Positions 1 through 64,000 of a stretch of DNA of 64,000 nucleotides are shown in pieces. Every line of letters begins with the position of its first letter. The stretch's first letter is position 1. The notes under the pieces are model-generated. The model was not told the origin of the DNA. It searched no databases and saw only the letters and a list, made by a program, of their open reading frames with translations. Source of the DNA: Colwellia sp. M166 (GTDB taxonomy: Bacteria > Pseudomonadota > Gammaproteobacteria > Enterobacterales > Alteromonadaceae). Where the stretch lies: positions 868,001 to 932,000 of the forward strand of contig NZ_CP040755.1 in the NCBI RefSeq assembly GCF_024585285.1. The letters are read 5' to 3'. Position numbers and translations under genes: made by a program.

Positions 1-190
1 TGCAGGCAAGGCATTGGTGAAGATAATGGTTATTCCCTTATCGAACAATAACACGGCCTGTAAGCCTTTTAATATCACCCTCAGGGAGCTTACCAATGGT
101 TCGATAATTTCCTTCCTATAGAATAAAATGAGCGTTGTTCTCAAACCGTTGGTAAGTTCTGAGTGGGCAGAAACTTAATAGACTTAGTAT
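1..190 (-). repeat. MITE-A copy, cut by the window edge and internally deleted
   Basis: This stretch matches parts of the full elements at 59951-60299 and 63197-63540 in reverse orientation. Shared blocks are the 'gcaaggcattgg' segment, the 'cggcctgtaagcctttt' segment and the end 'gagtgggcagaaacttaata'. It ends at the terminal-repeat remnant 'ttagtat' at 190. The block that lies between the first two segments in the full copies (including 'cacagggatgtgag') is missing here. No coding potential is seen. It is called by similarity between copies inside this window only. Confidence 0.7.
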
Positions 191-211
191 AAAGTAGTTT
201 ATTTAAAGGTT

Positions 212-248
212 AAAAAAAGAGCGATAATAAAAAGTATTATCGCTCTTT
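212..248 (-). terminator. Rho-independent terminator of the TonB receptor gene
   Basis: A 14-bp perfect inverted repeat (AAAGAGCGATAATA / TATTATCGCTCTTT, 216-229 and 235-248) has a 5-nt loop. Read on the minus strand it is followed by a run of seven T. It lies just downstream of the receptor stop codon. Confidence 0.85.
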
Positions 249-291
249 AAATACACTTAAAGATTTACAGATTTAAGTTAACTTGCTTTCA

Positions 292-3186
292 TTAGAACTT
301 AACATTAACACCTGCAAATGCTCTACGACCCACTAAGTCGTATATAGCATTAGCAGTATAACCAGGTGCTAGCTTGTCTGTTAAATTTCTAATACCTGCA
401 CTTACAGATACAACATCATTCACTAAGTAATTAAATGATACGTCATGTGTAGTCACAGAGCCAATATAAGCTGGAGAAGTATCCTCTGCTGTATCACCTG
501 TTGGAGAAATATCCATAGTGAAACTACGATCAATATAACGAGTTGACCAACTTACTACTAAATCATCAATTTCATAATCTAAACCAAAGCGGATTTGTAA
601 AGCTGGATCACCTACTTCACCATCTTCAACATTAATTTCATCCGGGCGATCTTGAAATTCAAACTGTTCTAGTTCTAGTAATTTACTTACCAATAAGTTT
701 GTTGTTATTTCGCCAGGAAGTTCAAATGAACTAAGATCGGTAGAATATCTAACTTGTGCTTCAACACCCTTAGTATTTAATGCCGCAGCATTTAAATAAC
801 CAGAACGAACAAGTGAAATATCATTCGTGATTGGATCACGATCGATTTGACTACAGAATCCAGCATCTGGGCCACCCGTAGCATCTACACAGTTGTCAGC
901 AACATTTTGTGCTGCAACAAATGTAATCGCATCAGTGATTTCAATATCATAGTAATCAACAGTAACAGATAAGTTTTCAATAAATGATGGTGTCCAAACA
1001 AAACCAACGGTTAAAGATTCTGATTCTTCAGATTCTAATTCAGAGTTACCACCGGATAGTAGATCAATAGAAACGTTATCATTTGCTTGGAATCCAGCCG
1101 GAATACCTAAAGCAGCACAGTTTGCTGCGCGATCTGGATCATCCGAAATATTATCAGCATCACATGGATCACTCACACTAGCAAAACCTGGAGAAACAGG
1201 ATCAAATGCTTCTGTAATATTTGGAGCTCTTACAGCTTCACCTATCGTACCTCGAATACGTAAGTCTTCAAATGGTGCATACATTAATCCAACTTTCCAT
1301 GCTTCAGCTTTACCGGCATGTGAATAGTCAGCTGTGCGGAATGCCGCATCTAAAGTTAATTCGTGAGCAAAGTCCATACCGGCAAGTAAAGGAAGACTTA
1401 CCTCAACAAAAAACTCAGTCACATCGTATTCGCCATATGAATCTGGTGTAGCAGCACTTGTTAAGAAGCCACGTTTAGTAAATTCATCAGTGATTGATTC
1501 TGATGATTCTTCACGATATTCAAAACCTGCTGCAAGACCAATAGCACCACCTTGTAACTTAACAAACTCTGCTGTATCAAAAGTAACTACTCCACCAATA
1601 AACTCTTGCTTAATAACATCTTCACGCGTTACGTCTGCTGATACAAAATCACGAGCTTCTTGCGAAGAACTTTGACCAAATGGATTAAAGGCAACACAGT
1701 CACTACCATTTACTGATGCCGGATCGCTATAATCATCGCCTTGAGCACTTGCTACTTGGCTGCGACATGCTGCTTCACCAGTCGAGGGATCAATAACCGA
1801 GTCAACCGCTGCAAAAAGGTTATCTGGAATCAAATCATTAAGCGTTTGACGTTTATTAGTAGTTTCACCATTTACGTAGTATAACTCCCAATTAACATTC
1901 GTGTCACTTAAGGCAAATGTGCCTTCAAACCCTGCTGTATATCTAAATAAGTCACGACGATTAGCTGCAGAACGATTACCAAGCTCATCGAAAAACTTAG
2001 CCATACTAACATTTGTTTGACCGGCATCTAGTAACGTATTACGTAAACCCGCATCTAAAAAGGCATTATCTTCAACATTAATAGTGATATCGCCGAACAA
2101 AAATGACGGTTGAAATTGTTGTGTTATATCTGAACGAACATATTTAAAGTCACTGTTGAAAGTAATATTATCCGTTAAATTCAATGTTAGTGTTGAACCT
2201 ACATTAATTTTTTCTACACCTGGTGAATAGTTCTCATAATCTTCAGTATTAAAACAGTAATCACAACCATTTGGGAAGTTACCAAATGCAAAGCTGTTAT
2301 CGAATTCACGCTCAGTTTGAACTAAAGGGTTACCTGTGCCATCAAACACATAACGACCAGCAGCACCACCAAATGGGTTAATAACACCATTTGCATGGAT
2401 CATTTCTGATGAAACATTAGGTCTTCTAAGTTTATCAGGAATACCGTCATCTTCACCGCCGTCATCTGGGTTTATTACTGTTCCCCAGCCCTGAAATTGA
2501 CGAATATCGGCAGACATTACTTCACCAACACGTTCAATACCGGCAAAAAAGGTAATATTACCTTTACCATCAGCAAAGTCACTACCAGCTAAAATATTAA
2601 AAGTGTGATTTCTCTCATTTACACCTTCGGTTGATTTTGTGCCAGTTAAATTTGCTGTAAAACCGTCAAAATCTTTCTTTAGAATGACGTTAATTACACC
2701 TGATACAGCATCAGAACCATATATAGCTGATGCACCACCAGTGATAATTTCAACTCGCTCTATAAGAGCTGCGGGAATCGTTGATAAATCAACAGTTGCT
2801 TCTCCAGGCGTACCTGCTACGTGGCGTTTACCATTGATTAAAACTAATGTTCTAGATGAGCCTAAACGACGTAAATCTGCAGAACTTGTACCGGCAGCTT
2901 CATTACTATTGTTATTACCGATTAAGGTGTCGGTAGACCCTATTGCGGGAAGTTCACTTAAAATACTACCTAAATCAGGGGTACCAAATTTAGCTATATC
3001 TTTAGCTTCAAGCACAATAATTGGCGTCGGTTGTGAAAGTTCAGAACGTGCAATACGAGAACCGGTAACTTCAATGCGTTCAACTTCACTCTTTGTATCT
3101 TCTTCAAAAGCCATCGCTGGTATCGATACTGCCCCAGTGAGCAATGCTAGTGAGATTGCTTTAGTAATCTTAGTAAATTCTCTCAT
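292..3186 (-). CDS. TonB-dependent outer-membrane receptor
   Basis: The 964-residue protein has a signal peptide (about residues 1-26, ending AMA), then a TonB-box-like stretch (RIEVTGSRI near residue 37). The plug domain covers about residues 48-170 and contains LVLINGKRHV and the hallmark VEIITGGASAIYGSDAVSGV. A long beta-barrel follows and ends in phenylalanine, as is usual for outer-membrane barrels. The family takes up siderophores, vitamin B12, sugars or peptides with energy from TonB-ExbBD. Nothing in the sequence tells the substrate. Several acidic, cysteine-containing extracellular loops (for example around GCDYC) are typical of the large Alteromonadales receptors. It stands alone, with its own terminator downstream and a Kelch-gene relic upstream. 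Confidence 0.93.
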   Translation of the reverse strand: MREFTKITKAISLALLTGAVSIPAMAFEEDTKSEVERIEVTGSRIARSELSQPTPIIVLEAKDIAKFGTPDLGSILSELPAIGSTDTLIGNNNSNEAAGTSSADLRRLGSSRTLVLINGKRHVAGTPGEATVDLSTIPAALIERVEIITGGASAIYGSDAVSGVINVILKKDFDGFTANLTGTKSTEGVNERNHTFNILAGSDFADGKGNITFFAGIERVGEVMSADIRQFQGWGTVINPDDGGEDDGIPDKLRRPNVSSEMIHANGVINPFGGAAGRYVFDGTGNPLVQTEREFDNSFAFGNFPNGCDYCFNTEDYENYSPGVEKINVGSTLTLNLTDNITFNSDFKYVRSDITQQFQPSFLFGDITINVEDNAFLDAGLRNTLLDAGQTNVSMAKFFDELGNRSAANRRDLFRYTAGFEGTFALSDTNVNWELYYVNGETTNKRQTLNDLIPDNLFAAVDSVIDPSTGEAACRSQVASAQGDDYSDPASVNGSDCVAFNPFGQSSSQEARDFVSADVTREDVIKQEFIGGVVTFDTAEFVKLQGGAIGLAAGFEYREESSESITDEFTKRGFLTSAATPDSYGEYDVTEFFVEVSLPLLAGMDFAHELTLDAAFRTADYSHAGKAEAWKVGLMYAPFEDLRIRGTIGEAVRAPNITEAFDPVSPGFASVSDPCDADNISDDPDRAANCAALGIPAGFQANDNVSIDLLSGGNSELESEESESLTVGFVWTPSFIENLSVTVDYYDIEITDAITFVAAQNVADNCVDATGGPDAGFCSQIDRDPITNDISLVRSGYLNAAALNTKGVEAQVRYSTDLSSFELPGEITTNLLVSKLLELEQFEFQDRPDEINVEDGEVGDPALQIRFGLDYEIDDLVVSWSTRYIDRSFTMDISPTGDTAEDTSPAYIGSVTTHDVSFNYLVNDVVSVSAGIRNLTDKLAPGYTANAIYDLVGRRAFAGVNVKF

Positions 3187-3446
3187 GTTTTATCTCTTAT
3201 TATTTAGTGTAAAAATCCGGTCACTATTAATTAAATACAGCCTAAGCTTTATTAGCTCATTAACTGTATAATCCTACTAATGAAAATATTCATATTAATT
3301 AATTGTGTAACCGAGCTACTAAACAATACTACTACTACTACAGCATTTAATAAAAACATTTTTTAACACTTTTTTCACAAAATCCAATATTTAGTAAATA
3401 TTTGTCACAATAACGTTACATTTTCTATTGTCAGATTTTGAAAACA

Positions 3447-3740
3447 ATGATTAAATTATCTTCAGCACTGTTATGTATACTCTTTTTCAAATTCACTGAA
3501 TAAAATATCAATTCATATAAAAATTTACCTTATCTTGGCGGTAGCGATAATCCCTATAATTACAACGGTATTGGTTATAATGGCAAGCCCTCAACCCCAA
3601 GCAATGCAATATGGCGTTATAACCTCGAAACAAATACTTGGCAAATATCTCATAGTGAAAAAGCGACCATGGACCATCGTGGTTTATTAGTTCTTGATGG
3701 CAAGCTACTAACCATTGGCGGCATGGCAGAAAACCAATAG
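3447..3740 (+). pseudogene. Relic of a secreted Kelch-repeat protein
   Basis: An ATG at 3447 opens a signal-peptide-like peptide (MIKLSSALLCILFF) that stops after 18 codons. From 3531 to the TAG at 3738-3740 another frame reads YLGGSDNPYN, then NAIWRYNLETNTWQ, then DGKLLTIGGMAENQ. These are Kelch beta-propeller blades (the NTW and IGG patterns). A gene of several hundred codons has therefore lost most of its middle and is now about 300 bp. Kelch family membership is inferred from the motif pattern alone. Confidence 0.6.
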
Positions 3741-3904
3741 GTGCTCAATGTTATTAATCATTATTAACGATGATCAGTCATGATTAATAATCATTAATCG
3801 GTAATATTTCACACTTGAGGCAATTTAAACCTTTTGTGGCTGAAACTGCCCTGCTAGAATACGCGACATATTTATTACTCGCTTACTAATGGAATTTTTT
3901 CTCA

Positions 3905-5617
3905 ATGCGTACAAGCCAATATTTACTTTCAACTTTGAAAGAAACCCCTGCTAGCGCTGAAGTTATCAGCCACCAATTAATGTTACGTGCAGGCTTAGTG
4001 CGTAATGTAGCATCAGGCTTATATACTTGGTTGCCGACAGGCTTAAAAGTATTACGTAAAGTTGAAAATATTGTTCGTGAAGAAATGGAACGTGCTGGCT
4101 CTTTAGAAGTATTAATGCCAATGGTACAACCGGCAGATTTGTGGGAGGAATCAGGCCGCTGGGAAGATTACGGTCCTGAATTATTGCGTTTAAATGACCG
4201 TCATAACCGCGCTTTTGTCTTAGGCCCAACTCACGAAGAAGTGATCACTAAGCTTGTTAGCAATGAAATTAGCAGCTACAAGCAGTTACCACTTAACGTC
4301 TTTCAAGTTCAAACCAAATTTCGTGATGAGATCCGCCCACGCTTTGGTGTGATGCGTGGCCGTGAATTTTTAATGAAAGACGCGTACTCTTTCCATTTAG
4401 GTGAAGAGTGTCTGAAAAAAACCTATCAAGTGATGTTTGATGCTTATTGTCGTATTTTCGATCGTTTAGGTTTAGATTATCGCCCAGTTATTGCCGATAC
4501 CGGCTCTATTGGTGGTGAAGCTTCACATGAATTCCACGTTTTAGCGGATTCAGGTGAAGATGATATTGCTTTTAGTGATGTTAGTGAATTTGCAGCCAAT
4601 GTTGAAAAAGCCGAAGCATTAGCGCCCACAGGCCAACGTCCTGAAGCAACACAAGCATTAACAGAAGTTTCAACGCCAAATGCACGTACTATTGAAGACG
4701 TAGCAACATTGCTTAACATTGACGCAACAACTACCGTGAAAACGTTATTGGTATTAGGTACAGCAACAAAAGAAAATGAAGCGCCTGTTATTGCTTTAGT
4801 GTTACGTGGCGATCATCAACTAAACGAAGTTAAAGCGGAAAACTTAGCACAAGTTGCCGCGCCATTAACTTTTGCTACCGATGAACAAATTCTAGCTGCA
4901 GCTGGCTGTAACGCTGGCTCAATTGGTCCAGTTGGTTTAACCGGCGATGTTATCGTTGATCGCAGTGCTGCGCACTTAGCAAACTTTGTTTGTGGCGCTA
5001 ATAAAAACGATATGCACTTTACTGGGGTAAATTGGGATCGTGATGCACAAAACTACCGTGTTGAAGATTTGCGTAACGTCGTTGAAGGCGACCCTAGCCC
5101 ATGTGGCAAAGGTAACATTGTTATCAAACGTGGCATCGAAGTGGGTCATATTTTCCAATTAGGTGAAAAATATGCTCAAGCAATGAACTGTGGGGTATTA
5201 ACCGAAGCTGGTAAGAACCAAATTCTAACCATGGGTTGTTACGGTATCGGAGTTTCACGTATTGTTGCCGCCGCGATTGAACAAAACCATGATAAATACG
5301 GTATCAAGTGGCCAGCAGCCATCGCGCCGTATCAAGTCGCTATTGTACCAATGAATATGGCAAAATCGGCACGAGTTAAAGAAACCGCTGAAAATTTATA
5401 TGAACAGTTACAGGCTGCAGGTATTGAAGTTATTTTTGATGATCGCAAAGAGCGACCTGGTGTCATGTTTGCCGATCATGAACTCATGGGTACGCCATTA
5501 TTATTAATTATTGGTGAACGTAACCTTGATAACCAAGAGATTGAAGTGAAGAATCGTATTACGGGTGAAAAATCAATGTTAGCCATTAGCGACGTTATGT
5601 CGTTATTTGCTCAATAG
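3905..5617 (+). CDS. proS: Prolyl-tRNA synthetase
   Basis: The 570-residue bacterial-type ProRS charges tRNA-Pro with proline in the cytoplasm. The N-terminus [16 protein letters not shown] is nearly invariant in the family. Class II motif 2 lies in [17 protein letters not shown] near residue 140. An inserted YbaK-like editing domain, which hydrolyses Ala-tRNA-Pro, covers about residues 225-385. Motif 3 ([10 protein letters not shown]) is near residue 445 and the anticodon-binding domain is C-terminal. Length matches the E. coli enzyme (572). It is followed by a strong terminator and appears monocistronic. Confidence 0.98.
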
Positions 5618-5685
5618 TTACCCTATGATTGATTAAGTAACTGGCAATCGCTTTTTTGCCCTACATATATTAGCTATAAAAATAT

Positions 5686-5719
5686 AACGGCTTTGCATAA
5701 CCTGCAAAGCCGTTTTTTT
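5686..5719 (+). terminator. Rho-independent terminator of proS
   Basis: A 12-bp perfect stem AACGGCTTTGCA / TGCAAAGCCGTT with a 5-nt loop is followed by a run of T. It lies 70 bases after the proS stop. Confidence 0.9.
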
Positions 5720-5751
5720 ACTCACTTTAACCAACATTAATTCAGGGTAAG

Positions 5752-6354
5752 CTACCAACAATCACAACAATCACAACTATCCCAATAAACGACGCGATTG
5801 AAAAAAGCGGCAACATTAAGCGATAAAGCTTTAAAGGTAGTGATCGCTTTAGCATCGATTTGAAAACACTGCCAAATAAACTGATGACAGTTATTATCAA
5901 ATAAATGATAGTCTCTAACTTGAAAAATTTGTGCTATGGCACGTTGCGCAGCCATTTCACTTGCTAGTGGCACACCTAACGAATCACAAGCAATAAAAAT
6001 GCCTCTGCCCGAGCGTGTATCAGTAAAGCGCTGTGTGGATACTGGTTTTACTAAACCATTACCATCAACTTCAATAATGGTATTGTCGCCGATCCAAATA
6101 CCTGTATGGTCTAACACCCCACCAATACCACAACAAACAATTGCGCCAACACAGGGCTTAACCTGCTGTTCAGTGAAAAACATATCGCTTGGATAAGTTG
6201 CAATAGCGGATTCGTACGCGGGTAAGTCTGCTAAGGTTTGTGCACCATAACGGCTAAAACGCTTACGTTGCTGAGCTTTTCGATCCTCAGCTAAACCTTT
6301 AACCGCTAACGCAGAAACTGCGGCGGCTCCTAACCACAATAAAGGTAACGGCAT
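5752..6354 (-). CDS. LRAT-like (NlpC/P60 superfamily) domain protein
   Basis: The 200-residue protein starts with a hydrophobic segment (LLWLGAAAVSALAV), probably a membrane anchor. The core resembles the LRAT-like papain fold: a histidine in DHTGIWIGD near residue 82, followed by the IIEVDGNG strand, and the catalytic cysteine in FDNNCHQF near residue 155. In this fold the His precedes the Cys (circular permutation). Such proteins are cysteine acyltransferases or hydrolases, and the bacterial substrates are mostly unknown. The C-terminus is cysteine-rich (DSCDCCDCW), which is unusual. It converges on proS and shows no operon partner. Confidence 0.7.
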   Translation of the reverse strand: MPLPLLWLGAAAVSALAVKGLAEDRKAQQRKRFSRYGAQTLADLPAYESAIATYPSDMFFTEQQVKPCVGAIVCCGIGGVLDHTGIWIGDNTIIEVDGNGLVKPVSTQRFTDTRSGRGIFIACDSLGVPLASEMAAQRAIAQIFQVRDYHLFDNNCHQFIWQCFQIDAKAITTFKALSLNVAAFFNRVVYWDSCDCCDCW

Positions 6355-6384
6355 CGATAAACCTCCTATTAAAAACTGATATCT

Positions 6385-6762
6385 AGTACTGACTGTTGAT
6401 CTTTCGTGGTTGAATTTTGTTCGCCTGCCCTAAAGAGAGTAAAGCGTTTTAATCGAGACGAGCAGTATGTAGCCTAGTCATTCTGCGTAATTAGTGCTCA
6501 CAGCTACCGCATCCTGCTATCGCTAAGTACCTACATCCCTGTAGGCAACAAAGAGTAAACACTTTTAGCCGAATCCTTTAGACAGCGTTTGTTGGGCATT
6601 TTTACTGCGTTGCCCCACATGGATGTGGGGTAAGGTGACTTTGCAGGAGCATAAAGTCTTTATCGCCTTTTTATATGAAATACCACATGACAAAAACTCT
6701 GCCTTGTATAAATACCCAACAATTCGCTGTAAAAACAATCACGAAAGATCAACGGCCCCTAA
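6385..6762. repeat. MITE-B element with terminal inverted repeats
   Basis: The gap between the LRAT-like gene and alaA holds no gene. It is bounded by 'tgttgatctttcgtg' (6394-6408) and its near-perfect inverse 'cacgaaagatcaac' (6740-6753). Inside are short hairpins (for example 'cccacatggatgtgggg') and the module 'gctaagtacctacatcc', whose reverse complement also occurs in MITE-A at 60203. A related element with end 'ggggctgttgat' lies at 62885-63166. It looks like a non-autonomous element, but no transposase source is seen in the window. Confidence 0.6.
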
Positions 6763-6941
6763 TATATTGTTGAAAATTTAGTCACAATAACAAGATGACC
6801 TAAGTTTTTACCTTTTACTATAAAAAAGTTGCAAGTAACTGTTTCAAAGTTAGTCAATATTCGTAACAATGGGTTAAGGTAGATGATTACACTTCATACC
6901 GAAACAATGACCATATTCATTAACTTTTAAAAGACACCACT

Positions 6942-8159
6942 ATGAAAACTATCCTTAAATCTTCAAAATTAAAAAACGTCTGCTATGAAATTCGCGGACA
7001 AATTGCCGCCGAAGCCAAACGTTTAGAAGATGAAGGTCATAAAATTTTAAAACTTAATATTGGCAATCCCGCACCATTTGGTTTTGAAGCACCGGATGAT
7101 ATTTTAAAAGATGTCATTCATCATTTACCAACAGCTCAAGGCTACTGCGAATCAAAAGGAATTTATCCGGCACGTGTTGCGGTTATGCAGTATTTTCAAC
7201 AGCAAGGCATTTTAGATGTAAGTGTTGATGATATTTTCATTGGTAATGGGGTTAGTGAACTTATTGTTATGGCCATGCAAGGCCTACTTAATAATGGTGA
7301 TGAGGTATTAATTCCTGCCCCTGACTACCCTTTATGGACCGCTGCTGTCGCGTTATCTGGTGGTAATCCTGTGCATTACCATTGTGATGAAAAAAATCAG
7401 TGGTTTCCAGATCTAGATGATATGGCTAAAAAAATATCACCAAAAACCAAAGCTATCGTTTTGATTAACCCGAATAATCCTACGGGTGCAGTGTACAGCG
7501 AAGAGGTACTACAAGGCATTATCGCTCTAGCACGTGAACATAACTTGATCATTTTTAGTGATGAAATATACGACAAAATCCTCTACGACCAAGCACAGCA
7601 TATCCCAACCGCGAGATTAGCTAACGATGTTTTAATTATCACTATGGGTGGCTTATCAAAAAATTATCGTATTGCCGGTTTCCGTGCTGGTTGGATGGTG
7701 ATCACAGGTCCTAAAATTCATGCCGAAGATTATTTAGAAGGCTTAAACATTCTTTCATCAATGCGTTTATGTGCCAATGTACCTTCTCAGCATGCAATTC
7801 AAACAGCATTGGGTGGCTATCAAAGTATTAATGAGTTAATTCAAGGTGATGGACGTTTAATAAAACAACGTAACCTTGCTTATGAAATGATTAATAGCAT
7901 CGATGGCCTGTCATGTAATCAAGCGATGGGCGCGTTATATTTCTTTGTAAAAGTTGATCAGAAAAAATTTAATATCAATGATGATGAAAAGATGATTTTA
8001 GACTTACTCAAGCAAGAGAAAATTCTCTTAGTTCAAGGCCGAGCTTTTAATATCAAACAAAAAAACTATTTTCGCTTAGTATTTTTACCCCATGTCGACG
8101 AATTAAAACCAGCGTTGGAAAAGTTAGCAACTTTTTTCAGCACTTACCGTCAAGAATAA
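6942..8159 (+). CDS. alaA: Alanine transaminase AlaA (class I PLP aminotransferase)
   Basis: The 405-residue protein follows E. coli AlaA along its whole length, including SSKLKNVCYEIRG at the N-terminus, LNIGNPAPFGF, PAPDYPLWTAA and INPNNPTGAVYS. The PLP-binding lysine is in GGLSKNYRIAGFR near residue 240. The family makes L-alanine from pyruvate and glutamate. Length is identical to the E. coli enzyme. yfbR follows after 30 bases, the same pairing as in E. coli, so the two are probably co-transcribed. Confidence 0.95.
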   Translation: MKTILKSSKLKNVCYEIRGQIAAEAKRLEDEGHKILKLNIGNPAPFGFEAPDDILKDVIHHLPTAQGYCESKGIYPARVAVMQYFQQQGILDVSVDDIFIGNGVSELIVMAMQGLLNNGDEVLIPAPDYPLWTAAVALSGGNPVHYHCDEKNQWFPDLDDMAKKISPKTKAIVLINPNNPTGAVYSEEVLQGIIALAREHNLIIFSDEIYDKILYDQAQHIPTARLANDVLIITMGGLSKNYRIAGFRAGWMVITGPKIHAEDYLEGLNILSSMRLCANVPSQHAIQTALGGYQSINELIQGDGRLIKQRNLAYEMINSIDGLSCNQAMGALYFFVKVDQKKFNINDDEKMILDLLKQEKILLVQGRAFNIKQKNYFRLVFLPHVDELKPALEKLATFFSTYRQE

Positions 8160-8189
8160 ACAAATTAATACCATTAATAAGGTCAGATA

Positions 8190-8795
8190 ATGCAAAGTAC
8201 TTTTCTCGCTTGGATGTTTAGAATGCCGTTGATAAAACGTTGGGCATTGATGTTTTGCGTTAAACCTGAAAATGTCGCCGAACATTCGCATCAAGTCGCT
8301 ATTGTCGCGCACTTGCTTGCGGTTATTAAAAATAAAAAGTTTGCCGGTAACATTAATGTCGATAAAGTGGCAACGGTTGCGCTATATCATGAAGCCAGTG
8401 AAACACGCTTTGGCGACATTGTCAGCCCAACAAAATATGCCAATCCAGAAATTGCACGTGAGTTTAAAAAAATTGAATATTTAGCCGAACGGCAATGCCT
8501 AGAATCTTTACCTGAAGAATTTCAGGCAATGTTTGCTGATATCATAGTGCAGGACAACGTTGACCCGAAATATAAGCAAATAGTTAAAGCCGCCGATATT
8601 TTAGTCGCCTATATTAAAGCGCTTGATGAATTGAACCATCAAAATCATGAATTTGACCACGTAAAAGAACGCTTAGAATTAAAATTAGCCACGCTAAAAC
8701 AAGAAATGCCAGAAGTTGGCTATTTTATGGCAACATTTATTAAGTCATGCTCGGCAACCGTTGATAAGCTCAGCGAAGTGCACCTGAAAAAGTAA
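8190..8795 (+). CDS. yfbR: 5'-deoxynucleotidase YfbR-like (HD domain)
   Basis: The 201-residue protein matches YfbR, which dephosphorylates deoxynucleoside 5'-monophosphates. Metal and substrate motifs visible are the N-terminal RMPLIKRW, AEHSHQVA (first His near residue 33), and ALYHEASETRFGDIVSPTKY near residue 68. At the second metal motif the canonical His-Asp is His-Glu (codons cat gaa), a conservative change at a metal ligand. A later aspartate (KAADILVAYIKALDEL) is kept. It lies directly downstream of alaA. Confidence 0.9.
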   Translation: MQSTFLAWMFRMPLIKRWALMFCVKPENVAEHSHQVAIVAHLLAVIKNKKFAGNINVDKVATVALYHEASETRFGDIVSPTKYANPEIAREFKKIEYLAERQCLESLPEEFQAMFADIIVQDNVDPKYKQIVKAADILVAYIKALDELNHQNHEFDHVKERLELKLATLKQEMPEVGYFMATFIKSCSATVDKLSEVHLKK

Positions 8796-8825
8796 TCAGT
8801 AATCAGTAATCAGTAATCAGTAATC
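8791..8825. repeat. Five tandem copies of a 7-bp unit (agtaatc)
   Basis: The unit agtaatc repeats five times without error. It begins inside the last codons of yfbR, whose stop TAA lies in the first unit. Slippage here would not change the protein, because the remaining units are downstream of the stop. Confidence 0.85.
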
Positions 8826-8826
8826 A

Positions 8827-8871
8827 AGCGTGTTAGTTACTAATCTCAAACAAGTATCAAACTAGCACGCT
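8827..8871. terminator. Possible shared hairpin terminator between yfbR and the DUF1835 gene
   Basis: The arms AGCGTGTTAGTT (8827-8838) and AACTAGCACGCT (8860-8871) pair with one mismatch across a 21-nt loop. The site lies between convergent genes and overlaps the last codons of the minus-strand gene. There is no strong T run on the plus side. Confidence 0.45.
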
Positions 8872-9617
8872 GAGTTATTTATTAACCGCTCAAACATCTG
8901 TTTCACTTGTAGATCACCAAAACTATAAATGCCCTCTCTTGCGGAAAAGCACTGAAAAATCACACTAAATTCTGTGCTATCTAACTCAGCAGCAATCGCG
9001 AGTAATTGACGCTCAGGATAGCCTAAACCGTTTTTATCCGGTGTACGACGTAAATGCGCCTTAATAGCGGGCAATAAAAAGGGATAAATATCAGTTAACT
9101 CTCTCGCAACAGCGAGCATAGTGTCAACATCATTTTGCTGATACAAGGGCCAAAGTTTGGCTAAAGATACTAATGGCTGCGACAACAATTTTTGCTTATT
9201 TTGATAAGCAAGTTGTAGCTCTGACTCAGTCATATTAGCAAAGCTATATTCGTTACCAGCACTGGGGCGCACTAAATAAATATTATTCTGGTGGCCATTT
9301 TTCATCAGTAAGTTAATAACAAACCAAAAATTAATCTGACAAAATAAGTCATCCTCAAACCAACAAATTATTTGGCTGCCTATGGCAATATGAGCAATTT
9401 TATCAATTTCAACCGCGGCAATGTCATAATACCCTGCAAAGGTACAACCTTGATATTGCGCCGTAAAAGCAGCTCTATTGGCATAAAATTCGCTAAGTGT
9501 TGCACCTTGCACATTACCATCAATTAAACATTCCCTCATTACAATAACTTCTGCTTTAACAATATCTTTTAGCTGATACTTTAAACAATCACCATTGAGA
9601 ATATGTACTTGTTTCAT
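8862..9617 (-). CDS. DUF1835 domain protein
   Basis: The 251-residue protein begins with the DUF1835 signature VHILNGDCLKYQL and has MRECLIDG and CWFEDDLFCQINFWFVINLL in the order expected of the family. The C-terminal half carries RRTPDKNGLGYPERQLLAIA, typical of the DUF3658 region that often follows DUF1835. The biochemical role is unknown. There is no signal peptide, so it is probably cytoplasmic. It stands alone between convergent and divergent neighbours. Confidence 0.8.
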   Translation of the reverse strand: MKQVHILNGDCLKYQLKDIVKAEVIVMRECLIDGNVQGATLSEFYANRAAFTAQYQGCTFAGYYDIAAVEIDKIAHIAIGSQIICWFEDDLFCQINFWFVINLLMKNGHQNNIYLVRPSAGNEYSFANMTESELQLAYQNKQKLLSQPLVSLAKLWPLYQQNDVDTMLAVARELTDIYPFLLPAIKAHLRRTPDKNGLGYPERQLLAIAAELDSTEFSVIFQCFSAREGIYSFGDLQVKQMFERLINNSAC

Positions 9618-9864
9618 TGTAGCAACCTATTAAATTGTCAAAAAAAATATCGTTATTGCTCATATTAGCATTTCATGCGCTAACCTTGCATGCTCAATAT
9701 TGAGCGTGTTGACTATATTTTACTAGCGTATGTCACGCGCCTTATTTACTCGAGGCTCATTTTTATCGCAACGCACTACAAATATATTGCATCATCAAGA
9801 TAAAATCGTTAACAATACGCTCCACACTGTAACCACCATGAATCTAGGAAGATTGCTGCTCATT

Positions 9865-10431
9865 ATGATTAAAAAACATATAGGTTTTCTTTTAAACCTG
9901 ATTGCCATCGCATTATTTATACCGGGTATACTATTACCGATGTTTTCGCTCAATATGGCTATGACCGCTAATGTCAGTGGTGCTAAATTAAGCAACACAA
10001 TCGTTGATAAGAGCTTGTCATTATTACAAACAATACAAGAACTATGGCAGGATGAACGCTTACTCGTCGCGATATTAATTCTCGCCTTTTCGCTGTGTAT
10101 TCCAGTAATAAAGTTTATTTTACTGAGTCTGGCTTATGCCAAGAAAAATTCTCGCTTGGAAGCTACAATCTATAACTTTATAGGTCAAATAGGAAAATGG
10201 TCAATGGCTGACGTTTTTGTCGTCGCTATTTTTCTTGCCGTACTTTCAACCAATCATGCGGAAACAGCAACAGAGCAACAATTAGCTCTGTTTGGTTTTA
10301 AATTAGACTTTATTGTTAGTAGCCAGACCTTATCGGCATTAGGCCCTGGCTTTTATTATTTTACCGGTTACTGTCTGTTATCTTTGTTGGGCACAGCAAT
10401 AAGTAGCAGCAGTGTGCGAACAAAAGTTTAA
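9865..10431 (+). CDS. PqiA-like (paraquat-inducible protein A) membrane protein, single domain
   Basis: The protein has about 188 residues and four predicted membrane segments. The PqiA-domain hallmark KWSMADVFVVAIFLAVL lies in the third. PqiA proteins pair with MCE-family PqiB in lipid transport across the envelope, but no pqiB or pqiC is beside this gene, and classic PqiA has two such domains. The frame is open from 9730, but the upstream 45 codons look unlike the family, so ATG 9865 (MIKKHIGFLLN) is preferred. ATG 9838 is an alternative. Confidence 0.8.
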   Translation: MIKKHIGFLLNLIAIALFIPGILLPMFSLNMAMTANVSGAKLSNTIVDKSLSLLQTIQELWQDERLLVAILILAFSLCIPVIKFILLSLAYAKKNSRLEATIYNFIGQIGKWSMADVFVVAIFLAVLSTNHAETATEQQLALFGFKLDFIVSSQTLSALGPGFYYFTGYCLLSLLGTAISSSSVRTKV

Positions 10432-10551
10432 ATCTACCCTCAGTAGTGCCAATCTAGACAGTAATAGATTAAAGCCATGAGATAATATACAGTAAGTTCT
10501 CTGCTAAACAGTATTTATACATTGAATTAACACTTGATAATGGAGTATTTT

Positions 10552-10785
10552 ATGGATCGTTCAAACCACGACATGGCAAGTTTATTCGCTCAACTGGGCC
10601 TTAAAAATAGCGATGAAGAAATAGAGTTTTTTATTGCCGCTAACCGCGGAATTCCAGAGAATCAAGCGTTGGCTGATGCTGACTTTTGGAGTAGTGGCCA
10701 AGCGCAATTTCTTCAAGAAGCGATCCAACTTGATTCGGATTGGAGTGAAGTTGTCGATACTTTAGATGCTTTATTAAGAGCATAG
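10552..10785 (+). CDS. DUF2789 family protein
   Basis: The 77-residue protein has the DUF2789 pattern ASLFAQLGL, then IEFFIAANRGI, then ADADFWSSGQAQFL and DSDWSEVVDTLDALL. The ATG at 10552 is preferred over an in-frame ATG 12 bases upstream because GGAG sits 6 bases before it. Function of the family is unknown. The protein is small, acidic and cytoplasmic. Confidence 0.88.
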   Translation: MDRSNHDMASLFAQLGLKNSDEEIEFFIAANRGIPENQALADADFWSSGQAQFLQEAIQLDSDWSEVVDTLDALLRA

Positions 10786-10949
10786 CCTTATTGCAAGACT
10801 CGGATTAACACCACAGATTACGTTTTGACGATAAAAAAACTTATCTGCACGTTTTTCAACTAAATAAGCATAATTGTATTCACTAAAGATACGAATAGGT
10901 CGGTGATGTAATGAACAATAGACATTACCATCGACCTTCAATCCATCTT

Positions 10950-11138
10950 GACTCACATCCCTGTGAGAACCTTATCGAAATCAATAACGCGGCTTGTAAG
11001 CCTTTTAAAATCCGCCCTTGGGGAGCTTACCAGCGGTTCGATAACCGCCGATAATTTCCTTCCTATAGAATAAAAATGATCGTTGTTTTCAAAACGCTGG
11101 TTAGCGCTGAGTGGGCTCAAACTTAATAGACTCGGTAT
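10950..11138 (-). repeat. MITE-A half copy
   Basis: It matches one half of the full MITE-A in reverse orientation, from 'gactcacatccctgtgag' to the terminal repeat ending 'ctcggtat'. The other half and its terminal repeat are absent. It lies in the non-coding stretch between the DUF2789 gene and the far end of the integron array. Confidence 0.7.
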
Positions 11139-11432
11139 AACTAACATAGACACATCGCCATAAAAAAAAGCAAAAGAACAAATTAAGGGTATAATTATTA
11201 ATTAAAGGAGGTAGATTTTGAGCTCGGCTACTTGTAACACCTAGCTCACTGCAGAATTGTTTAGTGTGGCTGTAAGCAGTGTACAAGATACACTCCAATA
11301 ATAAGCTACAGTAGCTCAGAGCTTATCTGACAGTTACTCAATTTTTAAGGTCTTTTGTCAGCTTAGACTTTAGCGACTACCTTTCAGGTATTCTTTTGTC
11401 GAATAATGCTATTACTTGACAAAAATAAATCC

Positions 11433-11515
11433 ATATAACCTCTTCAAGCGACTGATAATTTTTGGCTAGAATAGAAAGGAACGAATGACAGCCAACTGCT
11501 TGCAGTCCGTTATTC
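11433..11515 (-). other. attC-like site after the first GNAT gene
   Basis: Read on the minus strand the site runs from R''-like GAATAAC (11515-11509) to R'-like GTTATAT (11439-11433). Inner arms GACTG / CAGTC and GTTGGCT / AGCCAA pair around a loop of about 22 bases. It starts 7 bases beyond the stop codon of the minus-strand GNAT gene, as expected for a cassette. Confidence 0.6.
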
Positions 11516-11521
11516 CATGTT

Positions 11522-12025
11522 TCATTCGCTAGCAAACTGAACCGACATCGCTAGTTTTTCAATTCCATGTGACGGAGTCCACCTTCTAAATTCAAGAAAA
11601 CCATGTTTTTTGTACAAATTAATTGCCGGCTTATTAACAACAGCTGTTTCTACTATTGCAACTTTAATAACAAATGCTTTTAGAACATAGTTTATCAATT
11701 TGTCTGCGATGCCTTTCCTAAAATACATTGGATCTACAGTTAAACTATGAATGTCTAAATGTTTTTCATTAATTTTTATTTCAATAATTGCTGCGAGACA
11801 ATTATTATCACTAAAACCATAAAAATCAGTTTTCGAATTGACTATGTCTCTAACACTCCGTAATAGAGGTGGAAAATCAAGCACGCCAATAAGCTGAGCT
11901 TCAACTTTGTAAGAGTTTTGAAAAATAGTATGAATTTGATCAGCAACAATTTCATTTGAACTTTCAAGTTTGGTTATCATACTGCGACTTGCCTCAAGAC
12001 TTGCATTGCTATCTAACACTCCCAT
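11522..12025 (-). CDS. GNAT-family N-acetyltransferase (integron cassette gene)
   Basis: The protein of about 167 residues has the GNAT core: the strand LDIHSLTVDPMYFRKGIADKLINYVL (acetyl-CoA-binding pattern near residue 95) and the C-terminal AINLYKKHGFLEFRR. The substrate cannot be told. The ATG at 12025 lies inside the R' box (GTTAATG) of the preceding attC-like site. The in-frame ATG at 11980 (MITKLESSNE) would start nearer the usual family start and may be the true one. It occupies one cassette between hairpins at 11433 and 12023. Confidence 0.8.
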   Translation of the reverse strand: MGVLDSNASLEASRSMITKLESSNEIVADQIHTIFQNSYKVEAQLIGVLDFPPLLRSVRDIVNSKTDFYGFSDNNCLAAIIEIKINEKHLDIHSLTVDPMYFRKGIADKLINYVLKAFVIKVAIVETAVVNKPAINLYKKHGFLEFRRWTPSHGIEKLAMSVQFASE

Positions 12026-12104
12026 TAACAAGCTTTAAAATTGTTGGTTAAAGTGTATGAGGAAAATAGCCAACTGTATTTTTTCGCTTTAAGTTCTTGT
12101 ATGG
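12023..12104 (-). other. attC-like site between the two GNAT cassettes
   Basis: On the minus strand the outer arms ACAAGAACTTAAAG and TTTAAAGCTTGT pair, as do the inner arms CAGTTGGCTA and TAACCAAC. The site ends in GTTAATG. It sits directly after the second GNAT gene's stop codon (12110). Confidence 0.55.
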
Positions 12105-12109
12105 ATAAT

Positions 12110-12541
12110 TTACACAAACCTACACATACCATGACCTAGAGAGTTGTTTGGTCGCAATACATAGCCATAACGAGTATAAAAAATTTCTTTTCCTTTTGCT
12201 GCTAACAGTCCGACAGTAGACCCCTTTTTCGCTGTAACTGATAAATATTTTTCTATTTGTTCCATTAAAGCAGAGCCAATAGCAGAATTTTGATAACTTG
12301 GAGCAACAATAACATCTTGAATATAAAAATACATTGCTCCGTCACCAACTATGCGCCCCATACCAATTAGTTTAGTTTTATCGCGGACAGTGACGTGAAA
12401 CAAAGAATTATTTAAGCTAATTTTAGCTAAATTGAAATCTAACTGCCCCCAGCCAATTTGAGCCCTTAAATTTATAAACTCTTCAACTGAGGGGCTTTCT
12501 AGCTTGATAAAATACTTATTAGAATCCACGGCTATCTCCAT
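12110..12541 (-). CDS. GNAT-family N-acetyltransferase (integron cassette gene)
   Basis: The protein of about 143 residues starts at MEIAVDSNKYFIKL. The acetyl-CoA motif is IQDVIVAPSYQNSAIGSALMEQI near residue 80, and the C-terminal FYTRYGYVLRPNNSLGHGMCRFV is characteristic of small GNAT enzymes. The upstream 41 codons of open frame run through the attC-like hairpin and are not protein-like, so the ATG at 12541 is preferred. The gene fills the space between two attC-like sites and is a typical single-gene cassette. Substrate unknown. Confidence 0.83.
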   Translation of the reverse strand: MEIAVDSNKYFIKLESPSVEEFINLRAQIGWGQLDFNLAKISLNNSLFHVTVRDKTKLIGMGRIVGDGAMYFYIQDVIVAPSYQNSAIGSALMEQIEKYLSVTAKKGSTVGLLAAKGKEIFYTRYGYVLRPNNSLGHGMCRFV

Positions 12542-12545
12542 TAAT

Positions 12546-12640
12546 CCTAGCCTCATTAAGAGGCGAGAATTCGTTGGTAAAAATAAGCGACGAAGGAGCA
12601 AAAACCAACAGTTATTGTTCCTTTTGAGTAACTTGATATG
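12546..12640 (-). other. attC-like site upstream of the second GNAT gene
   Basis: On the minus strand the arms ACTGTTGG / CCAACGA and CTCAAAAGG / CCTCTTAATGAG pair around a loop (TTTTTGCTCC...). The loop and arms are almost the same as in the site at 15558-15655, including the palindrome GCCTCTTAATGAGGC at the R' side. Confidence 0.55.
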
Positions 12641-12694
12641 TGTCAATGCGCCATACTGTACCAATTAACGTACTTAAACACATTGGAGTTAGAC

Positions 12695-12944
12695 ATGGAT
12701 GCAATTAGTTACACAACCGCTCGTGCAAATTTAGCAAATACAATGACGCATGTCTGCAATGATCACACTGCAATTATTATTACACGTAAAAAGTGAAGAT
12801 CCTGTTGTTATGATGTCGTTAGAATATTATAACGCCATGCAGGAAACTACATATTTACTAAGATCTCCTGCAAACCTTTTAGAATTTATTGCCGAGCTTG
12901 AGGCTAGTAATGGAACTAAAAGAAAGCTTATTGAACGAAGTTAA
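12695..12944 (+). pseudogene. Antitoxin YefM (Phd/YefM family), frameshifted
   Basis: From ATG 12695 the frame reads MDAISYTTARANLANTM and then ITRKK, followed by a TGA at 12794. The next frame continues DPVVMMSLEYYNAMQ and LLRSPANLLEF to the stop at 12944. Together these match YefM from end to end. The break lies at an A5 run (about 12788-12792), where one base too many is present. YefM binds and neutralises the RNase YoeB. The reading direction is opposite to most cassette genes, as is common for toxin-antitoxin cassettes with their own promoter. Confidence 0.75.
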
Positions 12945-13028
12945 CATTTTCAACAAAAGCTTTACTGGCAAATCATCGACAAAACAATACTTAAACGTAT
13001 TAATTTACTCGATACAACGCTTTGCTAA
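12945..13028 (+). pseudogene. Relic of toxin YoeB
   Basis: Immediately after the yefM stop the frame reads QQKLYWQIIDKTILKRIN, which matches the YoeB core (LYWQ..DKKILKRIN). The YoeB N-terminus and the C-terminal catalytic part are missing, and the frame ends in TAA at 13026-13028. There is no start codon. The downstream sequence belongs to a higA relic on the other strand. Confidence 0.6.
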
Positions 13029-13084
13029 GCGGAAAACAATGGTTGGCTATAATCGCGATGCGGTGGATTATAATGCATACTCAT
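13025..13084 (-). pseudogene. N-terminal relic of antitoxin HigA
   Basis: On the minus strand ATG 13084 overlaps the higB stop (TAATG) and reads MSMHYNPPHRDY, the usual HigA beginning (NPPHPG type). The frame then stops at 13027-13025. The Xre-type helix-turn-helix domain is gone. Confidence 0.55.
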
Positions 13085-13110
13085 TAGTGATAGTCCTCAT
13101 AGGTGAGAAT

Positions 13111-14375
13111 TGACGTGGTTTAATGGATTCGACTACCCCAGTTAAGACATAATAACCTTAACTGGAGAACATAAATGACAAAACGTAAAAAATACACCAA
13201 AGAGTTTAAACTTGATGCAATTTCTTTAGTCAGAGATCAAAATATTAGTGTATCTGAAGCGAGCAGAAATCTAGGTATTGGAAATCAAATGCTTGGCCGC
13301 TGGATCAAAGAAGCAGAACAAGAAGATGGTCAAGCTTTTCGAGGTAACGGTAAGCTAACACCTGATCAAGAAGAAATACGTAAATTAAAAGCCCAAGTAA
13401 AGCGCCTGGAGATGGAGCGTGAGATATTAAAAAAAAGCGACGGTCTTCTTTGCAAAAGAAACGAAGTGAAATATTCGTTTATTACCCATCATAAGAAGAT
13501 CTGGCCTGTGGTACTTATGTGCCGAATATTGGGTGTAAAAAGCAATAACTATTATAGTTATCAAAAGCGTAAATTAGATAAGCCAAGTGATTCAACACAC
13601 CAAGAGATGCTTGAGTTAGTAAAGGATATTGCCAAATTTAGTGACAATACCTATGGCGAAAGACGTATTAAAGCGGTACTGAATGCGTTGAGTTTCCGCG
13701 TAAGCCGATGGACAGTAGCCAAATTAATGAAAGAGGCTAATGTTTGGGTTCGTTACAAAAAGAAATATAAAGCAACAACCAATAGCAATCACAATAAGCC
13801 GCTTTATAAAAATGAGCTTGAGCAAAATTTCATCACAGAGCAGCCAAATCAAGTGTTTGTTGGTGATATCACTTATATTTGGACTGCGGAAGGTTGGCTC
13901 TATTTAGCGGTTGTTATCGACCTATACGCTCGCAAAGTTGTTGGCTGGAGCATGGGGTCAAGAATGAAAGCTCAACTTGTCTGTGATGCACTAACGATGG
14001 CTGTTTGGCAAAGAAGCCCAGAGAAAGGACTTATTGTTCATTCCGATCAAGGTGTTCAATATGCAAGCCACCAGTACCGAAAATTACTTAATAACAATGG
14101 CTTTATTGGCAGTATGAGTAAAAAGGGCTGCTGTTGGGATAATGCCGTTGCTGAAAGCTTCTTTGGTAGCCTAAAGCAAGAGCGTGTTCATTGGAGAAAT
14201 TATGAAACACGCTATGAAGCGCAACAAGATATAATGAATTACATAACCATGTGGTACAACAGTAAGCGACTACACTCTTACTTAGGGTATCAAAGCCCAA
14301 ATGATTTTGAATTAAAAATTAATGAGTTAGAAAAAGTAGCTTAACTAGGGTGACTGAATTTACTTGACCAGGTCA
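13111..14375 (+). mobile_element. IS3-family insertion sequence, copy a (1265 bp)
   Basis: Ends are TGACGTGGTTTAATGGATTC on the left and ...ACTTGACCAGGTCA on the right, imperfect inverted repeats. A 3-bp duplication AAT flanks it (13108-13110 and 14376-14378). It is nearly identical to the inverted copy at 16515-17778 but one base longer: the A tract at the orfA-orfB junction is A8 here and A7 there. It interrupts the higB gene near its 3' end. Confidence 0.92.
13175..14344 (+). CDS. IS3-family transposase, OrfA and OrfB fused in frame
   Basis: The 389-residue protein combines an N-terminal helix-turn-helix OrfA (about residues 1-95, with MTKRKKYTKEFK and the leucine-zipper-like KLKAQVKRLEMEREILKK) and an OrfB with the rve DDE catalytic domain. 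Visible acidic motifs are VGDITYIW, HSDQGVQYAS and DNAVAESFFGSLKQE. Normally the fusion is made by -1 frameshifting on the A tract. Here an extra A (A8) puts both parts in one frame, so fusion transposase would be made constitutively and free OrfA would not be made by normal decoding. Confidence 0.9.
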   Translation: MTKRKKYTKEFKLDAISLVRDQNISVSEASRNLGIGNQMLGRWIKEAEQEDGQAFRGNGKLTPDQEEIRKLKAQVKRLEMEREILKKSDGLLCKRNEVKYSFITHHKKIWPVVLMCRILGVKSNNYYSYQKRKLDKPSDSTHQEMLELVKDIAKFSDNTYGERRIKAVLNALSFRVSRWTVAKLMKEANVWVRYKKKYKATTNSNHNKPLYKNELEQNFITEQPNQVFVGDITYIWTAEGWLYLAVVIDLYARKVVGWSMGSRMKAQLVCDALTMAVWQRSPEKGLIVHSDQGVQYASHQYRKLLNNNGFIGSMSKKGCCWDNAVAESFFGSLKQERVHWRNYETRYEAQQDIMNYITMWYNSKRLHSYLGYQSPNDFELKINELEKVA

Positions 14376-14629
14376 AATATAAGCATTACCATCTATAAAC
14401 TCGAAATAATACGCCAATTACCATTTACAGTAATAGACCAAACCCCGTCACGATTCCCTTTTAATGGGTGTAACTTAAAGCCGGGTAAATTGATATCATC
14501 AATTTCTTGTGCGGTATCTATTGCGGCAAGTTGCATTCGTAATTTACTTTGATGTTTTGCCTGAATACCTGAAACACTACCAGTTTGAAACTATTTCTTA
14601 AGGCCTGTGTGTTTAAAAGGTTTAATCAT
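14376..14629 (-). pseudogene. HigB-type toxin gene, broken three ways
   Basis: On the minus strand ATG 14629 reads MIKPFKHTGLKK, then an amber codon, then FETGSVSGIQ, LPGFKLHPLKGNRDGVWSI and VNGNWRI. This is the HigB/RelE plasmid-killer pattern. One T is missing after NWRII, which shifts the frame into EFIDGNAYI, and the IS3 copy follows. On the other side of the IS (13107-13084) the last residues LTYEDYH and the stop are found in the continuing frame. The gene was a normal 92-residue HigB. The toxin RNase cannot be made. Confidence 0.75.
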
Positions 14630-14728
14630 ACAACAAGTTTAGCGTGAGGCGCATCAGATATCGATAAAAATATAGCCCGTTTTATGCCATTGACACGCAA
14701 TCCAGACCAATATAACAACTTGTTATTA
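14628..14728 (-). other. attC-like site before higBA
   Basis: On the minus strand it runs from TAATAAC (R'') to GTTGTAT (R'), with AACAAGTT / AACTTGTT as outer arms. The R' end abuts the higB start codon on its right and the R'' end overlaps the stop of a small membrane ORF. This is the arrangement expected for a cassette junction. Confidence 0.5.
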
Positions 14729-14920
14729 ATGCGAAAATGGAAATAATGCTGTTTGAACTAATGCTGATACTATCGCAGGAGAATGAATAGATGTTTGTTT
14801 ATACTGTCTAGCAAACCACGCTAATGTAAAAGTAATGCCAAGTGATATAAAAGAAATAATAAAATTAACTAGTAGTAACTTAAATGCTCTAGTTTCTTTT
14901 ACATAATCTGAACCCTTAAA
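14726..14920 (-). other. Possible small membrane-protein ORF without a clear start
   Basis: The minus-strand frame is open for about 64 codons and ends at TAA 14728-14726, reading RAFKLLLVNFIISFISLG, then FTLAWFARQ and SALVQTALFPFSH. Two hydrophobic segments make a small membrane protein likely. No ATG, GTG or TTG with a ribosome-binding site is seen near the beginning. It may be a damaged second gene of the DUF6624 cassette. Confidence 0.3.
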
Positions 14921-14940
14921 TTAACAGTTATAAGCGCACA

Positions 14941-15537
14941 TTAATTCAAGTCTATTTCAGGGTGATCTTTAATCCCGTACATTTTTTCCATTATTTTCAG
15001 GTAAAAATCTAAAGGGGGCATTTTCATTTCCTCACGTCGTTTATCTACATTAACTTCATCTTCGATGGGGCTAAACAAGACTTGACCTTCACTCACGTCA
15101 GCTTGAGTACCATAGATTTGCTTCTTTCCTTGTGCAATAAGAACTCTATCAGTTAAGAGCGCAACTTGTTGTCCAGTAACTCCCTCACCATTTAAGTATG
15201 ATTTTTTTAAATGAGGCAGCATTTGCTCTTTGAATGTAATATCTGGTGAATGTTGAATAATCAAAAAGGCAGCGTTAACTCCTTCTGTGCCAACTAGATC
15301 TTTAGTTAGCCAGGAGTGTTTCTTTATAATAGCTTTTAGCCTAACTGTATTGGTTGCATCTATTGCATTTTTTTTAGCCACTAATTTTTTTGTTATATTC
15401 TGCCAACCAATTTTATTTATTTGATTCCTAATTTTTTGGTCTTTAATTTCCATTTCAATCAACTCTTTTTGAAGAACAGAATTAATTTCAGCTAAAGTAA
15501 CAAAAGGAATAAATAATAAAATTGTTAAGTAACGCAT
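14941..15537 (-). CDS. DUF6624 family protein, probably secreted (integron cassette gene)
   Basis: The protein of about 198 residues starts at MRYLTILLFIPFVTLA, a short signal peptide. GGAGAG lies 7 bases upstream of this ATG, so it is preferred over an upstream in-frame start. The core (IIKKHSWLTKDLVGTEGVNAAFLIIQHS, then TDRVLIAQGKKQIYGTQ, then a VDKRREEMKMPPLDFYL end) matches the DUF6624 pattern. Function unknown. It lies between attC-like sites. Confidence 0.75.
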   Translation of the reverse strand: MRYLTILLFIPFVTLAEINSVLQKELIEMEIKDQKIRNQINKIGWQNITKKLVAKKNAIDATNTVRLKAIIKKHSWLTKDLVGTEGVNAAFLIIQHSPDITFKEQMLPHLKKSYLNGEGVTGQQVALLTDRVLIAQGKKQIYGTQADVSEGQVLFSPIEDEVNVDKRREEMKMPPLDFYLKIMEKMYGIKDHPEIDLN

Positions 15538-15557
15538 GAACTGAACTCTCCTTGTAC

Positions 15558-15655
15558 ATATAGCCTCATTAAGAGGCAACAAAATAGTTGGTTAAAATAA
15601 GCGATGAATGAGCAAAAACCAACTGTTTTTTGTCCTTTTGAATGACTTGATATAT
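15558..15655 (-). other. attC-like site between parDE and the DUF6624 gene
   Basis: On the minus strand arms CAGTTGG / CCAACTA and TTCAAAAGGAC / GTTGCCTCTTAATGA pair around a 28-base loop, ending GAGGCTATAT. This last box equals the GAGGTTATAT of the site at 11433 except for one T to C change. The sequence is closely related to the site at 12546-12640, with only the outermost bases differing. Confidence 0.58.
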
Positions 15656-15704
15656 TTTTTATACCATAATATATTATATATAGGTACTTATGGGGTTTCA
15701 TATC

Positions 15705-15944
15705 ATGGCTAAAAACACAAGCGTAACATTAGGTGATCATTTTGATCAGTTTATAAAACAACAACTTAACACTGGTCGTTATGGCTCAGCAAGTGAAGTT
15801 GTTAGAGCTGGATTAAGAGTGTTAGAAGATCAAGAAGCTAAACTTTTAAACTTACGCAATATGCTAATCCAAGGCGAACAAAGCGGCGTTATCGATTACA
15901 GCTATGAAAATTTGTTGATTGAGCTAGATAAAAATAACCATTAA
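15705..15944 (+). CDS. parD: ParD-family antitoxin
   Basis: The 79-residue protein MAKNTSVTLGDHFDQFI has the ribbon-helix-helix fold of ParD, with GRYGSASEVVRAGLRVLEDQE in the DNA-binding part. It represses its own promoter and neutralises ParE through its C-terminal tail. ATG 15705 is preferred over an in-frame ATG 15 bases upstream because GGGG precedes it at a suitable distance. parE starts within its stop (TAATG), indicating translational coupling. It reads against the array direction, and an AT-rich promoter-like region lies at 15655-15690. Confidence 0.92.
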   Translation: MAKNTSVTLGDHFDQFIKQQLNTGRYGSASEVVRAGLRVLEDQEAKLLNLRNMLIQGEQSGVIDYSYENLLIELDKNNH

Positions 15945-16258
15945 TGAATAAATTTTTACTGTCTTCGAAAGCCAAAATAGATTTAATTAAAATAGCTAGA
16001 TATAGCCAATTAACTTGGGGAATACCTCAACGGAACGATTACCTAAAAGTATTAGATAGCACATTTCAGCTGTTAGCTAATGAACCCGAGTCAGGGCTCA
16101 ATTGTGATTACATTAGAGAGGGCTACAGCAAATATTCACAAGCTAGCCATGTGATTTATTACAAAAAGTATAAAAACAACCAAATTTTTATAGTGCGTAT
16201 ATTACATAAAAGTATGGACGTTAACACCGCACTCAAGAAAAATATAACGAGCCTGTAG
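15944..16258 (+). CDS. parE: ParE-family toxin
   Basis: The 104-residue ParE (RelE/ParE fold) poisons DNA gyrase in characterised members. Visible pattern: KAKIDLIKIARYSQLTWG, then FQLLANEPESGLNCDYIREGY, then HVIYYKK and IVRILHKSMD. The start overlaps the parD stop by one base. Both genes appear intact, unlike the two other toxin-antitoxin pairs in the array. The 3' end overlaps the R' arm of the next attC-like site. Confidence 0.92.
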   Translation: MNKFLLSSKAKIDLIKIARYSQLTWGIPQRNDYLKVLDSTFQLLANEPESGLNCDYIREGYSKYSQASHVIYYKKYKNNQIFIVRILHKSMDVNTALKKNITSL

Positions 16259-16290
16259 AATTACTCGTTTTTATTAAAATTAAATAATGA
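16242..16290 (-). other. R' half of an attC-like site cut by the IS1182 relic
   Basis: On the minus strand GAGTAATTCTACAGGCTCGTTATAT matches, apart from two bases, the R' arm of the site at 18556-18700. The matching R'' arm is not found nearby, because the IS1182 relic begins about 150 bases to the right. Confidence 0.45.
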
Positions 16291-16545
16291 AAATACTCTA
16301 ACTGGATTATTTTCTTTTAACAATCAAAAACGTTTACGTTTTTGGCGGTTTTAATTTTTCCATTCCTAAGCATGAATAATGACTGGTTTTTACTTGTTTT
16401 TGTCTTTTGAGGTTATTTTAGTGGCAATAGACAAGGGTTTTACCTTTAATGCAGGTTGTCTCTTAACTTTTCAATGTTATGAACAAGGCAATACATTGGC
16501 CATTGGGTGTTCACTGACCTGGTCAAGTAAATTCAGTCACCCTAG

Positions 16546-17424
16546 TTAAGCTACTTTTTCTAACTCATTAATTTTTAATTCAAAATCATTTGGGCTTTGA
16601 TACCCTAAGTAAGAGTGTAGTCGCTTACTGTTGTACCACATGGTTATGTAATTCATTATATCTTGTTGCGCTTCATAGCGTGTTTCATAATTTCTCCAAT
16701 GAACACGCTCTTGCTTTAGGCTACCAAAGAAGCTTTCAGCAACGGCATTATCCCAACAGCAGCCCTTTTTACTCATACTGCCAATAAAGCCATTGTTATT
16801 AAGTAATTTTCGGTACTGGTGGCTTGCATATTGAACACCTTGATCGGAATGAACAATAAGTCCTTTCTCTGGGCTTCTTTGCCAAACAGCCATCGTTAGT
16901 GCATCACAGACAAGTTGAGCTTTCATTCTTGACCCCATGCTCCAGCCAACAACTTTGCGAGCGTATAGGTCGATAACAACCGCTAAATAGAGCCAACCTT
17001 CCGCAGTCCAAATATAAGTGATATCACCAACAAACACTTGATTTGGCTGCTCTGTGATGAAATTTTGCTCAAGCTCATTTTTATAAAGCGGCTTATTGTG
17101 ATTGCTATTGGTTGTTGCTTTATATTTCTTTTTGTAACGAACCCAAACATTAGCCTCTTTCATTAATTTGGCTACTGTCCATCGGCTTACACGGAAACTC
17201 AACGCATTCAGTACCGCTTTAATACGTCTTTCGCCATAGGTATTGTCACTAAATTTGGCAATATCCTTTACTAACTCAAGCATCTCTTGGTGTGTTGAAT
17301 CACTTGGCTTATCTAATTTACGCTTTTGATAACTATAATAGTTATTGCTTTTTACACCCAATATTCGGCACATAAGTACCACAGGCCAGATCTTCTTATG
17401 ATGGGTAATAAACGAATATTTCAC
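16546..17424 (-). CDS. IS3-family OrfB (DDE integrase domain)
   Basis: The 292-residue OrfB carries the rve domain with VGDITYIW, HSDQGVQYAS and DNAVAESFFGSLKQE. It is identical in sequence to the second part of the fused transposase of copy a. Its start overlaps the orfA end by 4 bases, as is usual in the family. The functional transposase is the OrfAB frameshift product. Confidence 0.9.
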   Translation of the reverse strand: MKYSFITHHKKIWPVVLMCRILGVKSNNYYSYQKRKLDKPSDSTHQEMLELVKDIAKFSDNTYGERRIKAVLNALSFRVSRWTVAKLMKEANVWVRYKKKYKATTNSNHNKPLYKNELEQNFITEQPNQVFVGDITYIWTAEGWLYLAVVIDLYARKVVGWSMGSRMKAQLVCDALTMAVWQRSPEKGLIVHSDQGVQYASHQYRKLLNNNGFIGSMSKKGCCWDNAVAESFFGSLKQERVHWRNYETRYEAQQDIMNYITMWYNSKRLHSYLGYQSPNDFELKINELEKVA

Positions 17425-17714
17425 TTCGTTTCTTTTGCAAAGAAGACCGTCGCTTTTTTTAATATCTCACGCTCCATCTCCAGGCGCTTTACTTGGGCTT
17501 TTAATTTACGTATTTCTTCTTGATCAGGTGTTAGCTTACCGTTACCTCGAAAAGCTTGACCATCTTCTTGTTCTGCTTCTTTGATCCAGCGGCCAAGCAT
17601 TTGATTTCCAATACCTAGATTTCTGCTCGCTTCAGATACACTAATATTTTGATCTCTGACTAAAGAAATTGCATCAAGTTTAAACTCTTTGGTGTATTTT
17701 TTACGTTTTGTCAT
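17421..17714 (-). CDS. IS3-family OrfA (helix-turn-helix)
   Basis: The 97-residue OrfA carries the N-terminal helix-turn-helix and ends LKKATVFFAKETK after the A7 tract. OrfB begins just before the stop. A -1 shift on the A7 tract would give the OrfAB fusion with the junction LKKSDGLLCKRNE, which is exactly the sequence encoded in frame by copy a. Confidence 0.88.
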   Translation of the reverse strand: MTKRKKYTKEFKLDAISLVRDQNISVSEASRNLGIGNQMLGRWIKEAEQEDGQAFRGNGKLTPDQEEIRKLKAQVKRLEMEREILKKATVFFAKETK

Positions 17715-18204
17715 TTATGTTCTCCAGTTAAGGTTATTATGTCTTAACTGGGGTAGTCGAATCCATTAAACCACGTCACACTTTATCTTGTCCTAGCAAG
17801 GTGAATTTATTCATGCCTTTATTAATGGTGATATTACCAAATACCGGCTCTATTGCACCTAACCTTTTACTGTATTACCGTCGCCCAATTGAACTGTCTA
17901 TTTTTATCTTTATTTGCTCGCTATGACTAATATGTTGCACCTTAGTTGCTAAGAACTGTACTTGCCGGCCCGTTGCTTTTGGTGCCTTTCGCATACATTG
18001 TTTTTGTAAGGGACAAACGCGACAATCTTTTAAATAGCCAGTAAAGCGGCTATAGCTTTTACCATCGGTGATAATTGTACCTTGTCGCTAAAGGGTTTTG
18101 CCCGCTGAACAAACACAGGTATTGGTTGTGGGGTAAAAATGAAAACTCTCGCACGTGAATAATCGAGGCCGGTCTTTATTGCCGACAGGCTCTGCCACTA
18201 TCGG

Positions 18205-18375
18205 TTAGAGACCTCCGGCTAACCGATTATGTTTTGATGCCTGATATTTTTCAGTAATTGACTCTAGAGGCGTTTTTTTACCTCTGAAAAATTGCACTAT
18301 ATTAACCACTACAAACCCTTCTACAAATTGTGTAATGATTATAGAAATTAGAAATAATAAACCTAATAATTCCAT
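18205..18375 (-). CDS. Small membrane protein, cassette gene
   Basis: The 56-residue ORF MELLGLLFLISIIITQF has a membrane segment near its N-terminus followed by a basic stretch FFRGKKTPLESITEKYQ. AGGAG lies 10 bases before its ATG. It follows a 53-residue hydrophobic ORF after 3 bases, so the two look like a pair in one cassette. A perfect 9-bp inverted repeat (ATCGGTTAG / CTAACCGAT) overlaps its last codons. No family recognised. Confidence 0.5.
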   Translation of the reverse strand: MELLGLLFLISIIITQFVEGFVVVNIVQFFRGKKTPLESITEKYQASKHNRLAGGL

Positions 18376-18378
18376 GAG

Positions 18379-18540
18379 TTATTGCTCCTTACTAAATTCC
18401 GTTTTAACACCTTTAAGTTTATTCACTAAATATATAGTTAAACCTAGATGCAGTGCTGCATGTAAATATTGGTTAGTGTACAAAAAAATAGAAATAACTA
18501 TTGTGCTTTCACCAATGATAAATTTTTGGAAAATATTCAA
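18379..18540 (-). CDS. Small hydrophobic protein, cassette gene, TTG start
   Basis: The 53-residue frame LNIFQKFIIGESTIVISIF continues with LYTNQYLHAALHLGLTIYL and ends KGVKTEFSKEQ. A strong Shine-Dalgarno sequence (GGGAGG) lies about 4 bases before a TTG start. The gene begins directly after the R' end of the attC-like site at 18556-18700, the usual place for a cassette gene. No family recognised. Two membrane segments are likely. Confidence 0.45.
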   Translation of the reverse strand: MNIFQKFIIGESTIVISIFLYTNQYLHAALHLGLTIYLVNKLKGVKTEFSKEQ

Positions 18541-18555
18541 CCAACCTCCCTAAAA

Positions 18556-18700
18556 ACATAACGAGACTGTAGAATTACTCGTTTATTATGAATTCCCCCA
18601 TAAAATAGGGTTACTAAATGCATTACCTATATCGAGTTAATTCTCTACAGTGCGATTTAGGAGCACAAAAAACCAGCTGTTTTGGCTAAATTAGTTATTC
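18556..18700 (-). other. attC-like site (145 bp)
   Basis: On the minus strand it begins GAATAAC and ends GTTATGT. The flanking arms (GGCTGTAGAATAAC and AATTCTACAGTCTCGTTATG) pair well. GTTATGTTT is also found at the putative attI (22756-22762). The inner part AACAGCTGGTTTTTTGTGCTCC resembles the loop of the sites at 12546 and 15558. Confidence 0.55.
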
Positions 18701-18705
18701 TACAG

Positions 18706-18800
18706 CCTCAACGCTTTGCAACGACGGTAAATTGAGTTGGCTATAATTGAGCGAAGCGAAAAGCCAGCGTAAATTTATCCGTTGATTGCACTTGTTATCT
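18706..18800 (-). other. attC-like site after the 18853 gene
   Basis: On the minus strand it runs from AGATAAC to GTTGAGG. Arms CAACGGATAAATTTA / AATTTACCGTCGTTG and GCTGGCT / AGCCAAC pair around the loop TTTCGCTTCGCTCAATTAT. It lies between the stop of the 18853-19164 gene and the next site. Confidence 0.6.
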
Positions 18801-18852
18801 GCTTATTTATGCTTTCAGATAATAAAGCTTCAGAACCAAGGCTAATAGTTTG

Positions 18853-19164
18853 TTATAAGCAACTAGGTATTAAATTTTGATTGAGCTTAAGAACCTTAGC
18901 TTTTGCAATTATATTTAACGTATTCTCATCGCAAAAAATAAAAGGGTCTTTAGTCAGATTTTTTACTTGTTCAATAGCATAATTAGCGGACAATCTCTTT
19001 TGAATCAATGTTTCCTTATACCCATTTTCATACGAGCTAAGTTTACCTAAAGTAATTAAAGCCTGCTCCTGTGTAAAAGAAAATAATAACTTAGCCATCA
19101 ATATGTACGCTACACAAGAAGTTAAAATAACCCCACAAAAAAAAGAAATAAATATTTTTTTCAT
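18853..19164 (-). CDS. Hypothetical membrane-anchored protein, cassette gene
   Basis: The 103-residue protein begins MKKIFISFFCGVILTSCVAY, a signal peptide or N-terminal anchor with a cysteine that could be a lipobox (LTSC). The rest is soluble, with ALITLGKLSSYENGYKETL and a closing pair of cysteines (FIFCDE and IPSC). The start ATGA overlaps the TGA of the frame upstream by 4 bases, suggesting coupling. No family recognised. Confidence 0.6.
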   Translation of the reverse strand: MKKIFISFFCGVILTSCVAYILMAKLLFSFTQEQALITLGKLSSYENGYKETLIQKRLSANYAIEQVKNLTKDPFIFCDENTLNIIAKAKVLKLNQNLIPSCL

Positions 19165-19370
19165 AATAACCCCGATATACACGAGAAAGTAATACTTGAT
19201 ACTTCACCATTAACTCTGGTAGCCCACATCCAAACCTCACAACGCCTTCCACCTGAAGATTGAATAGAATAATTATACCCGCCTGTAGGTACTTCACTAT
19301 AGAAATAACCATCATTAACACTACCATCTGAATTTATAATAGACTTCTCGATTGCTGAAAATGCAAAATC
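19161..19370 (-). pseudogene. 3' part of a hypothetical secreted protein gene
   Basis: On the minus strand a frame reads FAFSAIEKSIINSDG, then EVPTGGYNYSIQSSGGRRCEV, then WMWATRVNGEVSS and ITFSCISGLL before a TGA at 19163-19161. No start codon is available, because the frame is blocked upstream within a run of AAATCAAC-type repeats at 19364-19415. The sequence looks protein-like (two cysteines, beta-rich) and overlaps the next gene by ATGA. It is probably a truncated cassette gene. Confidence 0.4.
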
Positions 19371-19415
19371 AACTAAAAAATCAACTAAAAATCAACAAAT
19401 CAACAAATCAACTAA
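19364..19415. repeat. Short tandem repeat of an 8-12 bp unit around aaatcaac
   Basis: Five consecutive units share 'aaatcaac', with 0-3 extra bases (cta/aa) between them. They lie at the broken 5' end of the frame at 19161-19370, consistent with slippage having damaged that gene. Confidence 0.7.
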
Positions 19416-19669
19416 GACAGCCACTGTTAATTATCAAAGATAATACCAAGTAAAATTAAATATACCTAGGAGCTTATTATCCAAATTCAGGGCTGAATTG
19501 AAGAAATATTGTATCTATGCTTTTAAAAATTCGCTACAAACGTATTTTTATTGAACTTAAGGCGTAATGGAGTGTTAGCCATTAGCTAATATTAAAATGG
19601 GGGCTTAGTTGCTTCAATTTAAGTCTTAACTCAAGGCTTAAATCAAGTCTGAATATAAGTAAATAGAAG

Positions 19670-20644
19670 CTAGGCGAGTAATTTATTACAAGCAGAGAGT
19701 GTCGTTCGCCGACTAAGTGCTTGATGCTGACAAAAATCATTCAGCACATCAGCATGACCCACAGCACCATGAAAGCTTTTGGTAAATTGTGTGGTCAATA
19801 TTAACCAGTTTTCAGCACTGATATTCAATCGTGTCAATATATCTGGTTGAACATCTTCTATATATCCACACTTATCTGCACGAATACATCGGCCAGTGAC
19901 TTCAATCAGCTCGATATAATCATTAAGATTAAAGATAAGCCCTTTCGTTTTATCTTTATGTGCATTACCTACAAAATGTAAAAGGTTGTAAGGTTGTGTA
20001 CCTTTTATCGCCGCTTTAATACGTCGTCGAATACTGGTATAGGCGGATTTTTCTGGGGTGGCTGCTATTTTAGCTCTAACGGGATTTAAATCTACATAGG
20101 CCATACAGGCAATAATAGCGGCGTCATCAAGTAAAGCTTGTGATTTAAAGCGCCCTTCCCAAAAACGACCCGTGCAATTATCTTCCACATTCGCTTTTCG
20201 TGCGATACCTTCGTTAAGTAGGCGCATAAACCAACTGATATCCGTTAATCGCTGTCGATACACTTCGGCGGTTTGTTCAACTATCGTTTTTAATGGCTCG
20301 ATAAGTTCATCACCACGCACATATTGCTGGGTTAACAAGGTGCCTTTGAACAATTGATGCCAACGATTAATCACCTCAAACGTTGACCAAGACTGCCCTT
20401 TATCTTCATCCACATAAAGCACCAAATGACTGTGATTGCTCATCACCGCATAAGCGCACACATCAATGGCAAACACTGAGCCTAAGAATAACAACTTATC
20501 CTCAACCCAAGCCCGTCGGTGTTCAAAACTTTGACCCGTAGCTTTATCTTCACCGCATAAAAAAGCCCGACGAACACAGCGTGAAATGCAGTGATAATAA
20601 GGTGTATCGATTAAACTGACTTGTCTTTTTCTTGCAACAGCCAT
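19670..20644 (-). CDS. Y1 (HUH) transposase of REP-associated (RAYT) type
   Basis: The 324-residue protein has the HUH motif in MSNHSHLVL near residue 70, NRWHQLF, and the conserved block TGRFWEGRFKSQALLDDAAIIACMAYVDLNPVRA near residues 165-195, which is standard for Y1 transposases of the REP-associated group. These enzymes nick single-stranded DNA at hairpins and are usually single-copy and domesticated-looking. It has no visible IS ends. The association with an array rich in hairpin sites is notable, but nothing shows that it acts on them. Confidence 0.85.
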   Translation of the reverse strand: MAVARKRQVSLIDTPYYHCISRCVRRAFLCGEDKATGQSFEHRRAWVEDKLLFLGSVFAIDVCAYAVMSNHSHLVLYVDEDKGQSWSTFEVINRWHQLFKGTLLTQQYVRGDELIEPLKTIVEQTAEVYRQRLTDISWFMRLLNEGIARKANVEDNCTGRFWEGRFKSQALLDDAAIIACMAYVDLNPVRAKIAATPEKSAYTSIRRRIKAAIKGTQPYNLLHFVGNAHKDKTKGLIFNLNDYIELIEVTGRCIRADKCGYIEDVQPDILTRLNISAENWLILTTQFTKSFHGAVGHADVLNDFCQHQALSRRTTLSACNKLLA

Positions 20645-20798
20645 GCGAACCTCAAATGAACTAAAGGGTGATTATTTAACCATAGTTCAACAGGGGAAAG
20701 TTTTCTATTAGAGTGGATGATGTGATGGACGCTCCCAATTACGGCGTCAATGCGCCAAACTGGTTAAAAACAATCAGTTAATTTAAGGAACGTCCGTC

Positions 20799-21825
20799 AT
20801 GAAAGTTAGCACAATATCAATTGATTTAGCAAAAAACGTTTTTCAACTCATGGGGTTTACTGAGGCTAATAAAGGCGTTTTTAATAAGCGCTTGAACCGC
20901 GCTCAACTGAAGCATTTTATGCAAATGCAACCCCCATGTCGTGTTGTGATGGAGGCCTGTTATTCTTCTCATTATTGGGGCCGGTTGTTTGAATCCATCG
21001 GTCACACTGTGCACTTAATTCCTGCGCAACACGTGACACCTTTTGTGCGAGGAAACAAGAATGACAGTAACGATACACTGGCCATATTCGAAGCAAGTAG
21101 GCGACCTTTCATTCGGTTTGTCCCCATCAAAACCCAAACTCAGCAAGAAACGTTAATGCTACATCGCTTGCGAGAAAGGTTACTTAAAAACACGTACAGC
21201 GGTCACTAATCAACTACGTGGTTTATTAGCTGACATTGGCCTTGTTTTCCCGTTAGGCATACCTGCTTTTAATGAAAGTATGCAAGCATTATCACTTGAT
21301 ACCACGTTATCGGTATCAGTTCAGTGGCTAGTTAACGATGTTTATCAAGAATTCAAAACCTTAAACCTACGTATTAAAGCGATTGAAAAACAATTAAAAA
21401 CTGACATTGAAGCCAATTCATTAGGGCAAATACTATTGAGTATCCCTGGCATTGGTTACCTCAATGCTTCTGCCTTTATTGCCTCAATAGGCAGTGGACA
21501 AGCCTTCACCAGTGCACGCGACTTTGCTGTTTGGCTAGGCATTACACCCAAACAATTTGCCTCAGGCAATAAAAGCGTGATGGGCGGCATCAGTAAACGT
21601 GGAGACCAATACCTGCGTAAACAGCTTATCCATGGTGCGCGTGCCATCATCGTTCATGCCAGAAAGAAACACGATGCATTGAGTGTGTGGATAACCCAGT
21701 TAAGTGCACGAAAACCGTTCAATTGTACCGCGGTTGCCACTGCGCACAAGTTAGCACGCATCATGTGGACATTGTTACAAAAGCAATGCCATTACACGCC
21801 TCAACCGGTTAAGGTAATCACATGA
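20799..21825 (+). pseudogene. IS110-family transposase, frameshifted
   Basis: The first frame (20799-21209) reads MKVSTISIDLAKNVFQLMGF with the DEDD aspartate and GNKNDSNDTLAIFEA. The second frame ends with the IS110 C-terminal domain (SIPGIGYLNASAFIASIG, then GNKSVMGGISKRGDQYLRK). They join in frame if one A is removed from the A5 run near 21186-21190, giving LKTRTAVTNQLRGLL. The serine of the C-terminal domain is present. IS110 elements lack classical terminal inverted repeats, so the ends were not placed. The element sits between the first cassette gene and the Y1 transposase gene. Confidence 0.82.
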
Positions 21826-22459
21826 TTGACGACCCGTTTTACCCTCTAGTAAGCCTGTGCAGGACAAAGGCCATGAGTCTGTGTGGGTGTTTAGGCTGCT
21901 AGAGGGGACTTAATTTATCCAGAAAACTTTTCAAGACTGTTGTTGATAAGATGAAAAAAAGGCACTAGCCAACTAGAACAAAGCCTGTGAGAGGACAAGT
22001 GTATCTATCACGTTTGGGTGAACAATGTTTTAAGGTATTTCTAGTTCGCAACTTATCTGGAGCATGGATAACAAACCATAGCTCGAATATATGTCAGTAC
22101 AGTTTGCTTTAAGCAAGCGAAAGCGCCTGTCATCATGAACAAAAGTATGAAAAGAGTAATGCTCAGTAATCAAAAACATAAGCCCGTTTTGTTATGTTTT
22201 CGTATTCACTTGGGTTGACATCAAGGAAGCGTCCATATATGTCTTGCTAATTATCTTGCTAATTATTTACTATATTACCAAACTCTGTTTAGTGATAGTA
22301 GCTGCGCTTGGCCTGAAAATCACCGCTTAGAGGCACCGCCAACAGACAACCCATCTTAGTTTTATTTATTTACTTATAAAGAGTACGCACCAACACCGGG
22401 CTTGTTCAACAACAGGATTAAGTTGCGGCTGCGCGCAACCTATCCTTTATTTATTATGT
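21826..22459. other. Non-coding stretch between the IS110 gene and the first cassette gene
   Basis: No gene is seen. CCCTCTAG (21842-21849) and CTAGAGGG (21899-21906) form an inverted repeat, and AAGCCTGTG occurs at 21851 and 21981, which may be parts of the IS110 end. A strong hairpin (GGATTAAGTTGCG / CGCAACCTATCC, 22415-22445) lies just beyond the stop of the 22460 gene. It could be that gene's terminator or part of its recombination site. Confidence 0.4.
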
Positions 22460-22738
22460 TTACTTTGTATCGTGTAAGTAATTTGCAATATGCTCAGAGC
22501 GTATTGCAAATTTTTCGATTAAATCTTCTTTGTAACTTACTTCATAGTTTGGGTATAAATCATCAACTACAACAGTAATCGCTTCAGAGAAGTGCTCACC
22601 ATCTAGTTGAGTACCTAGAGTAGAAAATACATTTTTTAATGCCGAATGGTAGCGTTCATCATCACAAGGATGATATGTATGCCAAGTATCAACTTGTAAC
22701 CATGGCATTAATAACTCAATTAATTTTTCCATATTCAT
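22460..22738 (-). CDS. Hypothetical protein, first gene of the integron array
   Basis: The 92-residue protein MNMEKLIELLMPWLQVDTWH is soluble and acidic, with HPCDDERYHSALKNVFSTLG and AITVVVDDLYPNYEVSY. AGGAG lies 7 bases before this ATG, so the longer open frame upstream is rejected. No family recognised. It lies directly next to the putative attI, so it occupies the position of the most recently inserted cassette. Confidence 0.65.
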   Translation of the reverse strand: MNMEKLIELLMPWLQVDTWHTYHPCDDERYHSALKNVFSTLGTQLDGEHFSEAITVVVDDLYPNYEVSYKEDLIEKFAIRSEHIANYLHDTK

Positions 22739-22755
22739 TGGAATACTCCTTGTAA

Positions 22756-22762
22756 ACATAAC
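22756..22762 (-). other. Putative attI recombination point (GTTATGT)
   Basis: On the minus strand GTTGTTATGTTTAC lies between intI and the first cassette gene, 18 bases before that gene's start. The core GTTATGTTT equals the R' end of the attC-like site at 18556-18700. The position (about 220 bases from the intI start) and orientation fit an attI site. Other attI features were not resolved. Confidence 0.5.
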
Positions 22763-22920
22763 AACTTTATCAGAGGACACTTTCCTCTTTTCCTACCAGA
22801 AAGTTTCCACCTTATTTATTTAACCTATTAATAACAAATCTTTGCAGCTATTACTACACATTGTCTGTAGTTCTGGTTATTAATTTATCATCGTATGAAA
22901 TGAAGAAACTTTCCCATTTC

Positions 22921-22962
22921 TTGACTTGGGAGGAAACCCAGCAATACTGTATATAAAAACAG
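22921..22962 (+). promoter_or_regulatory. intI promoter with overlapping LexA box
   Basis: TTGACT (22921-22926) and TACTGT (22945-22950), 18 bases apart, form a promoter. The 16-mer CTGTATATAAAAACAG at 22947-22962 differs from the gammaproteobacterial LexA consensus CTGTATATATATACAG at only two central positions and overlaps the -10 box. SOS control of integron integrases through LexA is established for Vibrio cholerae and class 1 integrons. Here the same control appears to have been present. Confidence 0.8.
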
Positions 22963-23232
22963 CATTCAAGGGTAAATAATATGAAAACAAAATCACCTTT
23001 TCTTAATAGTGTTGTCGAGTATATGTACAGTCTGCATATTCTCATGCATCGCGATCACCTAATACCATCTAAGCCGATCACTTAATACTATCCATCGCGA
23101 TCACTCAATACCATCGATGCAGATCACTTTTTGGTCAAAATGGTATTGAGTGATCGGCTTGAATGGTATCGTTCAATTTATACTCATTTTTGTCTATCCA
23201 GTAGGTGTTTCTAACCGTTATTCTTTTCATTT

Positions 23233-24795
23233 TTGATGATGAGAATAACCATGCCAACGGCACCTATTTCAATGCGTAAACTTAAAGAGATTTTAAGACT
23301 AAAATACGACTGTAAACTCAGTCATCGAAAGATAGCAAACAGCTTATCTATTTCACCTTCAATTGTTTCTAAATATGCCTGTAAATCAGCAGAGTTAGGT
23401 ATCACTTGCTGGCCGCTTGATGAAAAATGGGATGATCATTCTCTGCAACGAGCATTCTTCAAAACAAAGCCCCGACTAAAAGGCTTTAGTATTCCTGACT
23501 GGTTGTTAGTTCAGCAGGAGCTGCGACCCAAAACCATGACGCTATTGCTGCTTTGGCAAGAATACAAAGAGCGACACGAGGAAGGATTTTACAGTTACAC
23601 CCACTTCTGCCGACAGTACAAGGCATGGCTTAAATGTCAAAAACCGTCCATGCGACAAAACCATAAAGCAGGTGAAAAACTGTTTGTTGATTACTGCGGC
23701 CCAACTATGAATATTGTTGATGCTAGTACAGGTGAATACCGTACAGCTCAAGTGTTTGTCGCAGTTATGGGCGCATCTAATTATACGTATGCGGAGGCAA
23801 CGTATAGCCAAAAGCTAGAAGATTGGGTGATGAGTCATGCTCGCTGTTTTGAGTTTCTTGGTGGTGTGCCAGAGCTGGTAATCCCTGACAACTTAAAAAG
23901 TGCGGTAACTAAACCTTGTCGATATGAGCCTGATTTAAATCCAACCTACCAACAATTGGCGACACATTATGATACGGTCATTGTGCCTGCTAGACCTTAT
24001 AAGCCCAAGGATAAAGCCAAAGCAGAAGTGGGTGTGCAAATTGTCGAACGCTGGATAATGGCACGGCTTCGCAATGAAAGCTTCTTTAGCTTGCGCCAAT
24101 TAAACCTAAAGATACAAAAACTGCTTGTCGACTTAAACCAGCGGAAAATGAAGAAGCACCCTGGTTCAAGGCTCAGTCAGTTTGAATCCATTGATAAACC
24201 TGCTCTCAAACCACTACCCACACAGGCTTACAGTTACACCTTAGTCAAACAAGTAAGCGTGCATATTGATTATCATGTCGAAGTTGAAAAACACTACTAC
24301 TCAGTACCTCATACCTTGATCAAACAAAAGCTTGAAGCCCATGCCACAGGTCAACTGGTGACACTTTACCATCAGGGTGTTCAAGTAGCCGTTCACCCAA
24401 GATCACACCGAGAAGGTGCACACACCACGCTTGATCTACATATGCCAATAGCTCATCAAAAGCAGCAGCAATGGTCACCACAACGGTTCGAACGTTGGGC
24501 AGCTAAGTTCGGTGGTTCAACGGAGCAGTTTGTTATGCAATTGATGCAAGCTAAAAAGCATCCAGAGCAAAGCTACCGTGCTTGTATGGGGTTATTAAGC
24601 CTAGGTAAGAAGTTTACTGACCAACGTCTTGAAGCAGCCTGTCATCGCGCATTAGCCACAGGTGTTACTCGCGTAAAACAAGTAAAAAACATTTTAGAAA
24701 AGGGCTTGGATAAGCAACCCTTGCCACAAGCTCAAGGTGATTTACTACAAGATATTGATCATAAAAATATCCGCGGCAACAACTATTACCATTAA
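23233..24795 (+). CDS. istA: IS21-family transposase IstA
   Basis: The 520-residue protein has an N-terminal helix-turn-helix (LRLKYDCKLSHRKIANSLSIS) and an rve DDE domain with acidic residues in LFVDYCGPT, VPELVIPDNLKSA and KDKAKAEVGVQIVERW. The C-terminal Mu-type barrel includes HYYSVPHTLI. It catalyses strand transfer with the IstB helper. The true start may be the ATG at 23251, because several in-frame starts precede it. Intact. Confidence 0.95.
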   Translation: MMMRITMPTAPISMRKLKEILRLKYDCKLSHRKIANSLSISPSIVSKYACKSAELGITCWPLDEKWDDHSLQRAFFKTKPRLKGFSIPDWLLVQQELRPKTMTLLLLWQEYKERHEEGFYSYTHFCRQYKAWLKCQKPSMRQNHKAGEKLFVDYCGPTMNIVDASTGEYRTAQVFVAVMGASNYTYAEATYSQKLEDWVMSHARCFEFLGGVPELVIPDNLKSAVTKPCRYEPDLNPTYQQLATHYDTVIVPARPYKPKDKAKAEVGVQIVERWIMARLRNESFFSLRQLNLKIQKLLVDLNQRKMKKHPGSRLSQFESIDKPALKPLPTQAYSYTLVKQVSVHIDYHVEVEKHYYSVPHTLIKQKLEAHATGQLVTLYHQGVQVAVHPRSHREGAHTTLDLHMPIAHQKQQQWSPQRFERWAAKFGGSTEQFVMQLMQAKKHPEQSYRACMGLLSLGKKFTDQRLEAACHRALATGVTRVKQVKNILEKGLDKQPLPQAQGDLLQDIDHKNIRGNNYYH

Positions 24796-24823
24796 TCAAA
24801 ACTAACAAACCAAAGGAAATCTT

Positions 24824-25588
24824 ATGCAAAATATCAATCAACAAGTCAATAACCAGTTAAGTAACTTAAAGCTAAGCGGTATACGTGATGCACTATTGCA
24901 GCAATATGAGCAACCCAATCTCTACGTTGAACAAAGCTTCGAAGAGCGACTAAGCTTATTGCTTGACCATGAAATAACTCAGCGTGATCAGCGTAAAATT
25001 GACCGCCTAACTCGACAAGCAAAGTTCAGAGTTGGCGGTACGCTTGCTCAACTCAACTATGGCGCAGCACGACAACTAGATAAAACTCAGATCCGTTCAT
25101 TAGCACAAGGTGAATGGCTACGCCTTCACCAAAACATTTTGATCACGGGAGCAACGGGGTGTGGCAAAACTTACCTCGCTTGTGCTCTTGGTCAAAACCA
25201 CTGCCAACAAGGGAGTAGCGTTTATTATTTTAGGCTTAAAGAGCTATTAGAAAAGATGTTCTTAGCGCAAGCCGATGGTAGTTATCGAAAACTGATCAAC
25301 AAGCTTAGCTCTGCCAATTTACTGATCCTAGATGATTGGGGATTAGAGCCATTAACAGCTCAACAACGCAGTGATTTACTGGAATTAATTGATGCGAGAT
25401 ATGACACAAAATCGACCTTAATTGCCAGCCAATTACCGATAGAAAATTGGTATGAAATGATCGGAGAATCGACACATGCTGATGCGATCCTAGATCGGCT
25501 TGTTCACGGAGCAATAAAGTTGGAATTAAAAGGCGAATCGATGCGAAAAAAACTAAATTCCTTGACTGATGGCGATCACTCAAGTTAG
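24824..25588 (+). CDS. istB: IS21-family helper ATPase IstB
   Basis: The 254-residue AAA+ ATPase has Walker A (GATGCGKTYLACAL near residue 111) and Walker B (LLILDDWGLEPL near residue 170). It assembles IstA on DNA and selects targets. It lies 28 bases after istA, the standard arrangement. Intact, so this copy may still be able to move. Confidence 0.95.
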   Translation: MQNINQQVNNQLSNLKLSGIRDALLQQYEQPNLYVEQSFEERLSLLLDHEITQRDQRKIDRLTRQAKFRVGGTLAQLNYGAARQLDKTQIRSLAQGEWLRLHQNILITGATGCGKTYLACALGQNHCQQGSSVYYFRLKELLEKMFLAQADGSYRKLINKLSSANLLILDDWGLEPLTAQQRSDLLELIDARYDTKSTLIASQLPIENWYEMIGESTHADAILDRLVHGAIKLELKGESMRKKLNSLTDGDHSS

Positions 25589-26592
25589 ATTTTACTAAGG
25601 TCTACTGGCAGACAAAAAAGTGATCGGCTTGAATAGTATTGACCGATCGGCTTCATGATATTACGCACAGTCATCATTATGCAAAAAAATCTATTGAAAC
25701 TTATATTGGTTGGATCGCGGCATACATTAACTTTCATAATAAGCGTCACCCTGCTTCTATGGGTAATAATGAAGTTGAACTCTTTTTGAATCATTTAGTT
25801 ATCACTAAAAATGTAGCCTCACGAACACAGACAACTGCGCTTAATTCGTTAGTTTTCTTATATAAACACATACTACAGAGTGAATTATCTTTAGATCTGA
25901 ATTTTATAAAAAGTAGTCGGCAGAAAAAATTACCTATCGTGCTAACACAATCTGAAATATCACAGATAATACAACAGTTAAGTAAGCGTAATCTTTTAGT
26001 TGTTAGCTTATTATATGGCAGTAGGCTGCGTCTCATGGAAGCGGTGAAATTACGTGTTCAAGATATCGATTTCGATTATAAATGCATTCGTATTTGGAAT
26101 GGAAAAGGCAACAAACATCGTATCGTAACCTTAGCGCAAGAGTTAATACCGGCATTGAGAAATCAAATTTGTCAAGTTGATGAATATTTACAGTTAGATT
26201 TAATAAATGAGATGTATGCTGGTGTTTGGATGCCTCATAAGCTGAGCAAGAAATACCCTAAGGCTAATAAGTCCGTGCAATGGCAATTTATATTTCCATC
26301 CTATCAACTCAGCGCAGACCCGGAAACAGGAGAAATAAGAAGGCATCACTTTGATCATTCAGGTATACGAAAGGCCATTAAGTCAGCTACGTTAAAAGCG
26401 GGTATTAATAAGCTCGTAACACCGCATACTTTTCGTCATTCTTTTGCCACACACTTATTACAAAGTGGCGCAGATATTAGAACGGTACAAACACAGCTGG
26501 GACATAGTGACGTAAGAACAACACAAATTTACACCCATGTGTTGCAACAAGGTGCTAACGGGGTTACTAGCCCGCTAAGTTATTTATTATGA

Positions 26593-26832
26593 GTAACTTA
26601 CTGGAGATTCATATGTAACCTATTATGGATAACGTACTATTGATGATATTAGCTAGGTTTGAGTAAACTGATATTAAATAAATTTGAGACTAACGATATT
26701 CTGAGTCTTAATGTGACAATATAATTAATTTATTTGATAAAAAGAGAAAAGTTTGATTTTTCAATACAGGGTAACTAGAGAAATTATTGGATATAATTAG
26801 ATTGATTTTAATATATTGATATTTAAATAAAT
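26593..26832. other. AT-rich gap between intI and the tRNA cluster
   Basis: No gene or clear terminator is seen. This is the junction between the integron and core sequence beside dnaQ. Confidence 0.5.
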
Positions 26833-26909
26833 TGGCGGAGTGGACGGGACTCGAACCCGCGACCCCCGGCGTGACAGGCCGGTATTCTAACCAACTGAAC
26901 TACCACTCC
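26833..26909 (-). tRNA. tRNA-Asp (GUC), copy 1 of 5
   Basis: A 77-base cloverleaf is seen with 5' GGAGTGG and 3' CCACTCCG followed by encoded CCA. The D arm has AGTTCAGTTGGTTAG, the anticodon loop is CTGTCAC (anticodon GUC), and the T arm carries GGTTCGAGTCC. It is very close to E. coli tRNA-Asp. This is the last copy in transcription order. Confidence 0.97.
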
Positions 26910-26952
26910 GCGTATTTATTTTGAGTTTAAGGACTCGTTCCTTTGAAACAAT

Positions 26953-27029
26953 TGGCGGAGTGGACGGGACTCGAACCCGCGACCCCCGGCGTGACAGGCC
27001 GGTATTCTAACCAACTGAACTACCACTCC
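26953..27029 (-). tRNA. tRNA-Asp (GUC), copy 2 of 5
   Basis: The 77 bases are the same as in copy 1, including anticodon GUC and encoded CCA. The spacer to copy 1 (43 bases) differs from the spacers between copies 2-5, which are nearly identical to each other. Confidence 0.97.
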
Positions 27030-27081
27030 ACACATCTTGCTTCTGTAAATTTTTAAAAGGACTTACAACCTTTGAAACAAT

Positions 27082-27158
27082 TGGCGGAGTGGACGGGACT
27101 CGAACCCGCGACCCCCGGCGTGACAGGCCGGTATTCTAACCAACTGAACTACCACTCC
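27082..27158 (-). tRNA. tRNA-Asp (GUC), copy 3 of 5
   Basis: Identical 77-base gene. Together with its 52-base spacer it forms a 129-base unit repeated between copies 2 and 5, so the array probably grew by tandem duplication. Confidence 0.97.
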
Positions 27159-27210
27159 ACACATCTTGCTTCTATAAATTTTTAAAAGGACTTACAACCT
27201 TTGAAACAAT

Positions 27211-27287
27211 TGGCGGAGTGGACGGGACTCGAACCCGCGACCCCCGGCGTGACAGGCCGGTATTCTAACCAACTGAACTACCACTCC
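27211..27287 (-). tRNA. tRNA-Asp (GUC), copy 4 of 5
   Basis: Identical 77-base gene. Its left spacer differs by a single base (ctataaa for ctgtaaa) from the equivalent spacer on its right. Confidence 0.97.
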
Positions 27288-27339
27288 ACACATCTTGCTT
27301 CTGTAAATTTTTAAAAGGACTTACAACCTTTGGATTAAT

Positions 27340-27416
27340 TGGCGGAGTGGACGGGACTCGAACCCGCGACCCCCGGCGTGACAGGCCGGTATTCTAACCA
27401 ACTGAACTACCACTCC
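27340..27416 (-). tRNA. tRNA-Asp (GUC), copy 5 of 5
   Basis: Identical 77-base gene and the first in transcription order. Proximity of tRNA-Asp to dnaQ is also seen in E. coli (aspV beside dnaQ), so this looks like conserved synteny with local amplification. Confidence 0.97.
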
Positions 27417-27590
27417 ACATATTAATCGCTGCTTTCAACACAACTCGTTGAATGCGGCGGGAATAATACGGTTAAGATTCGATGCCGTCAACCTGTTTTT
27501 TTCATTCATTTGTTTATATGTCTAATTGATGAACAATCCGACGTTTTTAACAGCAAAAATGGTAAATTAAATACCATTACACTACTTTTA

Positions 27591-28946
27591 TTAACGTTTT
27601 TTACCACGCATTACGATAAACATCAGCACAGCAATCATGATCACTAAGGTATTTCCAGCAATAATATACCATAAGGTTTCTTGTTGCTTTTCGGCAATTT
27701 TTGCTTCTTGTGCTATTTTTACTTGCATTAACTCTTGTTTCAGCTTTTCGGCTGCCATTTCGGCATTTTCAATCGCTTGAGCACTTTTTGACCCTGATGT
27801 TAATTTATTATCGCCATTGAGCGAAGGAACTAAAGGCCCACCTACTCGCTCAACATTAAAACTAAACTCAGGTACGGTTGCTCTAAACTCTCTACCATTA
27901 GTTGTTTCACCAAATACGTTTATTTTTATTCTATGCACCCCTGGCTCAGTATAGGCAATATCATAAGTTCGACTTAAGCCTTTGCCTTCCATCACAGAAA
28001 AGGACTCGACTTGTTTATCAGGAAATGTGACTTTACCTTGAATTAAAATGCTGTCCGCGTTAACAAAGCTGTCATTGATAGCAAATGTAACAATATGAGC
28101 ACTATTTTCATCTTGAGTTGTTTCTACCGATATTGTGATGGGGTTTTTCCGAACTACAATAGGTGTTTGTCGAAGTTCTCTGGTTGCCATCGGCATTTTG
28201 ATAATATAAATAGGTTCCCATTCTCCCGGTGCAAAGTCTAACTCAAACTCTCCTGTAAATAAGCTATCGTTCGCATGTTCATCCAAGTCTCTACCGTCAT
28301 CTCTAAACGATGTTAGCTTGATTGGCTCAGCACCAAAGTTATAAAAATCAGCATTGTTGGTACTAAAAAAGTCAACATCGAGTATTAACACTTCATTAAA
28401 TAAAGGGTTATCAATAGCAATATCACCGTTGAATAACCGCCCTTCCATTTTTAACGTTTCCCCTTGTAATACAATATCAGGTAATGGTGTCACTTCTAAT
28501 CGGATCTCCGAAATCACCATAATTTTGCTATTAGGCTGTACCTCACCTATCACTTGCCATGGGCCAATCATGGGTGATTTTATTTTGATCATGTCGTAAG
28601 TGCGATCATCAAACCATTGCACTTTATCTTTAGGCAAATTATTTATTTTCAGTTTTGAGCCATCTGGGCGCACAAGAATAACGGGTTGAGTACCGCTGCG
28701 ACGATAAAATAACAGTGTTATTTCTTCAAGTTGCTCATCAATACGAAAGCGGTTGTCAAAGTAAGGAATTTGGTTAGTAATATTATCGCCAGCGTAATAA
28801 TCAATTTCAGCAGGTATTTGTTGAGCATTAATATGTAAGCTGATTACTAACACAGCTATTATGCTAAATAAATGTACGCTAAATAGTGTTTGTTTTTTAC
28901 ATACCTTAACTGTTGTCGTTATCTTTGACGCTTTTATTTTTTCCAT
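27591..28946 (-). CDS. TIGR03503 family membrane protein
   Basis: The 451-residue protein has an N-terminal signal or anchor segment (about residues 21-41, ending NAQQ), a long periplasmic beta-rich part with VRPDGSKL, GPWQVIGEVQP and HRIKINVFGET, a short coiled coil (QAIENAEMAAEKLKQELMQVK), and a C-terminal membrane helix (LWYIIAGNTLVIMIAVLMFIV) followed by RGKKR. It resembles the conserved TIGR03503 family of marine gammaproteobacteria, function unknown. Its start overlaps the dnaQ 3' end by 13 bases, so it is probably the second gene of a dnaQ operon. Confidence 0.75.
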   Translation of the reverse strand: MEKIKASKITTTVKVCKKQTLFSVHLFSIIAVLVISLHINAQQIPAEIDYYAGDNITNQIPYFDNRFRIDEQLEEITLLFYRRSGTQPVILVRPDGSKLKINNLPKDKVQWFDDRTYDMIKIKSPMIGPWQVIGEVQPNSKIMVISEIRLEVTPLPDIVLQGETLKMEGRLFNGDIAIDNPLFNEVLILDVDFFSTNNADFYNFGAEPIKLTSFRDDGRDLDEHANDSLFTGEFELDFAPGEWEPIYIIKMPMATRELRQTPIVVRKNPITISVETTQDENSAHIVTFAINDSFVNADSILIQGKVTFPDKQVESFSVMEGKGLSRTYDIAYTEPGVHRIKINVFGETTNGREFRATVPEFSFNVERVGGPLVPSLNGDNKLTSGSKSAQAIENAEMAAEKLKQELMQVKIAQEAKIAEKQQETLWYIIAGNTLVIMIAVLMFIVMRGKKR

Positions 28947-29668
28947 AGCGGCTCAGCCCCTTTTTCAGCAACAATAGCTAAACGATTTTCGTGTGCTATG
29001 AGTTCATCGGCCGTTGCTGCTAAAACCTTTAATTTAGGACGGTTTATATCGGCTCTGCGAATGGCATTAGCATCTTCCGCTTGGCTATCACCTGATTGTA
29101 AATTCAGCGTTGCCTGTTTACGGGTCATTTCAATATAAACAAACGCCAGCAACTGAGCATCAATTAATGCCCCATGATAGGTACGATCAATTAATTTATC
29201 GACTTTATAGAAACGAGCTAAATAATCCAAAGTTTTTGGCGAGCCAAATTCATCTTTAGCTACTTTTAAGGTATCGGTAATACTGCAAATATCGGCCGTT
29301 TTAGGCAAACCGGGTAGCATTGAAAACTCATGGTCCATAAAACCAACATCAAACTTAGCATTATGAATAACTAAACGTGCACCTTTAATAAAATCAACAA
29401 ATTCTTGACCTATTTGTTCAAACACCGGTTTGTCACGCAAAAAGTCGTCAGTCAAGCCATGAATATTGATAACTTCTTGCTCCATCACCATTTGCATGCC
29501 ATGAGCCATTGGCTTGACATAAACATGGTAATTTCGACCAGTTAGTTGTCGATTGATCATTTCTACACAACCAATTTCAACAATACGATGCCCTTCTCGT
29601 GGGTTAATACCTGTGGTTTCTGTATCAAGTATAACTATCCTGTCATCGTTATTGTGTAAATTGTTCAT
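28934..29668 (-). CDS. dnaQ: DNA polymerase III epsilon subunit (3'-5' proofreading exonuclease)
   Basis: The 244-residue protein has the DEDDh exonuclease motifs: ExoI VILDTETTGINPREGHRIVEIG, ExoII VIHNAKFDVGFMDHE, and ExoIII with the catalytic His in YHGALIDAQLLA. The C-terminal segment that binds the alpha subunit is present. It proofreads replication errors in the replicative polymerase. Its upstream side is now occupied by the 18.8-kb mobile element, whose left end lies about 70 bases from the dnaQ start, so the dnaQ promoter may have been affected. Confidence 0.97.
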   Translation of the reverse strand: MNNLHNNDDRIVILDTETTGINPREGHRIVEIGCVEMINRQLTGRNYHVYVKPMAHGMQMVMEQEVINIHGLTDDFLRDKPVFEQIGQEFVDFIKGARLVIHNAKFDVGFMDHEFSMLPGLPKTADICSITDTLKVAKDEFGSPKTLDYLARFYKVDKLIDRTYHGALIDAQLLAFVYIEMTRKQATLNLQSGDSQAEDANAIRRADINRPKLKVLAATADELIAHENRLAIVAEKGAEPLWKK

Positions 29669-29787
29669 CGCGTTACCTCTTTTTTATTATCAATTATACT
29701 ACCTTTTGTGTTTTTAACGAACAAAAAAGTGGCATTTAAGTGTAAACAAGCTATAGTGAACTATGTAACTCCGTAAAAATGTAAACC

Positions 29788-31020
29788 ATGAACTTCAAAA
29801 TTAAACATTATATTGCAAAAAGTGGAGAACGGTTCTCATTATTATATCGTTTGCCTTTTACAGGTTTCCCATTATTTTACCCTACAGCTTATTGTTCAAG
29901 GAAACTTCGAAATAAATGTGAACATAATACCCAAATAGATTATCTTCATGCCATAAAGGGACTTTATGAATGGGAAGAGTATACCAAGGATGACCCAGAG
30001 TTAAATCCTATTGATATTCATCAACGACTATTGTCAAAAAAATTTTTTAAGCCATATGAACTAGATCATTTAGTTGATTTTCTAGCGAGAAAGAAAAGCT
30101 CAAAAACAGGCGAGATGATAGTAGGACTAAAAGTTAATTCAAAACTTAATATAGTAGCCAATTACCTAAAATGGTACGCCGAAGAGGTTATAACCGATGC
30201 CAACCAACCAATAGTGGGATCTTCAATAAATTCAATGGTAACAATGTTGGTATCGCGTAAACATAAAACGGCCAGTAAAACCAGGCAGCAACAAAAAACG
30301 CTAGCTAAAAAATTAAGTGAAGGTACTAGAATTTCACTTTTTAACTTGTTTGAACAGCCTATGCAATTAATAGGTAAGAAAAAATGCTCCTCTACATTTT
30401 ATAGAGATGTATTAGCATTACATATCCTTTATGACACTGGGATCCGACTTGGTGAATTATTGGGCTTGAGATTAAAAGACTTTTGCCCCGGATATGGTGG
30501 TGAGCCTGATGTTTTATGGGTTGATAGTTATCATGATGACAAAGATGATGACAAGACAATTCAGGATGTTGCTAAAACTCTAATTCGACCTTTACCGATA
30601 AGCCCCCTTTTGGCCCAAAAAATATCTGATTATTTAGCTATGTGGCGTGCTGATACAAACAATGTAGAGTTTACAGATAAGGCCCCGCTTTTGGTTGTCC
30701 ATCTTAATGGCGAAAGACAAGGAAAAGCAATTACTAGGAGTGGTTTTTATTCTGCCCTAGATACATTAAAAGAAAAATTTATCGATTTGACTGAACTACA
30801 CCCACACTTGTTAAGGCATGATTGGAATTACCGTTTTTCGCTAGAGGCGGAGAAGAAAGGGCTAACAGAAAAAGAAGAAGTAGAGCAACGTGAGTTTTTG
30901 ATGGGATGGGTTGAAGGTTCTGAGATGCCTAAAATTTATAATCGCAGACGTATCCAAGAACAAGCCTTTGAAATTGGATTGCAAGTAGCTAATCGAACAT
31001 TGGAGGCCAGAGCATCTTGA
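29788..31020 (+). CDS. Tyrosine recombinase 1 of the mobile-element trio (GmtY/TnpA-like)
   Basis: The 410-residue protein has the tyrosine-recombinase catalytic pattern in its second half: Arg in YDTGIRLGELLGLRLKDF near residue 220, HPHLLRHDW near residue 335, and the nucleophile tyrosine in MPKIYNRRR near residue 385. The N-terminal half should be the core-binding domain. It overlaps the next gene by 4 bases. The first position in a row of recombinases recalls GmtY of gamma-mobile-trio islands or TnpA of Tn554. Confidence 0.82.
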   Translation: MNFKIKHYIAKSGERFSLLYRLPFTGFPLFYPTAYCSRKLRNKCEHNTQIDYLHAIKGLYEWEEYTKDDPELNPIDIHQRLLSKKFFKPYELDHLVDFLARKKSSKTGEMIVGLKVNSKLNIVANYLKWYAEEVITDANQPIVGSSINSMVTMLVSRKHKTASKTRQQQKTLAKKLSEGTRISLFNLFEQPMQLIGKKKCSSTFYRDVLALHILYDTGIRLGELLGLRLKDFCPGYGGEPDVLWVDSYHDDKDDDKTIQDVAKTLIRPLPISPLLAQKISDYLAMWRADTNNVEFTDKAPLLVVHLNGERQGKAITRSGFYSALDTLKEKFIDLTELHPHLLRHDWNYRFSLEAEKKGLTEKEEVEQREFLMGWVEGSEMPKIYNRRRIQEQAFEIGLQVANRTLEARAS

Positions 31021-32642
31021 AAAACTTAGTAGAACAACCAATAAGCAAGGTGGAACTTCAGCTTTTAGACGAGTTTGACAAGACCACTTCAACTCAACCA
31101 CCTAGTTATCCCGTTGAATGGTCGGACGATTATCTAAAAGTTATCGGTGCAGGTTCGATTTGTATTAAAGCGCTGTATGATTCGTTATCAACTGATGTTA
31201 TGACCGGATTTAAACAAACGATAATATCTATTTCCACCTCTGGTTCGCTAGCTAAAACAACATTAAGCATGGCAATTCGGGCATTTAAAAAATTTGTCGA
31301 AAGCACTAAAGCTACTGCTATAACTGTTGCTACCTTGTCACTGTATCATGAGACAAATGTTAACGATATGGTACTCTTGCGCCCCTTCCTAAATCGTTGG
31401 TTTAAAATCGGCTATACCGGTGTTAACGAGGAAACAGTTAATTATTTAAATAAACTTAATTTATCTAGCACACACCGCCCCTCTGGTTCTAGGGTACGTT
31501 CCGATAACCCTGAAGAAGGCTGGTTTACGGAGCAAGAGTATGATGATTTAGTTTCAATTATCTGGGACGATTATGAGCATAACAGGGTTTCATTGCAGAA
31601 CACTTTAATCCAACTACTTACTGCCCAATATTCTCGAAGACCAATTCAAATGGCTCAATTAAAAATCGCAGATATTAAATGTAATGGAGAAACTTTAAGC
31701 GTATCAGGTATTCGAATAGAGTTTCCTGGAGCTAAGGAACAAGGAACTACAGGCTTTAGAGATAGTAAATTAGAAGTTCATCCATTAAGTGATGAGTTAT
31801 GGGCTCTATGTCAACTACAAATACAGGACAGTACTAGTTATTGGGAGGAGATATTACAACGTAAATTGACGGCAGAGGAAATCGAGCTATTGCCCTTGTT
31901 TACGACTGCCTATAACGAGAATGTTCAAAAGAAAGTTCAAACTGCTCAACAATATTCATCCTCTTCTCTAGATTTCATAGGATCTGAATATTTACATGTT
32001 TCATCTCTGGTAATAAAACACACCCTTTATAGAACATTAAGTGGATGCACTTCTATTATCTCGCATCGCACCAATCGACCTTTGATCGTTAACGCATACC
32101 GGTATCGTTATACACGAGCAAAGCAGTTAGCCAGGTTGGGGATTCCTCGAATTGCTTTACAGTATTGGCTTGGTCACAGCTGGGGTAAGTCATTAGATGC
32201 ATATTATGACGATCCCGCAGAGCGAGCTCGAATTTTAGAAGATGGTATGGGACAGCTTTTGACACCGTTAGCTCAAGCGTTCCGTGGCACATTGGTCGAC
32301 ACTATTGATGACGCCCTTCAAGGAGATGAGAAAAACCGTCTGCAATTAGATGGTAAAGATGAATTATCTGTTGGCGGGTGTGGTAATTATGGGTTTTGTG
32401 GTGCATCAGTACCAATACCTTGTTATAGATGCTCTAAATTCAGACCATGGGTATATGGACCGCATGTAGAAGTATTGGATCGCTTACTTGAAAGGCAACG
32501 ACAGGAAAGTAATATACCGCTCGTAGGTCAGGGGCGCATTCTGATTTCACCACTAAATTTAGATAAAGAAATTACAGCAGTGAGAAATGTCATTACTCGA
32601 TGCGAGGAACGCCAGAAAGAACTGGAGAATGATAGTGAGTAA
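31017..32642 (+). CDS. Tyrosine recombinase 2 of the mobile-element trio
   Basis: The 541-residue protein starts with TTG overlapping the previous TGA. The catalytic domain shows QYSRRPIQMAQLKIADI (Arg), YRYRYTRAKQLARLG, and YWLGHSWGKSLDAYYDD (His and nucleophile Tyr). The C-terminus carries a probable zinc-binding cluster (CGNYGFCG then PCYRCSKFRPW), found in the second recombinase of several such modules. It is translationally coupled to both neighbours. Confidence 0.8.
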   Translation: MKNLVEQPISKVELQLLDEFDKTTSTQPPSYPVEWSDDYLKVIGAGSICIKALYDSLSTDVMTGFKQTIISISTSGSLAKTTLSMAIRAFKKFVESTKATAITVATLSLYHETNVNDMVLLRPFLNRWFKIGYTGVNEETVNYLNKLNLSSTHRPSGSRVRSDNPEEGWFTEQEYDDLVSIIWDDYEHNRVSLQNTLIQLLTAQYSRRPIQMAQLKIADIKCNGETLSVSGIRIEFPGAKEQGTTGFRDSKLEVHPLSDELWALCQLQIQDSTSYWEEILQRKLTAEEIELLPLFTTAYNENVQKKVQTAQQYSSSSLDFIGSEYLHVSSLVIKHTLYRTLSGCTSIISHRTNRPLIVNAYRYRYTRAKQLARLGIPRIALQYWLGHSWGKSLDAYYDDPAERARILEDGMGQLLTPLAQAFRGTLVDTIDDALQGDEKNRLQLDGKDELSVGGCGNYGFCGASVPIPCYRCSKFRPWVYGPHVEVLDRLLERQRQESNIPLVGQGRILISPLNLDKEITAVRNVITRCEERQKELENDSE

Positions 32643-34710
32643 TATTTTTATTTTTCGGTCGCAAGCAGAGTTAACCTCATATCAAAACTTACATAATTTC
32701 ATTGAGTTAGCAAAAAACAAAATTCAGTTATGGTCAAGTAATGAAGGTTTCAATTGGGATGATAACTCGTGGCCAACACATTTTAAAAAGGTACGTTTCC
32801 ATAATTTTGAAAACAGAGGCTTGCACCATACAAAACCAATTTTTCCTGAAAGCTGCTTACCAAAGCCTTTTCTAGATTTTGCTAAAGCGTATCTTCGCTA
32901 TACACAGCAAAATAAGCAAACAAAAACATTTACAAGGACAATGGCTGCTTTAATTTTTCTTGAAAAATCGATGAGAAATCTTGGGGATACTGATATCACC
33001 AAAATTGCACCTCGTCACTTTTCAGAAGCCGCTAATCTATTAATAACAGAGAAAATGAAAGACAGAACAGGCATTGGCGCAGAACTAAAACGAGTGGCAG
33101 ATGACATTTCAGAATTCGGTATCACCGTTAATGCCACCAAAACTTGGGATCACCCTTTTCACGGTAAAAATGCAAGTAACAGCAATTCAAGCAATCGAAG
33201 TACTAAAAACCGGAAATCAAAAATGCCCAATGATGACGCTTTGCTTGCATTGGCAGAAATTTTTGCAAATGGCTACTTGGGCAAGCAGGATGACGAAGAC
33301 ACTTATATCTCATGCCACACCTGCTTGTTATTAAGTGCTCCACAACGAATCAGCGAAGGTAAATGGTATAGAAAAAATTTACTGAAAACGGAAAAAGATA
33401 GCTTTGGAACACCTCAGTTTTATATATCTTACTGGGTATCTAAAAATGCTAGATATGTTCGCAAAGAAGTGCCCAAGACAATGGCTGATCATACTCAAGA
33501 ATCAGTAGTACGATTGCAGGCAATTACAGAAAAAGGTAGAGCATTAGCACTTCATTATGAGAATTCTCCAACCCTCTTCTACCGACATGAGAATTGTCCT
33601 GATATTGATGATAATGATGTATTAAATATAGAGCAGCTAGTTCAAGCCTTAGGGGGAAAAAACCGTAAAACATGCGAGGACTTTATTCGTAAAGAATCAG
33701 GTAGTTACTCCCTTACAGGTTGGACTCTTAATCGTTTATGGAATGAAGTAATATTACCTAAACATGAGAAGCTAAACCCTCATTTTCCTTACCAAATATC
33801 TCCTAGTGACCAGGGCAAGGGTAAAGCACCTAAAATGTCTGAGTCTTTATTGTGTTTTCGATATCGGCAACTATCAAGTAGTAATACGACTTCACCTTTA
33901 TTGCTTGTGCCATTCAATCGAGATTACTTCGCTCAACGAGTAACTAATAGGCAAGTACAGCGAAAAAATAAAACGGTTAACATGAGTATCTTTCAAAAGC
34001 ATGGATACGGCCACTTAAACCTTAAGTCTCATCAGTGTCGTCATTTTTTAAATACTTTAGCGCAAGAAGCTGGTTTTGGCATAGAAGAAATCAGTATTTG
34101 GTCAACACGCGCCTCTCAAGCACAATCTCGTATCTACATGCATCAAGACCCATTAGATAAAGCAAAAAGGTTCGCAACTACGACAGCCGATGAAACTCAA
34201 TATTCACAACCCGTCACTGAAAAAGAGTTTGCAATAATGGATAAGGGACCAGTGATCAATACTCGTTATGGCGTATGTTCACACGATTACACATTAACAC
34301 CTTGTCAAAAAAGTGCTGAGTGCTTGGATTGTAGTGAGCTATTAGTGTGTAAAGGCCATAAAAAAACAACAGATGCGATAAAAGATGAGTACAACAAACT
34401 GACCGAAAACCTTATTGCTGCAAAAGCAAAGGTTGAAGCTGGAGAGATGGTTGCAAGCCGTTGGTATGAATCTCACAAAGATAAGCATCAACGTCTAACC
34501 GAACTATTAGGTATTATTGATGCTCCAGACACAGAGAGTGGCAGCATTATTAAACTAGAAGGCACTGACTTCAATCATCAGCAGCGCATCATCGCTGAGA
34601 AGATTGGCGACAATCCATATAAGCTAGTCGATAACAGTGGCCTCAAAGCTAATTATAGTAAAAATGTGGTGGCTTGTTTAGACATATTGAGGAAGGAAAT
34701 TGATGAGTAG
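32635..34710 (+). CDS. Tyrosine recombinase 3 of the mobile-element trio (VPA1269/GmtZ-like)
   Basis: From GTG 32635 (GGAG 7 bases before) the protein has about 691 residues. The open frame extends 48 bases further upstream, but that part overlaps the preceding gene. Recombinase features: Arg in SAPQRISEGKWYRK, SHQCRHFLNTLAQEAG, and Tyr in SRIYMHQDP. A C-terminal cysteine cluster (GVCSHDYTLTPCQKSAECLDCSELLVC) probably binds zinc. It resembles VPA1269-family proteins of gamma-mobile-trio elements. The assignment is from pattern memory, not a search. Confidence 0.72.
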   Translation: MSNIFIFRSQAELTSYQNLHNFIELAKNKIQLWSSNEGFNWDDNSWPTHFKKVRFHNFENRGLHHTKPIFPESCLPKPFLDFAKAYLRYTQQNKQTKTFTRTMAALIFLEKSMRNLGDTDITKIAPRHFSEAANLLITEKMKDRTGIGAELKRVADDISEFGITVNATKTWDHPFHGKNASNSNSSNRSTKNRKSKMPNDDALLALAEIFANGYLGKQDDEDTYISCHTCLLLSAPQRISEGKWYRKNLLKTEKDSFGTPQFYISYWVSKNARYVRKEVPKTMADHTQESVVRLQAITEKGRALALHYENSPTLFYRHENCPDIDDNDVLNIEQLVQALGGKNRKTCEDFIRKESGSYSLTGWTLNRLWNEVILPKHEKLNPHFPYQISPSDQGKGKAPKMSESLLCFRYRQLSSSNTTSPLLLVPFNRDYFAQRVTNRQVQRKNKTVNMSIFQKHGYGHLNLKSHQCRHFLNTLAQEAGFGIEEISIWSTRASQAQSRIYMHQDPLDKAKRFATTTADETQYSQPVTEKEFAIMDKGPVINTRYGVCSHDYTLTPCQKSAECLDCSELLVCKGHKKTTDAIKDEYNKLTENLIAAKAKVEAGEMVASRWYESHKDKHQRLTELLGIIDAPDTESGSIIKLEGTDFNHQQRIIAEKIGDNPYKLVDNSGLKANYSKNVVACLDILRKEIDE

Positions 34711-35113
34711 TCCAATAACTAAAGCGCAGGAACGTAAAATTGTAGAGTTAATTAGAAACTGGCCGATAAATGTAAACCTAACATGGGGAAAAATCTGTGA
34801 AGAAGCTGAGAGCGTATTAGATTACATACCAACAAGACAGGCCCTAAACAAAAAAAATACAATCAAAAATGCATACGGAACAAGAAAGAATATAATTCGC
34901 AAACACAATGAGAATTTATCATCAATTTCAAAACCTAAAAGCATTAATGATGCTGTCGAGCAAATTGTGAGACATAAAAGCCAAATTAAACAACTTAGAA
35001 ATGAAAACGAATTAATGGCAGAAGCCATAAATAGATTAATTTACAATGGCAGCTTACATGGCTTATCAGAGCAGCAATTAATGAAGCCTCTTCCCCAAAA
35101 AAGCAAAGACTAA
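34703..35113 (+). CDS. Small recombinase-partner protein (GmtX/TnpC-like)
   Basis: The 136-residue basic protein reads LTWGKICEEAESVLDYIPTRQALNKKNTIKNAY, then a coiled coil (IVRHKSQIKQLRNENELMAEAINRL). AGGAAGGA lies a few bases before ATG 34703, which overlaps the end of the third recombinase gene by 8 bases. A small helical protein in this place is shared by gamma-mobile-trio islands (GmtX) and Tn554 (TnpC, which influences transposition orientation). Confidence 0.7.
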   Translation: MSSPITKAQERKIVELIRNWPINVNLTWGKICEEAESVLDYIPTRQALNKKNTIKNAYGTRKNIIRKHNENLSSISKPKSINDAVEQIVRHKSQIKQLRNENELMAEAINRLIYNGSLHGLSEQQLMKPLPQKSKD

Positions 35114-35255
35114 TAAACGTTTCTCATTACAGGGTAATTAATGGCAAACAGACTGCAATCAGGACACTAAAATACTCAGGAGCTCCCTCCCCATTACAAC
35201 CAGTTTTTAACTTGTTACCACGCTTTTAATTTGCTTCAATACTTTACTCAAAGAG

Positions 35256-35462
35256 TCAAAGTTCCCCGTAGCTATGGTCAATAAAGTAGTTTTTTCCATT
35301 AAAATATGGATTACTGTTTTGCATGTTCATAAAGCCATACACGTTCTCTGGATTAGAAAAAACTTCTTTAAGGCTCTGGTGAATATTATTAGCAGCACGA
35401 AACAGCTCTTCGGCTGTTTTGCTGCGTTGTATATTAGCAGTGCATAAAAATAGAATATTCAC
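35256..35462 (-). CDS. Truncated low-molecular-weight protein tyrosine phosphatase-like protein
   Basis: The 68-residue ORF begins MNILFLCTANIQRSKTAEELF, the phosphatase P-loop C-x5-R with following Ser-Lys. The family needs at least 100 residues including an acid loop. Here the sequence turns after residue 25 into QSLKEVFSNPENVYGFMNM, unrelated to the phosphatase, and ends early. It is probably a truncated or rearranged gene without activity. It starts 13 bases after the antitoxin-like gene on the same strand. Confidence 0.5.
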   Translation of the reverse strand: MNILFLCTANIQRSKTAEELFRAANNIHQSLKEVFSNPENVYGFMNMQNSNPYFNGKNYFIDHSYGEL

Positions 35463-35475
35463 TGGCGGCTATTCC

Positions 35476-35730
35476 TCATGAAAAATCCCCAGTTCTCATG
35501 CGAATCAGCATATCCATCACCTCATCAGCATTAATTGTTAGCTGTTCAAACGGTGACTTACCTTGCAAAAATGGTTTAGGTTTAGTGAGCCACTCTTTGC
35601 ACACCCGATCATCCAATTTAAACTGCTCCATCAACTCCTGATAGATATCAAAATGCTCAGCTTTTAAATGTTCAAGTTCGGCTACATTAGTATGTTTTTT
35701 TAATGAATAATTGGCGTTTTTATGACACAT
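35476..35730 (-). CDS. DUF2384 (MbcA/ParS/Xre antitoxin toxin-binding domain) protein
   Basis: The 84-residue protein ends with the DUF2384 pattern: WLTKPKPFLQGKSPFEQLTINADEVMDMLIRMRTGDFS. In MbcA/ParS/Xre antitoxins this domain blocks a RES-domain toxin. No RES toxin is present. The neighbour downstream is the short phosphatase-like ORF, so this may be an orphan antitoxin. Confidence 0.7.
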   Translation of the reverse strand: MCHKNANYSLKKHTNVAELEHLKAEHFDIYQELMEQFKLDDRVCKEWLTKPKPFLQGKSPFEQLTINADEVMDMLIRMRTGDFS

Positions 35731-35859
35731 AAATTCGAGCTTTTAAATAATGATGATCCATATCAACACTAAAGCATAAAATCTATTTGCTGTCTAACTC
35801 ATAATGAGACATACTATTTCAACTCGAATGGAAAATGTCAATAGAATCAGTTTTATCGA

Positions 35860-36732
35860 ATGGACGAATTTAGTTTTGCACAGAAGCAGCGCTTAGCTTA
35901 TATCGACTTTAAGCTCTATTTTACTGGGATGGTAACTCGCAGTGAAATAGTCAGCCATTTCGAATTAGGCCTTGCCGCAGCAACCCGAGATTTAAAGTTC
36001 TACAAAGACAATGCCCCTGAGAATATGGCGTATGACAACGTAGAAAAAAAATACTTCATCACAACGCAATTCAAGCCCATATTTAAACATGATGCTCGCC
36101 GCACGCTTATTAAGTTAGCGAATAACATTAGCGATGGCTTTGATTCGATTGGTGATACTTCATTTCCTATTGAATCACCAAGCCCGTTGAACGTACCTGA
36201 TATTGATATAATCGCTAAGCTATCTCAAGCAATAATCAACCAAAAGCCTATTAGCGTTATATATACGTCTTTAAGCAGTGGTTCGGGTGCAAGAGAGTTA
36301 GTGCCTCACTCAATAGTAGATAACGGCTTACGTTGGCATTTAAGAGCATATGATCGCAAATCAAAGTTATTCAGAGACTTCGTTTTAACTCGCATTACTA
36401 AAGTTACAATTCAAGCACAGACTCCATCTCCTGAAGAAGATAAATTAGAAGATCATCAATGGATGCGTATGGTGCCGTTACAAATTATTCCGCACCCAAA
36501 CAACGTTAAACATCCAACCGCTATAAAGCTCGATTTTGGTATGGAAAAAGGCATGTTAGAAGTTAACGTTCGTGCAGCAATGGCAGGTTATCTATTAAGA
36601 CGGTGGAATGTGGATTGTTCTGAAAGTGCTTCACTTTCAGGCCCAGAATATCAACTTTATTTACAGAATATACAAACATTATATGGTGCAGAAAACCTCG
36701 CTATTGCACCTGGCTATCAATTAGAAAAGTAA
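35860..36732 (+). CDS. WYL-domain transcriptional regulator of BrxR/CapW type
   Basis: The 290-residue protein has an N-terminal winged helix (QKQRLAYIDFKLYFTGMVTRSEIVSHFELGLAAATRDLKFYK), a WYL domain in the middle (ISVIYTSLSSGSG, HSIVDNGLRWHLRAYDRKSKLFRDFVLTRI) and a C-terminal WCX-like part. BrxR/CapW repressors sit at the head of defence operons and are thought to release them upon phage infection. It lies 22 bases upstream of hsdM and probably controls the whole hsd operon and perhaps the Lamassu genes. Confidence 0.85.
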   Translation: MDEFSFAQKQRLAYIDFKLYFTGMVTRSEIVSHFELGLAAATRDLKFYKDNAPENMAYDNVEKKYFITTQFKPIFKHDARRTLIKLANNISDGFDSIGDTSFPIESPSPLNVPDIDIIAKLSQAIINQKPISVIYTSLSSGSGARELVPHSIVDNGLRWHLRAYDRKSKLFRDFVLTRITKVTIQAQTPSPEEDKLEDHQWMRMVPLQIIPHPNNVKHPTAIKLDFGMEKGMLEVNVRAAMAGYLLRRWNVDCSESASLSGPEYQLYLQNIQTLYGAENLAIAPGYQLEK

Positions 36733-36754
36733 GAATTTTAAAGGACGAATTTAC

Positions 36755-38344
36755 ATGGCAACCGCTAAAACCAAGAAAACAACAAGTACCAATTTTGAAG
36801 AAACCCTCTGGGATACCGCGAATAAGCTGCGTGGTAGTGTTGAATCGTCTGAATATAAGCATGTGGTATTAAGTCTTATCTTCTTAAAATTTATCAGTGA
36901 TAAGTTTGAAGACAAACGCCAAGCCTTGATTGATGGTGGTATGGGCGACTTTGTAGACCAAGTTGAGTTCTATATGCAAGACAACGTGTTCTACCTGCCT
37001 GAAGAAGCTCGTTGGTCGTTTATTAAAAAGAACATGAAGCAAGACGACATTGCGGTAAAAATTGATACGGCATTGCACACGGTTGAAAAGAACAACCCAT
37101 CACTAAAAGGTGCTTTGCCAGAAAACTACTTTAGCCGTTTAGGGCTGGTTACCAGTAAGCTTGCCTCACTTATCGATACTATTAATAACATCGACACTGC
37201 TGCTTCTGAGTGCGAAATGACCGAAGAAGATTTAGTTGGTCGTGTTTACGAATACTTCTTAGGTAAGTTTGCTTCAAGCGAAGGCAAAGGCGGTGGTGAA
37301 TTCTATACGCCAAAATCAGTGGTAGCCTTAATTGCTGAAATGATAGAGCCATTTAAAGGTAAAATTTACGATCCGTGTTGTGGCTCAGGCGGTATGTTTG
37401 TGCAGTCGCTAAAATTTATCGACAGCCACAAAGGCAACCGTAAAGATATTTCAATTTACGGCCAGGAATACACCAATACCACCTACAAACTAGCCAAAAT
37501 GAATTTAGCAGTACGTGGTATTTCAGGCAATTTAGGTGAAGTGGCCGGTGATAGTTTTTTTAAAGACCAACACCCAGATTTAAAAGCCGACTTTATTATG
37601 GCTAACCCGCCGTTTAACCAAAAACAATGGCGTAGCGATAGCGAATTAGTAGACGATGGCCGTTGGGCAGGGTTTGACGTACCACCAACAGGTAATGCTA
37701 ACTACGCATGGATCATGCACATGATCTCAAAGTTAAGTGAAAACGGCACCGCAGGTTTTGTACTTGCAAATGGCTCAATGAGCTCAAATGTTGGTAGTGA
37801 ATTACAAATAAGAAAGAAAATAATCGAGCAGGATTTAATTGATTGCATGGTTATATTACCTGGCCAATTATTCTATACCACCTCAATTCCTGTGTGTTTA
37901 TGGTTTATCACCAAAAATAAGAAAGAAGATACAGAACGTGGCTATCGTAACCGACAAAATGAAACCTTATTTATTGATGCTCGCCAAATAGGCTCAATGG
38001 TCAGTAGAACTCAAAAAGAATTATCTATTGATGATATTGCTGATATAGCACGTACATATCATGCATGGCGTGGTGAGAAAAAAGATGCCGATGGCAATGA
38101 TATAGACAATTATGAAGATCAGGCTGGCTACTGCAAATCAGCCACATCAAATGAAATTAGAGACAATGATTTTGTTTTAACCCCAGGTCGTTATGTAGGT
38201 GCTGCCGAAATCGAAGATGACGGTATTCCAATTGAAACGAAAATGAAAGAGTTATCTCAGGCCTTATACAGCCAAATGGATCAGGCAGAAACGCTAGATA
38301 TAGCGATTCGTCAAAACCTGGAGGTGTTGGGTTATGGCAAATAA
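36755..38344 (+). CDS. hsdM: Type I restriction-modification methyltransferase subunit HsdM
   Basis: The 529-residue adenine methyltransferase has the HsdM N-terminal helical domain (FEETLWDTANKLRGSVESSEYKHVVL), AdoMet motif I (IYDPCCGSGGMFV near residue 210) and catalytic motif IV NPPFNQKQW near residue 285. With HsdS it methylates adenine in a bipartite site and protects host DNA. Its stop overlaps the hsdS start by 11 bases, indicating coupled translation. Confidence 0.96.
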   Translation: MATAKTKKTTSTNFEETLWDTANKLRGSVESSEYKHVVLSLIFLKFISDKFEDKRQALIDGGMGDFVDQVEFYMQDNVFYLPEEARWSFIKKNMKQDDIAVKIDTALHTVEKNNPSLKGALPENYFSRLGLVTSKLASLIDTINNIDTAASECEMTEEDLVGRVYEYFLGKFASSEGKGGGEFYTPKSVVALIAEMIEPFKGKIYDPCCGSGGMFVQSLKFIDSHKGNRKDISIYGQEYTNTTYKLAKMNLAVRGISGNLGEVAGDSFFKDQHPDLKADFIMANPPFNQKQWRSDSELVDDGRWAGFDVPPTGNANYAWIMHMISKLSENGTAGFVLANGSMSSNVGSELQIRKKIIEQDLIDCMVILPGQLFYTTSIPVCLWFITKNKKEDTERGYRNRQNETLFIDARQIGSMVSRTQKELSIDDIADIARTYHAWRGEKKDADGNDIDNYEDQAGYCKSATSNEIRDNDFVLTPGRYVGAAEIEDDGIPIETKMKELSQALYSQMDQAETLDIAIRQNLEVLGYGK

Positions 38345-39755
38345 ATGGAAAGAAGTTCGGTTGGGGGATATAACTAGCATAAGAAGGGGCTCTTCTCCTA
38401 GGCCGATTGTAAACTTTATTACAGATGAAGGGATGCCTTGGGTCAAAATTGCTGATGCAACAGGAAGTGATTCAAAATACATTACTTCTACAAAACAATA
38501 TTTGAAGCAGGAAGGTGTCTGTAAGAGCATTATTGTGGAACCAGGTGATTTAATTTTATCTAATAGCGGTACGGCAGGATTACCTAAATTTATGGGAATT
38601 ACTGCATGCATTCACGATGGCTGGCAAGTCTTTAAAGATTTGGATGGAATTTCAAGTGAATTTTTGTATTACTCTTTAATATATATGAGAGAGCGATTAC
38701 TTCACGGTGCATATGATAGCACTATGAAAAACTTAACTTTAGATATGGTGCGTGATGCAAAGATTTTTCTTCCAGAGCTTTCAGAACAAGATGCTGTAAC
38801 CGATATACTAAGTACATTAGACAAAAAAATAGAACTAAATTGTCAAACCAACCAAACACTTGAACAAATGGCGCAAGTGTTATTTAAAAGCTGGTTTGTC
38901 GATTTTGATCCAGTATTCGACAATGCTCTTGCTAGCGGTATGGCTATTAATGACTTTCCAGGAACCTTACAGAACAAAGCTCTTTCTAGGCAACAGCAAC
39001 GCCGACAAGTGCAGCAACAAATCGCTAATGGTGAGCTAGAAGCTACCCCTCTACCTGAAGACATTCGTCAACTCTTCCCAAGCGAATTTGAACAAACCGA
39101 TGAACTGTCTATCGGTATCAACGGCTGGATACCTAAAGGCTGGGAAGTTTCTGAACTAACAGAAGTAACAACTGAATTGCGTCGTGGAATTTCGCCTAAA
39201 TATACCGAAGAAGGTGGTATTCAAGTAATCAATCAAAAATGCATAAGAAATCATGAAATTAATTTCTCTTTGTGTAGAAGAAATAATCCCGAATTGAGAA
39301 AGGTTGCTGGTAGAGAGTTATTGATTGGTGATGTACTGGTAAATTCAACTGGTGTTGGCACCTTAGGTAGGGTTGCCCAACTTCATAGTTTACCAGAACC
39401 AACGGTCGTTGACTCACATGTTACAGTTGTTCGCCCTAATGTTGAAAAAGTACTGATTTATACCTTTGGACAGCTTATGTTAGCAAATGAGCGGCGTATA
39501 GAAGCTCTAGGGGAAGGAAGTACAGGTCAAACAGAACTTAGTCGTAAGATCTTGTCTGAGCAAAAAGTGGTTCTTCCACCAGTCAATATAGCAACCAAGA
39601 TAGAAGATACATTTAAGTCATATGCAGATAAACAGGTAAATAACCGTGTTCAAATAGCTTCTCTTGAAAAACTTAGAGATACGTTATTACCCAAATTAAT
39701 TTCTGGTGAATTGCAGCTTCCAGCCGAAAGTATTAATGCAGAGGTCTCTACTTAA
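38334..39755 (+). CDS. hsdS: Type I restriction specificity subunit HsdS
   Basis: The 473-residue protein has two target-recognition domains (about residues 3-160 and 250-430) and two conserved helical spacers, the first with DILSTLDKKIELNCQTNQTLEQMAQVLFKSWFVDFDPVF and the second with LRDTLLPKLISGELQLP. It decides the DNA site of the HsdM/HsdR complex. The recognition sequence cannot be read from the protein. Its stop overlaps the DUF4917 start by one base (TAATG). Confidence 0.95.
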   Translation: MANKWKEVRLGDITSIRRGSSPRPIVNFITDEGMPWVKIADATGSDSKYITSTKQYLKQEGVCKSIIVEPGDLILSNSGTAGLPKFMGITACIHDGWQVFKDLDGISSEFLYYSLIYMRERLLHGAYDSTMKNLTLDMVRDAKIFLPELSEQDAVTDILSTLDKKIELNCQTNQTLEQMAQVLFKSWFVDFDPVFDNALASGMAINDFPGTLQNKALSRQQQRRQVQQQIANGELEATPLPEDIRQLFPSEFEQTDELSIGINGWIPKGWEVSELTEVTTELRRGISPKYTEEGGIQVINQKCIRNHEINFSLCRRNNPELRKVAGRELLIGDVLVNSTGVGTLGRVAQLHSLPEPTVVDSHVTVVRPNVEKVLIYTFGQLMLANERRIEALGEGSTGQTELSRKILSEQKVVLPPVNIATKIEDTFKSYADKQVNNRVQIASLEKLRDTLLPKLISGELQLPAESINAEVST

Positions 39756-40798
39756 TGAGTGAAGTTTTGCTGTGGGAAAATATCAAGGATGATTATGCAC
39801 AAGCTAGCTTGATAGTTGGCAATGGCGCAAGCATGGCTGTATCAGCGAACTTTGCTTATGGCTCGTTATATGATGCGGCAGTTGAGTTAAAACATATATC
39901 TAAACCAGTTCAAGATGTATTTGATAGCTTTGAGGTTAATGACTTTGAGTTGGTTCTGCGTAGATTATGGCAAGCAAAATTAGTTAACACTGCTTTAGAT
40001 ATAGAACATGGCAAAGTTGAAGAGTCATACCAACAAGTTAGAAAGGCGTTAATTGCTACGGTTCGAAATGTTCATGTTTCTTACCAAGAAGCAGAAGAGC
40101 ACTTAGTGCATATTTACAAGTTCATGCAGCCATTTAGTAAGGTGCTTTCACTAAATTATGACTTGATCGTGTATTGGGCTGCCATGTTAGGTAATGACAA
40201 TATTGGTTCATGGCATTTCAAGGATTGTTTTAATGGTGAACGTAAGTTTGGCGAATGGCGAGACGCAGATGGTACTTTATTTTTCTATCCTCACGGTAAT
40301 TTAGTATTACATCATCATGAGTTTTCTAGCGTTAAGAAAATTACAGCAGGATCAGTCGATCTACTAGGTTCTATCTTAAGAAAATGGGAAACTGATGATT
40401 TGGCTCCTGCTTTTGTATGTGAAGGTACACAAGAATCAAAACAACAATCTATCTCTAGCTGTGACTATTTAGAAAAATTGTTTTATGAAGTGCTTCCTGA
40501 CCTAGGCCCAAATATTGTTATTTATGGTTGGTCTATGGCAGAGCAAGACGAACATTTACTGCAACAGATTAGTAAAAGTAAAGCTAAAAAAATTGCTGTA
40601 TCAGTATATAAAGCTGATGGAACATTCATGGGTAGAGTTGAAAAACAACTAACTGACATTGGTGTTGAAGAGGTGGTTTTCTTTGACTGTGAAAGCGCAG
40701 GTGCATGGAATAAGCCATCTACAGAATTTTTAAAAGAACAAGAAGACGAACAGAAAGCAATAGCCGAAGCGGTTAAGAAAGCTTTAAGGAAGAGCTAA
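39755..40798 (+). CDS. DUF4917 (SIR2-like) protein inside the hsd operon
   Basis: The 347-residue protein matches DUF4917, a SIR2-like Rossmann family: IVGNGASMAVSANFAYGSLYDAA at the N-terminus (nucleotide-binding GNGAS), LSLNYDLIVYWA near residue 130, FYPHGNLVLH, and IVIYGWSMAEQDEHLLQQI near residue 255. SIR2-like proteins in other defence systems deplete NAD+. Here that is only an inference from the fold. It shares one-base overlaps with hsdS upstream and a tight junction (TAATGATG) with hsdR, so it is made with the restriction enzyme. Confidence 0.8.
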   Translation: MSEVLLWENIKDDYAQASLIVGNGASMAVSANFAYGSLYDAAVELKHISKPVQDVFDSFEVNDFELVLRRLWQAKLVNTALDIEHGKVEESYQQVRKALIATVRNVHVSYQEAEEHLVHIYKFMQPFSKVLSLNYDLIVYWAAMLGNDNIGSWHFKDCFNGERKFGEWRDADGTLFFYPHGNLVLHHHEFSSVKKITAGSVDLLGSILRKWETDDLAPAFVCEGTQESKQQSISSCDYLEKLFYEVLPDLGPNIVIYGWSMAEQDEHLLQQISKSKAKKIAVSVYKADGTFMGRVEKQLTDIGVEEVVFFDCESAGAWNKPSTEFLKEQEDEQKAIAEAVKKALRKS

Positions 40799-43700
40799 TG
40801 ATGAAGTTTACAGAAGCACAATTAGAAGCAGCCATTATAGAGTTACTGGGTGAACAAGGATATCCATACACATCTGGCTCTGATTTGGCTAGGCAACCTG
40901 AGCAAGTACTCATTAAAGATGACTTACGAGCCTATTTAGCTAATCGCTATGCGGCTGATGACATTACCACAGGAGAAATTGATAGCATTATTCTACAGCT
41001 TGAAACTCTGCCTGTAGGTGACTTGTATGAAAGCAATAAAACCTTCTGTAAATGGTTAAGTGATGGCTTTTTATTAAAACGTGAATCAGGTAGTAAGCCA
41101 GGCGAAGCTTCTAAAAAAGATTTATATATTCAGCTTATTGATTATGACCAAGTAAATAGCGAAGAAGTCGCTGTTGCTCAAGAATCATATGAAGCGTTAC
41201 CTATGGCAGCTGAGCCCAGTGCGTCTTATGTTGCTACAACTGGACACAACATTTTTAAAATGGTTAATCAGCTAGAGATTGACAGTCCATCAGCTGATAA
41301 CTCCATGCGTATTCCTGATGGTATTTTGTACATCAACGGTTTGCCTGTGGTGGTGTTTGAATTTAAAAGCGCTATTCGTGAAGAACAAGCTTCACTACAT
41401 GATGCCTATGTACAATTAACCACACGTTATCGCCGTGATATCCCCCAGTTATTTGTTTTCAATGCATTGTGCGTTATTAGCGATGGTGTAAATAATAAAA
41501 TGGGAAATGTATTTGCACCATATGATTTTTATTATGCATGGCGCAAGGTTACTGGTGATGAATCAATAGAGCAAGATGGTATTAATGGCTTGCATACTAT
41601 GTTGCAGGGTTTGTTTGATAAAGAACGTTTGTGTGATGTTATTCGTAACTTTATTTACTTCCCTGATAAATCTAAAGGTGAAGTGAAAATAGTTTGTCGT
41701 TATCCACAATATTACGCTGCTCGAAAGCTCTATGAGAATATTAAAAAGGAACGAAAACTACCTAATGGTGAAGGTGGTAGTGGTAAAGGCGGAACGTATT
41801 TCGGTGCAACGGGCTGTGGTAAAAGCTTTACCATGCAGTTTTTATCTCGCTTATTAATGAAAAGCGTTGAATTTGAAAGCCCGACCATCGTATTAATAAC
41901 TGATAGAACAGATTTAGACGATCAGTTATCTCAACAATTCTCTAATGCTAAAAGCTATATTGGCGATGATCATATTGTTAGTGTTGAAAGCCGCGACCAA
42001 CTAAGACAACTACTTAAAGGCCGACAAAGTGGTGGTGTCTTTTTAACAACCATTCATAAATTTACCGAAGATATAGAAGTATTAACTGAACGTACTAACG
42101 TTATTTGTATTTCTGATGAGGCACATCGTAGCCAGGTTAATTTAGATCAAAAGGTTTCAATTACTGATAAAGGCGTAAAACGTACATACGGCTTTGCAAA
42201 GTATTTACATGACTCATTACCTAACGCGACCTTTGTTGGTTTTACTGGTACGCCTATTGATGCCACGTTAGACGTATTTGGTAAGGTAATTGATGCTTAT
42301 ACCATGTCAGAGTCGGTTAAAGATGAAATAACGGTGCGCATTGTTTATGAAGGCCGTGCGGCAAAAGTATTGCTTAATAATGCCAAATTAGAAGAGATAG
42401 AAGCTTATTACAAACAATGTGAAGATTCTGGTAGCAATGAACATCAAATAGAAGAAAGCAAGAAAGCTACTTCGAGTATGAACTCGATCTTGGGCGATCC
42501 TGATCGCATACGCACGCTTGCTAAAGATTTTGTTGAACACTACGAAGGACGCATCAATGAAGGCTCGACCATAAAAGGTAAAGCCATGTTTGTAAGTAGT
42601 TCTCGTGAGATTGCTTACCTGTTTTATCTGGAACTTGTAGAGTTACGTCCACAATGGTTTGAAATACTGGAGTGCGAGAAAGGCTCAACGTTAACTGAGC
42701 AAGAGCGTAAAAAAATCAAACCTATGGAGCGTGTCAAAATGGTTATGACACGTGGTAAAGATGATCCAGAAGCCCTATATAACATACTGGGAACTAAAGA
42801 ATATCGTAAAGAGTTAGACCGTCAGTTTAAGAATGATAAATCTAACTTTAAAATCGCCATTGTTGTAGATATGTGGCTTACCGGTTTTGATGTACCTTTC
42901 CTTGATACGATTTATATTGATAAACCACTGCAAAAACATAATCTTATTCAAACCATTTCTCGTGTTAACCGCAAGTTTTCAGGCAAGCATAAAGGTTTAG
43001 TGGTTGATTACATCGGTATTAAAACGGCGATGAATAAAGCGTTAGCGCAGTTCTCAAAGTCAGAAGAAACGAATTTTGAAGATATCAATCAGTCGGTTAT
43101 TGCGGTTAAAGATCATTTAGATTTGCTTAACCGCATTTTTCATAAATTCGATTCCCTCCCCTACTTCACTGGCGAGCCTGTCGCACAGCTAAATTGCTTA
43201 AATAATGCGGCTGAATTTGTACTATCAGTAGGTAAACTTGAAAAACGCTTTATGGCGTTAGTTAAGCGCCTAAAAGCGGCTTATGATGTTTGTTGTGGCA
43301 GCGAAAAGCTATCTCAACAAGAACGCGACTTGATTCATTTCTATCTTGCTGTGCGCTCTATCATCTACAAGTTAACCAAAGGTGAAGCACCTGATACCGC
43401 ACAAATGAACGCTAAAGTACGAGAAATGATTTCAGAGGCGCTTAAAAGTGATGGTGTCGAGGAAATATTCAAGCTTGGCAACAATGATGGTGAGATTGAT
43501 ATTTTCGATGAAGACTATCTTGCCAAAATCGGCAAGATAAAACTTCCCAATACCAAGATCATGCTACTTCAAAAAATGCTAGCTAAAGCCATTGATGAAA
43601 TGAAAAAAGTTAATCTTGCTCAGGGAGTAGACTTCACCAAACGCTTTAAGGCTTTAGTTGATAAGTACAATGAGCGTAAAGAAGAAGATGTATTGGTGAG

Positions 43701-44076
43701 TGAAGTACTAGAAGATTTCTCTGATGAAATTATCAATATGTTTACCGACCTTAAAACAGAGATGGACTCTAACGATGACTTGGGTATTAGCTTTGAAGAA
43801 AAAGCCTTTTACGACATCTTAAAATCGTTGGCAATTAAGTATGATTTTACTTATCCAGATGATAAGTTGATTGAGCTTTCACAAGCGGTGAAAGAAGTGG
43901 TCGATGATAAAGCAAAATATACCGACTGGAATAACCGTGACGATATTAAAGCTGAACTAAAAGTAGACCTAATCATGTTACTCGCCAGGTTTGGCTACCC
44001 ACCGGTAAGCAGAGACGAAGTGTATAAAGAGATTTTTGCACAGGCTGAGAATTTTAAGAAAAATAGAGTTGTATAA
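40798..44076 (+). CDS. hsdR: Type I restriction endonuclease subunit HsdR
   Basis: The 1092-residue protein has the N-terminal nuclease motif (IPDGILYINGLPVVVFEFKSA, PD-ExK near residues 175-200), Walker A GATGCGKSFT near residue 338, the DEAH box ISDEAHRSQ near residue 440, and helicase motif III FVGFTGTPID. It translocates DNA and cleaves at a distance from unmethylated sites. Length is normal and no break is seen. It follows DUF4917 directly. The Lamassu genes begin 13 bases after its stop. Confidence 0.95.
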   Translation: MMKFTEAQLEAAIIELLGEQGYPYTSGSDLARQPEQVLIKDDLRAYLANRYAADDITTGEIDSIILQLETLPVGDLYESNKTFCKWLSDGFLLKRESGSKPGEASKKDLYIQLIDYDQVNSEEVAVAQESYEALPMAAEPSASYVATTGHNIFKMVNQLEIDSPSADNSMRIPDGILYINGLPVVVFEFKSAIREEQASLHDAYVQLTTRYRRDIPQLFVFNALCVISDGVNNKMGNVFAPYDFYYAWRKVTGDESIEQDGINGLHTMLQGLFDKERLCDVIRNFIYFPDKSKGEVKIVCRYPQYYAARKLYENIKKERKLPNGEGGSGKGGTYFGATGCGKSFTMQFLSRLLMKSVEFESPTIVLITDRTDLDDQLSQQFSNAKSYIGDDHIVSVESRDQLRQLLKGRQSGGVFLTTIHKFTEDIEVLTERTNVICISDEAHRSQVNLDQKVSITDKGVKRTYGFAKYLHDSLPNATFVGFTGTPIDATLDVFGKVIDAYTMSESVKDEITVRIVYEGRAAKVLLNNAKLEEIEAYYKQCEDSGSNEHQIEESKKATSSMNSILGDPDRIRTLAKDFVEHYEGRINEGSTIKGKAMFVSSSREIAYLFYLELVELRPQWFEILECEKGSTLTEQERKKIKPMERVKMVMTRGKDDPEALYNILGTKEYRKELDRQFKNDKSNFKIAIVVDMWLTGFDVPFLDTIYIDKPLQKHNLIQTISRVNRKFSGKHKGLVVDYIGIKTAMNKALAQFSKSEETNFEDINQSVIAVKDHLDLLNRIFHKFDSLPYFTGEPVAQLNCLNNAAEFVLSVGKLEKRFMALVKRLKAAYDVCCGSEKLSQQERDLIHFYLAVRSIIYKLTKGEAPDTAQMNAKVREMISEALKSDGVEEIFKLGNNDGEIDIFDEDYLAKIGKIKLPNTKIMLLQKMLAKAIDEMKKVNLAQGVDFTKRFKALVDKYNERKEEDVLVSEVLEDFSDEIINMFTDLKTEMDSNDDLGISFEEKAFYDILKSLAIKYDFTYPDDKLIELSQAVKEVVDDKAKYTDWNNRDDIKAELKVDLIMLLARFGYPPVSRDEVYKEIFAQAENFKKNRVV

Positions 44077-44088
44077 AAGGGTTACAGG

Positions 44089-45262
44089 ATGTTAGAAACA
44101 AAAAGACCAAGGGAACAAAGCGGAAGAGACTCATTTAGCCGATATAAAGCCCAGGTAAGATCGGCTGCTATGGCTTCATTATCGATTCTTGAAGGTGATG
44201 AAGTTGACCGTGTTTATTGCGATTTACATGATGACTTTGTTATTCGGAAAAAAGATACAGATGGATATAGTTATGTTTTTTATCAAGTAAAAACTAAAGG
44301 GAAGCAAAACCATAATTGGTCATTGAATGAGTTATTTGGGTTAAAGTCTACTGTAAAAAATCAAAGTAAGCAGAGTACTGAAAAAATTAAAAATAGCTTT
44401 GTGGGGAAATTATTATTGCACACGGTTGTATTTGATAAGTACTGCAACTCAGTAGTGTTCCAAACAAACATTCACAATAGTGATGATGTTGAAAAAATAG
44501 TTAAAGATGTAGAAATTGGTACTTTTCAAAATAAATTTTCAGAAGTCTTAGTTGATAGATTTAATCAGTGCTTTCCTGATGAGATTACTAAAGATCTATC
44601 TGAGAATGAAGTTAAATCTAGATTATCGAAACTAAAATTTGAAACTGATGTGCAATACCTTAAAAATGGTGATGATAACTTCGAGCCTTTAGCTAAAAGT
44701 GCGATTTATAAATTTAGTGAAGTGGATTTAGAGCATACAGAATCAAAAGAAATTCTGATGAAGCTGCTTGAGTTAGTAGAGAAAAAAATCCAGTGGTATC
44801 ATTTCAGAGCTTACAAGTGAGAGTATTGAGCAGTATGCCGGTATTTCTATTGATGATTTATTATCAATATTGAGCATTTCAAAAGATGCTTACAATAACT
44901 TACTTGAAGGCGGTGATGATAAAGCTATTAAGAGCGCTTCGATTATTCAAAGAACATTATTATCAGCAGGTGCTGGTATTGATGAGGTTGAATTTATTTC
45001 AAGGTGTAAAACTAATTGGGATGTTTGGCTAAGGACAAACCGTCATGTAATCTTAGAATTCGACCTTCAATCAATAACTAGCAAGGTTAGACAGTTATTA
45101 AATAACTCTATTCGAAACGATGGTTCTGTCCAACTTGCTAGCCTTAGAGTCCCAATCAAAGCATTAGTGCAAGAGTTTGAAGCTGAAGATTTAATCTATG
45201 ATTTGAATGCAGAGCTAATATTAGGCGGAGTATTTGCTGAGTTAGTTAAGGGGAAATCATGA
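44089..45262 (+). pseudogene. Lamassu nuclease LmuA (DUF4297/Cap4-like), frameshifted at an A7 tract
   Basis: The first frame (44089-44820) reads RPREQSGRDSFSRYKAQVRSAAM, the start of DUF4297, and FYQVKTKGKQNHNW with the nuclease QxK motif. It stops at 44818-44820. The next frame reads SGIISELTSESIEQYAGISI and continues to the stop at 45262. Removing one A from the A7 run at 44782-44788 joins them as EKKSSGIISELTS, giving about 390 residues, the usual family length. In Lamassu systems this protein is the DNA-cutting effector held by LmuB and LmuC. The break is a mutation, a sequencing error, or a slippage site. Confidence 0.78.
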
Positions 45263-45738
45263 ATTTTGATACTTTCTTTGAAAATATAGCTTCAACTGGC
45301 ACTGAAATTCGCATCGATAATAATGAGCAGTTTAAGCCTAACTTTTTAAACAATGAGGCTTTATTTCAGCTGCCATTAATCAGTTTGATAATCCTATTAA
45401 TGGCAAAAGATAAGCGAAAGCCTAGGGTCTCAGAAATAGGACAACTTGTTGGTGAAAGCCTTGAAAGCAGTATGTCTGGTTTTAAAGGATCAGCGCAACA
45501 TATTGGATGGTCGGCTAATTTAAGAGTGAGAACAGTTAAAGCAATTAGTTTTTTAGAGTACTCATGCCTTATTGAAATACCAAATAATAAGGGCAGAATT
45601 AAAATTACTGACCTAGGAAAAAAGGTCATAAGCAAGGCCTTAAATCAAGAAGATACTCTTTCATACAATTTGGCAGAGATAGCAAAAGCTTATAGAAACT
45701 TATGTGTTTCTAAGCAATTAGACATGGAGTTAGAATGA
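45259..45738 (+). CDS. Lamassu middle component (LmuC-like, ABC-3C)
   Basis: The 159-residue protein lies between the nuclease gene and the SMC-like ATPase gene, overlapping both by 4 bases. It contains LFQLPLISLIILLMAKDKRKPRVSEIGQLVGESLESS and LRVRTVKAISFLEYSCLIEI followed by ITDLGKKVI, a winged-helix-like end. This fits the middle component of ABC three-component (Lamassu) systems, known from position and size more than from motifs. Confidence 0.68.
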   Translation: MNFDTFFENIASTGTEIRIDNNEQFKPNFLNNEALFQLPLISLIILLMAKDKRKPRVSEIGQLVGESLESSMSGFKGSAQHIGWSANLRVRTVKAISFLEYSCLIEIPNNKGRIKITDLGKKVISKALNQEDTLSYNLAEIAKAYRNLCVSKQLDMELE

Positions 45739-47507
45739 AGCTGATAAGTATAGAAATTTTTCCTAATGGTATATCAGGATGGCAATCAGGTTTACTGGAA
45801 TTTGGCAGTAATGTTACTCAACTATTTGGCGCTAACGGGTGTGGTAAAACACCAATTGTTCAATCGATAGCATATTGCTTAGGCTACCCAAGTATTTTTA
45901 GAAAAGATATTTATGAGCGTTGTAATCATGTCATATTAAAGGTGTCATCTTCAAAAGGAAATTTGATAATAAAAAGGGTCTATAGCAAAAGTATTGATAT
46001 TGAAGTAATAGAGCAAAATGGTAAGAAAGAGCGCTTCTTTGATGAAAAAGAATATTCAGCCTATTTGTTTGAGTTATTAGAGTTAAAAGTGGAAAACTTA
46101 GTTACTACTAATAATAAAAGTACCAGCCCTTATTTGTCGTCAATATTACCAATTTATTACTTGGACCAAGATGACGGATACAATAAATTTTATAGCCCAC
46201 CTAGTAATTTCATTAAAGATCAGTTTTCAGAAATGATGAGAATGATCTTTAATTTGCCTATCAAAAACTCATTTAATCAAAAGAAAGAAAAATTTAAAGC
46301 AAAGGAGCGCTTAGATTATTTAGATAAGCAAGTAGAGCTGCATGCTCGCCGTGCTGAATTAGCTAAACAAGAAGCTGCTTTAATATCTAAAAATTCAGAT
46401 GAGCTAGCTCATGAGATAACCACTCTTGAAAGTGAAATTGAGCAATTAAAAAGTTCTGGAGCTAATCATGATGATTCTATTAATGTACTAGACCGCCTTA
46501 TAGCTAAACACAGAACATCTATAAGGTCACTTTCAAATGAAATATCTGAGATAAATAAAAGAACGAATGGTATCGCTCAAATTACACATGAAATCAACAC
46601 TGAGATTGAGACTCTTAATCTTAATGAAGAAGCTAGGAGGATTTTTCTCTCTTTCAATGAAATCTGTGGTTCCAATCAATGCCAACTTTTTTCTTCAAGC
46701 TCAGATACATATAGTAAAAACTTGCTGTACTTAAAAGATCAAATTAAAGATTTAGAGAGAAATGCTGAAATCGATAAAATAAAAGTTGAGCAAATAGAAC
46801 TTCAACGCAAAGGGTTAGAAGAACTTGTTCAGTCAATTATTGATGAGCGAAATATTTCTATGGAAAAGAGCGAAGTTTCTGCTCTCGTTGATGCAATATC
46901 GGAACTAAAGAACCAGATTTTTGAAGTTCAAAGTCAAAAAAGTGATATTGAAAAAGTTGAGCTATTAGAGAATAAACACTTCAAGAGCATATCTGAACGA
47001 AATAAAGCACTAGAAAAGTATCAATCATTTGGTACAGAAAAAAATTCTATTCCTGCATTATTAAAATTGAAATCGGACTTAAGGCAGTTACTGTTAAATT
47101 GGTTAGAAGAATTAAATACTAATAATATTAGCCGAAACATTACTTTTAAAGATGATTTTACGCCTTTCCTAGGTACAGAAACTATCTCTCAACTTAAGGG
47201 GAGTACACGTACTAGAGCTGTTCTGGCATATCATGCAGCTTTAATTGAGTTAATGGCGAAACATGATAGTTTCTGTTTTAGGTTTTTAATATTAGATACT
47301 CCAAAGCAACATGAAATTCATAACGATGACTTAAACCGCTATATTGAAGCATTAAAAACACTATGTAATAAACATAATATTCAAGTGATTTTTTCTACCA
47401 CTGAATATCATTACGAAGGCGATGACAATGATATTGAATGGAACCCTAAATTTGCAGGTGAAAAGCAACTCATGTTCATGAAAAGCAACATTATTCCCAC
47501 CGAATAA
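45735..47507 (+). CDS. Lamassu SMC-like ATPase (LmuB)
   Basis: The 590-residue protein has Walker A (LFGANGCGKTPIVQSIAYCLG near residue 36), a long coiled-coil middle (about residues 180-430) interrupted by a NQCQL hinge-like region, a signature-like LKGSTRTRAVLAYHAALIEL, and Walker B FLILDTPKQHE near residue 515. SMC-like LmuB proteins sense phage DNA structures and activate LmuA. It ends the operon. The gene is intact. Confidence 0.85.
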   Translation: MKLISIEIFPNGISGWQSGLLEFGSNVTQLFGANGCGKTPIVQSIAYCLGYPSIFRKDIYERCNHVILKVSSSKGNLIIKRVYSKSIDIEVIEQNGKKERFFDEKEYSAYLFELLELKVENLVTTNNKSTSPYLSSILPIYYLDQDDGYNKFYSPPSNFIKDQFSEMMRMIFNLPIKNSFNQKKEKFKAKERLDYLDKQVELHARRAELAKQEAALISKNSDELAHEITTLESEIEQLKSSGANHDDSINVLDRLIAKHRTSIRSLSNEISEINKRTNGIAQITHEINTEIETLNLNEEARRIFLSFNEICGSNQCQLFSSSSDTYSKNLLYLKDQIKDLERNAEIDKIKVEQIELQRKGLEELVQSIIDERNISMEKSEVSALVDAISELKNQIFEVQSQKSDIEKVELLENKHFKSISERNKALEKYQSFGTEKNSIPALLKLKSDLRQLLLNWLEELNTNNISRNITFKDDFTPFLGTETISQLKGSTRTRAVLAYHAALIELMAKHDSFCFRFLILDTPKQHEIHNDDLNRYIEALKTLCNKHNIQVIFSTTEYHYEGDDNDIEWNPKFAGEKQLMFMKSNIIPTE

Positions 47508-47523
47508 ATGATGAATAATTCTA

Positions 47524-47766
47524 TTAAATAAGAGTCTTATATAGTTTCTCTAGGCCAATAGCAGAAGAAATCTTAAGTGCATCACAATACTGAACGTATT
47601 CAAATACGTTCAGTTTCCTTTCACAAGTTTCAATTTTAACCACAAACTGGTGTGGTTCATCCAATAGTTTGCCAAGATCACGAACACTCAGTCCTTGCTC
47701 TTTTCGAGCAGACTTCAGCCAATCAATCAACGCTCTGTATCGGGAGTCATTTATATGCTTAATCAT
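47524..47766 (-). CDS. Xre-family helix-turn-helix regulator
   Basis: The 80-residue protein is a single Xre/Cro helix-turn-helix domain: LIDWLKSARKEQGLSVRDLGKLLDEPHQFVVKIETCERKL. It is divergent from the 47891 gene, and two palindromic operators lie between them, so it probably represses itself and that gene. It faces the end of the Lamassu operon. Confidence 0.88.
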   Translation of the reverse strand: MIKHINDSRYRALIDWLKSARKEQGLSVRDLGKLLDEPHQFVVKIETCERKLNVFEYVQYCDALKISSAIGLEKLYKTLI

Positions 47767-47794
47767 AATTTTAATTATCTTTCATAAAAAGTTT

Positions 47795-47846
47795 GGCCCC
47801 AAAACGGTGCCAATATATACTTACCAATAGGCACCATTACGGTGCC
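47795..47846. promoter_or_regulatory. Two palindromic operators between the Xre gene and the 47891 gene
   Basis: GGCCCCAAAACGGTGCC (47795-47811) and GGCACCATTACGGTGCC (47830-47846) are two copies of a 17-bp near-palindrome (GGCACC-N5-GGTGCC) whose starts are 35 bases apart. Such paired sites are typical of Xre/C-protein type control of divergent promoters. The binding protein is inferred from position. Confidence 0.72.
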
Positions 47847-47890
47847 ACATACTATATCAATAATAAATAAAATGTCAGTAGGAGTGATAA

Positions 47891-48187
47891 ATGGGTAAAA
47901 AACGTGAAGAATTAATGTTTAATGAGTTTTCGGTGCTCGTAAAAGCAGGAGCAGAATGGTTGCTCTTGAACGCAAAAGAAGAAACTGAACCTAATAATGA
48001 ATTAATAATTTATCTGAAAAAAGTTAGGAAAAAAGAATGCAATAAAACTAAGCCAAATTTAATAAAGGTTCTCAAATCTTTAGAGTTTGCAGTCTTGACC
48101 GGCGGTAATGATATTCTCAAACAAATTATGGAGGGTAACTATGACTTTAGGTTCTTATGGGTGAATAATATTCGCACCCAAAGTTAA
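47891..48187 (+). CDS. Hypothetical small protein divergent from the Xre regulator
   Basis: The 98-residue protein MGKKREELMFNEFSVLVKAG is basic and soluble, with LIIYLKKVRKKECNKTKPNLIKVLKSLE. AGGAGTG precedes the ATG at a good distance. No family is recognised. Placement behind two Xre operators at the far end of a defence island suggests a controlled protein such as an antitoxin, regulator or defence factor, but nothing in the sequence shows which. Confidence 0.55.
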   Translation: MGKKREELMFNEFSVLVKAGAEWLLLNAKEETEPNNELIIYLKKVRKKECNKTKPNLIKVLKSLEFAVLTGGNDILKQIMEGNYDFRFLWVNNIRTQS

Positions 48188-48605
48188 TCGTTTGTATAGG
48201 TTCAATAGCTCTAGCTTTTTGTGGTGATTACTTCTTTGTAAAACCAAGATTAACGCCCTAAGTTTGAGCTATAAAATATATTCACATGGAGTAAGTATGA
48301 AAGATTTAACTTAATAAAATTTTTCACCTTTAGTAAAGAGAAATACTTAGCGAAAATTGTAGAGTTTTGTAAACCGTTAATACTAATATTGCTGATACAA
48401 TTTACATTTTTAATAAAAAATCAAGAAAAAAAAGTAAAACAATAAGAATTAATCAAATAAAAACAGAGATTTAAAATTAACACCTAACTGTTTACACAGA
48501 CCCTAAACGTATAGTTGAGTACGATCAGTCGCTCGTCTTGTGTGTTTTCTTCAATCAATGTTTGACCCTTTAATGTTCAATTTTGTTATATCAGCATAAT
48601 GCGGT
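48188..48605. other. AT-rich right end of the mobile element, no gene seen
   Basis: This holds the presumed right end (TGTTTACAC at 48489-48497), an inner TGTAAACC copy near 48369, a TTTACA near 48409 and many A tracts. A short ATG frame at 48298 ends after a few codons. Beyond 48500 core sequence begins. Confidence 0.5.
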
Positions 48606-49097
48606 TTATTTTTCAGGTAACGCTTCGGGAAATTCTGCGATATTAATGGTAAATCTTTTGCTCTTTAATATATAGCTAACAGCAGATATAACCAACGAGC
48701 AATGCACTAGCAACCACGATATTGTTTGCAGATGCCAAATAAAATAACCTAAAACACCAATAAGCAAGTCAAATGCTAATGCGACAATGAGCAGCATTTT
48801 ACATTTTTGCCAACAAATGCGTACCCAAGCTGGAGCTGTCGGTCGTCGTAAACTTAAAACCAATACTATAAATAAACCAATAACACCAGAGACTAAATTT
48901 AAATAAAATAATGCTGTTTGCGGATATATCCACTGAATAATACCAACATGATCACGCATATTAGTCACTGACATAATCCAAATAATATAAGCGCGCAAAA
49001 TAAACAATAAGATAAGATAAATGCCAGGTGCTAGTTTCAAGCAGTCAAAGTTATCAAAATCTTTCGGTAAGTAATTTGCGTAATGTTGAGCCGACAT
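48606..49097 (-). CDS. DUF2919 family membrane protein
   Basis: The 163-residue protein starts YLPKDFDNFDCLKLAPGIYLILLFILRAYI, the DUF2919 pattern, and has four membrane segments. Function unknown. It lies 6 bases downstream of the DUF599 gene in the same direction, so the two probably form an operon. Confidence 0.8.
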   Translation of the reverse strand: MSAQHYANYLPKDFDNFDCLKLAPGIYLILLFILRAYIIWIMSVTNMRDHVGIIQWIYPQTALFYLNLVSGVIGLFIVLVLSLRRPTAPAWVRICWQKCKMLLIVALAFDLLIGVLGYFIWHLQTISWLLVHCSLVISAVSYILKSKRFTINIAEFPEALPEK

Positions 49098-49103
49098 AAG
49101 CTG

Positions 49104-49868
49104 TTATTTATCACTCTTATCCGAAGGAATATTTGTTGCTGGCTCTGGGTTCGAATATTTTAATGCCCGCTCATGTTCTAAGCATTCCTGCCCTAAAGTA
49201 ATCGCCTGCACCGCTTTGGAGTTAAATTCACGGCGATACAAGGTAAAAACAACAAAGATACTGGTTAAAATAAAAATTAGCGGATGAAAAAACCAACACA
49301 AGGCGGCCATAGAGAAATAATAAGAACGTAGTCCGAAGTTATAAGAATGGGCCGCCCGGTCTTGCACTATCGCCATTTGCTCAGCATACTTCAGCAGGTT
49401 TTTATTACGTCCAGTACGATCAAACGGGCAAGCACCAATCATGACATTAACAAAACCATATTGTCGCATTGACCAAGTAAATTGAAAAAACGCCATGACA
49501 AAAATAAGCGTCAGTAAACTTAATTTAACTTGGATTAAGGCATGATTTGGAAACTCTGTAAAAGGGATTGAGGCAATGACTGACTCAAGACGCTCAACCT
49601 GAGCAAATAAGGTTAAAACACCGGCTAAAATCAATAAGGTTGAAGAGGCGAAAAAGGTAATGTTTCGTTCTAAATTAGCCAATAAAGCGGCCTCACCGAC
49701 CCGAACATCACGACTAATAACTTCATACATCCAATGAATCCGGTGTTGATGCAAGCATCTGGCAACACAGTTAGTTGTTTTCGCTTTTTTGCGCGCAAAC
49801 TCGGTATAACCAAGCCAACAAACAATAAAGCAGCTTAACGCGATCACATCAAGTACAGAAAATGGCAT
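49104..49868 (-). CDS. DUF599 family membrane protein
   Basis: The 254-residue protein has four or five membrane segments and the DUF599 pattern: VLDVIALSCFIVCWLGYTEFARKK, then RIHWMYEVISRDVRVGEAALLANLERNITFFASSTLLI, then RAAHSYNFGLRSYYFSMAALCWF. Function unknown. First gene of a two-gene operon with DUF2919. Confidence 0.88.
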   Translation of the reverse strand: MPFSVLDVIALSCFIVCWLGYTEFARKKAKTTNCVARCLHQHRIHWMYEVISRDVRVGEAALLANLERNITFFASSTLLILAGVLTLFAQVERLESVIASIPFTEFPNHALIQVKLSLLTLIFVMAFFQFTWSMRQYGFVNVMIGACPFDRTGRNKNLLKYAEQMAIVQDRAAHSYNFGLRSYYFSMAALCWFFHPLIFILTSIFVVFTLYRREFNSKAVQAITLGQECLEHERALKYSNPEPATNIPSDKSDK

Positions 49869-50169
49869 AGTATTTATAAAGTCTTATCATGATTAACAAC
49901 GATAAAGTTATTATGCTCTAGAAAATTTTAACATTCGAGTGATTAATGGTGATTTTTAGTAATAATGACATAAAACGGCTGTTAACAGCACGGTAGTTAG
50001 TGCATATTGCTATTATAAAAACCCCGCGGCTGATGGTTTTTTGTTACTAAATTAACAATATGTTGCCATTTATTAGCAAATTTGTAACAATTTATACAAC
50101 ATAATTATCCTTATCGTAGAATAAGTTACGTTGAAAACGGAATAAAATAATAACATTGGAGTGGTAAAT

Positions 50170-52477
50170 TTGAAGTTTAGTAATCGTGGCCTACCTGCAG
50201 TTGCCACCGCACTTATGCTGTTTATACAACCCTGTATTGCCCAAGATAATCCTATAAAACTAGCCCAATTAAATATCCCGCATGTCGAGTTTGACCTTAA
50301 AGTTGATGGCGAGTTAAACGATGCAATATGGCAACAAGCACTTGATGTACCACTCAATATTGTTAATAGCCCATGGAACAATAAACCTAGCCCAGTTTCA
50401 ACAATAGCAAAAGTCGTTGAAAATGGTAAATTCCTCTACGTTGCTTTCATTGCACAAGATCCCAACCCTGAATTGATTCAAGGCTTTTTAGGTGATAGAG
50501 ACACTCGTTGGGGTGATGACTTAGTGGGTTTTAAGTTAGATACTTACAACAATCGTCGCTTAAATTATGAGTTTTTCGTCAATCCTTACGGTATACAGCA
50601 CGACAGTATTGCGAATGAAATGACCGGCGACACCGATTCAGCATGGGACGGTATATGGGAATCTGTAGGAAAAATAACAGATACGGGTTACCAAGTTGAG
50701 ATTGCTATCCCATATCATATTTTGAATTTTGCCGATAATGACGATGTGAAAACGTGGGCGATGGAACTCATTCGTTTGTATCCTCGCGATTCTCGCCTTC
50801 GTATCTCGCATATCGAACTTGATCGTGATGATGCCTGTTGGTTGTGTCAAATCCCGGAAATAACCGGTTTTAAAAATGCTAAAGCCAGTAAAAACTTAAT
50901 GTTGACCCCTACACTGGTGGCGAATAAAAATGAAAACAGAGCATTTTATGCTGATAATGACGGACAAAATAAAGTAACCGATTGGGACAGTGAAAACGAC
51001 TTTGATGCCGGCTTAGATTTACGTTGGAGTATTAATGCCAATACACTGTTAAATGTTACCATCAACCCTGATTTTTCGAACGTTGAATCTGATGCGGGGC
51101 AACTGAGCGTTAATAAAACCTTTTCTTTATTCTATGATGAAAAACGGCAATTTTTTGTCGAAAATTCTGAATACTTTTCCAGTAACTTTGACTTAGTTTA
51201 TACCCGTAATATTGCCGATCCTGAATATGGCGCTAAGCTAACCGGTACACGTGGTGATCATAGTTACGGTGCATTTCATGACGAATGACACCCAAACCAA
51301 TATTATACTACCGGGCAATACCGGCTCTGGGTTAATTTCATTAAATGAAGCAAGTGAATCGGGTGCTGTTAAATACCGCTATGATATTAATGACAATTTA
51401 TCTGTAGGTGCTATTGGTACGGTGCGACAAACTGATAAATATCACAATTTTGTTTCCGGTATTGATTCTAAATATCGTTTTGATGATTCAAACACTTTTC
51501 AAGCACAAGTACTGTTTGCTGATACTCAAGACGCTGCAATCATGACACTTAGCGGAACTGAAGAAAAATTTACGGATCAAGCCTTTAAACTTCAATATGA
51601 ACATGATTCGGAATATTGGCAGCTAGATGCAGAACATCAAGAAATTGGTGAAAAATTCCGAGCTGATTTAGGTTATATGCCACGTGCTGACTATAAAAAG
51701 AGTAAAGTCTTAGTAAACCGTTTGCTCTATGGTGAGCCTGACAGTGCTTGGCAAGAAATGAAGTTTGCTGGGCAATGGCAAATTTTACATAATGAAAACA
51801 ATGAATTATTAGAGCGTTCTGTTTCAAGTAGCTTCACTATTGACGGCCCTATGCTTTCAATATTTGATATTATGGTTGTAGCTGCGGATAAAGTGGGTTT
51901 ACGTGCTCATGAGCTAGACTCTCGCTTACCTATTGATAATAGCATTGACGGTAACACTAAACGTTTTCAAGAAAACCAAGCTGTTATTTACGGTTCAATG
52001 CAACCAACAGCGCAATTATTGACTGAACTTGAGTTAACCTTAGGTGATAAAATAGATTACGGTAATAATCGTCTAGGCGATTATGTCGCCCTATATGCCT
52101 ATATCAGTTATAACGTTAATAAACATTTAGAATTTGAATTCTCCCATACCTATAGTGATTTAGATGCTGATAATGCAAACGTTTTTACAGAAAACCTAAC
52201 AGAATTACGTGTTTCATATCAATTTAATATTAATAGCTATTTGAAATTTAATGTTGTCTACACTGATATTGATTTCAATCTTGACAATAACTCCACAGCC
52301 TATACAGCAAAAGATAATACGCTATCTACTCAACTTATTTATGCTTATAAAATTAACCCGCAAACAGTATTCTACTTAGGTTACTCTGACAATAGTTATC
52401 AAGATGATCGATTAAAAAGTTTAGAGCGTGGCCAACGTACTATCTACAGTAAAATCAGTTATGCTTGGTTGCCATAA
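50170..52477 (+). pseudogene. DUF5916 outer-membrane-type protein, frameshifted
   Basis: The first frame (to 51288) has a signal peptide (VATALMLFIQPCIAQ), a carbohydrate-binding family 9-like domain (LKVDGELNDAIWQQA, then DTRWGDDLVGFKLDTYNN) and the DUF5916 start (INPDFSNVESDAGQL, then LFYDEKRQFFVENSEYF). The rest continues in another frame from MTNDTQTNIILPGN to YSKISYAWLP at 52477, a beta-barrel-like end. Dropping one base from 'gcatttcatgacg' near 51278 joins them (GAFMTNDTQTN). Start: TTG 50170 with GGAG 9 bases upstream, or GTG 50161. Confidence 0.8.
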
Positions 52478-52587
52478 TCAAAGCCACTATGACACTGATA
52501 TATAACGGAGTAACTTTCGAGCTCATCAATAGTAATCAACAACTATGGATTGCTAGTGGTATTAGCATGTTTTATTAGGCCATTATC

Positions 52588-53835
52588 TCATCTGGTATCA
52601 TTATCATTTACCACAATAGTAGCGGATATTTTATCATGGATGGCTTGTCGGTTAGGATCCCAATAAATTTGTGCAAAGCCGAGTAAACCTGTGGCAATAC
52701 CCGCGCCATAGCCACCATAACGTCCAAAACTGTCCCAGATAGATAAAGGCGTGCCATCTAATTGAATGACACGAATATGGAATAACTTTTTACCCGGTGT
52801 TTGGCCATGCCAAATCGCCGTAAACATTGTAAAATAGAAAGCAGCCCAACCAAAACCTATGCCGAGATCTTCAATCAAACCTTGTAGCCAAGCAAAACCT
52901 TTATAAACAACCTCGTTACTTGAGTTACCTTTGCTCTTTTCGTGCTCAATATCAGTGTCTAAAGTACTTAATTCAGCTATTTTATCGACTGTATTTTGAT
53001 TTATAGTACTGTTGTCGTTAATCTCACGGACAAGATCAGAGGCATCAGTAGTCGTTTGATTTTTTTGCTGGGCACCGGTGGTTATATACAATTGTCTAAG
53101 CTCTGTGCTTAATTGCTCAAGATGCAAGCGACTTAAGCTGTCTTGCTCTGTAACATTAGCAATCAATAATGCGATAAACTGCTCTGCTTGCTGTGCTGTT
53201 GGTGATTGTCCAACATAAGCTAGTAGTAAATCAGCCGTTAATTGTTGCCAACATGCATATTCATCACATTCACTCTGCGCGATAGCAACAGTTGCCGCAA
53301 CCGATAAAGTACCTTTGATAAACCCTTGCTCATCACGATTATTTTTTATTTTATTTGACGGGCTTAAAACTGTGTCTGGTTGCTGTCCAGCGCGCTCAAC
53401 TTGGTTATTAAAGTCATTCATTTGGGAGAAGATGTTAGGTAATGTATCAATTAATACAACGAAGACAATAAAAGCACCCGTGAGACGAAGCAGTGTTTTT
53501 CTCAATCCCGGCTTTTTGCCAAACTTGGCTGCACGCTGCTTACTGCCAAGTTTAAATAATGTAATAGCAACTAATACAGCCAGCAATTCACCCGGGGCAC
53601 CGCTTAATATAGCCACTAAACATAGATCAATTAACAGTGCAGCCCCACGACGCCAAGGCACAGCAAGAGCAATACCAAATAATGACTGATCAATTTTAAA
53701 AGCAAATGGCGTTAATGTTTCACGAGTTTCTTCAGCAGATAACACTTGCGCGCTACTTTCTGCCGCTGTAGAGCAATTTTCATTACTCGCTGTTGCACTT
53801 ATTTTCTTAAAGCCAGCATTTACATTATCGGTCAC
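52588..53835 (-). CDS. RDD-family membrane protein
   Basis: The 415-residue protein carries an RDD domain split by a long hydrophilic insert: PWRRGAALLIDLCLVAI near residue 60, then after about 210 residues GFGWAAFYFTMFTAIWHGQTPGKKLFHIRVIQLDG and SFGRYGGYGAGIATGLLGFAQIYWDPNRQAIHDKISATIVV. The canonical RDD ends HDK are kept. The insert is rich in Gln, Thr and Asp. Function unknown, with possible transport. It stands alone. Confidence 0.85.
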   Translation of the reverse strand: MTDNVNAGFKKISATASNENCSTAAESSAQVLSAEETRETLTPFAFKIDQSLFGIALAVPWRRGAALLIDLCLVAILSGAPGELLAVLVAITLFKLGSKQRAAKFGKKPGLRKTLLRLTGAFIVFVVLIDTLPNIFSQMNDFNNQVERAGQQPDTVLSPSNKIKNNRDEQGFIKGTLSVAATVAIAQSECDEYACWQQLTADLLLAYVGQSPTAQQAEQFIALLIANVTEQDSLSRLHLEQLSTELRQLYITTGAQQKNQTTTDASDLVREINDNSTINQNTVDKIAELSTLDTDIEHEKSKGNSSNEVVYKGFAWLQGLIEDLGIGFGWAAFYFTMFTAIWHGQTPGKKLFHIRVIQLDGTPLSIWDSFGRYGGYGAGIATGLLGFAQIYWDPNRQAIHDKISATIVVNDNDTR

Positions 53836-54229
53836 TGTCGTTCCTTTATCACGAATCTTTAGCTATCACGAAATTGTGATAAATTTAACAATATCAATCA
53901 TCTGCTTACACTTCAAACCTTTTAATGGTGCCCAGAAATAGTTTTCAATTGAGCATTTACCAACAAAAACATTTGATTTAAATACCATTAATTCGATATC
54001 TATTCCTTTTTCGCATATAAGAGATCAAAATATCACTTCTTTTTCTGCCATAAAGCGTTAATCTAATGGCAAAGTGTTAACTTAGCTTTGCTGTTCTTTC
54101 ATTGTAGTCTCTGCTATAAAATGATAAGTCAGTAAGCTATTAAACTGAAAAACTCAGCGGTTAACCCATGTAAATAATTAATACATCTGTATGACACACT
54201 CGCTTAATACGATGAAACAGGATTAAAAA
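53836..54229. other. Divergent intergenic region upstream of cysK
   Basis: No gene or repeat is recognised in this 394-base AT-rich stretch between the RDD gene and cysK. It should hold both promoters. No clear CysB site could be picked out by eye. Confidence 0.4.
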
Positions 54230-55210
54230 ATGTCTACTATATTCGAAGATAACTCAACAGCAATTGGTAATACACCACTCGTTAAACTTAACCGCATTGT
54301 TACTGGTGAAAATACGGCCAATATCTACGCAAAAATAGAAGCACGTAACCCAAGCTTTAGTGTTAAGTGTCGCATCGGTGCCAATATGATTTGGGATGCC
54401 GAGAAGAAAGGTTTACTTACTGCGGGTAAATCTATTGTTGAACCAACCAGTGGAAATACCGGTATTGCTTTGGCGTTTGTTGCTGCCGCTCGTGGTTATG
54501 AAATCACTTTAACCATGCCAAACACGATGAGCTTAGAGCGTAGAAAACTCCTGATCGCCTTAGGTGCTAAATTGGTATTAACCGATGGTGCTAAAGGCAT
54601 GGGCGGTGCTATCGCTAAAGCACAAGAAATTAAAGATGCTGATCCAGAAAACGTAGTACTACTTGGCCAATTTGATAATCCTGCTAACCCTGAAATTCAC
54701 GAAAAAACCACTGGACCTGAAATTTGGAAAGACACCAAAGGTCAGGTTGATTTCTTCGTTGCCGGTGTTGGTACGGGTGGTACGATTACGGGTACAAGTC
54801 GATACCTTAAAAGTGTTGCCAAACATAAGATCATATCCGTAGCGGTTGAGCCGACTGATTCTCCAGTTATTACACAAGCAATGGCCGGTCAAGAATTAAA
54901 GCCTGGTCCTCATAAAATTCAAGGTATTGGCGCCGGCTTTATTCCTGGTAACTTAGACCTTTCAATTGTTGATGCAGTTGAACAAGTATCAAATGATGAT
55001 TCTATGGCTATGGCACACCGCTTAATGAAAGAAGAAGGTATTCTTGCCGGTATTTCATCCGGCGCCGCTGTTGTTGCCGCTAAGCGTATTGCAGAAAGAC
55101 CAGAGAATGCTGGTAAGAATATTGTTGTTATTCTCCCTAGCTCTGCTGAACGCTACCTTTCAAGTGCATTGTTTTCTGATTCATTTACCGATGAAGAACT
55201 TGCACAATAA
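54230..55210 (+). CDS. cysK: Cysteine synthase A (O-acetylserine sulfhydrylase)
   Basis: The 326-residue PLP enzyme makes cysteine from O-acetylserine and sulfide. The PLP lysine is in [16 protein letters not shown] near residue 43, the substrate loop in [19 protein letters not shown] near residue 70, the phosphate-binding glycines in [16 protein letters not shown] near residue 180, and [14 protein letters not shown] near residue 275. Length agrees with CysK (323). It is monocistronic with a strong terminator. Confidence 0.96.
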
Positions 55211-55260
55211 TTAGCACCGCAAAGTAAATACTGAGTTAGCACTAATGTTAGCTCGATGAT

Positions 55261-55297
55261 AAAAGGCATGACTTACTCAAAAGGTCATGCCTTTTTT
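55261..55297 (+). terminator. Rho-independent terminator of cysK
   Basis: Stem AAAAGGCATGAC / GTCATGCCTTTT with an 11-base loop is followed by further T residues, 50 bases after the cysK stop. Confidence 0.9.
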
Positions 55298-55515
55298 GTT
55301 AATCACGTATCCTTCGTTCCCCTTCATGTTTTGCATCCATCCAATAACATCGAAAAACAAAAAAAACATATAAAACAGCGACATTCAAGTTATCCCACTT
55401 TGACTAGCATTTAAAAATAGCATCATAAATCACCGAGAATCATAACCAACCTCTAGCATTGCCCACAACCTTTGAGGTAACATGAGATTAACTTCACATA
55501 CTTAACTATTAGCAT

Positions 55516-55950
55516 ATGAATTATTTAAAATTTATCACCTTAAGCCTCTTGCTGTTACTAACTGCTTGTGGTGAAGAAGACAAAAACAAAATTAACGATG
55601 TCGACAACCCCGAAGTTGTCGCAATTGAATTCTTTAATGCATTGTATAATGAAAAAAATATTGAAAAAGCAGCCTCCGTATGTAGCCCTCGGTTATCACG
55701 TATTATTTTACACTATAAATCAACAAAAGCGGTTGCAAGGCATTTATTCAATATGTCGTACGATAAGGTTGAGATAAAACCAGATGATAGTGGTGTAAAA
55801 GTTAGGGAGCAATTTAAAAATGCAGCGGTTATTACCGTTTTTTTCGATGGTTACTACCACGACGATCATTTAAAAGATGTTAAACGACTATCATTAATTC
55901 AAATAGACAATAAATGGGTTATCGATAAGATCTTAAAAGACCCTTTTTAA
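55516..55950 (+). CDS. Hypothetical lipoprotein
   Basis: The 144-residue protein has a lipoprotein signal peptide (MNYLKFITLSLLLLLTACGEED) with the lipobox LTAC. The mature part (VVAIEFFNALYNEKNIEKAASVCSPRL ... SLIQIDNKWVIDKILKDPF) resembles the DUF4878/NTF2-like fold of small lipoproteins. Residue +2 after the cysteine is Gly, so outer-membrane sorting is likely. Function unknown. Confidence 0.75.
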   Translation: MNYLKFITLSLLLLLTACGEEDKNKINDVDNPEVVAIEFFNALYNEKNIEKAASVCSPRLSRIILHYKSTKAVARHLFNMSYDKVEIKPDDSGVKVREQFKNAAVITVFFDGYYHDDHLKDVKRLSLIQIDNKWVIDKILKDPF

Positions 55951-55962
55951 ACTGTCATAGTT

Positions 55963-56054
55963 ATACCAAGTTTATTCAGTTTGTTCTCACTCAGCGCTTA
56001 CCAGCATTTTGAGAACAACGATCATTTTGTGAATATAGTTATTAGAATTGGTAT
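55963..56054. repeat. MITE-A, short internally deleted copy
   Basis: The 92-bp piece begins 'ataccaagtttattcagttt' and matches the first 70-odd bases of the full MITE-A. It ends in 'ttggtat', the inverse of its start. Most of the interior is missing. Both ends are kept, as expected for a minimal non-autonomous derivative. Confidence 0.7.
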
Positions 56055-56082
56055 TAGTACCATTGATATTATTTAAATAACT

Positions 56083-56113
56083 AAAAACGGCGTCAATATT
56101 GACGCCGTTTTTT
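56083..56113. terminator. Bidirectional terminator between the lipoprotein gene and ggt
   Basis: A perfect palindrome of about 30 bases (AAAAACGGCGTCAAT followed by its complement) with A and T runs on both sides lies between convergent genes. Confidence 0.9.
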
Positions 56114-56161
56114 AGCTGCACATTTAGCAATTTATGCTTTAAATCATTAATAATTCAGCAG

Positions 56162-57919
56162 TTAATAGCCAATCGCCTTACCTTCACGACGAGGATCAGC
56201 ACCACCTCTTAAATAACCATCAGATATTTCAATCGCTTGAATGCCACTATTTAAGTCTCGCACTATTACTTTGTGTCCTTTAGCCTCTAATGCAGGTTTA
56301 AGCTGCACTAACTCCGTACCTTTTTCTAAGGTGGTAACTAGGTTACGATTAGTCAGATGCGGCAGATTAATCGCTGATTGTGGATCAAGTTGCCAATCTA
56401 AAATTGCAATCATGGTTTGCGCTACGTAATTAATAATACGGCTGCCTCCTGGAGAACCAACAACCAGCTTTAGCGAGTCGTCTTGATTAAATACCATCAT
56501 CGGCGCCATAGAGCTACGTGGTCGCTTACCTGGCTCTAATCGATTAGCAACCCACTGTCCATTTCTTTTCGGATCAAGAGAAAAATCAGTTAATTGATTG
56601 TTGAGAATAAAGCCTTCAACCATCAGTGCAGAGCCAAAGCCCATTTCGACACTTGTGGTCATAGATATTGCATTACCCTCTTGATCTACAATAGAAATAT
56701 GACTGGTTGACGGCAATTCAAAAGCATTGTCATCGGCTTGCGCTACTGCTCCGGTTGGCAGACCAGCAACAGCTGTTCCCATGTCTATATCAAGTTTAAT
56801 TAATGCTGAGCGCTGCGCCATATACTGTTTATCAATCAACCCTTTTGTCGGCACATTAACAAAACTGCTATCGGCAACATAACGATTACGGTCTGCGAAC
56901 GCTAAGCGTGAACTTTGACTAAATAAGTGTGCGAACTTAGCATCATCCATCGACAATTTTGCCATATCAAAGCGTTCAAGTTGACCAAGTATTTGAATAA
57001 TAGCCAAACCACCAGAGCTTGGCGGCGCCATACCACACACTTGATATTGTCGATAAGAACCACAAATTGCAGATTGTTCTTTAGCTTGATAACTTTTCAT
57101 ATCGCTTAATGTTAAACGCCCCGGTGCAATGGGTGAATTTTGCACTGCAGCGACAATTTTTTTCGCTATCCAGCCTTGATAAAAAACCTCAAGCCCCTCA
57201 GCAGCGATACTGCGATACACCGCTGCTAGCTTTTTGTTTTTTAACAATTGCCCTGCCTTTATTGGCATACCATTTGGAAAAAAGTAGCCTTTAATCGTCG
57301 GCAATTTAGTAATTCCAGGGTTAAACTCCATCGCGACAAGTTTTTCAAGCCGTGGCGAAACAATAAAACCATCTTCAGCTAGTTTAATGGCATCTGCAAA
57401 CAACATTCCCCATGCCAGCTTGCCATATTTATCATGGGCCTTTTTAAGCCCGGCTAAAACACCTGGAACGCCCACAGATCGCCCGCCAACAACCGCATCT
57501 ATCCAAGAGATAACTTTACCATTTTCATCTAAAAACATATCCGTAGTTGCTGCAGCTGGTGCAGTTTCTCTACCGTCAAATGTGGTTAATTGCTGATTTT
57601 TTTTATCCCAATGCAACATAAAAGCACCACCACCAATACCTGATGATTGTGGTTCAACTAAGGTTAATACCAACTGCACAGCAATTGCTGCATCGATTGC
57701 ACTGCCACCTTGTTTGAGGATTTTATATCCTACATCACTTGCATAAGGATTTGCTGTAGCTACCATGGCATGTTGGGTAACAATGGTTTGCTTTTTAACC
57801 ACACCCGTTGCCGCTTCTGGTTCGCGATCTTCTCGCTTTTGAGCTGGCTCTGCTGCAATTAAGACACTGCTAGAGAGCAGGAGCAAAGATATTAGCCCTT
57901 TAATGGCTGGATTTGACAT
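56162..57919 (-). CDS. ggt: Gamma-glutamyltransferase (glutathione hydrolase)
   Basis: The 585-residue periplasmic enzyme has a signal peptide (residues 1-23, SVLIAAEPA), ATANPYASDVGYKILKQGGSAIDAAIAVQLVL near residue 53, and the autoprocessing and nucleophile threonine in STSHISIVDQEGNAISMT near residue 400. The glycine-rich oxyanion part GSPGGSRIINYVAQ is near residue 490. It cleaves gamma-glutamyl bonds of glutathione. The propeptide splits into two subunits at the threonine. All motifs are present. Monocistronic. Confidence 0.96.
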   Translation of the reverse strand: MSNPAIKGLISLLLLSSSVLIAAEPAQKREDREPEAATGVVKKQTIVTQHAMVATANPYASDVGYKILKQGGSAIDAAIAVQLVLTLVEPQSSGIGGGAFMLHWDKKNQQLTTFDGRETAPAAATTDMFLDENGKVISWIDAVVGGRSVGVPGVLAGLKKAHDKYGKLAWGMLFADAIKLAEDGFIVSPRLEKLVAMEFNPGITKLPTIKGYFFPNGMPIKAGQLLKNKKLAAVYRSIAAEGLEVFYQGWIAKKIVAAVQNSPIAPGRLTLSDMKSYQAKEQSAICGSYRQYQVCGMAPPSSGGLAIIQILGQLERFDMAKLSMDDAKFAHLFSQSSRLAFADRNRYVADSSFVNVPTKGLIDKQYMAQRSALIKLDIDMGTAVAGLPTGAVAQADDNAFELPSTSHISIVDQEGNAISMTTSVEMGFGSALMVEGFILNNQLTDFSLDPKRNGQWVANRLEPGKRPRSSMAPMMVFNQDDSLKLVVGSPGGSRIINYVAQTMIAILDWQLDPQSAINLPHLTNRNLVTTLEKGTELVQLKPALEAKGHKVIVRDLNSGIQAIEISDGYLRGGADPRREGKAIGY

Positions 57920-58016
57920 GATATTCCTTAATAGAAAATTTGAGATAAGCTAAAACCACATTAGTATGACCTAATGTACATAAAAATTAAATGCCTTTGG
58001 GCCGGTGAGTTAATCG

Positions 58017-58688
58017 CTAAACACGTTTACTAAATGATTGTTGAAATTGATTAAACTTAACAAAACTATCGAGCAAGGCTTGATAGTTTTCTGCTTTATT
58101 TTCTAGATATATTAAAGCATGACAACATGCTTCTAATGATGAGAGTGCATTATTTTTTTTAGTTTTTCTAATCTGATAAAGGCTGGCAATACCTTGAGGT
58201 AAAATAATGTGTTTTATTTTATGTAAACAAGGATTTAACATAAATATACGGTAGGCTTTCTTCCATGTACCATCAAGTATGATGAGACATTTTATATCAC
58301 TGAGTTTGTTTTTAACAAGTTCAGCTGATTGCGTGCTTAATTCTAATGCCTGCTCACTCGGATATAGCAATGCTATTTTGTCACCATAATATGCCAAACG
58401 CTCGGTTAATAGTTGGCATTGCGAAAAGTCTTCACCAACAATGACTTCACAACTAGACAATGATTGCTGTAACAAAGTCACCGTACCTTTGCTTTGTTTT
58501 ACTTCGCTGGGGTGTTGCAAGACAAGGACATCGATGTGGTTAGCAACATTAACAGCAAAAGCACAAATACAGGCTTTTTCTGGTCGTTGGCATTGTAGAC
58601 ATAAGGCTCTAGACATTGATTTCAAATAACAGAATTTATAATCGTTAAGTTTACGAAATTTTCTCAGCAAATTTAAGCTGTTTGTCAC
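58017..58688 (-). CDS. DTW-domain protein (tRNA uridine aminocarboxypropyltransferase type)
   Basis: The protein has up to 223 residues and the DTW domain: an N-terminal zinc-like CLQCQRPEKACICAF, VLVLQHPSEVKQSKGTVTLLQQSL, and LIILDGTWKKAYRIFMLNP, which contains the domain's namesake motif as D-G-T-W. TapT/TuaA-type members transfer a 3-amino-3-carboxypropyl group to uridine in tRNA. The ORF starts with GTG at 58688. The internal ATG at 58616 (MSRALCLQCQRP) matches the usual family start better and may be the true start. Confidence 0.85.
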   Translation of the reverse strand: MTNSLNLLRKFRKLNDYKFCYLKSMSRALCLQCQRPEKACICAFAVNVANHIDVLVLQHPSEVKQSKGTVTLLQQSLSSCEVIVGEDFSQCQLLTERLAYYGDKIALLYPSEQALELSTQSAELVKNKLSDIKCLIILDGTWKKAYRIFMLNPCLHKIKHIILPQGIASLYQIRKTKKNNALSSLEACCHALIYLENKAENYQALLDSFVKFNQFQQSFSKRV

Positions 58689-58918
58689 ATTACTTTTATA
58701 ATATTTTCTTATATTTAACCCATTTCATTTACCCTGTAACCTTATGTAATGTTGTGTAATGGCCGTTATATGACTGCTCTACTATATTGTATCTTGGACT
58801 TCGTTGTTGCTAATTCAATCTATCAATCAACACTATTAGTTAATTAAGTGACTTTGATCAATAGCCACTTAATTAATAGTTTATCAGGCAATAAAATAAG
58901 GTTTAATGAGGAGTAGTT

Positions 58919-59938
58919 GTGCATAAAACCTATCAACACCATAATGTCACCGATTCAGATAACACGCTGAATTATATCTTAGATGTCATTGTAGAAGGCG
59001 TCTGGGACTGGAATGGCAAAACAGGAAGTGTTACCCGTAGTCCAGGGTGGTACCGTATGTTAGGTTACGATATTGCCGCTTTTAAAGCAGACGTTTTTAC
59101 TTGGGAAAATATTATCCACCCTGAAGATTACCCAAGGGTTATGCATCAGTTTGAGTGCTACATATCAGGTGAGATTAATCTTTACGAAGTCGAGTACCGC
59201 TGTAAGAAATCAGACGGGAGTTACCTATGGATTATGGATCGAGGCACTATTATCGACAGGAACCCAGATGGTAGTGTTGCACGTATGATTGGCGCACATC
59301 ATAACATTCATCAACAAATTATTACTCAACATGAACTGAACAAACAAAATGTGCTATTGCAAGATGGTAATTTGACATTGGCAAAAGTTATTGAGCAAAA
59401 AACCCATGAATTAACAGAAAGAAATGCCCAGTTGGAAAGAAAAATTATTGAAATAGAGTCAAGCTCAAACATAGACCCTTTAACTAAGGTTGCTAACCGT
59501 AAACTTTTTGAAACCGCATTACATAAAGAAATAATGCGTGCTAATCGCTACCACCACCCGCTGACCTTAGCTATTTTCGATATTGATAAATTCAAAGAAA
59601 TTAATGATAAATATGGTCATAAAGTCGGTGATGCTATTCTATGTAATATTTGTCAGTTAGTGGACAGTAATATTAGAGATGTTGACTTACTTGCCCGTTG
59701 GGGAGGCGATGAGTTTGTTATTATTTTTCCTGAACAGTCTCAACAACAAGCCCATATAACCAGCGAGAAGCTCCGTGTCATTATCAATCAACATCAAGTA
59801 ACATCGGACATATTAGTTACCTGCAGCTTTGGTGTCGGACAGTATCAACAAGGAGATTCAATAACCGACTTGTTCCAACGGGTAGATAACTTACTTTATA
59901 TCTCAAAAGAACGAGGCCGCAATCAAGTATACTCCTAA
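58919..59938 (+). CDS. PAS-GGDEF diguanylate cyclase
   Basis: The 339-residue protein starts at GTG with GAGGAG 6 bases upstream. A PAS_3 domain covers residues 15-135 (WDWNGKTGSVTRSPGWYRMLGY, then WENIIHPEDYPRV, then MIGAHHNIH), a coiled coil residues 140-180, and a GGDEF domain 185-339 with active site RWGGDEFVIIF. The inhibitory I-site RDVD lies 5 residues before GGDEF. It makes cyclic di-GMP from GTP, is feedback-controlled by it, and is presumably tuned by the PAS ligand. No membrane segment, so cytoplasmic. Confidence 0.94.
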   Translation: MHKTYQHHNVTDSDNTLNYILDVIVEGVWDWNGKTGSVTRSPGWYRMLGYDIAAFKADVFTWENIIHPEDYPRVMHQFECYISGEINLYEVEYRCKKSDGSYLWIMDRGTIIDRNPDGSVARMIGAHHNIHQQIITQHELNKQNVLLQDGNLTLAKVIEQKTHELTERNAQLERKIIEIESSSNIDPLTKVANRKLFETALHKEIMRANRYHHPLTLAIFDIDKFKEINDKYGHKVGDAILCNICQLVDSNIRDVDLLARWGGDEFVIIFPEQSQQQAHITSEKLRVIINQHQVTSDILVTCSFGVGQYQQGDSITDLFQRVDNLLYISKERGRNQVYS

Positions 59939-59950
59939 AAAATATTGCTC

Positions 59951-60299
59951 ATACCAAGTCGATTAAGTTTCTTCCCACTCAGCGCTTACCAGCGTTTTGA
60001 GAACAACGATTATTTTGTGAATATAGTTATTCTATAGTAAGGCGATTATCGAACCACTAGTAAGCTCCCCAAGGGTGATTTTAAAAGGCTTACAGGCCGT
60101 GTTATTGAGTCAATAAGGTGCTCACAGGGATGTGAGTCATTAGAACAACGCAGGAGCAGTTGTCGAGAATAACCATTATCTTCAACCAATGCCTTGCCTG
60201 CATGGATGTAGGTACTTAGCTTCAGTCTGGAACTGTTAACCTGTGCCGCTAAAGCTTTTAAACTTCACTGAGTGGGAAGGAACTTAGTAGCATTGGTAT
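59951..60299. repeat. MITE-A, full copy (349 bp)
   Basis: It begins 'ataccaagtcgattaagttt' and ends '...ggaacttagtagcattggtat'. The outer 32 bases of the two ends are imperfect inverted repeats with the shared block CTTCCCACTCAG. Internal palindromes include 'cacagggatgtgag'. No coding potential is seen. It lies between the diguanylate cyclase and rhombosortase genes. Confidence 0.82.
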
Positions 60300-60584
60300 C
60301 ATATACACATAAGAGCAATAGTTTATCACTCGCCAAGCGACTAAATATCAATATTTGGTATTTCTCAGTTGCTACAGTGCTATTGAACTGCTTTTAAAGC
60401 TAGCGTTTAATAAAACTATCACTTCTTTATTAAGTGACTTTACTTAAATTACCCAAGTTAAATTACCCAAGTTAAGTTATCTAGAAAATTCCCTCTAAAC
60501 TATGGTTTCTAAAGCAGCATTCAACTGCTAAAGTGCTCAGTAACATCAAATATTTATATTAACAGCGAATAAGCCCACCAATAC

Positions 60585-61193
60585 ATGCTGCAATTAAAAC
60601 CTTTACCCATACAGGCAACTCATAGCCTTGGTCCTTTGTTCATCTTAGTTATCGCTTTTATCGCGTTTATCCTTGATGCTCAAATTTCTGATACACTCAT
60701 TTATAATCGCAGCTTAGTCGATGCTGGTGAGGTTTGGCGCTTAATTACTGGCCATTTTTTTCATTCAAATGCTAATCATTTTATGCTTAATGCGGCAGCG
60801 GTAGTACTGTTATGGGCATTGCATGGTCAATATTATCATTATAAAAACTATGCCATTATTTTTATCACCAGTGCCGTTATCTGCAGCCTTGGTATTCATT
60901 GGATGTCATTAGATATTGCCTTGTATGTCGGTTTATCTGGTGTTCTACATGGCTTTTTTGTTTGGGGTGCCCTTATGGACATAAAACATAAAGAGAAGAC
61001 GGGCTATTTATTATTTATTGGCGTTGTTTTAAAAATTGCGCATGAGCAAATTCATGGCGCCAGCGCAGATGTCGAGTTACTTATTGGCGCAAGTGTTGCC
61101 ACCGACGCCCATTTATATGGTGCTATAGGTGGCTTATTAGCATTCTTGAGTTTACATGTTAATAATAAACAAGTAGCAAAGGAGACAGTTTAA
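60585..61193 (+). CDS. rrtA: Rhombosortase (rhomboid-family serine protease)
   Basis: The 202-residue protein has about six membrane helices. The rhomboid catalytic serine lies in VGLSGVLHGFFVW near residue 127 (GxSG) and the partner histidine in ATDAHLYGAIGGLLA near residue 180. The N-terminal GEVWRLITGHFFHSNANHFMLN with HxxxNHxxxN is the family motif. Rhombosortases process proteins bearing a GlyGly-CTERM tail. No such substrate is encoded in this window. It converges on the glutamate-synthase-like gene. Confidence 0.88.
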   Translation: MLQLKPLPIQATHSLGPLFILVIAFIAFILDAQISDTLIYNRSLVDAGEVWRLITGHFFHSNANHFMLNAAAVVLLWALHGQYYHYKNYAIIFITSAVICSLGIHWMSLDIALYVGLSGVLHGFFVWGALMDIKHKEKTGYLLFIGVVLKIAHEQIHGASADVELLIGASVATDAHLYGAIGGLLAFLSLHVNNKQVAKETV

Positions 61194-61198
61194 TCGGC

Positions 61199-62695
61199 TT
61201 AATTATCCGTTTGATCATAAGGGTGTAATTTATCAAGAGCAATAGATAAACCGTTATCTTGAATAATACGAATATGGTGACGATCCAACTTTCTCGCATG
61301 CCTAACACCACATGAATGCGCTAATAGTCCAACACCATATTGAATATATTTATGATAGTTAGCTACTCGCTCTGCTTTATCTATCGGATCTAAGCCTCGT
61401 TGTAATTTGATGTTATGGGTAGTAATACCAGTAGGACAAGTATCCTTATTACACTGCATTGCTTGAATACAACCCAAGGCAAACATAAACCCCCTTGCTG
61501 AGTTTACCGCATCGGCCCCCATAGCAAGCGCCCAAGCAACTTTCGATGGCGTGATTAATTTGCCGGCACAAATGACTCGGATGCGATCACGTAAACCATA
61601 TTCAGCTAGTAAATTAACCACCAACGGTAAACTTTCTTTTAACGGCAAACCGACATAATCCATTAACGGTTGTGGTGCGGCTCCTGTACCACCATCAGCG
61701 CTGTCGATAGTAATAAAGTCTGGTGCAAATTCAGCTCCTTGGAGGTTGATCTCTTCAAGTAATGCTCTTAACCAAAGAGATTCTCCAATAACCGCTTTAA
61801 AGCCAACTGGCTTACCTGTGACCTCACGCACCCGATTCACCATAACCAATATATCCTGCACTGACTTGATATCAGGGTGAGCATTTGGACTGATTGAATC
61901 TACACCTGGCATTATACCTCGTATTCTAGCAATTTCTGCGGTGACCTTTTTACCCGGTAAAATCCCCCCTTTGCCGGGTTTAGCACCTTGAGACAATTTA
62001 ATTTCAAACATTTTAATTTGTGACTTAGCCGCTAATGTTACCAACATTTTATCGCATAACTGCCCGTGCTCATCCCTAACACCATATTTAGCCGTACCTA
62101 TTTGGAAAACAAGATCTGCACCGCTGGCTAAATGATATTCACTAATACCGCCCTCTCCCGTGTTCATCCAGCATCCTGCTTTAGCAGCGCCATTTGACAA
62201 AGCTTTTACCGCCGTTGCCGACAAAGCACCAAAACTCATGGCAGAAATATTAAATAATGACTCGCTGGTATAAGGCTCTCGACAATAAGGGCCATAAGTA
62301 ATGCTGCTCGGAGGCACAGCATCTTCTTCTAGTGTTGGAAAGGCACAGTTCATAAACATGATAGTGCCCGTCGGCTCTAGGTTTCTGGTTGAGCCAAAAG
62401 CAACAGTACGTTCAACATCTTTTGCCGCTCGATAAACCCAACTCCGCTCAGCTCTATTGAATGGCAACTCTTCACGATCCATAGCGAAAAAGTATTGTCT
62501 AAAAAACTCACCTTGTTTTTCAAATAAATACCTAAAGCGACCAATCACCGGATAATTACGGCGTATTGCATGCTTGTTTTGTGTTTTATCAACGATATAC
62601 ATATAAATTATCGCCAAAAAACCTACCCCTAACAACAATATAAATAGTGCGGAAAGTTTTTCTAAATAGCTGAGCATGCCATACATGTTATCCAT
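61199..62695 (-). CDS. FMN-binding glutamate synthase family protein
   Basis: The 498-residue protein has an N-terminal membrane anchor (residues 15-35) and the FMN domain of GltB-type glutamate synthase: FNISAMSFGALSATAVKALSNGA, KPGKGGILPGKKV, SADGGTGAAPQPLMDYVG. Iron-sulfur cysteines lie in CIQAMQCNKDTCPTG near residue 410. The glutaminase domain is absent. Such stand-alone proteins may be ferredoxin- or membrane-linked oxidoreductases with unproven substrate. It has no operon partner. Confidence 0.9.
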   Translation of the reverse strand: MDNMYGMLSYLEKLSALFILLLGVGFLAIIYMYIVDKTQNKHAIRRNYPVIGRFRYLFEKQGEFFRQYFFAMDREELPFNRAERSWVYRAAKDVERTVAFGSTRNLEPTGTIMFMNCAFPTLEEDAVPPSSITYGPYCREPYTSESLFNISAMSFGALSATAVKALSNGAAKAGCWMNTGEGGISEYHLASGADLVFQIGTAKYGVRDEHGQLCDKMLVTLAAKSQIKMFEIKLSQGAKPGKGGILPGKKVTAEIARIRGIMPGVDSISPNAHPDIKSVQDILVMVNRVREVTGKPVGFKAVIGESLWLRALLEEINLQGAEFAPDFITIDSADGGTGAAPQPLMDYVGLPLKESLPLVVNLLAEYGLRDRIRVICAGKLITPSKVAWALAMGADAVNSARGFMFALGCIQAMQCNKDTCPTGITTHNIKLQRGLDPIDKAERVANYHKYIQYGVGLLAHSCGVRHARKLDRHHIRIIQDNGLSIALDKLHPYDQTDN

Positions 62696-62884
62696 TATTT
62701 ACCTCGTAAATTGTTATAGTTTTATAAAAGCTTGAGCCAGTAACTTGTATAAATTCATCATGAGCCCTTTTCATCAAGAAAACAGATGCTGTTGCATTGT
62801 ATTCGTTTAAAGTACATTTAATATCATTATATTGCTAATATTTGGCATTATCACGTCAGTTGTATATGATTATTTAGTGTACTA

Positions 62885-63166
62885 GGGGCTGTTGATGTTC
62901 ATTTTAGTCTCTGCTATTAGCTAACTTTTGAGATAACAAGGCGAAAAGTGTGCGATGTTAGGTTGAAAATCAACCATACTTCCTTGAGTTGCCTTGAACA
63001 AGCGTCAATCTTTATTGGCTACAGGACATAGGTACTTAGCGTGAGCGGGACGCGGTAAGCTGTGCTTAATATGCATTTGGGGCAAGCAAACATAATATGA
63101 ACTGCCTCGATTGCCAACTTTTTCAAGTGCAACAGAGCGGTGATAAAGTGCAAGATCAACAGCCTC
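62885..63166. repeat. MITE-B related element
   Basis: It starts 'ggggctgttgatgttcattt' and ends '...caagatcaacagcctct'. The inverted ends GGCTGTTGAT / ATCAACAGCC are perfect over 10 bases and resemble the TGTTGATC of the element at 6385. The internal module 'aggtacttagcg' is shared with that element and with MITE-A. Non-coding. Confidence 0.65.
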
Positions 63167-63196
63167 TAAAAAATTAACAAACTGTAAAAGTATATT

Positions 63197-63540
63197 ATAC
63201 CAAGTCTATTAAGTTTGTTCCCACTCAGCGCTTATCAGCGTTTTGAGAACAACAATCATTTTGTCAATATAGTATTCTATATAAAGGAAATTATCGAAAC
63301 GCTGGTAAGCTTCCCAAGGGTGATTTTAAAGTCTTACAGGCCGTGTTGTTGATTTTGATAAGGTTCTCACAGGGATGTGAGTCATTAGAGCAACGCAGGA
63401 GCAGTTGCCGAGAATAACCATTATCTTCAACCAATACCTTGCCTACATGGATGTACTTAGGTTCAGCCTGGAACGGTGAACCTGTGCCGCTAAACTTTTT
63501 AAATTTCACTGAGTCAGAAGAAACTTAGTAAAATGGGTAT
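63197..63540. repeat. MITE-A, full copy (344 bp)
   Basis: It starts 'ataccaagtctattaagttt' and ends '...gaaacttagtaaaatgggtat'. It is aligned along its length with the copy at 59951-60299 in the same orientation, with scattered substitutions and small deletions. It lies directly upstream of the solute-binding protein gene. Confidence 0.82.
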
Positions 63541-63552
63541 TACTAGCCATAA

Positions 63553-64000
63553 ATGGAATTAGCTTTAAATAAGGAAATCAAATTGCAACAAGATAAAAAA
63601 ACTCTCGCCATCACCACGCAACATCAGAGTAACGTAACATATCAACTTAAAAAACTATTATCTCTTGCGATGATAATATTCACTGGCACGACTTCAGCTG
63701 ACACTAACAATGTCCCAGTCATACATTTAGTTACAGAACATCTACCACCATATCAAATTGAAAATAAAAACAAAAAATCATCGGGTTTTGCGGTAGACAT
63801 CATTAAAGAAACCATGGCTCGTAGCAATTACACCTATTCATTAAAAAGCTATCCGTGGGTTCGTTCCTATAAATTAGCCCAAATTAAAGCTAATCACTGT
63901 ATATTTTCAATCGCACGATTGAAGTCAAGAGAAGCACTATTTAAATGGGTAGGTCCAATATCAAAAGTTAACAATACTGCGATGTGGGGGCTAAAAGACC
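63553..64000 (+). CDS. Periplasmic solute-binding protein (family 3-like), cut by the window end
   Basis: The frame reads through to the end of the window. An N-terminal signal region (LKKLLSLAMIIFTGTTSA) is followed by VPVIHLVTEHLPPYQIENK, then SGFAVDIIKETMARSNYTYSLKSYPWVRSYKLAQIKAN, then FKWVGPISKVNNTAMWGL. This is the bacterial extracellular solute-binding family 3 pattern (amino-acid or signal binding) common in Alteromonadales. Start is ATG 63553, or TTG 63583 with AAGGA 8 bases upstream. The 3' part lies outside. Confidence 0.82.
   Translation, partial: MELALNKEIKLQQDKKTLAITTQHQSNVTYQLKKLLSLAMIIFTGTTSADTNNVPVIHLVTEHLPPYQIENKNKKSSGFAVDIIKETMARSNYTYSLKSYPWVRSYKLAQIKANHCIFSIARLKSREALFKWVGPISKVNNTAMWGLKD

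Follow-up and report, generated by a model that had tools for sequence, protein, structure and literature searches.

An IS21-family insertion splits the integron integrase gene beside a tRNA-Asp cluster in Colwellia sp. M166, whose chromosome carries a second, uninterrupted integrase gene

Does a cassette array come to rest when a mobile element splits the integrase gene beside it? The question is raised by a 64,000-nucleotide stretch (the window; G000:C1:868001-932000) of the 4.84-Mb, single-contig genome of Colwellia sp. M166 (G000), a Cognaticolwellia-like bacterium from a marine group. A preliminary description of the window saw an integron integrase knocked out by an IS21-family element, and a chromosomal integron whose cassettes stay frozen in place if no integrase is supplied from elsewhere. 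We conclude with good confidence that this array (array A) lost its own integrase, IntI-A, by a young IS21 insertion, and that any leftover cassette movement would depend on IntI-B, the integrase of a second integron on the same chromosome. The features on which the argument rests are collected in Table 1.

Table 1. Features of array A, the split integrase gene and their surroundings in the window, with the second integrase gene in genome coordinates
Feature	Position	Strand	Details
attC, last of array	11429-11525	-	75.1 bits; GTT core kept
attC	12011-12103	-	54.3 bits; GTT core kept
attC	12541-12638	-	83.4 bits; GTT core missing
Truncated attC, near IS3 copy	13015-13058	-	nhmmer
attC	15554-15652	-	100.1 bits; GTT core missing
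attC	18704-18797	-	61.9 bits; GTT core kept
193-bp stretch common with array B, after first cassette ORF	22267-22459		
First cassette ORF, listed from GTG (true start probably further in)	22460-22780	-	No attC found for this cassette
attI region between intI-A and first cassette	22765-22946	-	Alignment of regions upstream of intI; limits approximate, by eye
LexA-box-like palindrome upstream of intI-A	22947-22962	+	Pattern CTG-N10-CAG; predicted SOS control of native promoter
intI-A, whole split gene	22981-26592	+	
intI-A 5' end: codons 1-17 plus one base, with one duplication copy	22981-23032	+	17/17 residues as at the start of the Cognaticolwellia aestuarii gene (L019)
Target duplication CAGTC, left copy	23028-23032		
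IS21-family element	23033-25667	+	2635 bp; TG...CA ends; repeated terminal sequences
istA transposase	23233-24795	+	Open frame; NF033546, 318 bits (cut-off 160)
istB helper ATPase	24824-25588	+	Open frame; NF038214, 267 bits (cut-off 200)
In-frame remnant, 317 codons, TTG start inside IS right end, from IntI-A residue 17 to stop	25639-26592	+	TIGR02249, 450 bits
Target duplication CAGTC, right copy	25668-25672		
Arg codon at otherwise invariant Gly, two residues before catalytic Arg	26023-26025	+	Residue 129 of 317-aa frame
Five tRNA-Asp genes, marker of integron locus shared with other genus genomes	26833-27416	-	
intI-B	G000:C1:4051716-4052696	minus	326 aa without internal stop; TIGR02249, 465 bits (model positions 1-315 of 315)

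Elements of the IS21 family are defined by TG...CA termini, repeated end sequences and a target duplication of 4-8 bp. All traits of the family are present here, together with istA and istB, which were described at the outset as intact and are indeed both open and above their profile cut-offs. The perfect 5-bp duplication is likewise read on both sides of the element. The genome holds ten full, near-identical copies; nine of them, L103 and L106 with the same flanking sequence among them, are surrounded by an exact duplication of this length, and the tenth, L107, has none. Thus, a 5-bp duplication is a signature of the element, and a chance 5-mer is ruled out as the origin of the CAGTC pair. 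The ten full copies differ from the window copy at 0-5 positions, where single-nucleotide differences are possibly assembly errors, and three of them, the window copy included, are identical to each other. The genome holds one additional full-length copy at 91% identity and other, partial ones. Among the matches listed for each genome, the 16 other genomes of the genus contain no full copy; the 17 genomes searched, counting that of the window, otherwise gave a 147-bp match in G013. Copies at about 90% DNA identity, annotated as IS21 family and ISShfr5-like, lie on a Pseudoalteromonas plasmid and an Alteromonas plasmid (two of four plasmid records matched). Near-identical copies in this genome and no full copy found elsewhere in the genus mark the element as a recent arrival that has since multiplied. 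The element is therefore young, as first proposed, newly arrived and multiplying in this genome. It resembles other ISShfr5-like IS21 elements in its istA and istB genes, its TG...CA and repeated ends and its 5-bp duplication; it is an ordinary member of that group, notable only for its landing place.

The interrupted gene encodes an integron integrase, and its identity does not depend on rejoining the pieces, because the 317-codon frame alone matches both the integron integrase profile TIGR02249 (450 bits against a cut-off of 265, model positions 4-314) and the Vibrio cholerae IntI structure 2A3V. Residues 7-315 of this frame align with residues 11-319 of the structure as one equal-length block (385 bits). 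The IntI-specific insertion in the catalytic domain is thus present, as the preliminary description held. The same frame scores below the cut-offs of the Xer models (XerD 158 bits, cut-off 330; XerC 143 bits, cut-off 335), and these profile scores rule out a XerC/D-type or phage integrase. With the element and one CAGTC removed, the flanks join into a single frame of 972 nt with one terminal stop, which yields the unbroken 323-residue protein that had been predicted. The nearest IntI among named genomes, at 85% identity, is that of Cognaticolwellia aestuarii (G001; locus L019, the reverse complement of G001:C17). This relative supplies only part of the uninterrupted counterpart that the preliminary description had suggested seeking, since its gene is uninterrupted at the start but broken further on. 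Between the two genes dN/dS is 0.04, which indicates that intI-A was under purifying selection and in use until recently.

Invariant columns of the alignment hold what we take to be the catalytic Arg, His-x-x-Arg, His and Tyr. The earlier claim that all catalytic motifs are retained is borne out for the catalytic residues so assigned and needs a caveat for their surroundings, where the Gly expected two positions ahead of the first catalytic Arg is itself an Arg. This Gly is found in 117 of 117 distinct relatives in an alignment count (129 of 130 loci cover the position, the exception being the truncated L140) and in 112 of 112 in an earlier motif count. We consider the change a probable second lesion of intI-A besides the element; it is known from one assembly and might be an assembly error. 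Compared with 2A3V, then, the remnant departs from the single aligned block in having IS sequence as its N-terminus and Arg at one conserved Gly.

Array A has the layout of an integron, with intI-A on the plus strand, attC sites on the minus strand to its left and an attI region that can be aligned. Five related, complete attC sites, all on the minus strand and scoring 54-100 bits with a covariance model (whose 11 training sites come from arrays A and B, these five among them), lie with the attI region beside intI-A and bear out the proposed chromosomal integron, at about 11.4-22.8 kb. An nhmmer search with one array-B site recovered all six window sites, the five complete ones and the truncated one, with E below 0.1, and Rfam at gathering thresholds matched only the five tRNAs between positions 9000 and 30000. 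A strict box scan was discarded: none of its six window hits is an attC by the later model, and its useful hit lies in array B (L119:16359-16455). The GTT core is kept in three of the five window sites, 5/6 array-B sites and 57/63 sites of other genus genomes; these counts take the 74 best of 97 model matches, the other 23 being weak (E 0.02 to 1) and mostly on the opposite strand of the same sites.

The covariance model finds no attC at the first cassette at E up to 1. The 193 bp that follow the first cassette ORF are identical or nearly so to three array-B pieces, are read as an IS91-like end, and are followed by a broken IS110 copy. The array also holds older relics, as reported previously. 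GNAT, ParDE and DUF6624 genes are among the array ORFs, and two scans of 10 ORFs each named no drug-resistance family. The attC density is low, at five in about 11 kb; L147 and L148 each have 20 in about 13 kb, and L149 likewise has only five. Array A is real but eroded.

The second integron bears directly on the claim that movement in array A is frozen. IntI-B is 57% identical to IntI-A and matches 2A3V with 422 bits over residues 1-319, and its gene, like intI-A, is preceded by a LexA box (consensus pattern CTG-N10-CAG; the box before intI-A is at 22947-22962). Array B comprises six attC sites over about 16 kb that belong to the same family as those of array A (one covariance model serves both), with 78-90% identity between aligned attC stretches of the two arrays. 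Common stretches over 100 bp without an IS assignment are 75-84% alike, and among shorter stretches the likeness rises to 98% (over 41 bp); these comparisons give no sign of recent exchange between the arrays through IntI-B. The intI-B gene lies beside gcvP in this genome, G007 and G005; in Cognaticolwellia aestuarii it has an internal stop and is on another contig than gcvP, and B may therefore have no single fixed site. The available text of PMC2727003 describes recombination of a Vibrio attC (VCR) at attI1, the site of another integron. An uninterrupted intI-B with its LexA box on the same chromosome, a shared attC family and such recombination across integrons together mean that the frozen state of array A is not established, and we do not uphold that part of the preliminary description.

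Whether IntI-A is itself lost depends on what the remnant can do. The insertion cost intI-A only 16 N-terminal codons, and the right end of the element contributes nine whole codons, the first a TTG, and most of one more, leaving an open, in-frame ORF that covers all catalytic residues and scores as an integron integrase at 450 bits. A predicted structure (AF2) places a helix at the IS-encoded start, over residues 2-12, with low confidence (block-mean pLDDT 59 and 70), in a model that is weak in its C-terminal half (two stretches below pLDDT 50). With the catalytic residues covered and a start helix predicted, some residual activity may be conceivable. The element could even have re-headed the enzyme: with a start codon and a short helix of IS origin, a shortened IntI-A would stay active, perhaps from a promoter in the element and no longer under LexA. 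We regard this as very improbable: by eye, no ribosome-binding site precedes the TTG, and one precedes the native ATG; a promoter scan of the IS end gives one site where 1.3 are expected by chance; the near-invariant N-terminal S, F, L and M are missing; and the Gly-to-Arg change sits next to the catalytic Arg. For these reasons the remnant likely makes no working integrase. Of the knock-out first described, the insertion is thus firm and the loss of function likely, with the reservation that few codons were lost and the frame stays open. The Arg, absent from all 117 distinct relatives, could also mean that intI-A was already non-functional and that the element struck a dead gene. We think this rather unlikely, as dN/dS of about 0.04 and an otherwise clean frame speak against it, and one genome cannot give the order of two recent events.

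It is also possible, if on balance doubtful, that array A is truly frozen, its attC sites decayed or filled with IS sequence and IntI-B not serving it, so that neither integrase moves its cassettes. Two of its five attC sites have no GTT core, the first cassette has no detectable attC, attC density is low, and array A shows no recent sharing with array B apart from IS pieces and short stretches. Set against this are the GTT core kept in the other three sites, an uninterrupted IntI-B with its own array of the same attC family, and the VCR recombination at attI1 described in the text available from PMC2727003. We favour dependence of array A on IntI-B. A newly arrived IS21-family element inserted just after codon 17 of intI-A, in a chromosomal integron of the sedentary type next to the tRNA-Asp cluster, and the 317-codon remnant would yield no working integrase. 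Leftover cassette movement in array A would then depend on IntI-B, uninterrupted and with a LexA box upstream, which is predicted to be able to excise cassettes bounded by attC sites with a normal core (3/5).

The tRNA-Asp locus places the insertion in a wider setting. An integron integrase lies beside the tRNA-Asp cluster in nine genomes of the genus, that of the window included, and no such link was seen in the other eight of the 17. Seven of the nine (G014, G011, G008, G010, G002, G005 and G007, the last with the cluster about 1.6 kb beyond intI) carry an integrase lineage, C, that is 70-77% identical to B and 57-62% identical to A, and lineage A is found at the locus in the window genome and Cognaticolwellia aestuarii. 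In a tree of 90 rows (88 full frames of 103 loci, and two more), A pairs with the Cognaticolwellia aestuarii gene (100/98), B and C form one clade (100/99), and the next rows to A by path are Pseudoalteromonas and Psychrosphaera genes, reached through an unsupported fork. Between the window genome and Cognaticolwellia aestuarii, dS of A is 1.9, near saturation, and is higher than that of four other genes (0.25, 0.38 for B, 0.86 and 0.90), which suggests that the integrase gene may have been exchanged at this locus. The left array border is not conserved beside the tRNA-Asp genes: the gene at 8862-9617 is matched in six of the other 16 genomes of the genus, and its match in G010 lies some 757 kb away from the tRNA-Asp intI of that genome. 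Thus, the identity of the locus rests on its right side, namely the tRNA-Asp genes, the gene at 27591-28946 and also dnaQ in those stretches that extend far enough.

At this locus intI is broken in four of the nine genomes, each time by a different lesion, and has a full frame in the other five. The window genome has the IS21 insertion, and G002 has an internal stop; the Cognaticolwellia aestuarii gene combines an internal stop with a 1-nt deletion close to its end. In G005 two gene pieces are separated by about 1.3 kb of inserted DNA with a REP-transposase-like gene (L146:10312-11286), and most of the N-terminal part of intI was not found in the 20-kb stretch searched. The integrase at the tRNA-Asp locus has been struck by mobile DNA at least twice in the genus. 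More broadly, 88 of 103 intI loci examined have a full frame, and among the 15 others are duplicates of one gene (L137/L141, L139/L019), the window (L010), G005 (L140), three loci with small differences at the end (L041, L051, L067) and a piece at a contig end (L143). Among the matches listed, at least 152 of 196 family genomes match TIGR02249 at 1e-40, and 47 do so two or more times (hand count), some of these perhaps with pieces of one gene. Broken intI occurs in three of the four genus genomes that carry two or more intI loci (G000, G001 and G005; not G007) versus two of 11 with one (G002 and G006). This comparison (one-sided Fisher p = 0.077; classified by hand) omits G016, which has no intI at 1e-60, and G009, on account of a contig edge, and counts as single G004, which has one match at E at most 1e-60 and two at the looser 1e-40. 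It is suggestive only of a tendency for genomes with two integrons to lose one integrase.

Loss of an integron integrase has ample precedent. According to the accessible part of the survey by Nemergut et al. (2008, PMC2426708), pseudogenes make up nearly one third of intI genes, 20% of bacteria carry two or more intI, and a pseudogene of one intI clade can stand beside a functional gene of another. The present genome resembles those surveyed in its intI pseudogene and several intI genes; the lesions counted in that part are internal stops, frameshifts and size changes, in contrast to the young IS insertion here. Sedentary chromosomal integrons with inactivated intI are described for Xanthomonas in the portion available of PMC12444791, and the introduction of a Shewanella paper (PMC9229058) mentions IS interruption of Xanthomonas integrases. 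Those integrons likewise combine intI and an array at a fixed locus and have lost the integrase in some lineages, also by IS; compared with what these sources relate, the window genome differs in its second integron with an uninterrupted integrase and in the in-frame remnant left by the element. A review, as far as its consulted text goes, correlates loss of LexA control with integrase inactivation (PMC8876359), a pattern from which intI-A departs in having kept its LexA box. In the literature open to our search, queries on Colwellia integron integrases, IS21-interrupted intI and marine or second integrons found no description of the present case. The disruption of intI-A is a well-documented case of a known type of event.

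The disruption alone is ordinary. What gives it weight is that the array of the disrupted integrase shares its attC type with an integron on the same chromosome whose integrase is uninterrupted, and that within one genus this locus has a broken integrase in four genomes, in four ways. Any functional conclusion on array A must therefore reckon with the second integrase. As a speculative and rather improbable extension, the tRNA-Asp integron may be a platform on which the integrase is swapped between distant lineages, where the integrase of an arriving second integron takes over both arrays and the local one decays. If that were true, the window genome would be a snapshot taken just after the hand-over, in which a single integrase under SOS control works on both arrays in trans. 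The locus thus raises a testable question: whether one integrase may serve several arrays in trans, and whether such redundancy may lie behind the many intI pseudogenes.

In the cassette array of the window, a frameshifted IS110-family copy lies next to the first cassette, 99.7% identical to the intact copy in the array of the second G000 integron (array B), and adjoining 193 bp common to pieces next to the IS91-like genes of that array. An inverted pair of IS3-family copies is nearly identical, with two differences; the copy at 13111-14375 has one A more in an A-run, which fuses both reading frames into a 389-codon transposase, and this extra A could be genuine or an assembly error. The array also holds a ParDE-like toxin-antitoxin pair. 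In four attC sites, two of them in the window, the usual GGCGTT core is replaced by a GGCTA variant, representing either a sub-type or a frequent form of decay.

A further copy of the IS21-family element that splits the window integrase gene was observed ~9 kb beyond the window end (L102, L122), with fragments of another tyrosine-recombinase gene on either side. Single-nucleotide insertions, possibly assembly errors, shorten or split istA in five of the ten IS21 copies (loci L102-L106).

Coordinates of features (window positions unless a genome or locus is named)
Feature	Position	Strand	Remark
IS3-family copies, inverted pair	13111-14375 and 16515-17778		
ParDE-like pair	15690-16258	opposite to attC sites	
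REP-associated tyrosine-transposase-like gene	19670-20644		within array; 34 bits, below cut-off of 80
IS110-family copy	20708-22459		
GGCTA attC sites	12541-12638; 15554-15652; L119:19192-19287; L150:1707-1804		
IS21 copy	G000:C1:941033-943668		
A-like intI of G007	L144:6930-7928	minus	attC on plus
Split C-type integrase of G005	L146:9850-11611		
G001 ORFs	L151:12679-13515; 14453-15289		

Integrase disruption was also seen in G005, another genome of the genus, at its C-type integron beside tRNA-Asp (L146, G005:C7:20000-39999). The two integrase pieces are separated by ~1.3 kb holding a REP-transposase-like gene similar to that of the window array; within this 20-kb stretch, the greater part of the N-terminus was not located. 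ORFs that look similar to the REP-associated gene of the window occur in the array region of G001 (Cognaticolwellia aestuarii).

In G007 (L144, G007:C1:4834000-4853999), an A-like integron, resembling the lineage found in G000 and G001, seems to lie in opposite orientation inside the array of a C-type tRNA-Asp integron, separated from the C-type intI by an element with ORFs that, judged by eye, are integrase-like and replication-like.
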